From positions 1-36,699 of IMG/VR virus record IMGVR_UViG_3300046009_008280: a DNA stretch of 36,699 nt. One strand, written 5' to 3'. Under the pieces are notes generated by a model, which saw only the letters and a list, made by a program, of their open reading frames with translations, searched no databases and was not told where the DNA came from. Positions 1 through 36,699 of the stretch are shown in pieces; within the stretch, counting starts at the first letter, position 1, and the number at the start of each line of letters is the position of its first letter. The position numbers and the translations under genes are program-made. The stretch comes from a virus.

Positions 1-288
1 AACACCATCGGTATTCCTATTGTATTCGATTACCACCACCATACATTCTGTACGGGTGACTTATCAGAGGAAGATGCATTAAGACTCGCCACATCGACGT
101 GGGGTACTGTAAAACCTGTTGTACACTACTCAGAAAGTAAAGCACTTCATGAGAATGATGAGAAGATAAAACCACAAGCGCATTCAGACTATATACATAC
201 ATTACCAAACACTTATGGGTTAGATGTTGATGTTATGTTAGAGACAAAACAGAAAGAGTTGACACTTCTAAAAATGATTAAAAAGTAA
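1..288 (+). CDS. uvdE: UV-damage endonuclease (UvdE/UvsE family), C-terminal fragment
   Basis: This is the last 95 codons of a gene that begins before the window, open in frame 1 and ending with TAA at 286-288. The segment IPIVFDYHHH (fragment residues 5-14) matches the metal-binding part of UvdE, a TIM-barrel nuclease that nicks DNA 5' of UV photoproducts. It is followed by ATSTWG and a stretch with further acidic and histidine residues, as expected near the end of the barrel. UvdE genes occur in a number of large phages, where they repair phage DNA. The family assignment rests on a short segment but the motif is distinctive. The upstream part, with the remaining catalytic residues, cannot be seen. 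Confidence 0.8.
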   Translation, partial: NTIGIPIVFDYHHHTFCTGDLSEEDALRLATSTWGTVKPVVHYSESKALHENDEKIKPQAHSDYIHTLPNTYGLDVDVMLETKQKELTLLKMIKK

Positions 289-321
289 AATTTTTATATT
301 TATTCGTAGTATTCTAAAACA

Positions 322-1122
322 ATGGGTAGAGCTATGATTAAGTTAAAAAAAATAATAGAAGGTATACTAAAAGAAAGTGTTCATGACAAGAACATATTCA
401 AAGCAGTATTTCTTGGTGGTGGACCTGGATCTGGTAAAGGATTCGTATTGGGGGGTTTAACAGGTACAACAGCGGGTGGAATCAGTCCATTTGGGGTAAA
501 AGTAGTTAATTCTGACACTTTTTACGAGTTTTTATTGAAAAGAAACAATCTTCCATTGATAATGGACCCTGGTTCTGACATATATTCTACACAGATGTTT
601 CAGAGAGAAAAGGCAAAATTAATGGCTTCAAATCAGTTTTTTCAGATAGTTAACGGTTGTTTACCTGTTTTTATCGATGGAACTGGTGCAGATTTACCTA
701 AAATTCAGAGAGTTTCAAGTATGTTACACTCATTGGGATATGATGTTGACATGGTGATGGTAAATACTTCATTAGATATAGCTCAACAAAGAAATCAAAT
801 GCGTGCAAGAAAAGTACCACCAATGATAGTAGCAAAGAAATGGGAAGAAGTTCAACATAACATTGGTGCTTTCCAAAGTTATTTTGGAAATCAACACTTT
901 CATGTAGTTGATAATAACAAATCATACAGTTCTGATTCAGAAGAGTATAATGATTTAATGCTTCAACTTTTTAGAAAAGGTAAAAGTATATTGGAAAGTC
1001 CATTACAAAATCAAGTTGGTAAAAAATTAATACAACTTATGCAAAAAGAAGGTGTTGCGTATCTTACAGATTTATCAATAAGTGAAGAGCTTATTGGTTT
1101 AATGAGAAATTTAGAACCATAG
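322..1122 (+). CDS. P-loop kinase, zeta-toxin-like
   Basis: The protein has 266 residues from ATG 322; ATG 334 (giving MIKLKKII) is an equally plausible start because neither has a strong ribosome binding site. A Walker A loop, GGPGSGKG, lies at residues 33-40 and follows a hydrophobic strand (AVFLGG), the classic start of a nucleotide-binding fold. Later strands read LPVFIDGTG (about 120-127) and DVDMVMVNTS, followed by an arginine-bearing stretch, QQRNQMRARKVP, that resembles the lid of zeta-toxin and small-molecule kinases. The likely activity is ATP-dependent phosphorylation of an unknown substrate. It is not next to an antitoxin gene, so a toxin role is not supported. Family level is fairly sure; substrate is unknown. 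Confidence 0.65.
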   Translation: MGRAMIKLKKIIEGILKESVHDKNIFKAVFLGGGPGSGKGFVLGGLTGTTAGGISPFGVKVVNSDTFYEFLLKRNNLPLIMDPGSDIYSTQMFQREKAKLMASNQFFQIVNGCLPVFIDGTGADLPKIQRVSSMLHSLGYDVDMVMVNTSLDIAQQRNQMRARKVPPMIVAKKWEEVQHNIGAFQSYFGNQHFHVVDNNKSYSSDSEEYNDLMLQLFRKGKSILESPLQNQVGKKLIQLMQKEGVAYLTDLSISEELIGLMRNLEP

Positions 1123-1132
1123 TGAGAATTTG

Positions 1133-2155
1133 ATGAAATCCAAATTATTGTCATTACAGACACTTATCTGGTTTTGTGCAATAGGTTTAGCATCTTTTTC
1201 TGGATATTATTCTGTATACGGAATATCCAAATTATTTTCTGGTGGTTCATGGTCAATCATAGGAATGGCTGCCATGCTTGAATTTTCCAAGTTAGTTGTT
1301 ATAACATTTTTACATGAGCACTTCAAAACACTTAAACTTTTATTTAAGTTTTATTTAATGTCATCCGCAGCGGTACTAATGATATTAACTTCTGTTGGTG
1401 TGTATGGTTATCTTACCAACTCGTATCAAGAAACGGCAAAATCTATTTATGAAACACAAAATAAAATTGCTCTTCTTGAACAAAAGAAAAAAATATTCAC
1501 GGAACAAAAAACACAAATCGATACGTTGGTTAAACAAAAAACTGAACGTATTTCCTCATACGATAGACTGAGACTTTCACAAGAAAACTCATTGAATTCC
1601 CAATTAACTCAGAAGCAAGGAACTCGCGGTTTACAAAAAAATATCCAATCAGTTGATCAATCCACACAAACACTCAATGAAGAAATTTCCCAACTTAACC
1701 AAAAATCTATTGGTTTATCAGATTCGGTTGCTTTATTAGAACAAAATAAATTAGTATTGGAAAATTCAACATTTAGTTCTGAAATTGGTCCATTACTTTA
1801 TTTGAGTAGATTAACAGGAAAACCAATGGACGTAATTGTAAATTGGTTTATACTTGTTCTTGTTTCTGTGTTTGACCCATTGGCAGTTTCTTTAATAATT
1901 GCTGCAAATCATTTAAGACATAAAGAAAAAGAAAGGATAAACGCAGAATCCCAAATAACAGATGCCGTAACCGTTTCCAAAATAGAAACTGTTCCAACTG
2001 AAGAAATAACGGAAGTAGTTGATATAGATACGGTTATAGAAAAAAAAGATTTGGAAAATGAGGAAAAAATGAGTATCTTTGAAGTTGATGAAGAAAAAAA
2101 AGTATTCTACGGAGAACCATCTGTTCACTCTTATAGAAGAGGGATTTCTGTATAG
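1133..2155 (+). CDS. Four-helix membrane protein with long coiled coil
   Basis: The frame is also open from TTG 1130, but ATG 1133 (340 residues) is the more natural start. Three hydrophobic segments lie in the first 95 residues (about 8-32, 38-60 and 70-95). A long Gln/Lys/Glu-rich heptad region follows (about 97-205) and then a fourth hydrophobic segment (about 232-258, containing the polar DPLAV). The C-terminal tail is strongly charged and Glu-rich. This gives a membrane protein whose coiled coil sits between membrane segments, presumably all on one side of the inner membrane. I do not recognise the family. It precedes the ClpP-like protease and another membrane-anchored coiled-coil protein, which suggests that the three act together, but no function can be read from the sequence. 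Confidence 0.75.
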   Translation: MKSKLLSLQTLIWFCAIGLASFSGYYSVYGISKLFSGGSWSIIGMAAMLEFSKLVVITFLHEHFKTLKLLFKFYLMSSAAVLMILTSVGVYGYLTNSYQETAKSIYETQNKIALLEQKKKIFTEQKTQIDTLVKQKTERISSYDRLRLSQENSLNSQLTQKQGTRGLQKNIQSVDQSTQTLNEEISQLNQKSIGLSDSVALLEQNKLVLENSTFSSEIGPLLYLSRLTGKPMDVIVNWFILVLVSVFDPLAVSLIIAANHLRHKEKERINAESQITDAVTVSKIETVPTEEITEVVDIDTVIEKKDLENEEKMSIFEVDEEKKVFYGEPSVHSYRRGISV

Positions 2156-2187
2156 AATACTATTATTATATATACTGGAGTAGTTAT

Positions 2188-2868
2188 ATGGAAGATTTTT
2201 ATGATGACGGAGTTAGTGTTAAAAATATGGGTATTATTGAACATGATAACATTGAAAAAAATGCAAAGCAAGAAGAAGATATTCCGTTACGATGGAAAGA
2301 AGCAACTACTCAAATGGATTATGGTATAGACGTAAATGCTTCAAGTGTTCTTTTGTTTGGTGAAATTATGGATGGTACTCTTTATGATTTAATTACTCGA
2401 ATTAGAGCAATTTTACATATGAGAGAAGAAAATTTTCCCAAAAATTCTGATCCAATTAACCTTGTTATTAATTCAACTGGCGGTTCTGTATATGAAGCGT
2501 TGGGTATTATTGATTACATTCAAAGTTTGCATGTTAAAGTAAATACAATTGTACGTGGATGCGCAATGTCAGCCGCTGCTCTTATTTTATGTGCTGGTAC
2601 AGGTATTCGTGCCGCATCTAAGAATAGTACAATAATGTTCCACGAAATGTCTTCCGATATTTACGGTAAATCATCTGATATGAAAGCCAATGTTCAGCAC
2701 ATGGAAAAGTTAGAAAACATTTTATTAGATATTATGCATACAAATTCCAAAAAAGACGTTGAATGGTGGAAAACAACTACGATTAAAGATTTTTATATTA
2801 CACCAGTAGAAGCATTGGAATTGGGTGTTATTGATACAATTATACAACCTAAACACACAAGAGGATAA
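2188..2868 (+). CDS. ClpP-like serine protease
   Basis: This 226-residue protein has the ClpP/S14 fold signature. INSTGGSVYEALGIIDYI (about 94-111) corresponds to the oxyanion and dimer strand. GCAMSAAALIL contains the probable nucleophile Ser128, FHEM contains His152, and KKDVEWW contains a candidate Asp190. The Ser-to-His distance (24) is close to that of E. coli ClpP, while the His-to-Asp distance is shorter. A variable 50-residue N-terminal part precedes the fold. GGAG at 2177-2180, seven bases before ATG, supports the start. Phages use such enzymes as prohead proteases or to modify host proteolysis. No capsid gene is visible nearby, so the role is open. The assignment to the ClpP superfamily is firm; activity rests on the triad. 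Confidence 0.85.
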   Translation: MEDFYDDGVSVKNMGIIEHDNIEKNAKQEEDIPLRWKEATTQMDYGIDVNASSVLLFGEIMDGTLYDLITRIRAILHMREENFPKNSDPINLVINSTGGSVYEALGIIDYIQSLHVKVNTIVRGCAMSAAALILCAGTGIRAASKNSTIMFHEMSSDIYGKSSDMKANVQHMEKLENILLDIMHTNSKKDVEWWKTTTIKDFYITPVEALELGVIDTIIQPKHTRG

Positions 2869-2871
2869 TTT

Positions 2872-3204
2872 ATGCTTATTTTAGTGTGTATACTGTTACT
2901 TTTATTGTGTGGGGCAGGTTATGTTATATATAACCTAAACAAAAAATACACAGAATTGGAAGAAATTGCATTAGAAAATCAAGAATTTGTATTGTCACTT
3001 AGAAATAGAGTACAATCTCATAGGTCTGCATTAAAACAATTAGATAGAATTGGTTCGTTTGAAGCAGACGATGAAACTGGTTATTTTTTCAAAGAATTAA
3101 AGAAAATAATAAACGATATAAATTATTACTTTGATGAAAAACCAATTGAAGAAAATGAAGAAACTAATAGTAGAAGAGTTGGTATGTTTTCAAATATAGA
3201 GTGA
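2872..3204 (+). CDS. Small membrane-anchored coiled-coil protein
   Basis: The 110-residue product begins with a strong hydrophobic segment (residues 2-21, LILVCILLLLLCGAGYVIY). It is followed by a charged, helix-prone region rich in Glu, Asn and Gln and an acidic tail. This is the pattern of a single-pass inner-membrane protein with its body on one side; a cleavage site is not obvious. AGAGGA at 2860-2865 is well placed for ATG 2872, and only three bases separate it from the protease gene, so the two are co-translated. The family is unknown. A spanin-like role is conceivable from size and topology, but there is no partner gene and no lipobox, so I do not propose it. Confidence 0.65.
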   Translation: MLILVCILLLLLCGAGYVIYNLNKKYTELEEIALENQEFVLSLRNRVQSHRSALKQLDRIGSFEADDETGYFFKELKKIINDINYYFDEKPIEENEETNSRRVGMFSNIE

Positions 3205-3211
3205 GATTGAA

Positions 3212-3988
3212 ATGGAAGTAACTAAGGAAGTAACTAAGGAAGTACCTACGATTGAGGCAGAAGTAAAGCCGAAAGTTAAACAAACTATATATTTCACCCA
3301 AGAAACCGAAGATGCTATTGTAACATACAATACCATTGAAGATGACATACAGCGTAATATAATTTATACCAAAAAGATTCATCCTGCATTTTATAAACTT
3401 GCAGAAATAATGATTCATAGATTCAAGTTTTATAATTTTGATGTTTCACATGAAGATGTTAAACATGAAGTTGTTGCTTTCTTACATGAAAAAATCCATA
3501 AATATAAAGCAGAAAGTGGCAAAGCATTTTCTTATTTTTCAATTGTTGCCAAACATTATCTTATTGCTGAAAACAATAAAAATTATTATCATTTTAAACG
3601 CAGTCAGGATATTCAGACGATTGATGCTGAGAGAAATATAGTAAATGAAAAAATAAGAACTGACATGATAGAAGAAAAAAAAGACTTTATTGATTTGTTT
3701 TCTAATATTGTAGAAAAGTACTTACCACTTTTATTTTCAAAGAAACGAGATATGCAAGTTGCAGATTCTATTATATATTTGTTTAAGACACGAGAAAATA
3801 TAGAAAACTATAATAAAAAGGCTATATACATTCTTATTCGTGAGAGAACAGGAATAAGTTCACAATATATAACTAATGTTATAAACAAAATAAAATACAT
3901 TTATACAAAATTGTACAAACAATATCGTAATGGTGCTAACATAAATAATTTATCTTGGTACGAATTACAAGACATTATTAACAACTAA
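3212..3988 (+). CDS. gp55: Late-transcription sigma factor, gp55-like
   Basis: The 258-residue protein has the helical sigma region 2 pattern of T4 gp55: KKIHPAFYKLAEIMIHRFKF, then HEVVAFLHEKIHKYKAESGKA, then FSYFSIVAKHYLIAENNK. The last two are the hallmark of sigma factors that bind RNA polymerase and open a simple late-promoter box. T4 gp55 has about 185 residues. Here there is an added N-terminal leader of about 20 residues made partly of a repeated EVTK unit and a longer C-terminal part. The C-terminal region (SSQYITNVINKIKYI) may form a helix-turn-helix. The gene probably directs expression of the structural genes that follow. Homology is inferred from pattern, not from a search. Confidence 0.75.
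   Translation: MEVTKEVTKEVPTIEAEVKPKVKQTIYFTQETEDAIVTYNTIEDDIQRNIIYTKKIHPAFYKLAEIMIHRFKFYNFDVSHEDVKHEVVAFLHEKIHKYKAESGKAFSYFSIVAKHYLIAENNKNYYHFKRSQDIQTIDAERNIVNEKIRTDMIEEKKDFIDLFSNIVEKYLPLLFSKKRDMQVADSIIYLFKTRENIENYNKKAIYILIRERTGISSQYITNVINKIKYIYTKLYKQYRNGANINNLSWYELQDIINN
3215..3244 (+). repeat. 12-bp tandem repeat at start of sigma gene
   Basis: GAAGTAACTAAG occurs twice in direct succession (3215-3226, 3227-3238) and is followed by a half copy (3239-3244). It encodes EVTK-EVTK-EV right after the initiator Met. Copy-number change would keep the reading frame. Confidence 0.9.
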
Positions 3989-4001
3989 CATATTTATCTA
4001 T

Positions 4002-4391
4002 ATGAGCTTTGATCAAGAATTATTTGGAAATAAAAAGTTTTCTGATTTATTAAAAGATATTTACGATAATCAGAAAAAAAAGGAACGGCAACTCAATTTA
4101 TTGATTGCAGACCTAAAACCACTTATAACTAATATAAGTGATGCTGGTATGTTAGTTCCCTCTATCAAAGACTTAATGGAAGTGTCAGTTAAGAATGATG
4201 AACATTTAGTTAAATTGGCAGCGGTTATACAACGTGCTACAAGTAATAAAACTGAGGAGTCTTCCTCGTTCTTGACTGATGAAGAAAAAGAAGCCTTATT
4301 AAAGGGATTTCAAGAAATTCAAGAAGAACAAGAGGAAAACAAAATTGGCACAAAATCCACAAAAGACGATTCTGAATGGTCAGGAATATGA
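4002..4391 (+). CDS. Small helical protein of unknown function
   Basis: This 129-residue protein is highly charged and predicted to be mostly helical, with a Glu/Gln-rich C-terminal third (about 95-120). It has no membrane segment and no motif I can name. It lies directly between the sigma factor and the gp5-like hub gene, and its last 47 bases overlap that gene in another frame, so the two are likely translated together. In T4 a small late co-activator (gp33) works with gp55, and the size and position would allow a comparable protein, but nothing in the sequence specifically supports that. No ribosome binding site is visible; an ATATTTAT motif ends only four bases before the start codon. Confidence 0.7.
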   Translation: MSFDQELFGNKKFSDLLKDIYDNQKKKERQLNLLIADLKPLITNISDAGMLVPSIKDLMEVSVKNDEHLVKLAAVIQRATSNKTEESSSFLTDEEKEALLKGFQEIQEEQEENKIGTKSTKDDSEWSGI

Positions 4392-6648
4392 GAATATTCC
4401 TGCTGAAGTTGTTACGGTAGATTTTAGCGGTAAAAATAAAGAAAAATTATATACCATCTATTGTAAGTTCTTAGGTGCATTCGGCTCACAGACTCAACAA
4501 AATGTTGTTTCTGCAAGACCTTTAGACGCAAACATAAAAAACATACCAGTAAAAGGTGAAGTCGTTATGTTGGTTAAAGGTCCAACGTCATATAATAGTG
4601 CTCTTCGTTCAGGTCAAGAATATTACTACACAAATCCAGTCTCAATACAAAGTTCAGTACATCACAATGGTATTCCAGGTGTAACTGACTTTTCAGATAA
4701 ACCATCTACTCAAAATTTAAGTGCAAGAAAAAATGCAGAGGATGGTGCTACTAATAGAGTTGAATCACGTTTAGAAACAGGTAAAACGATAGATCCAGGA
4801 TTTCCAGAAAGATTGGATGTTTACCCAATTCAACCTTATCCTGGTGATATTATCATTGAGGGTAGGTGGGGAAATTCAATTAGATTGGGTTCTACTGTTG
4901 ATGAAAGAAGAGAATATCCACAAAGACCACTTTGGAAAAAAGGATTGGGTGATACTGGAAACCCTATATTAATAATTTCAAACGGTACTAATCCAGATAA
5001 AAAACCTTTTAATGAATTTATTCTCGAAGATCCAAACAATGATGATACATCGATTTGGATGACATCTGGACAATCGATAAACTTTACTCCGGCATCTACC
5101 ATAACAAATTCAATTGAAAATAGAGCAGTGAATCTGTTAACACGAAATGTTTTTGCGGGTAATCAAATTTTATTATCATCTGACAGAATAATTTTAAATG
5201 CTAAAAAACAAGAGTTAATTGGATTCAGTAGTGAAGGAATAGGATTTTCTTCTGAAAAAGCGATAGCGTTAGATTCTGGAATAGTTGTAGAAATGGAATC
5301 TAATCGTATAAATTTAGGCATAAACGCAGTATCTCCTGTTTTATTAGGTGACAAAACCATGCAATGGTTAGGTGACTTATGTGATTCACTTGCTAGTTTA
5401 TGTACATCGATAAGTAAACAAACCCACTTAACAGGTACAGGTGAATCACTTCCACCAACAAACGCTCCAGACTTTAATAAAATTAAATCAGATATAAAAT
5501 CATTACGCTCTTCTATAAAATCACTTCCAAGTAATTTAGTATTTGTTTGTGAAAATCCTGGCGGACCAACAAAAGCAGAAATGGATAAAGCTAAGGAAAG
5601 AGCTGCGAGTGGTGGTGGCTATGTTGAAACTAACAAACTAGATGGTGATAAGCCAGATATATTAGCAGGTGTAGAATTGGAGCAACCAGTGGTTAACGTT
5701 GTAACTATACTTACTGAATTAGGTGAAATTGAAAAACAGAAAAAAGTAATATTGGAAGAAATTTCTAAAGCATCTGGAACTTCGTTAACACCTGCTTCAG
5801 AAATGGGTATGAGTAGCGGAGAAGCAGAAGAAGCAGCAGAAAGAGGAGATTTTGCAACTGATCCTAATACACCAACTGATCCTAATACACCAACTGATCC
5901 TAATACACCAACTGATCCTAATACACCAACAACACCACCACCGACTGTTCAAATACCTGGTAGTGTTTCTTCTAATTATCCCAATGGTTTAACATACGAA
6001 CAATTAGGTTTAGAGCCGGCCAAGATGAAAAATATTGGTGGTAGATGGAATTATGATGGTGATGTTGATTTATCAGCAAAAACAAATCCACTTACAAATA
6101 AAAGATTTACAGAAATTCCTATACCGTTTGGTGTAGTAGCTGGTAATTTTAATTGTTCTAATATGGAAATTAAATCATTGAAGAATTCTCCAACTGAACT
6201 CGGTGGAACATTTAATTGTTCTGGAAACCAATTAGAATCCTTACAAGAAGGTCCAAAGAAAGCAAAATCATATCTATGTAAAAACTCAGAATTAAAATCT
6301 TTAACTGGCGGACCAACTGAAGTTACAAGTGAATTTGATTGTAGTGGAAACAGATTGGATACTTTAGTTGGTGGTCCAACTAAAGTTGGTTTTGCGTACC
6401 GCTTGGATGGAAACATAAAGATAACTTCATTGAAAGGTATTTCTGCAAATGGTCCATTGAATCCATTACAAATATTACAATGTGACAATTGTTCATTAAC
6501 AGATGCAACAATATTTGCAGGTGTAAATGAAATAAAAACAAAAACATTCAATGGTGGTTATCAACAAGATGCAGCAGATGGTACAGCAATAAAATTAGAT
6601 GCTACAATAATAAAAGAAATTACAGGTGCAAAAAATATATACGTTTAA
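4345..6648 (+). CDS. gp5-like baseplate hub protein with C-terminal LRR module
   Basis: The start is TTG 4345, chosen because AGAGGA (4331-4336) sits eight bases upstream and the protein then begins in step with the conserved region. Residues about 15-100 have the character of the gp5 OB-fold domain (VKGEVVMLVKGP, then TNPVSIQS). Residues about 150-215 (PIQPYPGDIIIEGRWGNSIR, GNPILIISNG) and 225-340 are rich in short beta strands and resemble the base of a spike. No lysozyme domain is present, in contrast to T4 gp5. A linker of four TDPNTP units follows (505-528). The last 230 residues form a leucine-rich-repeat module (core about 600-690) with units of the form FxCSGNxLxSLxGGP. The role is probably the central hub or spike. 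Two later proteins carry the same C-terminal module. Confidence 0.7.
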   Translation: MAQNPQKTILNGQEYENIPAEVVTVDFSGKNKEKLYTIYCKFLGAFGSQTQQNVVSARPLDANIKNIPVKGEVVMLVKGPTSYNSALRSGQEYYYTNPVSIQSSVHHNGIPGVTDFSDKPSTQNLSARKNAEDGATNRVESRLETGKTIDPGFPERLDVYPIQPYPGDIIIEGRWGNSIRLGSTVDERREYPQRPLWKKGLGDTGNPILIISNGTNPDKKPFNEFILEDPNNDDTSIWMTSGQSINFTPASTITNSIENRAVNLLTRNVFAGNQILLSSDRIILNAKKQELIGFSSEGIGFSSEKAIALDSGIVVEMESNRINLGINAVSPVLLGDKTMQWLGDLCDSLASLCTSISKQTHLTGTGESLPPTNAPDFNKIKSDIKSLRSSIKSLPSNLVFVCENPGGPTKAEMDKAKERAASGGGYVETNKLDGDKPDILAGVELEQPVVNVVTILTELGEIEKQKKVILEEISKASGTSLTPASEMGMSSGEAEEAAERGDFATDPNTPTDPNTPTDPNTPTDPNTPTTPPPTVQIPGSVSSNYPNGLTYEQLGLEPAKMKNIGGRWNYDGDVDLSAKTNPLTNKRFTEIPIPFGVVAGNFNCSNMEIKSLKNSPTELGGTFNCSGNQLESLQEGPKKAKSYLCKNSELKSLTGGPTEVTSEFDCSGNRLDTLVGGPTKVGFAYRLDGNIKITSLKGISANGPLNPLQILQCDNCSLTDATIFAGVNEIKTKTFNGGYQQDAADGTAIKLDATIIKEITGAKNIYV
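5857..5928 (+). repeat. Four perfect 18-bp tandem repeats (TDPNTP linker)
   Basis: ACTGATCCTAATACACCA is repeated four times without a mismatch (5857-5874, 5875-5892, 5893-5910, 5911-5928). It encodes TDPNTP four times as a Pro/Asp/Thr linker between the hub body and the LRR module. Perfect identity points to recent expansion. Any gain or loss of a unit keeps the frame and only changes linker length. Confidence 0.97.
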
Positions 6649-6661
6649 TTGGAGATAAAAT

Positions 6662-8812
6662 TTGGCTGGTTTTTCCACATATACAGTAACGGCAAATGAC
6701 TTTATATTCTTAAAATGTTCAAAGGCAGTAGAGGAGAGTGGATTTACATTACCACAAACTTTTAAGTTTATAGAATGTCCTGATGATCCGCATACAACAG
6801 AAGATGCTGTAAAACATAGAAAACTAGCAAGAGTATATTCGATAGCAAATATATATTGTTCTGGATTTGAATTAGAGTTAAGTGATAAAACAAAAAAATA
6901 CTTAAACGGTTATGAATACATAGGCGATGATAAATGTCCTATTGTAATTTTAGAAAAAGATAAAGCACCTACCGAAGACGATAAACCAGCACCAACTGAA
7001 AACATTAATGCAAAGAAAATGTTTGAATCAACAGTAAATTCTCCATTAACGTATGAATACACATTAGTAAACGCAAGAACGGCTGTATATGACGGTTTTA
7101 CACAAAGTGTAAAGGATTCTATATTAAGTGGAAAAATAAATGTTGACGCACTAAAAGATTCTGCTATAAACGCATTAAAAGATGCTGCACCTGGTGTTTT
7201 AAATTCTTTAGCTTCTAGTCTTGGTGTAGATACAAAAACATTGTCAGCAATAACAGATATTGTTGATTTTGTAGGTAGTGACAACATTATTAATGGTGAC
7301 ATTGATGCTATTAAGAAAAAATTATTAGAACAATTGGAATTAAAAAATTTAGTAGATATTGCATCAAAGCCAGAAATAACAGAAATATTATCTAAAACTT
7401 TAAATATTGGTAAAGATACTCTTACTAATTTATTTGATTCTTCAAAAAACATAAAAACATTGTCTGATATTAAATATATTGAAACATACACTACTACGGA
7501 TGATATATTTAAAGTAAGAATTATTGATGAAAATTTCTTAAATTCAAGACAATCACTTGATTTGATAGTATCCGCATCAGTTTTATTTTATTCAGATGAT
7601 GAGAAAGATAGAATAGAAGGTGAAAGAATAGCTAAGGGACTTTCCAAAGAATTTTTAAACCTACTTAAACCGATAGATACGACTTTTGATGAAAATGTAC
7701 AACCAAGACAAAGAGTTGTTTCTAAGGGTACTTGGTTAACATCATTTAATAAAGTGGATTATCGTATTCAAAAAATTGCTGCAATAGGGTTGGGATTTGG
7801 TATAGAAGAAGAAGGTGTTACAAAACTTCAAACATATATAGATAATTTGAATAAATATCAACAATTGAATGAAAAATCAGATGAATTGAGGGAAGGATTA
7901 AAAGACCACACCGAAATATTAGAAGAAGAAAACAGGTATAATTCAGATGCAGAAAAAGACTATAAAGAAAAACATGGTCTTACAGATAAACAATATGAAG
8001 ATTCTTTAGATATAGTGTATGATAGAAATAATGATAATCAATCGGACGTGGAATGTTATCAGGATACAGATCCAGACCAAGAAACACCAAATCCAGATAA
8101 TCCAGTTGATGTTATGGATCTTAATCCTGCATTGACTGTCAAGGATTCATTAGGAAATGTGATTTCATATAATGGTGACATTATATTAACTGGAAAAAGA
8201 AACGGTTATGATGGTAATTTATTAAAATCTATACCATTTAAAATTAAAAATGTTAATGGTAAATTTATATGTAAGAATATGGGATTAAAGAGTTTAGAAA
8301 ATGCACCAGATGTTGTAGAAGGTGATTTTGATTGTTCTGGTAACGAATTGGTTTCTTTAGATTTTGGACCAAAATCTGTTGGTGGGAATTATTTTGCTAA
8401 TAAAAATAAATTAGAAAACTTAGACGGACTTCCAGGTTCAATAGGACAAAATTTGAATTTATCTGAAAATAGAATAAGTAGTTTAGAAAATTTAGGTTGT
8501 GGAAAATCATCAACAGCATTAGGTTGCCCAACTACTGTGTTTGGTGATGTTAATTTATATGATAATGATTTAACTTCATTGAATAATGCAAATTTGAATA
8601 TTCGTGGTACACTTGATGTTAGTAAAAATGAATTAACCGATGCAACTATTTTTACGGGTATAAGTGAAGGATTGGGTGGTAAAAATGAGAGTTTCACTTC
8701 CGATATACGAGTTAAGAAATTCATTGGTATTAATCAACAACCAGACGGTGTTGAAAAATTAAGTAGCAGTTTAATTGGAAAAACATTACAAATAGACAAT
8801 ATTATAGTTTGA
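6662..8812 (+). CDS. Structural protein with C-terminal LRR module
   Basis: The start is TTG 6662, with GGAG at 6651-6654 seven bases upstream. The first 110 residues resemble no family I know. A helical middle part (about 150-260) has many Leu, Ile and Asp residues, and a mixed region follows (300-400). A charged helical stretch (about 395-455) leads to an acidic Asp/Pro linker (about 468-482, TDPDQETPNPDNP). The rest is a leucine-rich-repeat module (about 534-665) of the same type as in the preceding gene, ending with the same closing pattern (DATIFTGI, then GINQQPDG, then an aliphatic final strand). It shares the leader ATTGGAG with the next gene. The function is unknown; its place in the hub block suggests a tail-tip or spike-associated protein. 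Confidence 0.75.
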   Translation: MAGFSTYTVTANDFIFLKCSKAVEESGFTLPQTFKFIECPDDPHTTEDAVKHRKLARVYSIANIYCSGFELELSDKTKKYLNGYEYIGDDKCPIVILEKDKAPTEDDKPAPTENINAKKMFESTVNSPLTYEYTLVNARTAVYDGFTQSVKDSILSGKINVDALKDSAINALKDAAPGVLNSLASSLGVDTKTLSAITDIVDFVGSDNIINGDIDAIKKKLLEQLELKNLVDIASKPEITEILSKTLNIGKDTLTNLFDSSKNIKTLSDIKYIETYTTTDDIFKVRIIDENFLNSRQSLDLIVSASVLFYSDDEKDRIEGERIAKGLSKEFLNLLKPIDTTFDENVQPRQRVVSKGTWLTSFNKVDYRIQKIAAIGLGFGIEEEGVTKLQTYIDNLNKYQQLNEKSDELREGLKDHTEILEEENRYNSDAEKDYKEKHGLTDKQYEDSLDIVYDRNNDNQSDVECYQDTDPDQETPNPDNPVDVMDLNPALTVKDSLGNVISYNGDIILTGKRNGYDGNLLKSIPFKIKNVNGKFICKNMGLKSLENAPDVVEGDFDCSGNELVSLDFGPKSVGGNYFANKNKLENLDGLPGSIGQNLNLSENRISSLENLGCGKSSTALGCPTTVFGDVNLYDNDLTSLNNANLNIRGTLDVSKNELTDATIFTGISEGLGGKNESFTSDIRVKKFIGINQQPDGVEKLSSSLIGKTLQIDNIIV

Positions 8813-8827
8813 TAATTGGAGTTTTAA

Positions 8828-10117
8828 ATGGCAGAATTGAGTTCTGAAAGTAGTGCGTATAACAGATCTATGGAAAGTGGTTCTTTAACTAATAACACGT
8901 ATTTTTTAGATGACATAGATAAAGAAGAAGTTAACGTTACCGTTGTTGACCAAAATTATGGTTCACAATTATTAGAATTTATTATAGATGACGAAACACA
9001 GCCGGATGAAATTGAAACTGATGGTGATTGGAGTGATGTCAAAGTAGCAGAATATGGAGATTTAGACGCTGATTTACCAGGTGAAACAAATAAAGGATTA
9101 AGCGCAAATGGAAAAAGTCCATGTATACAACCAGGTTCAACAACTCCTGTTAATGCAAACGAAACAGCAAAAGAAACAACAGGAGAAGATAAATCAGGTG
9201 GTGGAACAGATACCGGCGGGGGTGGAGGTAGTGGTGGTAGTGTAATACAAGAAGGTGTAAAGGGCGAGGTAAAGGTAGAAACTACTAATTTTGTACCAAG
9301 TACTAATACTGGAAATGAACCACAACAAAATACAGGTAAAAAGATAGGTGATGTAATAAAACTTAAAGGTAATCTGTGGTATCAGGAAATTGAAATGTTT
9401 GCAGTAGCGTTTGGGAGTGTTTCAAATTTAACACCATTTGTACCAAAAAGCCAGGGTATAGAACGGGTTAAATCTTATACTAATAATGGTGATGGTGTAG
9501 CTAGAATTGAGTTGGGTACATCTGGATATGGTGGAACTCAATATAAGTTTCCAAAACAAGACTGGGGACCAAGATGGATAAATTTTAGTTATTTTGAAGA
9601 ACCTGCTATGGGATGGGCTAGTGGACAACCAACTGGTGCATTTATCATCAATGGAAAAAATTATGGAGCAAAAACCGCAAGTAGAATGTATGTTCCAGTT
9701 TTATATTGGTTAAAGGGAGATTCACATCCAAAACTTGCTAAATCTAAAGAAATATTTGTTGCAAAAAAAGCATCACCTCCACACGCACAAAATCCACAAT
9801 CTCAAGCTAGTTTTATTAACAATATAACCATAGCAGTTCCTGGTGCAGCAACCGTAGTTCAAGGGAACACTGTCAAAGGTAGTGAAGGTGGCGCATTTGT
9901 TGGTAAAACAAAAGATGGTTCTGGTAATATAAAATATTTCGTTGGATTAAAAACAGGTGGTGCAGCAAGTACTATGATAGCAGAAATGAATTCAAAAGGA
10001 AAACAAATAGAATGGATGGTTACAGCAGATCCAGGAGGTTCTTACCAATTTCATTCAGACGGTGAAAAACACCCTGCAAATACTAACCGAGGTATTCCTG
10101 TTGGATTAAAATGGTGA
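8828..10117 (+). CDS. Tail-tip structural protein, unknown family
   Basis: This 429-residue protein starts at ATG 8828 with GGAG at 8818-8821. An acidic N-terminal part (about 1-85) is followed by a low-complexity Thr/Gly linker with a run of five Gly residues (about 125-140). A C-terminal domain of some 280 residues follows, rich in Gly, Trp and beta strands (for example WINFSYFEEPAMGWASGQP and GSYQFHSDGEKHPANTN). The last segment, with ordered His and Asn residues and the ending GIPVGLKW, could be a surface or enzymatic domain, but I do not recognise it. There is no signal peptide. Position between the LRR proteins and the multi-domain lysin suggests a virion component. Confidence 0.7.
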   Translation: MAELSSESSAYNRSMESGSLTNNTYFLDDIDKEEVNVTVVDQNYGSQLLEFIIDDETQPDEIETDGDWSDVKVAEYGDLDADLPGETNKGLSANGKSPCIQPGSTTPVNANETAKETTGEDKSGGGTDTGGGGGSGGSVIQEGVKGEVKVETTNFVPSTNTGNEPQQNTGKKIGDVIKLKGNLWYQEIEMFAVAFGSVSNLTPFVPKSQGIERVKSYTNNGDGVARIELGTSGYGGTQYKFPKQDWGPRWINFSYFEEPAMGWASGQPTGAFIINGKNYGAKTASRMYVPVLYWLKGDSHPKLAKSKEIFVAKKASPPHAQNPQSQASFINNITIAVPGAATVVQGNTVKGSEGGAFVGKTKDGSGNIKYFVGLKTGGAASTMIAEMNSKGKQIEWMVTADPGGSYQFHSDGEKHPANTNRGIPVGLKW

Positions 10118-10194
10118 TTAGTACATAAAAACAATAAAAATTTATATAAACAAAATATATTTATAATATATACATATATTACGGAGAGAAATAA
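10118..10194 (+). promoter_or_regulatory. AT-rich leader of the tail lysin gene
   Basis: The 77-base gap is almost pure A/T. It contains ATATTTAT at 10157-10164 and a GGAG ribosome binding site at 10183-10186, eight bases before ATG 10195. The motif ends 30 bases before the start codon, a distance suitable for a phage promoter. Its role is inferred only from recurrence in other gaps. Confidence 0.4.
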
Positions 10195-13100
10195 ATGGCT
10201 GGTCCATTAGACGCAAGAGTGGAAATAGTTGGAAAATACGGCAGTTTTAGATCTTCTAAAAAAGCACTTAATGCACCATTAATATTTTTAGTTGGTGGTA
10301 TTTACGTAAATGGAAAACCACCAGGTGACTATATGTGGACTGACGGTTATGGTAGTATGACTGATTATAACATATATAATGTAACAACTACAAATAATGG
10401 ACCAGTTGGAACTGCTGGTTCAAAGGTTGTAAACAAAACAGGAATAAGTGGTGGATGGAAAGAATGTGTAGAATACTTAAATACGTATAAAATTACTCCA
10501 TCTAAATTTATATTATTGGGATTTTCTAAGGGATGTGAAGGATTTAATCATGCAATAAGTGCTGCAGGTGGTATTTCAAAGTTTGATTTAGTTTTATTGG
10601 CAGGTGTTTGGAGTAATGCTGGTGGTGGAGCTGTATCAGGTGGAGTTGGTACTGTTGCTAGCGCAATACAGAGTGCTCCACAAAAATGTTATTATTGGAA
10701 TTCAGGACAAGACGGTACGGTCTATGGATTAAATAAAATAACAGATGTCTGTGCACCTGGCCATTATATAGAATGGAAAGGTAGTCATCAGGGACAAATT
10801 AAAAAAACAGCAGATTGGATTAGGGAAAATGTGAAAGTTACATCTACCGGAGAAGCAGCAACACCGAGTAGTGCAGCAACTTCTACGGGAACAGGTGGAA
10901 CACCAAATCCAAAACCGGAAACAGGTGTAACAGAAAAACCACAATCAAAAACAGTAACAACTACAACTTTAGAAACTACTGGACCAGGTTGGCTAAAACC
11001 TGGAAAAATTGTTGCAGACGAAAAAGGTTTACAATTTTTAAAAAGATACGAGGGTATTCGTTATCAAGTTTATGATGATAAAGGCGGTAAAATTATAAGC
11101 AGTTACGAAGAAGCAAGAGGTTACCCAACTATTGGAATTGGTCATTTAATTGGTGGCGGTGAGAGAAATTTTTATTCAAAATATCTCGGTGGACGAGAAA
11201 AGATGACAGAAGCAGAGGTGTTAGCATTAAAGAAAAAAGATATACCAAGATTTGCTAAACCATTGAATGATAGATTGCAACAACCAGTTACACAAAATAT
11301 GTTCAATGCAATGCTTTCTTTGGGATTTAATACGGGTATGAATGGCGGCGCTATAAAAAAAGCCATAGCAGCGGTAAATGCAAAAGACTACGAGGGGGCA
11401 GCAAACGCTATTAAAAACGGTCCAAAAACTTCAAAGGGTGTTGTTATGAAGGGACTTGAAAAAAGAAGGAACGCAGAATATGAGATGTTTAAAGAAGGAA
11501 TGCCAAATTCTCAACCAACAGCTCAAAATACTACTGGACCAACCACAACAACATCTTCCGAAGTTGTAGAATCAAATGGAACTAATGAACAAGTAGCTAC
11601 TGCATCCAATGATTGTAATGATTTACAAAAAGAAGATGCAAAATTTAAAGCGCAAGAATCACCAGAAGGTTCTAAGATAGAAGAAGTAGCAAAAGATCCA
11701 TTACCACCTCCTAAAGATGAAACTCCTGTTAGTTTGGATGGAAAATATAACCATAGATTTTATATTTTACCAACTAAAGAAAATAAACCCCTTACATTAG
11801 CAGAGATGGTTGATAAAAAACAAAAATATTATAAAAGATATTGGGCATGGAGAACAGACGAAAATCCAGGATATGGAATTGTTGCAAACGAAAATAAGTT
11901 AGTATCGGATGATGGAAAACCTCTAATAAGTGCGCTAGTTCCATACTGGCCACCACATAGTGGATCTTTTGATGATATTAAAGAACCAACCGTAGCAGGC
12001 AAATGGTTGAATTTAATAAAAGGGCAAAAAGATATTGAATCTTTTTTAGATGTTCCAATTTTGTTGAATGCTTATGATGTTGGTGTTTTTAATGATAACA
12101 TAGGTTATGTTTTTGAAGCAGGTAATGAATTACACATGACTTTATTGGAAAAAGTTTTTCTTACAAACAAAGGTTCTCAGATTGGAATTGGTAACGCTGT
12201 AAATACAACAATATCAGATAAAAAAAATCAAGATTCAAGTTGGAGAGAATGGCCAAAGTGGTCTGGTATATGGGTTGAACATTGTTTGAAAAAATCTGGC
12301 TATACTTTATACGGTGATATAAGTGTAAACATCAATACTTACCATGAAAAACTTTTAAGTGGGAATAAATTAATAAATTATCCCGGTAATAAAGAATGGA
12401 AGTGGAAAGATTTGAAAGCAGCGGGTATGCAAGACCTTGTTTTTAAACCAAGTAAAATATGGTATGATCCAGCAAACTTAAATTCAGATGAATTATTAAA
12501 AGATACGGGTGATATTGCAATATTCATTGTTGATTATCATATAAAGAAAGATGGTACATTAACTGAAAGAGGGCAAAAATTATTAGATAAAATAATATCG
12601 TTGAATTGGAAATTAGGAGTTATTTCTGCCGTAAAAAGTCACACGGCACAATCTAATCAATTATATGCAGAAGTTTTAGTGTATCTTGATAAAACTGGTA
12701 AGATTGTTACCTTTGGTGGTAATACAACACCAAGGGGAGCAGATTCTATTCCAGGTGGTGGTCCATATCACATTGCTGTAAAAGAAACAAACTTCAAAGA
12801 TTTTGCAATATTAGCAGGTGATAATTGGATAAATGGTGCAGTATTTATTTCTAATGTTAAATCTGGAGGGGATGGACACAGAGTTGGTGGGTTGGATTCT
12901 AAGATATATACAACAAGTATATTCAAAGATTATTATACAAGAATTGATACTGAAAAAGGTAAATTAACAGGAAGAATGTATAATTTTCTTTTACCGTATA
13001 TTGAGCAAAAACCAGCTGCACCTGCACCTGCAAAAATAGAACCATCAGAATCAAATGAAGGACAACATACAAAACTACCAGTTTCTCGTGGAAATGACGG

Positions 13101-13713
13101 TGGGACAAATCAGGATGATGAAACTATATTAGATACTCAAGAAGTTGCTGTACAAAAAGGTATAATAACACCAATACCAGGATTTCCTGGTAAACATTTA
13201 AGAACCAATGCAGTACCAGACTTTGTTGCAATGGTAGCGGCTGCAAAATCAGCAGGGATTAAAATAGGTTTTGGTAGCGGAGATCCAACAAGAACAGTAG
13301 GTAAACAAATTTCTCTTTGGAAGAATCAGAAACCACAACTTAATCAGACACATAGATATATGGATCCAAATAATCCAAAAGAAAAAGATCTCATTAAAAA
13401 ACCTGGACTTGATAGTTATACTACTGATGGCAATAGAAATGATGTAGCACCACCAATGGGATACCATAGTAGTCAACCAAAAAAATATAGAGCGGGATCA
13501 TTTCATCAAAGGGGTAGAGCAATTGATATTGGTAATGCTGCGGGTTCAATTGGTGATACTGGATATGGAACTAATTATAAAAAATATCAACAAGATAGAC
13601 AAACTCCTGTTCAAAAATGGATTAGAGAAAATGGTGGAAAATATAACTGGTTTTCATATTGGCAAGAAGTGTGGCATTTTAATTATAAATATGATAAATC
13701 TATAACACCATAA
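10195..13713 (+). CDS. Multi-enzyme tail lysin: hydrolase, GH24 lysozyme, cysteine peptidase, M15 peptidase
   Basis: Four catalytic-looking domains follow one another in 1172 residues. First, residues about 25-215 show an alpha/beta-hydrolase pattern with nucleophile elbow GFSKG (Ser111), SGQDG (Asp173) and GSHQG (His198). Second, residues about 270-435 are a GH24 lysozyme with Glu286, Asp295 and Thr312 in the order of T4 lysozyme (PTIGIGH conserved) and a longer insert between Asp and Thr. Third, residues about 515-930 contain WVEHCLKK (Cys697), GDIAIF, KSHTAQ (His816) and FGGNTT, typical of NlpC/CHAP-like cysteine peptidases. Fourth, residues about 985-1170 are a VanY-type M15 zinc peptidase with SFHQRGRAIDIG (His1104, Asp1111) and EVWHF (Glu1158, His1161). 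Pro/Thr-rich linkers join the domains. It presumably cuts the cell wall during entry. The second and fourth domains are firm, the others likely. Confidence 0.85.
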   Translation: MAGPLDARVEIVGKYGSFRSSKKALNAPLIFLVGGIYVNGKPPGDYMWTDGYGSMTDYNIYNVTTTNNGPVGTAGSKVVNKTGISGGWKECVEYLNTYKITPSKFILLGFSKGCEGFNHAISAAGGISKFDLVLLAGVWSNAGGGAVSGGVGTVASAIQSAPQKCYYWNSGQDGTVYGLNKITDVCAPGHYIEWKGSHQGQIKKTADWIRENVKVTSTGEAATPSSAATSTGTGGTPNPKPETGVTEKPQSKTVTTTTLETTGPGWLKPGKIVADEKGLQFLKRYEGIRYQVYDDKGGKIISSYEEARGYPTIGIGHLIGGGERNFYSKYLGGREKMTEAEVLALKKKDIPRFAKPLNDRLQQPVTQNMFNAMLSLGFNTGMNGGAIKKAIAAVNAKDYEGAANAIKNGPKTSKGVVMKGLEKRRNAEYEMFKEGMPNSQPTAQNTTGPTTTTSSEVVESNGTNEQVATASNDCNDLQKEDAKFKAQESPEGSKIEEVAKDPLPPPKDETPVSLDGKYNHRFYILPTKENKPLTLAEMVDKKQKYYKRYWAWRTDENPGYGIVANENKLVSDDGKPLISALVPYWPPHSGSFDDIKEPTVAGKWLNLIKGQKDIESFLDVPILLNAYDVGVFNDNIGYVFEAGNELHMTLLEKVFLTNKGSQIGIGNAVNTTISDKKNQDSSWREWPKWSGIWVEHCLKKSGYTLYGDISVNINTYHEKLLSGNKLINYPGNKEWKWKDLKAAGMQDLVFKPSKIWYDPANLNSDELLKDTGDIAIFIVDYHIKKDGTLTERGQKLLDKIISLNWKLGVISAVKSHTAQSNQLYAEVLVYLDKTGKIVTFGGNTTPRGADSIPGGGPYHIAVKETNFKDFAILAGDNWINGAVFISNVKSGGDGHRVGGLDSKIYTTSIFKDYYTRIDTEKGKLTGRMYNFLLPYIEQKPAAPAPAKIEPSESNEGQHTKLPVSRGNDGGTNQDDETILDTQEVAVQKGIITPIPGFPGKHLRTNAVPDFVAMVAAAKSAGIKIGFGSGDPTRTVGKQISLWKNQKPQLNQTHRYMDPNNPKEKDLIKKPGLDSYTTDGNRNDVAPPMGYHSSQPKKYRAGSFHQRGRAIDIGNAAGSIGDTGYGTNYKKYQQDRQTPVQKWIRENGGKYNWFSYWQEVWHFNYKYDKSITP

Positions 13714-13833
13714 AAATAAAATATTTATACTACATTTATTATTAATGGTTTCCTTAAATTACCGAAAATATATAAAAATGATATTTATATTTTTAGATAG
13801 GTTATTATTAATAATTATTGAGTAGGTATTCAG
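13714..13833 (+). promoter_or_regulatory. Gap before the baseplate wedge block, two ATATTTAT motifs
   Basis: The 120-base gap holds ATATTTAT at 13721-13728 and 13781-13788. The second motif is part of an inverted repeat, ATATAAA-N7-TTTATAT, followed by a short T-run. The stem is A/T only, so it would be a weak terminator at best. The start of the wedge operon lies 45 bases after the second motif. A possible 26-codon reading frame inside the gap has no ribosome binding site. Confidence 0.4.
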
Positions 13834-14265
13834 ATGGAATCGAATCAGTTTTTTAAGAAAATCCGAGAAATAATCAGAGAAGAAATAGATTACGCTTTGG
13901 ATAAAAAATTAAATACTCCACCGGTAGTCAAAAAAAGTCAAAAAGAAACCATTGAGCATGGGTTATCTTTATTAAAGCAATATCAAGATAAACCTAAACC
14001 GCAACAAAAACCAAAACAATCAAAATCAAATTTTGGTTCTATACAAGATATTTTAGCAGAAACAAGAAGAACATTACAAGAAAGCAACGATTTAGACGGT
14101 GAATTTTCATTCACATCTGATATGGCAAGCGGATTAGGTAATTCTAAATACGGTGCTATACCACACGGTGTTGATCCAAACGAAGTTCCAACAGAAGTAA
14201 TGAGTGCGTTAACAAGAGATTACTCTGCACTTGTTAAAAAAATGGATGAGAAAAAAGGGAGATAA
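13834..14265 (+). CDS. Small charged protein at head of wedge operon
   Basis: This 143-residue protein begins with an amphipathic helix (FFKKIREIIREEIDYALDKK). A Lys/Pro/Gln-rich flexible part follows (about 50-68) and then a more ordered second half (SIQDILAETRRTLQE and a Gly-containing stretch). No membrane segment or catalytic motif is seen and the family is not recognised. It is three bases upstream of the gp25-like gene and clearly co-transcribed with it, which suggests a virion, assembly or chaperone role in the baseplate. A weak TAGG (13823-13826) precedes ATG. Confidence 0.65.
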   Translation: MESNQFFKKIREIIREEIDYALDKKLNTPPVVKKSQKETIEHGLSLLKQYQDKPKPQQKPKQSKSNFGSIQDILAETRRTLQESNDLDGEFSFTSDMASGLGNSKYGAIPHGVDPNEVPTEVMSALTRDYSALVKKMDEKKGR

Positions 14266-14268
14266 TGA

Positions 14269-14763
14269 GTGTCAATATTTAGAAGAAAACGAGAAGTTGT
14301 AAATCCTAATAATCCAGATATAAATTTGGGTAAACCAATTGGTGTTTTAGTTCCGTTTAATGCCGACGTTGGTATATTTAAACAGAGTTTTACAAATACT
14401 CAACAAGTTTTATCTAACTTGAAAAATCTTCTATTGACTTCAAAAGGTGAACGATATATGTTGCCAACTTTTGGTACGGATATTCGTACTATATTGTTTG
14501 ATAACATTTCAAGTGAAGACGATTTTACAAGTAGATTAAATTCTGAAATAGAAACTGCTATTTCAGAATGGATGCCGTTTTTAACAATCGTTCAATTAGA
14601 AACAATAATACCAGCAGTTGATCCACGATTAGATGATCCAGGTCATGCTGTTTCTATAAAATTAGTTGTAAAAATTAGTGGTACAAACATTTATCTACCT
14701 ATACAGATATTTATATCAGATACAGGAAACTTACTAATACAAGAGGCAATCTATAATGGCTGA
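14269..14763 (+). CDS. gp25: Baseplate wedge protein, gp25-like
   Basis: The start is GTG 14269 behind GGGAG (14257-14261); an ATG at 14265 is out of frame and meets a stop after five codons. The 164-residue product shows the gp25 / lysozyme-like W family pattern: NLKNLLLTSKGERYMLPTFG, then IRTILFDNI, then a helix leading to a central Trp (ISEWMPFLTI). T4 gp25 has 132 residues, so about 30 are added, mainly at the N-terminus. gp25 forms the core bundle of the baseplate wedge with gp6 and gp53 and contributes to the sheath initiation site. The eight-base overlap with the gp6-like gene reproduces the T4 gene order 25-6. Confidence 0.92.
   Translation: MSIFRRKREVVNPNNPDINLGKPIGVLVPFNADVGIFKQSFTNTQQVLSNLKNLLLTSKGERYMLPTFGTDIRTILFDNISSEDDFTSRLNSEIETAISEWMPFLTIVQLETIIPAVDPRLDDPGHAVSIKLVVKISGTNIYLPIQIFISDTGNLLIQEAIYNG
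14707..14714 (+). promoter_or_regulatory. ATATTTAT motif inside gp25, ahead of gp6
   Basis: The motif lies within the 3' end of the gp25-like gene, 41 bases before the gp6 start, and is extended to TATTTATA. The spacing to the next gene is similar to that of the intergenic copies at 13781 and 10157. It could serve as an internal late promoter, or be chance in an AT-rich coding region. Confidence 0.3.
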
Positions 14764-16657
14764 TTTAGTTAAAAAAGACATTCGTTATCTTTCAAGAGAT
14801 TTCTCTTCTTTGAAACAAAACCTTATTGATTTTACGAAAAATTATTTTCCAAATACATATCAAGATTTTAATGAAGCATCACCTGGTATGATGTTCTTAG
14901 AAATGGCTGCATATGTTGGTGATGTTTTGTCATATTATACAGATGTTACTCTTCAAGAAACAATGCTTTTACACGCAACTGAACGTGTAAACATATTAAA
15001 TACGGCACAGTCTCTTGGATATATGCCTAAAAATAGAATTGCTGCTAATGTAAAACTTGATGTTTTTCAAATAGTTCCTGCTAAAACTATAGTTTCTACT
15101 AGTGGAAGTCAAGTTGTACCAGATTATTCATATGGATTTGCAATAGAACCTGGTATGGTAGTTGGTTCGTCAACTAACACTAATGTTCAATTTAGAACAG
15201 TTGATTTTATTGATTTTAAATTTAGTAGTAATATTGATCCAACGGAAGTAACACCGTTTGAAATAGATGTGAATGGTGAAGTTTTATTTTGGTTATTAAA
15301 AAAATCAGTAAAAGCAGTTTCTGGTAAAGTAGAGTATCAAGACTATGAATTTGACGATCCAAAACCATATGATAGAGTTGTATTAAATAATCCAAATCTC
15401 ATAGAAGTTTTATATGGTATTGATTCGGATAACAATACTTGGTATAATGTACCGTACTTAGCAGCAGATACAATATTTGAGCCAGTTATAAATATTGCAA
15501 GAAATGATACAGAGTTATCCGCATATAGAGATGAAACACCATATCTTCTTAAATTAAAGAAAGTTGCAAGAAGATTCACTTTAAGAACAGTTGATCAAGG
15601 AATTTATGAAATACAATTTGGTGCAGGAGTTGCTGACTTAGATGATGAGGAACTAATACCTAATCCAGAATTAATTGGAAATTCTTTAACTGGCATAGAA
15701 AGTTCTGTTTCTTTAGATATAGACCCATCTAACTTTTTATATACTAAAACATACGGACTTGCTCCAAGTAAAACTACAATTAGAGTTTATTACACGACTG
15801 GTACAGGTATTCAAGATAATGTTGCAAGTGATACTCTTACTAGAATTTTAACTAGAAGTATACTGTTGGATGAATCTGGACTTGATGGTGTTTTATACTC
15901 TCAGATAGTTGCAAGTTTAGCGGTTACAAATCCAAAGCCCGCCATAGGTGGTAAAGCAGGTGATGAAATAAACGAAATACGAAATAATGCTTTAGCAAAT
16001 TTTGCTTCACAAAACAGAGCGGTAACCAAAGAAGATTATATTATTAGGGCTTACACGTTACCTTCTAAGTACGGTTCTATTGCAAAAGCGTATATTACAA
16101 AAGATACACAGTTAACGGTTGAATCCATATATAATACAGAAAGAATTCAGAATAATTTAGCCTTAAATTTTTATGTATTAGGATATGACGCTGATAATAA
16201 ATTAACTCTTATTAATGATGCAACTAAAGAAAACTTAAAAACTTATTTGAATTATCATAGAATATTAACAGACGCTATTAACATTCGTGATGCGTATGTA
16301 ATTAATATTGGTATTGAATTTGATATAATAACGTTTCCAGATCAAAATAGTAATCAAGTTATATTAAGATGTATAAACCGATTAAAACAATATTTTGATG
16401 TAAATAAATGGCAAATAAATCAACCTATTATAGTTAGTAATATATTCACCGAATTGGATAGAATAGAGGGTGTACAAACCGTTGTTGATGTTAAGTTAAC
16501 AAATAAATACGATCAAACATTAGGTTATTCACCAAATGCTTATAATTTACAAGAAGCAACAAGAAATGGAATTGTTTTCCCTTCTTTAGATCCTTCTATT
16601 TTTGAAATAAAATACCCAGATAATGATATTATTGGTAGAGTGAGGGCATTCGGATGA
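14756..16657 (+). CDS. gp6: Baseplate wedge protein, gp6-like
   Basis: This 633-residue protein (T4 gp6: 660) carries the typical N-terminus of the gp6/gpJ family: YLSRDFSSLKQNLIDFTKN, then SPGMMFLEMAAYVGDVLSYY, then ERVNILNTAQSLGYMP. The middle has the characteristic NRAVTKEDY motif (around residues 420-427), shared with the gpJ-type baseplate_J domain. The C-terminal part contains the helix-rich wedge dimerisation region. gp6 dimers form the iris-like ring that links the six wedges and triggers sheath contraction. AGAGG (14742-14746) is nine bases before ATG. It overlaps gp25 by eight bases and the next gene by an ATGA junction, so the three are strongly coupled. Confidence 0.93.
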   Translation: MADLVKKDIRYLSRDFSSLKQNLIDFTKNYFPNTYQDFNEASPGMMFLEMAAYVGDVLSYYTDVTLQETMLLHATERVNILNTAQSLGYMPKNRIAANVKLDVFQIVPAKTIVSTSGSQVVPDYSYGFAIEPGMVVGSSTNTNVQFRTVDFIDFKFSSNIDPTEVTPFEIDVNGEVLFWLLKKSVKAVSGKVEYQDYEFDDPKPYDRVVLNNPNLIEVLYGIDSDNNTWYNVPYLAADTIFEPVINIARNDTELSAYRDETPYLLKLKKVARRFTLRTVDQGIYEIQFGAGVADLDDEELIPNPELIGNSLTGIESSVSLDIDPSNFLYTKTYGLAPSKTTIRVYYTTGTGIQDNVASDTLTRILTRSILLDESGLDGVLYSQIVASLAVTNPKPAIGGKAGDEINEIRNNALANFASQNRAVTKEDYIIRAYTLPSKYGSIAKAYITKDTQLTVESIYNTERIQNNLALNFYVLGYDADNKLTLINDATKENLKTYLNYHRILTDAINIRDAYVINIGIEFDIITFPDQNSNQVILRCINRLKQYFDVNKWQINQPIIVSNIFTELDRIEGVQTVVDVKLTNKYDQTLGYSPNAYNLQEATRNGIVFPSLDPSIFEIKYPDNDIIGRVRAFG

Positions 16658-17826
16658 TTTATACACTATACGCTCAAAAAGATACAACTATTTATGAAAA
16701 ATTTGAAACACTTAATAGCGGATTAGATCCATTATTAGAATTATCTCACGAAAAAGCATCTACATCATCTTTAGTTTATAATAGTCGTGTTTTAATGAAA
16801 TTTGACATGGACGAAATAGAAAGTAGAGTTAATAGTGGTAAAATTTCTCAAAACGCAAAATACTATTTATCATTACGTTCTGCTGACGTTAGAGAAATAC
16901 CACAAGAATATACTGTTTACGCTTATCCACTAAGTTCTTCTTGGACAAACGGAACTGGAAAATATTTTAATAATCCAATAACTACCGATGGCACTTCTTG
17001 GAAATATAGAACATCAAAAGCAAATGCAACTGAATGGAATATTCCACCTACAATTGCAAATTATGAATGGGATAATGCTTCACTAACTTGGGTTGATGCT
17101 AACCTTTTATTTGGTGTAAACCTTTCAGCGTATGTTACTTCATCTTATAATTCTAAGGAAGGTGGTGGTACATGGTGGACATATGATAATGTAGAGTGTA
17201 CACAATCGTTTTCATATGAATCTTCTGACATTTATATGAACATTTCTCAGATAGCTAAAAAATGGATAACTGGTTCTGGTAGATTTGTAAACGATGGTTT
17301 AATTATGAAGTTCAGTCAAGAACTTGAAAATTCAGGCGAAAGTTTAACAAGTCTTAAATTTTTTGGTACTGATAGTAATACAATATATGTTCCAAGATTA
17401 CACGTTGTTTGGGACGATTCTATATTTATTACTGGAAGTTTAACACGAGTAGATGTTGACGGATTAACACCAAACATTAAGTTAAAGAAGTTTTATTCAC
17501 AAGATGAAAAACCAAAAATAAAAATACATGCTAATAAAAGATTTCCACAAAAAAATTATACAACTGAAGCATATCATTTAACAAATTATTATTTACCGTC
17601 ATCTTCTTATTATGAAGTAAGAGATGCACATACTGATGAAGTAATTTTACCTTTTGATTATACTGGTTCAAAAATAAGTTGTGATGGTACAAGTAGTTAT
17701 TTTAATTTATGGATGAACTCTTTTCAACCAGAACGATTTTATAGAATAGTATTAAAAGTAGAAACATCGGGCGGAGATAATGTTCAAATATTTGATAACA
17801 ATTATTACTTTAAGGTTACGAGATAA
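16654..17826 (+). CDS. Baseplate/tail protein with DNRLRE-like N-terminal domain
   Basis: The gene starts within the stop codon of gp6 (ATGA), with GAGGG at 16642-16646. The first 250 of 390 residues resemble a DNRLRE jelly-roll domain: YAQKDTTIYEKFETLNSG at the start, then a run of strands with SRVLMKFDM, then conserved YPLSSSWTNGTGKY and a final SLKFFGTDSNT. Such domains are known from secreted carbohydrate-associated proteins, and related sequences occur in tail proteins of marine phages. The last 140 residues form a second beta-rich domain (FYSQDEKPKIKIHANKRF and YYEVRDAHTDEVILPFDY). It stands where T4 has gp7, but there is no clear similarity to gp7. A peripheral wedge role is an inference. 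Confidence 0.7.
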   Translation: MIYTLYAQKDTTIYEKFETLNSGLDPLLELSHEKASTSSLVYNSRVLMKFDMDEIESRVNSGKISQNAKYYLSLRSADVREIPQEYTVYAYPLSSSWTNGTGKYFNNPITTDGTSWKYRTSKANATEWNIPPTIANYEWDNASLTWVDANLLFGVNLSAYVTSSYNSKEGGGTWWTYDNVECTQSFSYESSDIYMNISQIAKKWITGSGRFVNDGLIMKFSQELENSGESLTSLKFFGTDSNTIYVPRLHVVWDDSIFITGSLTRVDVDGLTPNIKLKKFYSQDEKPKIKIHANKRFPQKNYTTEAYHLTNYYLPSSSYYEVRDAHTDEVILPFDYTGSKISCDGTSSYFNLWMNSFQPERFYRIVLKVETSGGDNVQIFDNNYYFKVTR

Positions 17827-17828
17827 TT

Positions 17829-19421
17829 ATGTTAAATCGAGATGCAGTAAGCGGTGGAATACTAAGTTATACCGATGATAGTGGAATTCAAAACGAGGGG
17901 GTTCTTGATGTAGCAGTATTAGATGGAAGATTTTTGCGTAGAGATTTTTCTCGAATAATAGATACTAATTTTAAGTCATTGAAAGAAGCTACTTCCGCGG
18001 AAGCAAATATAAATAAGAAAATAAGAAGTATTCAGAATAGAGCATTGATACCGGGTGAGTTTGCTAAAATAATTGGACAAGAACCATCAACAACATTAAG
18101 TGATTCAGAAAAAGCAGAATTAGCTAAAAAAGAATTTTTAACTAATATATCTAATTTAATTAGTACCGATGGCAATACCGTTACTGGCATGCAATATCAA
18201 ATGAATCAAATGCAAGAACAATTAGCAACTAAGGATTCGATTATAAGTCAACAAATACAAACAATTTCAAAATTTGATGATGTTTTATCATCGGTTTCTG
18301 CTGAAAGAGCACTTGCTGTTTCAAAAGCAGAAAGATTACGTGAAGCAAATGTTTCATTACAAAGACAAGCAGATGAAAAATTAGCAAGGATACAAAACGA
18401 AGTGGTTGCTCAAAGAAAACAAGCAGAAAAATCAGCAACAGAGTTAAAAACTGCGTTGGTAGATAATATAAGTGCAACAAATACAAAACAAGATGTTGAT
18501 ATTGAACAACTTAAATTACAAAATTTACAATTACAACAAAATCTTGTAGACACAGCTAATGCAATATCTGATACAAAACAATCTATAATAGATTTACAAA
18601 ATTCAGTAATTGATGCTGCTGCAGCCGATGGTGGTGCAAATGATACTCCACCACCACCACCACCACCACCAGACGGGCCAACTACGGATCCTAATATATT
18701 AACAGCTCTTGGATTACAAGATACTGACGTCTCGTATGTTGACACTCCAAGCGGTAGAGTTATGAATGTGTTCAGAAGTGTAAAAGTTTCATCACAAGCG
18801 GTAAAAAATGGGGCACTTATGGTAAAGTTCGGTGTTGTTAATGGAATATTTGATTGTTCTGGTGTTGGGTTAACAACTTTAGCAGGCGCACCGTCTAAGT
18901 GTTCTGAATTTAATTGTTCTAATAATTTGTTAACCTCATTACAAGGTTCACCACAAACTGTTTACGATGGAACAGTTGATTGTTCTAAAAATAAATTAAA
19001 AGATTTATTAGGTGGTCCACAAACTGGTGCTTTTACTAAATTAGACGGTGATGTTGCTAATGCACAGCGTAATACGTTTTATAGATATGATTGTTCGGAC
19101 AATTTATTGAACACTCTAAAGGGGTATCCTCAGACTTCTTCGGATTTAGGTGGAATTACCGATATTACGGTAATAATGGCGGATTTTAATTGTTCCAATA
19201 ATCAGTTTCTTTTTGTAATCGATGGTGTAACTGCCACACCAGGAAAACAACCTATGAATAGATTTAATGCAAGTAATTGTCTTCTTACTGATGAAACGTG
19301 GACACGTTCTGACGTACGTTGGGCAACCTTGGAATTTAATGGTGCAAATCAACAAAATGGAAAAAAATTAGACGCTAATAAAGTAAAACAATACACAAAA
19401 GCAGTAACCGTTATAGTATAA
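17829..19421 (+). CDS. Coiled-coil baseplate protein with C-terminal LRR module
   Basis: A short N-terminal head (about 1-60, including GVLDVAVLDGRFLRRDFSR) is followed by a long Gln/Ala/Lys-rich helical region (about 110-260) with clear heptads, probably a trimeric or dimeric rod. A run of eight Pro encoded by eight CCA codons (residues 274-281) ends the rod. A leucine-rich-repeat module follows (about 335-490), with units such as DCSGxxLTTLAGAP and NCSNNLLTSLQGSP, and a closing segment (FNGANQQNGKKLD) like those of the two earlier LRR proteins. The head may plug into the wedge while the rod displays the LRR at the periphery. The family of the N-terminal part is not recognised. Confidence 0.75.
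   Translation: MLNRDAVSGGILSYTDDSGIQNEGVLDVAVLDGRFLRRDFSRIIDTNFKSLKEATSAEANINKKIRSIQNRALIPGEFAKIIGQEPSTTLSDSEKAELAKKEFLTNISNLISTDGNTVTGMQYQMNQMQEQLATKDSIISQQIQTISKFDDVLSSVSAERALAVSKAERLREANVSLQRQADEKLARIQNEVVAQRKQAEKSATELKTALVDNISATNTKQDVDIEQLKLQNLQLQQNLVDTANAISDTKQSIIDLQNSVIDAAAADGGANDTPPPPPPPPDGPTTDPNILTALGLQDTDVSYVDTPSGRVMNVFRSVKVSSQAVKNGALMVKFGVVNGIFDCSGVGLTTLAGAPSKCSEFNCSNNLLTSLQGSPQTVYDGTVDCSKNKLKDLLGGPQTGAFTKLDGDVANAQRNTFYRYDCSDNLLNTLKGYPQTSSDLGGITDITVIMADFNCSNNQFLFVIDGVTATPGKQPMNRFNASNCLLTDETWTRSDVRWATLEFNGANQQNGKKLDANKVKQYTKAVTVIV
18648..18671 (+). repeat. Eight CCA triplets encoding polyproline linker
   Basis: Eight CCA codons in succession encode Pro8 between the coiled-coil rod and the LRR module. 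A homogeneous triplet run is prone to slippage, but length changes stay in frame and would only alter a stiff linker. Confidence 0.97.
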
Positions 19422-19435
19422 CATAGGATATTTTA

Positions 19436-22400
19436 ATGTCAAATTTTAATTATACAAATATAGACTCAATACTTTCAGCAACGAATCCCATTCGTGGTTC
19501 AAGAACACGCTTATCTTCGGTTAGAAGAAAATTAGTTGTTCCTGTATTGAATGATACGGAAGAACAATATTTTGGTAAGGAATCATCACTTGAACTACAC
19601 GTATTTATGAAAAATACAGTTTATGTTGATAATTCTTCTTTGTATGACTTACCATTTAAAATAGAATCAAGAACTGAGAACATTGTTATAGGTGAAGAAA
19701 CTCAAGTTACTACAAGAAAATATGTTTTAATAGATGTGCATGACCATATTCAAAATTTATTACAATTACCAGTAGATAACTACAAAATTGTTTATAACTT
19801 TTTTAGAAATCTTATCGGTGGATCTACTGATGAAAATGGAAGATTATTTATAGCAGATATTTCACAGGATAGAAAAGAATTAAAATTAACACTTAAATAT
19901 CCAAATAATACATCAGCAAAAACTTCATTAACACAATTTGTATTAAACTATTTATCATCAACAACTTATTTACCACCGATTATATTAAATTTTGGTGAAA
20001 ATTTAATTGTAGATGTTATTAATATCACATCTGATGGTGATGATACATATTTCTATGTTAAACTATATGACACACTTCCACCTGAAATTGATTTATATTA
20101 CGAATGTTGGTTAGGGAGTCAAATATTAAAACCTTGGATAGATAATATAACTGTTCTTAGACAAGAATCAATGGAAATGATTCCTTACATTAAGGGACCA
20201 AATTTTGAAGTAGATTACGATTATTGGGTTAATAATGAAACTGATTATAAATCTTGGAGTGATTTATTATCAACAAATGTTCAAACTTCGCAAGAAATAT
20301 TAAACCGTTATATAAATAACACAGGTTCGTCTGTAAAATTAAATGTGGATTTTAGAGACTTTTCAAACTTTATATTCTATTCTTCAGCAGAAGACAGGAT
20401 TGATAATTTCTTTTATAAAATTGGTTTGATTGAAACATATAATACACAGTTATCTTTATTGAATACATATACGGGTTCTGTTAGTGCGAACATTATTAAT
20501 GTTAAACATTTACGAGATAAAATTACCCAAGGATTTGATGATTTTGAAAAATGGATGTATTATGAAACAACCTCAAGTAATTTTTATACTAGTCAGTCCG
20601 CTGCAATAATTACACCTTTTCCAAAATATGAAGTTAATCCAACTTCAAGTGATTACCATATTTTAACTAAAGACGGTAAATATAAATTATATTCTGTTTT
20701 GTCTGATACTGCTCTCGATTGGCACGATGATGTATTGGATGAGGGACTTGCATACGATTTAAAAAATTATAATTCACTCAATAAAGCTATACCAGAATAC
20801 ATATTGGATGATGGTCAAAGTAATCAATTTAAAACATTTGTAAATATGATTGGTCAGCACTTTGACATTTTGTATTTATACACCGATCATATTTTAAAGA
20901 AAAACACAAGAAAAGAAAATCCAAAAGATGGACTTTCACAAGATTTAGTTTATGAAGTAACTAAAAACTTAGGATGGACACTTTCAAGTGGAACTCAAAC
21001 AAAAGACCTTTGGGAATACGCACTTGGATTAAGTGGAAGTGGTGAACCTATTTGGACTGGTAAAACTACAATAAATAAATATCTTTCAAAGCCAGAAGAA
21101 GACAGAACAAAGGAAGTTTGGAGAAGAATATTAAATACTCTTCCGTATGTATATAAAAGTAAAGGTACTTCACGAAGTATAAAGGCATTACTTTCCGCAT
21201 ATGGAATTCCTTCAACTATTCTTTCAATTCGTGAATATGGTGGTCCTGATAATGCAGACTTTGGTAAAATTCCAAGAGCAGAGTGGGATAAACAAACATA
21301 TTATCTTAACTTTTTAGGAAGTAAGCAGCAACCAAAAACAAATCAATATGTACAAGTTCCTTGGGAAAAAGTAAACAACGCTAATAATCAATGGCAATAT
21401 CCTGATACTTTAACTTTCCGTTGGAAAATGCATGATGCGAAATACTATCCGTACCATGATAATAAAGTTCAAACTATTTTACAAAAACAATCTGGTAGTA
21501 GATTAGATTGGTATGTAACAATAGCAAACGATGGAACTGATTATGACAAAGGAAGTTTAACTTTTCACATGAAAGGCGAAGACGTTACTACAACTGATGG
21601 TTGGTCAAAAGTATCAGCAGGATTCAACCATAGTTCTGCAATTAAAACAAATGGTGAACTTTGGGCATGGGGATTAAATACGAGTGGACAACTAGGTGAT
21701 AACTCTACTACAACTACATCAAGTCCAGTTCAAATTGGGTCTTCATCTGATTGGTATTATGTTACCACTGGTGATTATTATACATTAGCAATTAAAACAG
21801 ATGGTACACTTTGGGGTTGGGGAGCACAGACTTATGGCGAACTTGGAAATAATTCTACTACAACTACATCAAGTCCAATTCAAATTGGTACTTTATCTAA
21901 TTGGTCAAAAGTAGAAGGTGGAAATAACCATGTATTCGCTATTAAAACTGACGGTACACTTTGGAGTTGGGGCTTTAATGGAAATGGTGAATTGGGCGAT
22001 GGTACAACTGTTAATAAATCATCTCCAGTTCAAATAGGAACTTTATCAACTTGGTCATCTATATCTGCTGGTTCAAACCATGGATTTGCGATAAAAAATG
22101 ATAATACGCTATGGGGTTGGGGTAGAGGGACTTTTGGTGAATTGGGAGATAATACAACTGTTAATAAATCTTCACCCGTACAAATTGGTTCAGGTTATTC
22201 AGTAGTTTCTGCTGGTGGATATTATACATTAGCAGTTAAAACCGATGGGACACTTTGGAGTTGGGGGTATAATGATAACTATCAACTTGGTGATGGTACT
22301 ACAACCACACAATCTTCACCTGTACAAATTGGTACAGGATTTGCAACAGTTTTTGCTTCAATGGATGCCGGTGGATTATCTTATGGTACATCATTGGGTA

Positions 22401-24541
22401 TTAAATCTAATGGAACGTTGTGGGGTTGGGGGAAAAATGATGAAGGACAAGCTGGTAGAGATCCATTCTTTGGTGCTACTTTAGTTTCACCCATTCAAAT
22501 TGGTACTTTATCTAATTGGAGTGTAACAAGTCAAGGGTTAGCACATGCCGTTGCGTTAAAAACAAATGGTGAACTGTGGTCATGGGGTAATAATACAAGT
22601 GGACAAGTTGGTGACAATACAATCATAAACCGTTCATCACCAGTTCAGATTGGTACGTTAAGTAATACAACAGTAGCAGGGGAGTATACATCTGCTTCAA
22701 TCACAGACCAATACCTTTATGATGATGTTCCACTAAACATTATGTTACAAAGAAGAGTATCAACCGATTTAACTTCTTCAAATCAAATATATGATTTTAT
22801 TCTTAAAACAGGAAAATACGGTAAGATTGTAATTGAACAATCAGCAAGTATTGTTATAAGTGGAAGTATAAGTGGTAGTTATAATCAAGCGTGGGCGTCT
22901 GATGGACAGTTATATATTGGCTCTGGTTCAAATCCACAGACTGATAAAATTCTATCTGGTTCAATTTTTGAATTAAGATATTGGTCTAATATATTAAAAA
23001 CTTCTTCGTTTGATAATCATGTGTTAGCACCGAGGGCATATAATTCTAATAATCCAACTGGTTCTTTCTATGATTTACAAGGACAATGGGAATTCTGGAA
23101 AAAATTCGATGCTGCGGTAACTACTAGCTTTATAAGTAGTCACCCCGATCAAACCAAGAAAACATTTTATTCTTCTTCTAAAACAGCGTATCTAAATGGA
23201 TTTAATACTTCATCGTTTGAATCTTTAGCCGAAACATATAATATGGAAGTTGCTACAATAGCAAACAATACGCCATTTACTGAAAAAGTAAGAATAGATT
23301 CGGCTTCATTACAAGATTCTTTACAAATCGATGAATCAGTAACGGTAACACAATTCGATAAACAATCAATTGATTCAAGTAAATTAATGGTTGCGTTTTC
23401 ACCTCAGCACATAATAAACGAAGATATTTATGAATCTTTAGGATACACAGTATTAGATGATTATTTCGGTGGATATGATTCTGTTAATTTAGAGGAATAT
23501 CCAGATTTAAAATTCTTAGCTAAAGAATACTGGAAAAAATATTCAAATAAAAACGATTTTACTGCATATATCGATTCGATAGCAAAATTTGATTTTAGTA
23601 TATTTGATCAAATACGTCAAGTTTTACCACTTCGTGTTAACGAAATATTGGGATTAGTGGTTGAGCCAAATGTTTTAGAAAGATCTAAAGTAAAAACTAC
23701 AAGAGATTTTGCAGTAGAAAAATCAGATAGTGTGGAAACAAATGATATTTCAACTTTAGGTTCACCATCATTAAAATTGAATAGAGTTAAATCAACTGTT
23801 ACTATTGGGTTTGATGAAAATTATGATAGTGAAATTTTAGAATACGGTGGTGAATTTGAAATTGGAAACACATTTGAAACAGAATTGCAAGATATTAATG
23901 GCGAAAAAGATATTACTTATATTACTACTTCTAATTTAAGTAAAACGAGTGGGAGTATACTTATACCTAAAAAATCTTTTATAAGTGAACATAATAAACT
24001 AAAAACTTTTATAACTGGTTCTAAAATAAAATCATTCGTTGCTAATGTAAAAAGAATTGATGCTAATGTTAATCTTAAACCAACAGTTTCAACTAAAGAT
24101 ATAGATGGAAAAACTACATTCTGGTATACACCCGATATTATTGGTACAATTTCAACAATACCGATTCCATCTGAGTATGTTAATAACACAACAACAATTA
24201 CACCAAATGAAACAGAGCAAACTACTGGTACATTTGATCAAATTAATGCTCCAATTAAAATTGGTGGACATTATCAAACACCTGAGCCAGTTTATTCTAC
24301 GATGGAAGAGTATGTAAACAACCAACCAAGTTCTTATATTTTTGTTGATACTGACTATGTTAATCCAGATGATTTAAGAACTGCACAACAAAATTATATG
24401 TTTGCTGGTTGTAAACTTGAAGGTACTAATGGCGAAGGAATTAATGATATAACATATCCAGCAGTAATACCAGGTGGTGGCGCAATAGTTGAAGTACTTT
24501 CAACTAATATTCTTGAAGATGTTTCATTTGTTATAGAATAA
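19436..24541 (+). CDS. Giant baseplate protein with RCC1 propeller inside a LamG-like domain
   Basis: At 1701 residues this is the largest gene in the window; ATG 19436 follows AGGA at 19425-19428. Residues about 1-650 are mixed alpha/beta and contain SKGTSRSIKALLSAYGIP, which I associate with large baseplate proteins of marine T4-like phages. A LamG-like jelly roll begins at about 655 (DTLTFRWKM). It is interrupted at 722-1076 by seven RCC1 units and resumes at about 1092-1215 (VPLNIMLQRRV, then IYIGSG-like strands, then FELRYWSNIL). The C-terminal part contains FDFSIFDQIRQVLPLRVNEI and GLVVEPNVLERSKV, another conserved baseplate segment. The likely role is an outer wedge component (gp7 position in T4) that carries a binding propeller. 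The RCC1 units are certain; the baseplate role is inferred from position. Confidence 0.8.
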   Translation: MSNFNYTNIDSILSATNPIRGSRTRLSSVRRKLVVPVLNDTEEQYFGKESSLELHVFMKNTVYVDNSSLYDLPFKIESRTENIVIGEETQVTTRKYVLIDVHDHIQNLLQLPVDNYKIVYNFFRNLIGGSTDENGRLFIADISQDRKELKLTLKYPNNTSAKTSLTQFVLNYLSSTTYLPPIILNFGENLIVDVINITSDGDDTYFYVKLYDTLPPEIDLYYECWLGSQILKPWIDNITVLRQESMEMIPYIKGPNFEVDYDYWVNNETDYKSWSDLLSTNVQTSQEILNRYINNTGSSVKLNVDFRDFSNFIFYSSAEDRIDNFFYKIGLIETYNTQLSLLNTYTGSVSANIINVKHLRDKITQGFDDFEKWMYYETTSSNFYTSQSAAIITPFPKYEVNPTSSDYHILTKDGKYKLYSVLSDTALDWHDDVLDEGLAYDLKNYNSLNKAIPEYILDDGQSNQFKTFVNMIGQHFDILYLYTDHILKKNTRKENPKDGLSQDLVYEVTKNLGWTLSSGTQTKDLWEYALGLSGSGEPIWTGKTTINKYLSKPEEDRTKEVWRRILNTLPYVYKSKGTSRSIKALLSAYGIPSTILSIREYGGPDNADFGKIPRAEWDKQTYYLNFLGSKQQPKTNQYVQVPWEKVNNANNQWQYPDTLTFRWKMHDAKYYPYHDNKVQTILQKQSGSRLDWYVTIANDGTDYDKGSLTFHMKGEDVTTTDGWSKVSAGFNHSSAIKTNGELWAWGLNTSGQLGDNSTTTTSSPVQIGSSSDWYYVTTGDYYTLAIKTDGTLWGWGAQTYGELGNNSTTTTSSPIQIGTLSNWSKVEGGNNHVFAIKTDGTLWSWGFNGNGELGDGTTVNKSSPVQIGTLSTWSSISAGSNHGFAIKNDNTLWGWGRGTFGELGDNTTVNKSSPVQIGSGYSVVSAGGYYTLAVKTDGTLWSWGYNDNYQLGDGTTTTQSSPVQIGTGFATVFASMDAGGLSYGTSLGIKSNGTLWGWGKNDEGQAGRDPFFGATLVSPIQIGTLSNWSVTSQGLAHAVALKTNGELWSWGNNTSGQVGDNTIINRSSPVQIGTLSNTTVAGEYTSASITDQYLYDDVPLNIMLQRRVSTDLTSSNQIYDFILKTGKYGKIVIEQSASIVISGSISGSYNQAWASDGQLYIGSGSNPQTDKILSGSIFELRYWSNILKTSSFDNHVLAPRAYNSNNPTGSFYDLQGQWEFWKKFDAAVTTSFISSHPDQTKKTFYSSSKTAYLNGFNTSSFESLAETYNMEVATIANNTPFTEKVRIDSASLQDSLQIDESVTVTQFDKQSIDSSKLMVAFSPQHIINEDIYESLGYTVLDDYFGGYDSVNLEEYPDLKFLAKEYWKKYSNKNDFTAYIDSIAKFDFSIFDQIRQVLPLRVNEILGLVVEPNVLERSKVKTTRDFAVEKSDSVETNDISTLGSPSLKLNRVKSTVTIGFDENYDSEILEYGGEFEIGNTFETELQDINGEKDITYITTSNLSKTSGSILIPKKSFISEHNKLKTFITGSKIKSFVANVKRIDANVNLKPTVSTKDIDGKTTFWYTPDIIGTISTIPIPSEYVNNTTTITPNETEQTTGTFDQINAPIKIGGHYQTPEPVYSTMEEYVNNQPSSYIFVDTDYVNPDDLRTAQQNYMFAGCKLEGTNGEGINDITYPAVIPGGGAIVEVLSTNILEDVSFVIE
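21599..22663 (+). repeat. Seven tandem RCC1 units, ~150 bp each
   Basis: Seven units of about 50 residues follow the pattern AIKTDGTLWxWGxNxxGELGDxTTxxxSSPVQIG. Units 1 to 4 are each 150 bp apart. The stretch 21701-21738 in unit 1 and 21851-21888 in unit 2 differ at only 2 of 38 positions, and units 3 and 4 share an identical 17-mer (22004-22020 and 22154-22170). Unit 6 is longer and has a divergent loop. Seven is the number of blades in a complete RCC1 propeller. Confidence 0.93.
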
Positions 24542-24667
24542 ATAAATAATAAAAAAAATGTATAAAATACTATCGGTTTCATATTTATATAAAAAACATA
24601 CCCATCGTTTCGTGGGTTACATTGATTTGTCATATTGAGAATATAATTATATAAAAAGGAGTATGGT
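24542..24667 (+). promoter_or_regulatory. Gap before the distal-tail block: motif and hairpin
   Basis: This 126-base gap is the longest in the window. It contains ATATTTAT at 24581-24588 (within the palindrome TTTATATAAA), a G+C-containing hairpin at 24600-24617 and a GGAG at 24658-24661 six bases before the next start. A possible 26-codon frame (24558-24638) has no ribosome binding site. The gap probably starts a new transcription or processing unit. Confidence 0.45.
24600..24617. other. Hairpin, terminator-like on the minus strand
   Basis: ACCCATCGTTTCGTGGGT can fold with a five-base stem (ACCCA/TGGGT), a bulged T, two more C-G pairs and a TTT loop. On the + strand it is not followed by a T-run. 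On the minus strand it is followed by TATG and six T, as in an intrinsic terminator for leftward RNA. No leftward gene is present, so an RNA-processing or stability element is equally possible. Confidence 0.4.
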
Positions 24668-25429
24668 ATGGGTTATTTAAGTAATAATGGTACAGTAACC
24701 GTTGACGCAATTCTTACTAAAAAGGGAAGAGAACTTTTAGCAAAAGGTGATGGTAAATTTAGAATCACACAATTTGCTCTTGCAGATGATGAAATTGATT
24801 ATGATTTATGGAATCCGAATCATGGTGGTGGTTCTGCATATTATGGTGTTGTTATTGAAAATACACCAATTACTGAAGCTGTTCCTGATGAAACTCAATC
24901 AATGAAATATAAATTAATTTCTTTACCAAAAGGAACAATATCTATTCCATTTTTAAAAACATCCGATGGTACAACTTCATATTCATTTAATAATTATAGT
25001 GGTGAAAATTCGATTGCAGGTATAAATGACACTGGTTATCAGCAAGTTAAAATAAAGACAGAACAGTATACAGGTGTTCCTGGCATCTTTACTCCAAACA
25101 CAACACAAACATATACGGTTACTATATTAGATCAAACATACATGGAATTGTGGGCTGCTGCTCCAACATCTGTTATATCATCTACAATTTCTGGTAACTC
25201 AAAAACTATATCTGGTATTCCTGCAACTACTACTAATAATAACTTAGAAATTTTAGTTTATGGTAAGGATAAAATTGGTCAGGGTACAAAAAGCACAAAA
25301 GTTATTATTACAAACGAACAATATGGTTCAAGACTTGTTTTGAATTTTACATATTCATGGACTAAAAGTAATAATGGACGCGTATTACCAACTGAGATAG
25401 ACGGTTATCTTTATCGTAGCAACTCATAA
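24668..25429 (+). CDS. Conserved virion structural protein
   Basis: The N-terminus of this 253-residue protein (GYLSNNGTVTVDAILTKKGR, then ELLAKGDGKFRITQFALADD, then EIDYDLW) is of a type I know from structural proteins of marine T4-like phages, where it is usually annotated only as a virion protein. The remainder is beta-rich with a likely Ig-like part (about 130-220: TYTVTILDQTYMELWAA, ISSTISGNSKTISGIPATTT). AAGGAG precedes ATG at good spacing. It heads the block of five paralogous tail proteins, so it may anchor them to the baseplate. That role is inferred from position only. Confidence 0.7.
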   Translation: MGYLSNNGTVTVDAILTKKGRELLAKGDGKFRITQFALADDEIDYDLWNPNHGGGSAYYGVVIENTPITEAVPDETQSMKYKLISLPKGTISIPFLKTSDGTTSYSFNNYSGENSIAGINDTGYQQVKIKTEQYTGVPGIFTPNTTQTYTVTILDQTYMELWAAAPTSVISSTISGNSKTISGIPATTTNNNLEILVYGKDKIGQGTKSTKVIITNEQYGSRLVLNFTYSWTKSNNGRVLPTEIDGYLYRSNS

Positions 25430-25465
25430 CTGGTTTTTTATAATAAAAAGATAGGAATTAAAGAC

Positions 25466-26698
25466 ATGGCAGCACCGCAAATATATTTCCCAATAACAAC
25501 TTTAATGGATCAAATAAATAGTCCCATGATATACACGGATACACCAACAAGGCCGCTTTGGGGTTCTAATATTGGGTTTACATTAACTAATTTTTACACA
25601 AGTTCTTTACAAACAGCAACTTCTAAACAATATTATTATGAGATCTGGGCATCCGCCTCATTAACATGCGATGATGAAAGAATGTTTGCAGTAGCGTATG
25701 GTAACATAAGTGGATCTGGTTCATTGTATGATGCAGATGATTTATCATTAACAGGCGATACACCAACCAGAGCTATATATAATCAACATAGATTACTTTG
25801 TTTGGATGGTGATGAAGTTGGATTATTATTATCTGGTTCGAGAGCAACAGAGCTTTTGACAAATACACCATTGGAACATTTTTATGCAGTTTCAATTAAT
25901 CGTGATAAATTTGGTGATAAATTAGATCCAGGTAATTTCCAATTAAATGTTGCTGAATTGAGTGGTTCTTATGTTGAAATGCAATATCACACGGGAAGTA
26001 ATGTTAGGGTGAAACCTGCTGGTAAATTAATTCATCTAATCGATGACTCTGGTGATATTAGTAATAACGCGTTAGAATATAATGAATTAGTAGATTCACC
26101 TGCTTCTGTATCAAAACCAAGGGCTATTGTGAGTGGTACACTTTCAAACGGTATTTATAATAATGGTGCTTCAATCAACGGTGGACGAGAAATTTATGGA
26201 GTAGTTTATCCTAGTTTGGGTCTAATGTTGTTATCTGCTGATGTACTAAATAAATCAGCATCCTTTAACAGTTTTACAGCAAGTAATGCTAACGGTGATA
26301 ATGCACATAAATTATTTACATCGATTTCTGGCGCTTATGCAGCTCACACTTCTGGTTTTCAAGCTAGGTCAATCGATGTAAAAAAATCTCAACAATATTA
26401 TATTAGTGTTATGCCAACATCGGAAGGATTTGGAACATCAAATCCAACTTGGGTTTTACCTCCTGGTAGTGAAGATCCATATTCACCAGGTAAAACTGTT
26501 ACTGGTCTAATAAAATATTCTGATATGAGATGGAAAGGATCTACTACAACTGGCATACCTGGTCAAACTGTTATTTATGTAACTTCTATTGGATTATATG
26601 ATGATTCTAAAAATTTATTGGCGATTGCTAAATTAAGTGAGCCAATTAAACATGAGAATAATGATATGTTATCGGTTACTGTTAAGCTGGAGTATTAG
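25466..26698 (+). CDS. Distal tail paralogue 1
   Basis: This 410-residue protein is the first of five related proteins. Recognisable family landmarks are FYTSSLQTATSKQYYYEI near residue 50, FAVAYGNISGSGS, YAVSINRDKFGDKLDPGNFQ, IVSGTLSNGIYN, KLFTSISGA and the closing YVTSIGLYDDSKNLLAIAKL. The composition is rich in Ser, Thr, Asn, Gly and Tyr, with predicted beta structure throughout, as in trimeric tail spikes or fibre-associated proteins. AGGA (25453-25456) precedes ATG. No enzyme motif is seen. It probably forms part of a fibre or adhesin assembly with its neighbours; the exact role is unknown. Confidence 0.75.
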   Translation: MAAPQIYFPITTLMDQINSPMIYTDTPTRPLWGSNIGFTLTNFYTSSLQTATSKQYYYEIWASASLTCDDERMFAVAYGNISGSGSLYDADDLSLTGDTPTRAIYNQHRLLCLDGDEVGLLLSGSRATELLTNTPLEHFYAVSINRDKFGDKLDPGNFQLNVAELSGSYVEMQYHTGSNVRVKPAGKLIHLIDDSGDISNNALEYNELVDSPASVSKPRAIVSGTLSNGIYNNGASINGGREIYGVVYPSLGLMLLSADVLNKSASFNSFTASNANGDNAHKLFTSISGAYAAHTSGFQARSIDVKKSQQYYISVMPTSEGFGTSNPTWVLPPGSEDPYSPGKTVTGLIKYSDMRWKGSTTTGIPGQTVIYVTSIGLYDDSKNLLAIAKLSEPIKHENNDMLSVTVKLEY

Positions 26699-26700
26699 TC

Positions 26701-27798
26701 ATGGCAAATACTCTTTTACCTTCTTCGAATGTAGATAATTCTCTAAGTGATTCGTTTTCTTTAAAACGATTCGATGTAACATCAATTAATAATTATCAAA
26801 GACAAGTTGTAACAGCTCCTCTTTGGTCAGGTGGACAAGCAAACTTACGTAATATATACACGAGTTCTGTTCAGTCTTCAAATGAGAAAAGATATTATTA
26901 CGATGTTTATAATAGTCAATCTAATAGTCAAGGTTCTGCGATTCAATTTTCTGTTGCGTATGGTGATTTGTATGGTAGTGGTTCATCTACTGGCTCAACT
27001 GGAACAAATCTTTATGATTATCCAACAAAAGCAATTTACTCTCAATATCGTCAATTATTATTAGAGCCAGGTGTTCCTTTATTTACATTTGAAAATAATG
27101 AAACATCACAATACATCTATGTTATAAATGTTAATCGTAGTAGGTACAAAGATAAAATAGATACTAATACATGGCAACTTTCTTTGGCAGAACTAAACAC
27201 TACCGGTACTGTTTCTTCTTCAAATAAAATTGTTACACTTATAGATGATGCAACAGCATCAACTACAGAATTAGCAACACAAGGTGGTAGAGTATTTAAT
27301 ATTAGAAGTGGAAGTCTTTTAAATGGAATTTATACAGCAGACACAACACCTTGGGGATTATTTTATCCAGATAATGGTATTATTGTTTTGAATGGTAGAG
27401 CATTAGATACCTCTGCTTCTTTTGCAACACTCCGAAGTCCTGCTACTGCAAGTGGTGATGACTCTGCTAAAAAATTATTCACATCAATTAGTGGAGCAAT
27501 GACAATTAGTTCAACAACTGGTTCATTCACAGCTAAAACAAGTGAGATGTATGCAAGTACATATTATTTTGCAAGACTTAATAATAATGAATTTAACTAT
27601 ACTAATAATCCAAGTTTTTATTCTGGTAGTACAAATATAGTTAAATGGGCTGGAATGTACGATAATCCAAGAACATATGTAACATCCGTTGGTTTATATA
27701 ATGACAATAATGACTTACTAGCGGTAGCTAAACTAAATCAACCAATTCCAAAAACATTCGATAAAGAAGTTTCAATAAAAATAAAATTAGATTTCTAA
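26701..27798 (+). CDS. Distal tail paralogue 2
   Basis: At 365 residues this is the shortest and most compact of the five paralogues, close to a bare family domain. Landmarks are IYTSSVQSSNEKRYYYDV, FSVAYGDLYGSGS, YVINVNRSRYKDKIDTNTWQ, GSLLNGIYT, KLFTSISGA and YVTSVGLYNDNNDLLAVAKL. GGAG at 26689-26692 lies inside the end of the preceding gene, eight bases before ATG 26701, so the two are translationally linked. It has no added domain, and therefore defines the minimum unit for comparing the other four. It probably acts in the same assembly as its neighbours. Confidence 0.75.
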   Translation: MANTLLPSSNVDNSLSDSFSLKRFDVTSINNYQRQVVTAPLWSGGQANLRNIYTSSVQSSNEKRYYYDVYNSQSNSQGSAIQFSVAYGDLYGSGSSTGSTGTNLYDYPTKAIYSQYRQLLLEPGVPLFTFENNETSQYIYVINVNRSRYKDKIDTNTWQLSLAELNTTGTVSSSNKIVTLIDDATASTTELATQGGRVFNIRSGSLLNGIYTADTTPWGLFYPDNGIIVLNGRALDTSASFATLRSPATASGDDSAKKLFTSISGAMTISSTTGSFTAKTSEMYASTYYFARLNNNEFNYTNNPSFYSGSTNIVKWAGMYDNPRTYVTSVGLYNDNNDLLAVAKLNQPIPKTFDKEVSIKIKLDF

Positions 27799-27805
27799 GG
27801 TAAAT

Positions 27806-30800
27806 ATGGATCAATACTACTTCTCCAACGAAATAACAGCCATCATAGATGCGTATCAAGCATTTTTACAGAAAGACTCCTTTGTGTTGAGGGGCAAAAT
27901 AATTGATTTGAATCTATTATTAAGCACAGAAATTAGCCCACGGTTTGCTGATATTGACATCCAGCCACTACAACGTGCAGTTACAGTTTATAGTAACTTA
28001 ATAAATCTTTTTACTATTTACGCTGATTATTTAGAAGCACCAGCTGCTGGAACTTTCGAAGATTGGTCTGATGAAGTATATCCCGATTATGGTGTTAGAC
28101 CTGCTGTTAGAGTGGACAAAATATATTCTAATTTAGAAGGTTCATTAGGATTCGCATCAGAAAAGTCTGGAACTGTATGGTCTATATATTTTGGACCAAG
28201 TCCTATACCTGGTGCCGATCCTATAAAAACTATAATGAAAATTGTAGCTAGTACATCTATACTACCAATTCCTACTCTAACTTGTTCACCTACAGAATTT
28301 AACTTTAAATTTGACAAAATTCGGATACGAGAATTAACAGAGGGACCGGATCAAATAATTCCGGCGGGTAATGGAAATATAAATATAGGAAAACCGGTTG
28401 TATTAGAATATCAAGTACGTAGATGCTGTACAAAAACGCAACAGCCTGAATATGACGGTGACTTTGTTAAACTAAAAGGTAGTACTCCGGACAACCAATC
28501 ATTAGTAAGAATAAATTCAGAATTATTGATAGATGCGCAACAATGTCCTACTGACCCCACCGTTTTGGGTAAAATAACATATAAAAGATATTTCAATGTA
28601 AGAACTATCGCTGAAACTTTATATAATTCATTAGACATTACAGTAGACGATAAATTTCTGTTATTACAGGTATTGTTGGGCAAGACAAATATATACAATA
28701 CCAACCAAAATATTTGTTCAAAAGATTTACCTGCGTCTACACCTAAAGTATTTAGTGAAATATTTAAAGAGTTTGGTAAGTCTGGCGTTGCGCCACTAAA
28801 ATGGGGAAGTGTTTCAAACGCACCTCAGTATACTAACTGGACAGAAAACGGTGTTATCGATATTGGTAAGCAAGTAACAAGTAATTCGGCTGTCATTATA
28901 TTAGAACGATTTTTAATAGATGCAGGATTTAGTCCGAATGATTTAATTCTTAGCACAACAGCAACAGTACCATCTACTCAGGCTTTAGATACATTCAATA
29001 GTGTAAAAGGAAAAACATTATTAATAGAAGCTCAAGAGCAAAGAACTGGCGATGGGTGTGGTAATGGTTCAACTGGACAACCACCACCAAAAGATCTAAC
29101 AACTGTTGCTAAAGCGTGTTTTGTTCCATATATCAAAATCGGGACCGAAAATAAATTTCAATGGTCATTGGCGTTAGAAGACACACCTATTTTTCAAGAT
29201 ATATATGATTTTAGAAATGATTATGATGATAATACTAAATTATTTAGAGACTTAGAATTCGCATTTCCAACTTCTCTTGCTGATAATGCAGCGGTTATTA
29301 TACGTAACAGAGGACGTTTCATTTTTGAAGATAATATAAATATTCAAAAAACATCGATGAACAAAGTGGAAAGAAAATCCATTTCAAGTAATCCATGTTA
29401 TACCGCAACTGCAGAAACTTTTAGATTAGACATAAAGCGAAAAAGAAAAAGATATATTAAAGTACAATGTGGTGCAGCGGAAACTATTGGAACAGGTGGT
29501 TCACTTGGCGATAATGTTTATTACTTCGCCGAAAACGCAATTAGTAATCCAGATTTTGCACCACCACCTAATGGTTCAACTGAAATAGATGATTATTTGT
29601 TTACGTATAAGTTTGGATCTGTTGACACAAATGGTGTTGACTCTGGTGAAATTACTCGTGGTAAACTTGCAACCTATTTAGCAGTTCAGAAATACGGAAA
29701 AAATAATGTATTTAAAGAAGATTCTGGACCAAACGTAGGTCAATTATACATTTTTGAAGAAGGTTATTATCCATTATATAGTAGTGATAGAACAAGAGAT
29801 TTTGTTTCTGAAATATCAGACATTAACACAATAGAATTTACTAAAAATAACTTAGGTTGTGTTCCCGATGAGTATTGTGTAGATAAAGGCTGGACTCCAG
29901 ATCCAACAGATTTATGTGGATGTGTTGAAGTTAGTGTTCATGAATGCTACGATGTTTATCCTGCACTTGAATATTTAGATGGTAATAGAATTAAAAGAAC
30001 AATACCTGAACGATTAATATTAAAAATATTTCCGTTTAATCCAGATTATCCGTTCTTAACAAAAGGACAACGAGTAGTTAGTACAAGAAGAGCTAGTTCT
30101 GCAATATGTAATCCAAGTATTGCTAAATTATATCATCCATTACTTTACGGTGGTGATATTTTACCTGGTGTATCTAAGAATCAAGTGTACGGTATATTCA
30201 ATGGTTCTTCTTCTCTTGATTGTTATTACACAAGTTCAACTCAAACTACAGCGTCTAAACAAATATATTACGATGTACTTGGATGTAATACCTGTGATGT
30301 AACTCCTTTTTATGCAGTAGCATACGGACATTATGAAGGTTCTGGTTCAATGGGATATAACTATGATTATAGTGATAGTTCTGCCAAAGCAATATACTCA
30401 CAGTTTAGATTGTTAGGAATGGAAGCAACACAATCAAGATTTATGTTCTTGGATTCTGGATCAGCAAATACTCCAAAAGATGTTTATGTTATAAACTATT
30501 ATAGAAATGGACTTTCACATAAATTAGATTTAGGTAATTTTGAGATAAACTTAGCTGAATTGAACGGTACTGCATATCCGAATATATATTATACTGGTAG
30601 TAATGTTCAAGTAAGTTCTTCTAATAAAGTTTTATCACTTATTGATAATTCTGGTGATGGTGATGACAATAGATTCTGTACAGAAGATCCAACAGATTAT
30701 TATGATATTGTTAGTGGAAGTCTTACAAACGGAATTCATTCAACATCAACTGGCAGTAACGTAACAACTTACGGTAAGATATTTCCAAATATTGGCGTTA

Positions 30801-31210
30801 TAGTATTGGATGGTGGTAAGTTAAATAGTTATTTGAATTTTAATTCTGTAAGTGGAAGTAATGTTGTAGGTGATAATTCTTGGAAAATACACACCGCAAT
30901 AAGTGGTGCAGCAATATTAAATAAGCCAATGATTGGCAGAACGGTAAAACAAAAAACAACTAACCATTATTTTATAAGAATACCAGTTGATGAAGCTAAT
31001 TATAGTACAAACCCAACATATCTTACAGAAGATACAACTAAAGTTGGACACTTGAAATATGATTGTTTTATTGATAATCCGATTACGTATATAACAACGG
31101 TTGGTTTATACAATGATACTAATGAGTTACTTGCTATTGCTAAACTAAATAAGCCGATACAAAAATCATACGAAAATGATATTCTAATAAAAATAAGGTT
31201 AAATTGGTAA
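27806..31210 (+). CDS. Distal tail paralogue 3, fused to large N-terminal region
   Basis: Of the 1134 residues, the last 340 (from about 795) are a family module: CYYTSSTQTTASKQIYYDVL, FYAVAYGHYEGSGS, DIVSGSLTNGIHS and YITTVGLYNDTNELLAIAKL. The first ~780 residues are unlike the other paralogues. They begin with a helical part (about 5-75) and contain an RCC motif near 205 and a cysteine cluster (Cys685, Cys691, Cys704, Cys706, His712, Cys714) just before the family module. A Thr/Gly/Pro stretch near 415 looks like a linker. The N-terminal part may attach the module to the baseplate. Its family is not recognised. An AAGG lies just before the start. Confidence 0.75.
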   Translation: MDQYYFSNEITAIIDAYQAFLQKDSFVLRGKIIDLNLLLSTEISPRFADIDIQPLQRAVTVYSNLINLFTIYADYLEAPAAGTFEDWSDEVYPDYGVRPAVRVDKIYSNLEGSLGFASEKSGTVWSIYFGPSPIPGADPIKTIMKIVASTSILPIPTLTCSPTEFNFKFDKIRIRELTEGPDQIIPAGNGNINIGKPVVLEYQVRRCCTKTQQPEYDGDFVKLKGSTPDNQSLVRINSELLIDAQQCPTDPTVLGKITYKRYFNVRTIAETLYNSLDITVDDKFLLLQVLLGKTNIYNTNQNICSKDLPASTPKVFSEIFKEFGKSGVAPLKWGSVSNAPQYTNWTENGVIDIGKQVTSNSAVIILERFLIDAGFSPNDLILSTTATVPSTQALDTFNSVKGKTLLIEAQEQRTGDGCGNGSTGQPPPKDLTTVAKACFVPYIKIGTENKFQWSLALEDTPIFQDIYDFRNDYDDNTKLFRDLEFAFPTSLADNAAVIIRNRGRFIFEDNINIQKTSMNKVERKSISSNPCYTATAETFRLDIKRKRKRYIKVQCGAAETIGTGGSLGDNVYYFAENAISNPDFAPPPNGSTEIDDYLFTYKFGSVDTNGVDSGEITRGKLATYLAVQKYGKNNVFKEDSGPNVGQLYIFEEGYYPLYSSDRTRDFVSEISDINTIEFTKNNLGCVPDEYCVDKGWTPDPTDLCGCVEVSVHECYDVYPALEYLDGNRIKRTIPERLILKIFPFNPDYPFLTKGQRVVSTRRASSAICNPSIAKLYHPLLYGGDILPGVSKNQVYGIFNGSSSLDCYYTSSTQTTASKQIYYDVLGCNTCDVTPFYAVAYGHYEGSGSMGYNYDYSDSSAKAIYSQFRLLGMEATQSRFMFLDSGSANTPKDVYVINYYRNGLSHKLDLGNFEINLAELNGTAYPNIYYTGSNVQVSSSNKVLSLIDNSGDGDDNRFCTEDPTDYYDIVSGSLTNGIHSTSTGSNVTTYGKIFPNIGVIVLDGGKLNSYLNFNSVSGSNVVGDNSWKIHTAISGAAILNKPMIGRTVKQKTTNHYFIRIPVDEANYSTNPTYLTEDTTKVGHLKYDCFIDNPITYITTVGLYNDTNELLAIAKLNKPIQKSYENDILIKIRLNW

Positions 31211-31211
31211 T

Positions 31212-31604
31212 ATGGGTATATATGATTATAACGATGCTAAAATTGAACAAATTTTATTTAATTTGGGAGAATCTGTTGTATATGTGATTCCGAGTATAGA
31301 TATTCTTGGACTTTTAGCTTTACAAGAAGAAGGTGCAGCATTCGATTTATATAATCAAAATACAAAAGATACAATCGATAAAATAGTTTCTAAAATAAGT
31401 GCTGATACAACCTATAAACTATTAAATAATACAAATTTATTTCATCCAAAAAATGAAATAGAATACGCTAATTTAATAGATAGAATAAATAATGCTATTG
31501 CACAATTGGATAATTTTGAAGATTGGCTTGAACGTGATATAATAGTAGAGAATAGAGACATTGTTGGTGAATATTATAAACCAGAGTTTTTAAATAGTAT
31601 ATAA
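31212..31604 (+). CDS. Small helical protein in the tail block
   Basis: The 130-residue product is predicted to be helical, with two amphipathic stretches (about 10-40 and 85-110) and a C-terminal acidic end. It has no motif, membrane segment or Cys. It lies one base after the large fused paralogue and one base before paralogue 4, so it belongs to the same translation unit. Its small size and position suggest an adaptor or assembly factor for the adhesin block. No ribosome binding site of good strength is seen; AAGG at 31195-31198 is 13 bases upstream. Confidence 0.65.
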   Translation: MGIYDYNDAKIEQILFNLGESVVYVIPSIDILGLLALQEEGAAFDLYNQNTKDTIDKIVSKISADTTYKLLNNTNLFHPKNEIEYANLIDRINNAIAQLDNFEDWLERDIIVENRDIVGEYYKPEFLNSI

Positions 31605-31605
31605 C

Positions 31606-32889
31606 ATGATTAATTCACTTCAAATAAACCGATATATACTTAATAACTTATTAAACTACGTTAAGTTTATAGAAGCTGAGGGATTTCCTGATAAAACATT
31701 TATTAATATACAAAATGAAACTATCAGTATATCCACTTTACCTACTATAACATATTCAAATTCTAAACCAATTACAAGTAACAGTTTAGTATATAAATTG
31801 TTGGATAGTGCAAATTTACCTGATATATCAGAACCAATAAAAGAATGGCGAACAACTGGATTATTTAGTTGCAATAATAGTGAAAGAATAAATACTTTTA
31901 TAAGTGGAACTGTTAGTTCAGACCATCAAAAATATTTCATGTCTATTTATAATAAACCAACCACACATCCAAATAGTTACCATGAATTTGATTTAGCATA
32001 CGCTCATATAAGTGGTTCTGGTTCTTCATATGAAGTAACCGTACTTACCGAATTAAGTGAATTATTACCTGCAAAAACAATGTTTCGTAAATATATGTTA
32101 GATTGTTTTGATACAGTTGACGGTAAGTTTCCATTTAAGAATAATAAAAATGGTGATTATTTTTATGCAATACATTTTAATAGAAATTCATTTAAAGATA
32201 GATTAGACATTGGTAATTTTCAATTAACCTTAGCACCCATTTCTTCGAGTACTAATCAATTAATAAATACTGGTAGTAACTTTTATCCAAATCCTTCTTC
32301 ATCTGTTATTTATACATTGATAGATGATTCAGTTGATGGTAAAGAATATATTACTTATACTGAAGAATTGAAAGATTATTATTATTTAGTTTCTGGTTCT
32401 TTAAATGATGGTATATATGGTGAAAGTGAGAATGATGCATGGGGTATTGTTTTTCCAAGAAAAGGTTTAATACTACTTGATGGTGTTGTACTTGATCAAT
32501 CATGTTCTTTTAACACAGTTACCGCTTCTATTGATGGTGATAATATAAAGAAATTGTTTTATTCCATTAGTGGTTCTACAACACAAAATGTAGTTAGAAC
32601 TGAAACTGGTTCTTGGTGGGGACGTGGTTCACAAGAATATATGTCAGAAACTTATTTTTGTAGAGCATTACCATCAGAAATGAATTCTTCAAACAACCCA
32701 ACGTATGTTTCTGGTTCTAATAAAGAATTAAAATATTTAACTATGAGGGAAGAGCCTCATGTTTATATTAGTTCGATTGGTTTATATAATGGAAAAAATG
32801 AATTGTTGGCTGTTGGTAAATTAGAAAAACCATTACTTAAAAAGCATAATACAGAATGTAATTTTCACGTTAGAATAAGGTTAAATTAA
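31606..32889 (+). CDS. Distal tail paralogue 4
   Basis: This 427-residue protein has an extra N-terminal region of about 80 residues, mainly helical at its start (INRYILNNLLNYVKFIEAEG), before the family module. Landmarks are FISGTVSSDHQKYFMSIYNK, FDLAYAHISGSGS, YAIHFNRNSFKDRLDIGNFQ, LVSGSLNDGIYG, KLFYSISGS and YISSIGLYNGKNELLAVGKL. It differs from paralogues 1-3 in having a Gly/Trp-rich insertion near 325-345 (GSWWGRGSQEYMSE). No ribosome binding site is evident before ATG 31606, which probably relies on coupling to the gene one base upstream. Confidence 0.75.
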   Translation: MINSLQINRYILNNLLNYVKFIEAEGFPDKTFINIQNETISISTLPTITYSNSKPITSNSLVYKLLDSANLPDISEPIKEWRTTGLFSCNNSERINTFISGTVSSDHQKYFMSIYNKPTTHPNSYHEFDLAYAHISGSGSSYEVTVLTELSELLPAKTMFRKYMLDCFDTVDGKFPFKNNKNGDYFYAIHFNRNSFKDRLDIGNFQLTLAPISSSTNQLINTGSNFYPNPSSSVIYTLIDDSVDGKEYITYTEELKDYYYLVSGSLNDGIYGESENDAWGIVFPRKGLILLDGVVLDQSCSFNTVTASIDGDNIKKLFYSISGSTTQNVVRTETGSWWGRGSQEYMSETYFCRALPSEMNSSNNPTYVSGSNKELKYLTMREEPHVYISSIGLYNGKNELLAVGKLEKPLLKKHNTECNFHVRIRLN

Positions 32890-32890
32890 A

Positions 32891-34606
32891 GTGGCATTTC
32901 AATTTGGAAATAATATAAGTTTTGCTTGGAAACAATTAAAAGCAGGTGATTATACTGTAAGACATTTTCAAGCAAATAAAAAATGGAAATTTAATACAAT
33001 TTCTACTGACGTTGATTATTATGAAAATCATGGAATACAAGTTTATAGGGCTTTATATCCAGAAAACAATAAATACTTTGGTAATGTATTAAATCTATCG
33101 TCTGATATGTATCGTAACTCATATACTTCACAAAGTATTGATCCAAAACAATTGTGGTATTCATTGGATCATAATTATTATACAGTTTACTCTGATTATA
33201 GAATGTATGATTATACTGGCGAAGAAAATTCAAATAATTATTTGTGGGAAACTAGTTCTCTTTTTGTGTTACCCATGACAAATTTTGGAGAAGGTATACA
33301 GAAAGGTTCTTTTTCTATAAATAATTACAGTACAAATCCTTCGTATAGTTATACCTTAATAGATGATAAGTTTGGTAACTTAATTGATAATTCATTTGAT
33401 ACTACAAAATTTGTTGATTATTCAAGTTGTTTAATTGATATTGGATTTAATGAGAAATATAGAGAATATAAATACAAAAATAATAAATCTATTTATATAC
33501 TAGATTCATCGCACCATAACAATATAATTCGTATAAACAATAATAAAAAAATAACCTATCATAATGGTATTCCAACAACCGATACTGCCGAACCAACTGG
33601 TGTTTCTGCTGCAATTCATGGAACATATTTAAGTGTGGATAGTTATCAGACATTTAACTTTAATCGATCCAACAATTTTGCATTTAGTTTTTGGTTAAAC
33701 GTTCCCGCAAGTCAATCAATAGAAACATATGATCATAATTACTTATTTAACAAAAATAGAATAAAAATGTTACGTATAGGTGATGATGTTATTGAAACTG
33801 GTTCTTATTCCAACAGATTTCCATTTGATATTTATCTGACAAATAGAACAGCAACCAACCCGTACTCTATCGTTTTCAGACAAAGTTCTGATGTTGAGAG
33901 TATGCAAGTAACTTCGAGTATGTTAGCAACTGGAAGTTGGAATCATGTTGTTTGTCAAAAAACTGGAAGTAACTATGATATTTATATAAATGGTACATTG
34001 AATTCCACCGCTAATAAAATAATGACTAAAACAGTTAATAATGACCATAAATTTTATATAGCAGGTGATGGTACTAATGATAAGGTACTTTCTGGTTCGT
34101 TGGATGAAGTTAAAATTTATAGTAAAGGATTAACATCTGATGAAATTGCACATCTTTATGATAATAGTTTGGTAAATGGTTATGCGTATCAAACCGCAAG
34201 AATTGGTAATATATTTTATAAACAAGGTATGGTAGTTGTTTCTGACCCAAGACCAAAATATAAAAATTCTATTTTAGGTTCAAGTGGTTCTTATGATTAT
34301 AGTGATTTAACGTATGGGTTTGATGGTGAATATAAAAGTATAACTACTTTTTTTGAACATGAAATTATTTGTAAAATTCGTAAAAGTGAATTCAATTTTA
34401 CTCAAAATCCTTCTTTATTTACAGATATAAATCTTGGTCCACAGTTAGCAGATACGTATGTATCGCATAGAAATTTTAATCCGTATATAACAACGATTGG
34501 GTTGTATAATGAAGATAGAGATTTAATAGCAATTGCAAAATTGGCTAACCCACTAATAAAGCGTGATGATGTGGATATGAATATTATTATACGATTTGAT
34601 ATGTAA
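32891..34606 (+). CDS. Distal tail paralogue 5 with LamG-like domain
   Basis: The start is GTG 32891. The 571 residues begin with a diverged family N-terminus (about 1-230). A LamG/concanavalin-like lectin domain follows at about 241-428: NFAFSFWLNVP, then SWNHVVCQKTGSNYDIYING, then GSLDEVKIYSKGLTSDEIAH. The family then resumes with FYKQGMVVVSDPRPKYK and closes with YITTIGLYNEDRDLIAIAKL. The LamG domain thus appears inserted in the family fold. LamG domains bind glycans or proteins, which suits a host receptor function. The stop codon overlaps the start of the endonuclease gene by one base (TAATG). Confidence 0.8.
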   Translation: MAFQFGNNISFAWKQLKAGDYTVRHFQANKKWKFNTISTDVDYYENHGIQVYRALYPENNKYFGNVLNLSSDMYRNSYTSQSIDPKQLWYSLDHNYYTVYSDYRMYDYTGEENSNNYLWETSSLFVLPMTNFGEGIQKGSFSINNYSTNPSYSYTLIDDKFGNLIDNSFDTTKFVDYSSCLIDIGFNEKYREYKYKNNKSIYILDSSHHNNIIRINNNKKITYHNGIPTTDTAEPTGVSAAIHGTYLSVDSYQTFNFNRSNNFAFSFWLNVPASQSIETYDHNYLFNKNRIKMLRIGDDVIETGSYSNRFPFDIYLTNRTATNPYSIVFRQSSDVESMQVTSSMLATGSWNHVVCQKTGSNYDIYINGTLNSTANKIMTKTVNNDHKFYIAGDGTNDKVLSGSLDEVKIYSKGLTSDEIAHLYDNSLVNGYAYQTARIGNIFYKQGMVVVSDPRPKYKNSILGSSGSYDYSDLTYGFDGEYKSITTFFEHEIICKIRKSEFNFTQNPSLFTDINLGPQLADTYVSHRNFNPYITTIGLYNEDRDLIAIAKLANPLIKRDDVDMNIIIRFDM

Positions 34607-35013
34607 TGAAAAGAAACGCTGTAGCAATAAAGAATGGATTTAGAAGTGGATTGGAAGACAATATAAATGATTCACTTCAAGAATCGAAAAAAGAATTCGG
34701 TTATGAAACCCATAAAATATCCTATATACAACCAGCAACAAAACACAATTACACTCCTGATTTTGTTCTTACTAAGAAAAACGGTAATATACTTTATATT
34801 GAATCAAAGGGTAGGTGGGTAAAAACTGACAGATTAAAGTTTGATTTAATATTTGAACAATATTCAGAAATAGATATTCGATTTGTATTTCAAAATCCAA
34901 ACGCAAAGTTATACAAAGGAAGTAAAACCACATACGCTCAGTATTGTGATAAAAAAGGTTGGAAGTGGGCAAAAAAAGATATTCCAAAAGAATGGTTGGA
35001 TGAGTGTTTGTAA
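34606..35013 (+). CDS. T7-type endonuclease I (Holliday-junction resolvase)
   Basis: The 135-residue protein matches T7 gp3 along its length. FRSGLED gives Glu17, YTPDF gives Asp52, and YIESKG gives Glu66 and Lys68; these are the four catalytic residues (Glu20, Asp55, Glu65, Lys67 in T7). The region IDIRFVF, then KLYKGSKTTYAQYCDKKGWK, then IPKEWL also follows the T7 protein closely. T7 endonuclease I has 149 residues and a basic C-terminal tail that is absent here. It acts as a domain-swapped dimer that resolves branched DNA before packaging. The start ATG overlaps the preceding stop by one base. It opens a DNA-metabolism block. T4 uses the unrelated gp49 (endonuclease VII) for this task. Confidence 0.95.
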   Translation: MKRNAVAIKNGFRSGLEDNINDSLQESKKEFGYETHKISYIQPATKHNYTPDFVLTKKNGNILYIESKGRWVKTDRLKFDLIFEQYSEIDIRFVFQNPNAKLYKGSKTTYAQYCDKKGWKWAKKDIPKEWLDECL

Positions 35014-35038
35014 TTGTCACAAATTTTTATTATATTTG
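35007..35038 (+). promoter_or_regulatory. Bacteroidota-type promoter before the primase
   Basis: TTTG at 35007-35010 is followed after 20 bases by TATATTTG at 35031-35038, matching the primary promoter consensus of Bacteroidota (TTTG near -33, TAnnTTTG near -7). Transcription would start near 35045, about 25 bases before the primase ATG at 35070. The first element lies in the last codons of the endonuclease gene. Confidence 0.55.
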
Positions 35039-35041
35039 TGA
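35017..35041. promoter_or_regulatory. Perfect 8-bp inverted repeat overlapping the promoter (possible operator)
   Basis: TCACAAAT (35017-35024), nine bases, then ATTTGTGA (35034-35041) form a perfect inverted repeat. Its right arm overlaps the TATATTTG box. Such placement suits binding of a dimeric repressor. It is not followed by a T-run, so a terminator is unlikely. Confidence 0.45.
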
Positions 35042-35069
35042 TATAAACTATTCTATAAAAAGTGTTGTT

Positions 35070-36026
35070 ATGATAAATTATGATTTACTCAATTTGTTAG
35101 AAAAAGTTCTTGGTAAAGGACGAAAAACTTCTGGCAATAACTACTCTTTTTTCTCTCCGTTCATTTCCCATTACAAACCAAAATTAGAAATAGATTTAAG
35201 TGCATCTAACGATGGACAAAATGTATGGCATTGTTGGGTGAGTAACGCCAAGGGTAGAAATATATCTTTACTATTCAAAAAGTTAAAAGTTGATCGGTCT
35301 TATTATACAGACTTGGATAAAATTATAAAGACTAAAAAACTTTATGTTTCTAATAAACAAGAAGTAAAAGAAACTGTATTGAGTCTTCCAACAGAAACTA
35401 TTAAACTATATGAATACGGCAAAATAAAAGACATACAAACTAAAATGCAGTTAAAGCAGGCAATAAATTATTTGAAAAAACGAGGAATCAGTAGAACCGA
35501 TATGATTAGATATGATATTGGTTATTGTCCAACTGGTTCTTATTCTGGTAGAATAATCGTTCCATCGTATGATGATAATTTCAATTTGAATTTTTTTGTT
35601 TCTCGTTCTATTTTTGAAGAAGATACATTAAAATATAAAAATCCAAAATGGAGTAAAGACGTTATTGGTTTTGATTCGTTCATTAATTGGAATGAACCTA
35701 TAACTTTAGTCGAGGGTGTGTTTGACGCAATTAGTGCCAGATATAACACTATACCACTTTTCGGCAAACTAATGTCAAACTTATTGAAAGAAAAAATATT
35801 ACTACGTAAACCACCGAAAGTAATTGTTGCTTTGGATAATGATGCAAGAAAAGATGCATTAAATATTTCAAGTTATTTAGTTGCAAACGGAATAAATGTT
35901 TCTATTATAAACTTAGAACAAAAAGATGTAAACGAAGTTGGATTTAAAGAATTCACTTCTATTAAAAGAAAAACTAAAAACACAGACACATACGATATTA
36001 TTAAACAAAGGATTTTGAATGCTTAA
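35070..36026 (+). CDS. DNA primase, DnaG/gp61-like with TOPRIM domain
   Basis: The frame is open from GTG 35004, but ATG 35070 (318 residues; T4 gp61: 342) is chosen because the promoter would start RNA near 35045 and the conserved part begins there. Residues about 25-70 correspond to the N-terminal zinc-binding region (HYKPKLEIDL, WHCWVSNAKGR), though some expected ligands are Ser (29 and 58). Residues 135-190 resemble the RNA polymerase-core part (YLKKRGISRTDMIRYDIGYC). The TOPRIM domain follows with LVEGVFDAIS (Glu215) and VALDNDARKDA (Asp256, Asp258). It makes RNA primers for lagging-strand synthesis together with the replicative helicase. It overlaps the gp47-like gene by eight bases. 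Confidence 0.88.
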   Translation: MINYDLLNLLEKVLGKGRKTSGNNYSFFSPFISHYKPKLEIDLSASNDGQNVWHCWVSNAKGRNISLLFKKLKVDRSYYTDLDKIIKTKKLYVSNKQEVKETVLSLPTETIKLYEYGKIKDIQTKMQLKQAINYLKKRGISRTDMIRYDIGYCPTGSYSGRIIVPSYDDNFNLNFFVSRSIFEEDTLKYKNPKWSKDVIGFDSFINWNEPITLVEGVFDAISARYNTIPLFGKLMSNLLKEKILLRKPPKVIVALDNDARKDALNISSYLVANGINVSIINLEQKDVNEVGFKEFTSIKRKTKNTDTYDIIKQRILNA

Positions 36027-36699
36027 CTTACATAGAGTTATACACATAGCTGATGTACATATTAGAAATTATAAACGCCATGAAGAATATGAAATAGTAT
36101 TTAATAGATTATACGATTATTGCCGTGAAACTGTTAGTAAACATAAAAATACTTTGATTTATGTTGCGGGTGATATTGTTCACGCAAAAACAGATATGAG
36201 TCCGGAATTAGTAGAAATGACGAGAAATTTTTTATTAAATTTATCTGAGATAGCAACTACTTTTTTTATAGCAGGAAACCACGATTGTAACTTGAATAAT
36301 AAAGACCGAATGGATTCTTTAACTCCAATTTTCAATTCATTTAATAACAATAATAATTTATTTTATTTCAAAGAAACTGGCGTTTATCCAATGGGTAACG
36401 TAGACTTTGTGGTAAATTCAGTATTCGATACTACTAAGAACTTTATTAAAGCCTCTGATTTAGAAGATAACGGTAGAAAGAAAATTGTTCTTTATCATGG
36501 TGCAATTAATGCAGCAGAAACAGATACAGGTATGAAATTACATAATACCGATGTTACTATTGATTTATTTGAAGGGTTTGACTATGGATTTTTTGGAGAT
36601 ATTCACAGATTTCAATATTTAGATTCAAACAAACGTTTTGCTTATCCAGGTTCACTTATACAACAAAACTTTGGGGAAGACTTAAAACACGGTGTAATT
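36019..36699 (+). CDS. gp47: Mre11/SbcD-type nuclease subunit, gp47-like (N-terminal part)
   Basis: The gene starts at ATG 36019, inside the end of the primase gene, and runs off the window after 227 codons. Visible metallophosphoesterase motifs are HIADVHI (Asp12, His14), AGDIVH (Asp52, His55), AGNHD (Asn87, His88), YHGA and FFGDIH, the complete set for a two-metal nuclease core. T4 gp47 has 339 residues, so about two thirds is present. With gp46 (Rad50-like ATPase, expected downstream) it resects DNA ends for recombination-dependent replication. The order endonuclease, primase, gp47 marks a DNA-metabolism block. Confidence 0.93.
   Translation, partial: MLNLHRVIHIADVHIRNYKRHEEYEIVFNRLYDYCRETVSKHKNTLIYVAGDIVHAKTDMSPELVEMTRNFLLNLSEIATTFFIAGNHDCNLNNKDRMDSLTPIFNSFNNNNNLFYFKETGVYPMGNVDFVVNSVFDTTKNFIKASDLEDNGRKKIVLYHGAINAAETDTGMKLHNTDVTIDLFEGFDYGFFGDIHRFQYLDSNKRFAYPGSLIQQNFGEDLKHGVI

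Follow-up and report, generated by a model that had tools for sequence, protein, structure and literature searches.

Three proteins with unrelated N-terminal parts end in the same LRR module in the DNA stretch analysed here (the window), a 36.7-kb IMG/VR record from an uncultured phage (IMGVR_UViG_3300046009_008280; GC 31%) that was taken at its full length and reads as a myophage-like tail region. These proteins are encoded from positions 4345 (A), 6662 (B) and 17829 (C), and both these coordinates and the sequence motifs by which an initial annotation had recognized the module were confirmed. The window also contains a gp25-type wedge gene at 14269 and a gp6-type gene at 14756 (PHROG match); by gp6, Microcystis phage Mel-JY01 (69%) is the nearest isolate, followed by Flavobacterium phage immuto (41%). 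B is directly followed by the genes of a protein at 8828 and of a 1172-aa lysozyme-domain protein, while C comes after the gp6-type gene and a DNRLRE-type gene. Judging from gene position, the three modules would occur together in one virion. The features discussed below are:

4345-6648, + strand: protein A, 767 aa
4345..5856, + strand: carrier of A (residues 1-504), probably a baseplate spike or hub of the gp5/VgrG type
5857..5970, + strand: linker of A, (TDPNTP)x4 plus TPPP
5971..6648, + strand: LRR module of A (residues 543-767) with N-cap, seven strands and closing cap (blastp, AF2, VIA-align)
6493..6648 including the stop codon, + strand: closing segment of A (residues 717-767) with last LRR strand, helix and terminal strand
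6662-8812, + strand: protein B, 716 aa
6662..8065, + strand: carrier of B (residues 1-468), predicted by AF2 as a small alpha/beta domain followed by a mostly helical part
8066..8107, + strand: linker of B, DTDPDQETPNPDNP; pLDDT <50 at residues 453-474
8108..8812, + strand: LRR module of B (residues 483-716; blastp, AF2)
8630..8812 including the stop codon, + strand: closing segment of B (residues 657-716; DSSP and profile tests)
10195-13713: 1172-aa protein containing a phage lysozyme domain (Pfam E 7e-21); a VanY-like match lies slightly below cut-off
17829-19421, + strand: protein C, 530 aa
17829..18647, + strand: carrier of C (residues 1-273), a conserved N-terminal part followed by a putative long coiled coil, judged by eye from the sequence
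18648..18680, + strand: linker of C, Pro8 plus DGP
18681..19421, + strand: LRR module of C (residues 285-530; blastp)
19281..19421 including the stop codon, + strand: closing segment of C (residues 485-530; shuffle and profile tests)

As the initial annotation had held, the parts preceding the modules are unrelated to each other (best blastp E values of 1.4-10), and searches of all three carriers against Pfam, NCBIfam, PHROGs and PDB sequences gave nothing decisive. For carrier A, no sequence match was found in Pfam, NCBIfam or PDB, and no lysozyme domain was found in protein A. Its fold was matched in BFVD to an OB-fold protein of the Gp5/VgrG type (E 3e-4, prob 0.69, from a carrier model of low pLDDT) and further to a baseplate hub/lysozyme protein (E 0.028), and 1 of 11 carrier A orthologues matches the baseplate protein family phrog_4011. 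Gene position together with these weak matches of a poorly modelled carrier makes a gp5/VgrG-like spike our best guess for A. Carrier B found no match by tblastn of phage records and has no named homologue, and Foldseek against BFVD and PDB returned no match at E<=0.001, which does not establish a new fold.

The carriers are joined to their modules by linkers of the Pro/Asp/Thr type that had been described for them, i.e., four TDPNTP units in A, TDPDQETPNPDNP in B and Pro8 in C. At the DNA level, the A linker is an 18-bp repeat (4.2 copies with 100% match at 5855-5930 according to TRF) and the Pro8 of C is encoded by eight CCA codons (18648-18671). The A linker is predicted to be disordered (AF2 pLDDT <50 at residues 501-544).

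The modules themselves are about 225-246 aa long and consist of an N-cap, seven LRR strands and a closing segment. In blastp comparisons, the modules of A and B align with 34% over 228 aa (E 1.7e-25) and those of A and C with 29% over 207 aa (E 2.7e-19), in both cases over nearly their whole length, while the best piece between B and C covers 62 aa with 44% (E 9e-9). The seven strand motifs follow a basic spacing of 21 residues plus insertions (in A at residues 600, 621, 641, 662, 683, 709 and 733). Each protein closes with the motifs that had been reported for it, namely LTDAT..FNGGYQQ..KNIYV in A, LTDAT..FIGINQQ..NIIV in B and LTDET..FNGANQQ..TVIV in C.

Alignments and profiles showed that this ending is common to all three proteins beyond generic LRR resemblance. 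With the closing segment alone, none of 2000 shuffles scored as well as the real sequences for A-B or A-C (B-C, 11/2000), and closing profiles built with one carrier left out found the third carrier at 0/2000 shuffles in all but one of ten tests, the exception being B of the window with 7/2000. On these shuffles and profiles, an independent LRR origin of all three modules was rejected. A profile of the common phage C-cap matched the closing segments of A, B and C no better than shuffles except for B of relative G009 (14/2000) and for C (66-72/2000), and in the reverse test the A/B/C closing profile matched the common phage C-cap at 126-1351/2000 shuffles.

Of the cap and ending that were proposed to be shared, the cap gives the weaker pairwise signal. 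Compared on its own, it is significant only for A-B (p=0.001, with 0.30 for A-C and 0.59 for B-C), and by inspection its motif is common among the standalone LRR proteins that large phages encode; taken alone, the cap thus does not indicate common origin. Among 1146 distinct ORFs from related viral loci, cap-only and closing-only profiles matched strongly only orthologues of A, B and C; outside of these, the cap-only profile gave weak matches with a best E of 0.0084. The closing segment is confined to the A/B/C carriers within the loci examined, and the other N-terminal partners that had been anticipated did not emerge from a closing-only scan of viral contigs, which with its short and C-biased query returned three known relatives and none new.

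AF2 predicts the A module as an LRR solenoid of curved parallel strands (pLDDT mostly 82-97 per 10-residue block, with two blocks at 65-70). In the AF2 models of A and B the endings form a strand-helix-strand (by DSSP, E732-736, H753-760 and E764-766 in A and E686-688, H702-709 and E713-715 in B) that closes the solenoid, so we interpret these endings as a C-terminal solenoid cap rather than as a separate pairing device. VIA-align places the A module close to the binding LRRs of InlA, YopM, InlC2 and IpaH at Z 14-15 (best Z 15.3, InlA and YopM), and a sequence profile of 19 modules found Internalin-J (E 5e-16) and SspH1 (E 4e-14) in the PDB. Close relatives show no change at the core positions of the LRR strands (0/14 variable for A, for B and for C). 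Among curated family models, a match to which is no essential feature of the fold class, Pfam LRRNT matches only C (14 bits, below the cut-off of 25.8), Pfam LRR_4 reaches E 5e-4 in 1 of 19 modules, and no LRR model of NCBIfam matched them.

Those IMG/VR relatives whose sequence spans the block keep A, B and C and their neighbouring genes in the same order. Modules are present on all three proteins in G002-G005 (with A of G002 seen as its C-terminal part only) and on A and B in G006-G008 and G017-G019, where the C orthologue is a protein of 300-360 aa lacking the module; A and B also carry it in G009, G020 and G021, in which C is not covered or was not found. The A orthologues of G011, G012-G016, Mel-JY01 and immuto are module-free, as is C wherever it is seen in these genomes, so that C orthologues without the module come from G006-G008, G012-G019, Mel-JY01 and immuto. 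Some of the module-free orthologues end in a Gly/Thr tail where the linker would begin, and the linkers of relatives are swapped for other low-complexity repeats (TDPNTP, GSNAT, GTSGTS or GATGGT). In G012, G014 and G015, the same gene block encodes other large proteins with an internal LRR region.

In a tree of gp6, the phages with all three modules form one group (100/99) that is next joined by G008 and G019 (93/96), so that the C module is the most recent gain, on the branch leading to the window's group. In the module tree, the modules of each carrier come together in a single group, with A- and B-modules as likely sisters (91/94, slightly below the starred threshold) and C-modules apart from them, beside the LRR regions of G012, G014 and G015 at weak support. 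The alike endings of A and C prompted the idea that the C module might descend from the A module within this genome, although C does not fall inside the A group of the tree.

Divergence of carrier and module can be independent. Between the window and G005, carrier B is 47% identical with a dS of 1.15 while its module is 82% identical with a dS of 0.30, and C shows the reverse (carrier 60%, module 43%); for A, the comparison with G003 gives a dS of 0.59 for the carrier and 0.16 for the module. Sliding windows place an identity change in B near the start of the module. Mosaic changes also affect neighbouring genes such as the one at 10195; recombination is common across the region, and breaks at the module edge are therefore not unique to the module. 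Exchange of modules probably occurs between matching genes of related phages. The idea of a plug-in display module thus holds insofar as one tethered and dispensable module sits on different carriers, but the module tree argues against its free spread between carriers: the module was gained a few times and then kept. Altogether, these patterns support an accessory tethered domain rather than an obligatory oligomer lock or a constantly shuffling unit.

The 10195-13713 protein is 85-100% identical to that of the close relative G003 in its middle and mostly 20-65% in its N- and C-terminal parts. A conserved baseplate-block gene at 16654-17826 has a DNRLRE-domain match below cut-off (NCBIfam E 4e-5). 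The baseplate-block protein at 19436-24541 contains an RCC1-like propeller (Pfam RCC1 E 2.5e-60; RLD-type match at residues 719-980). With 1701 aa in the window and 1690 in G005, this protein is longer than its orthologues in G002, a close relative (1336 aa), and in G008 (about 1345 aa), so the propeller may represent another optional insert. Five structural-type proteins at 25466, 26701, 27806, 31606 and 32891 have a common C-terminal segment, TxVGLYNDxNxLLAIAKLxxPI, and the one at 32891 additionally carries a concanavalin-like lectin domain (Pfam E 5e-16).

The exposed strand positions on the concave face differ between the three modules in how far they vary. Among five close A sequences they are variable in 15/21 cases compared to 29/103 elsewhere (p=0.0003), with strands placed by hand from their motifs, sequences that are related and positions that are not independent by descent, and this variation rests mainly on G004 and G005. 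The same positions are conserved in B (4/21 variable) and C (2/21). Module dN/dS between close relatives is below 1 (about 0.2-0.45). Given the few related sequences, the motif-placed strands and this dN/dS, we regard the variation in A as a lead and not as proof of selection. Such a pattern fits a ligand of A that varies and partners of B and C that do not.

The data show that the modules are homologous, separable from their carriers and absent from some orthologues, together with the predicted fold in A and B and the variation pattern in A; that they sit on the virion, are flexible and bind the host with their concave face is what we infer. Three proteins encoded in the tail-tip block would have received the LRR domain at their C-terminal ends, each through an unstructured linker: A, probably a spike of the gp5/VgrG type, B, its neighbour from the hub block, and C, probably a coiled-coil protein. 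Its concave face would grip a ligand, and the leash would let it reach out from a rigid baseplate. Since the module is optional and the leash flexible, the best reading is that the tethered LRR serves as an accessory binding arm on the tail tip that grips its ligand with the concave face, an interpretation for which we consider the chances to be about even. Host binding by the modules is plausible. For A, the ligand probably changes from phage to phage, as would be expected of a molecule on the host surface. B and C, whose concave faces are conserved, may instead bind a constant host structure or a partner within the virion. In a more specific version that we consider rather unlikely, a phage lineage would equip its central spike with a tethered LRR; the concave face of this LRR would diversify from phage to phage, and the sister LRRs of the two other tail-tip proteins would retain theirs for constant partners, giving an LRR counterpart of receptor-binding tips on the spike and not on fibres.

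A virion partner is central to the most serious alternative, in which the LRRs are adaptors that dock other baseplate components, e.g., the cell-envelope enzymes encoded beside B, onto the spike or baseplate. The conserved concave faces of B and C would agree with such a role, as would the position of the 8828 and lysozyme-domain genes right after B, but the exposed face of A is more variable than the rest of its module, and phages without B or the module retain the enzyme genes (the 'putative chitinase' of Mel-JY01, and G011). An LRR region and an 8828-like domain are joined in one polypeptide in G015, and G014 encodes 8828-like proteins with LRR remnants; the fusion in G015 keeps the adaptor a candidate, especially for B and C, though overall we think it unlikely.

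We disfavour as improbable that the module is an oligomer lock, with closing segments that pair and thereby trimerize or stabilize their carriers. All three proteins do end in a short aliphatic strand, and within the loci examined the closing segment is specific to these carriers, both of which would suit a lock. However, its predicted place is at the end of the solenoid, orthologous A and C proteins exist without any module, and the linker varies in length and sequence and is predicted to be disordered in A and B, which all speak against a structural clamp. Quite improbable, too, is that the modules bind not the bacterial host but animal mucus or some other surface in the environment; a role of this type has been proposed for an LRR-like tail-module protein of a vibriophage, with an HHpred probability of 10% reported by its authors (PMC10945359), but the window's LRR class is also found in bacterial genomes such as those of Chlorobiaceae. 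Least credible is a generic similarity that reflects independent acquisition by three genes, since, for all the abundance of related LRR genes in large phages and Chlorobiaceae and the placement of the C module outside A and B, the carriers share their closing segment beyond shuffles and A and B are sisters at 91/94, which leaves this possibility for C alone.

It is well known that virion proteins can carry optional binding domains, and LRRs have already been described in phages, including the one in the vibriophage tail module (PMC10945359). The open-licence papers searched did not describe any three tail-tip proteins that share an LRR module and have module-free orthologues. The relatives form a comparative series in which all three proteins bear the module, only A and B do, or A and C both lack it; this gain and loss on defined baseplate proteins makes an adhesin role on a phage spike testable. 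The add-on could help the phage to hold its host. LRRs are abundant in large phages, mostly without assigned function, and thus become candidate virion binding domains.

Several viral contigs are particularly rich in such genes. The 596,785-bp contig G023 (IMG/VR 3300020045_008999, locus L131) has 113-157 tblastn matches to the LRR modules, spread over many separate ORFs of about 140-350 aa that constitute a very large family on one huge viral contig. In the contigs L024/L043 (3300028374_000002), L028, L031 and L040, paralogous LRR genes stand in tandem, with as many as a dozen or so per array, and many members within an array end in a common C-terminal segment, e.g., ..DRLQTFIRDNDLEMPDLEEIKKHYKIIE. 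The bacterial genomes with relatives of the module-type LRR (loci L185-L261) are mostly Chlorobiaceae, and two of three LRR proteins inspected from these loci (299-387 aa) end in the common C-cap.

Compared to known systems, the short-repeat LRRs of large phages and Chlorobiaceae are built from the same unit of ca. 21 residues as the modules (F-x-C-S-x-N-x-L-x-S-L-x-G-x-P), those of phages have an N-cap motif of the same kind by inspection (Y/D-G-D-V..IPxxFGxVxGxFxCS), and their C-cap FTEExVRxVCxVxGKIYV resembles the A/B/C ending in layout; however, the proteins inspected are mostly standalone, with 150-390 aa and no virion-protein carrier. The LRRs of YopM/IpaH/SspH and the internalins, known from solved structures, form a solenoid like the predicted module (Z 13-15, rmsd 3-5 A), yet they belong to secreted or surface proteins of bacteria, have no phage carrier and are only about 10-20% identical to it. 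Central spikes of the gp5/VgrG type are similar to carrier A in gene position and by weak fold match, while A has no detected lysozyme domain and bears an added, tethered LRR. Ig-like domains on phage structural proteins are well documented, and these add-ons parallel what we propose here as an optional surface-binding domain on several unrelated virion proteins, though with a different fold.

Follow-up and report, generated by a model that had tools for sequence, protein, structure and literature searches.

The window, by which we mean the whole stretch of DNA analysed, is the virus record IMGVR_UViG_3300046009_008280 with a length of 36.7 kb (36,699 nt) and a GC content of 31.5%. Its plus strand carries an open and complete reading frame with an ATG start (10195..13713, +) that encodes a protein of 1172 amino acids, just as an earlier sequence-only reading of this DNA had described it. 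Full-length homologues with intact frames were found in independent IMG/VR contigs, and these metagenomic contigs, whose members are labelled L0xx, make up our sample of the lysin family. Upstream of the ORF lies the gene of a gp5-like central spike (4345..6648, +), recognised by resemblance and synteny, which is 56% identical to a gene of Microcystis phage Mel-JY01 and 27% identical to one of Flavobacterium phage immuto. Downstream, we located genes for a gp25-like baseplate wedge protein (14269..14763, +; PF04965, E=6.7e-9) and a gp6-like baseplate wedge protein (14756..16657, +; PHROG 219, E=1e-20; 69% identity to Mel-JY01). The relatives by baseplate genes are one Microcystis-labelled phage and one Flavobacterium phage. 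Because gp5-like, gp25-like, and gp6-like genes surround the ORF, the region is assigned, by gene content, to the baseplate cluster of a T4-like phage with a contractile tail. The gene order in the relatives is spike, two genes, lysin, a small gene, gp25, and gp6, and the lysin gene lies between the spike and the gp25/gp6 genes in nearly all relatives compared, L071 being the exception in the stretch compared. This constant synteny supports the label "tail protein" for the lysin, and the position within a tail/baseplate module that serves as the criterion for a virion-associated lysin was found by the same synteny.

Several other genes of the window were noted in passing. The segment 2188-2868 encodes, as judged by eye, a ClpP-like protease that is kept beside the baseplate cluster in the relatives and in Mel-JY01 (45%). 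A structural gene of the tail cluster (19436-24541) codes for a 1701-aa protein with seven RCC1 repeats (beta-propeller, PF00415, 2.5e-60); the RCC1 beta-propeller is a fold typical of eukaryotes. The tail-cluster proteins of 4345-6648, 6662-8812, and 17829-19421 share similar C-terminal leucine-rich-like repeats ("FNCSGN.L.SL..GP"), and two of the three match phrog_21719, one weakly. Finally, 32891-34606 is a probable fibre/adhesin gene with a Laminin G/concanavalin-like domain (PF13385, 5.4e-16).

The 1172-aa protein is composed of four domains, D1 to D4, separated by three linkers. Two of these are low-complexity segments identified by composition, namely linker 1 (10849..10992, +; residues 219-266), which consists to 92% of P/T/S/G/Q/N/E/K/D/A, and linker 2 (11506..11718, +; residues 438-508). 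Linker 3 spans 13012..13149 (+; residues 940-985). The sequence-only reading had proposed four distinct chemistries in this chain, and the residues it named were correct in identity and numbering.

D1 (10195..10848, +; residues 1-218) matched no family model. An AlphaFold model based on nine aligned homologues reached a pLDDT of 85 and a pTM of 0.88, and showed the strand and helix order of an alpha/beta hydrolase. Ser111 (codon 10525-10527, +), part of a GxSxG-like nucleophile motif (GFSKG), directly follows the strand 105-110, while Asp173 (10711-10713, +) comes after the strand 165-169 and His198 (10786-10788, +) after 191-193. The model thus displays the canonical strand order of the fold, with a nucleophile elbow after the central strand and the acid and the histidine after later strands. 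A Foldseek search returned 230 PDB chains at E<=0.001, headed by acyl-protein thioesterase 1, EstA, and cutinases, with a probability of 1.0. Ser111 is invariant across 15 homologues, and His198 is near-invariant, being aligned slightly out of register in the two remotest ones; an acidic residue follows the respective strand in most homologues, its position being shifted. The best viral match was a 204-aa uncharacterised Caudovirales protein (E 1.8e-10), and no match to D1 was obtained among 50,697 named phage records. Fold and triad order bear out the sequence-only reading for this segment, and D1 is, on the basis of the model, a probable serine alpha/beta hydrolase. The accompanying idea of a putative deacylation of lipid, capsule, or wall polymers by D1 is reasonable.

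The family assignment of D2 (10993..11505, +; residues 267-437) as a GH24 phage lysozyme is secure at the sequence level. Residues 283-428 match PF00959 over the full profile (positions 1-125 of 125) with E=7e-21 and 75.3 bits against a cut-off of 22.3; further matches were to a PHROG endolysin family (1.2e-35) and to PDB lysozymes (3.7e-12). The catalytic residues Glu286, Asp294/295, and Thr312 are in register with those of the PDB lysozymes, in line with the Glu286/Asp295/Thr312 site proposed before. For D4 (13150..13710, +; residues 986-1172), the proposed VanY/M15-type zinc peptidase was likewise recovered. When the segment was scanned alone, PF02557 matched residues 1001-1164 with E=4.2e-7 and 30.2 bits against a cut-off of 25; in the whole-protein scan, the score was 24.8 bits, just under that cut-off. 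The zinc site His-x6-Asp ... Glu-x2-His is present (His1104, Asp1111, Glu1158, His1161), and His1104, Asp1111, and His1161 are invariant in the seven aligned relatives.

D3 (11719..13011, +; residues 509-939) is of a different kind. None of the family models matched it above the respective cut-off. Weak and inconsistent Pfam matches (HAM1_N, C2orf69, IMUP, and similar) were discarded, and the one consistent weak match to a wall enzyme was TIGR02594, seen in four of the 15 members with a best E of 0.011; the window protein scored 14 bits, below the TIGR02594 cut-off of 70.55 bits. No relative of D3 was detected among the 50,697 named phage records or in pattern scans of GTDB genomes. We compared D3 by profile-profile alignment with real TIGR02594 proteins from bacterial plasmids, which had been fetched with a family-like consensus as bait. 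The D3 segment PKWSGIWVEHCLKKSGY was matched to the catalytic helix ("PWCGAFVxxxLxxxG") and LDKTGKIVTFGGNT to the "GGN" strand that follows it, the two segments being collinear. The two alignments scored 33.8 and 24.2, compared with 13.8 ± 2.8 and 11.6 ± 2.0 for column-shuffled profiles, and none of 60 shuffles reached either value. Furthermore, the second segment aligned with the CHAP domains encoded by the upstream gene of the relatives (30.2 vs 12.8 ± 3.0 shuffled), which placed Tyr824 on the catalytic His; for the first, N-terminal segment, no alignment to this CHAP set was found.

Around the Cys helix and the His/GGN strands, a core of D3 (approximately residues 680-850) is hence collinear with TIGR02594 and CHAP (PF05257), two domain types that belong to the papain superfamily (NlpC/P60-like). 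D3 differs from these families in its substituted catalytic positions, in several hundred extra residues around the core, and in scores below the family cut-offs. The position of the catalytic Cys is taken by Ser690 in the window protein (codon 12262..12264, +) and by Ser in 11 and Asp in four of the 15 family rows, and the position of the catalytic His by Tyr824 (12664..12666, +), with Tyr in 10 rows, Arg in three, Phe in one, and His in one. The catalytic Cys and His of CHAP/TIGR02594 are therefore not found in D3. We consider D3 to be probably a CHAP-like domain with substituted catalytic positions, that is, a degenerate one. The profile evidence consists of short alignments and makes a good though incomplete case, because the first segment did not align to the upstream CHAP set.

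The sequence-only reading had placed an NlpC/CHAP-like cysteine peptidase with Cys697 and His816 as active site in this segment. The papain-like neighbourhood was recovered, but the active site was not, as the aligned positions are Ser690 and Tyr824. Structure prediction supported the hydrolase fold of segment one and gave no fold support for segment three, for which AlphaFold on a 10-sequence alignment yielded a pLDDT of 39 and no usable model. If D3 were nevertheless an active peptidase or amidase, through Cys697/His816 or through a Ser690-based papain-like site, the protein would contain four active enzymes. Such an active D3 would fit the conservation of Cys697 and His816, each present in 14 of the 15 aligned rows, and the replacement of Cys by a conserved Ser has precedent in DUF2272 and other papain-like families, some of them suspected to be active (PMC10318531). 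Ser690 alone is therefore no proof of inactivity. However, in the "WCxxFVxxCL" helix Cys697 corresponds to the second Cys, which is not the catalytic one, with Ser690 seven residues earlier; four relatives have Asp at position 690, and position 824 is mostly Tyr. The DUF2272-type proteins, moreover, retain their two other active-site residues (PMC10318531), whereas in 14 of the 15 D3 rows the place of the His is occupied by Tyr, Arg, or Phe. The loss of the catalytic His makes inactivity of D3 likely, and we regard four active enzymes as unlikely. Of the four chemistries proposed earlier, three are supported, while the fourth domain is probably a pseudo-enzyme, its catalytic positions being substituted in nearly the whole family.

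Comparison of the relatives revealed that the domains differ strongly in conservation. Across close relatives, D3 is 84-98% identical, D1 about 40%, and D4 37-52%, and D2 changes family. The window protein shares the architecture D1-GH24-D3-VanY with L002 and L004. A GH19 lysozyme/chitinase-type domain replaces D2 in L005, L006, L007, and L008, giving D1-GH19-D3-VanY in L005-L007. L017, L024, and L036 are built as D1-D3-M15-like, with M15 recognised by motif only and the linker alone at the position of D2; L042 and L049 carry an extra N-terminus in front of a D1-D3-M15-like arrangement. The order D1-D3-lysozyme-NAGPA occurs in L022 and, similarly, in L046/L047. These proteins are devoid of the VanY/M15 module, and L022 has, at the place of D4, a "baseplate hub and tail lysozyme" (PHROG 27932, 1e-22) and a phosphodiester glycosidase (NAGPA, 1.4e-6), L046 showing a weaker NAGPA match there. 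The C-terminal NAGPA domain of the L022 lysin (7092-10892) is an unusual enzyme for a phage tail. L039 and L041 lack D1 and are organised as GH19-D3-unknown; their approximately 280 C-terminal residues past D3 (genes 7209-10427 and 4067-7285, respectively) have no family match and may represent a new enzyme module. In the distant L070 and L071, the motifs indicate D1-M15-like without D3. D3 is thus present in every architecture seen except that of L070/L071, and since these two carry D1, it is not a universal anchor.

At fourfold-degenerate third bases, D1 and D4 are saturated, while D3 is broadly similar to the baseplate genes next to it, a pattern that fits vertical inheritance of D3 with modules recombining around it. 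The conservation of D3 might, alternatively, reflect recent recombination only, in which case D3 would be no chassis. The third-base identity to L005 is indeed higher for D3 (90%) than for the gp6 gene (76%), so that some local exchange is possible. Against L004, L007, and L017, by contrast, D3 (67%, 69%, and 54%) behaves like the gp6 gene (72%, 59%, and 49%), and D3 is retained in all architectures but L070/L071, which makes recent recombination an improbable explanation. Within the GH24 group, the window protein has its D1 in common with L002 (95%) and its D2 with L004 (92%), while the D4 domains of L002 and L004 agree with each other (81%); on these identities, modules recombine among the three members. 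From the sequence comparisons, D3 seems to be a conserved chassis around which enzyme modules are swapped between related phages.

The gene directly upstream of the lysin (8828..10117, +; 429 aa) has an N-terminal segment common to the relatives and a variable C-terminus. The latter is a CHAP domain in L004, L007, and L039 (best 3.8e-8), and probably in L022/L046, so that a CHAP domain with intact Cys/His is encoded directly upstream of the lysin gene in several relatives. It is an M15 domain in L005, with a match just below the cut-off in L006, and a GH19 domain in L017. In the window, no family was identified for the C-terminal domain, which ends in "DPGGSYQFHSDG...GIPVGLKW"; its resemblance to NAGPA is non-significant, hhalign against the NAGPA domains of L022/L046 giving 17.7 with a shuffled maximum of 17.2. 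Judged by these domain matches, the relatives have in this upstream gene a second slot in which lytic modules are swapped.

Mel-JY01 (PP395634) carries a stand-alone GH19 gene, annotated as "putative chitinase", at the same place between the spike and the gp25/gp6 genes. Its product is 25-27% identical to the GH19 modules of L005 and L007 (E 6e-16 and 2e-17), and, unlike the window lysin, it is a single enzyme of 343 aa without D1, D3, and M15. Modules of the GH24, GH19, and M15 types are typical of endolysins, and the PHROG label of the GH24 and GH19 parts is "endolysin"; the protein could, on these grounds, be the lysis endolysin of the phage that lies inside the baseplate cluster by chance. 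We consider this quite unlikely in view of the near-invariant position between spike and wedge genes, the multi-domain build of 1000-1400 aa, and a better endolysin candidate in Mel-JY01, namely a GH19 protein of 200 aa with a gene of its own at 93 kb. The latter protein (L074 1195-1797; PP395634, ~93 kb) is encoded away from the tail genes and is likely a true endolysin.

The reading that we favour, and consider reasonably probable as a whole, is that of a baseplate virion-associated lysin with three enzymes and a degenerate CHAP-like chassis, whose modules are exchanged between phages. The analysis establishes the domain assignments, the synteny, the exchange of modules, and the substitutions at the positions aligned to catalytic residues, and we infer the virion location of the protein, its enzyme activities and their order of action, and the docking through D3. 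The lysin would sit on the baseplate beside the gp5-like spike and open the host envelope locally during entry. The serine hydrolase D1 would strip an outer layer of ester-linked groups, D2 would cut the glycan chains of peptidoglycan, and D4 its stem peptides. D3, with the catalytic Cys and His lost, would most likely be the structural chassis through which the protein docks to the baseplate and which keeps the enzymes spaced, with flexible Pro/Thr/Ser/Gly-rich linkers between the domains. By exchanging enzyme modules, both around D3 and in the gene next upstream, the phage lineage may adapt. As to the origin of this arrangement, we tentatively suggest, as a possibility somewhat short of probable, that an ancestral baseplate CHAP lysin lost catalysis and became a docking chassis for interchangeable envelope-cutting enzymes, three in the present case, with a second slot in the adjacent gene.

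In bacteriophage T4, the lysozyme is inserted within the spike protein gp5 itself. The window lysin resembles this tail lysozyme in that a lysozyme would work at the baseplate beside the spike, but it is a separate multi-enzyme gene and not part of the spike. According to a review from 2017, most virion-associated lysins are single-domain proteins, and those with a second lytic domain number only five, each from a phage of Gram-positive bacteria: HydH5 of phiIPLA88, gp49 and gp44 of phi11, gp61 of phiMR11, and CwlP of SP-beta (PMC5380687). As in these two-domain proteins, more than one envelope-degrading domain resides in one tail or baseplate protein, and phi11 gp44, with an endopeptidase and an SGNH/esterase-type hydrolase in one chain, has a similarly mixed build. 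The window lysin differs from the two-domain lysins in its three probable enzymes plus a degenerate CHAP-like domain, in other domain types, and in module exchange within the same protein. That domains are shuffled in endolysins and tail proteins has been well documented (PMC10684548). New are the count of probable enzymes per chain, the degenerate CHAP-like chassis, the D1 hydrolase in such a role, and the paired slot. In the open-access full-text literature, we found no earlier description of tail lysins that evolve on a pseudo-enzyme platform.

Descriptions of tail lysins usually give a single lytic domain and rarely two. In the family presented here, one chain holds three probable enzymes, a serine hydrolase, a muramidase, and a zinc peptidase, which are exchanged around a domain that stays fixed. 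D3 and D1, which are without detectable relatives in named phages, are both open to expression and structure tests. The exchanged modules of the family form a natural series of domain combinations for the question of what it takes a phage to get across a particular cell envelope.
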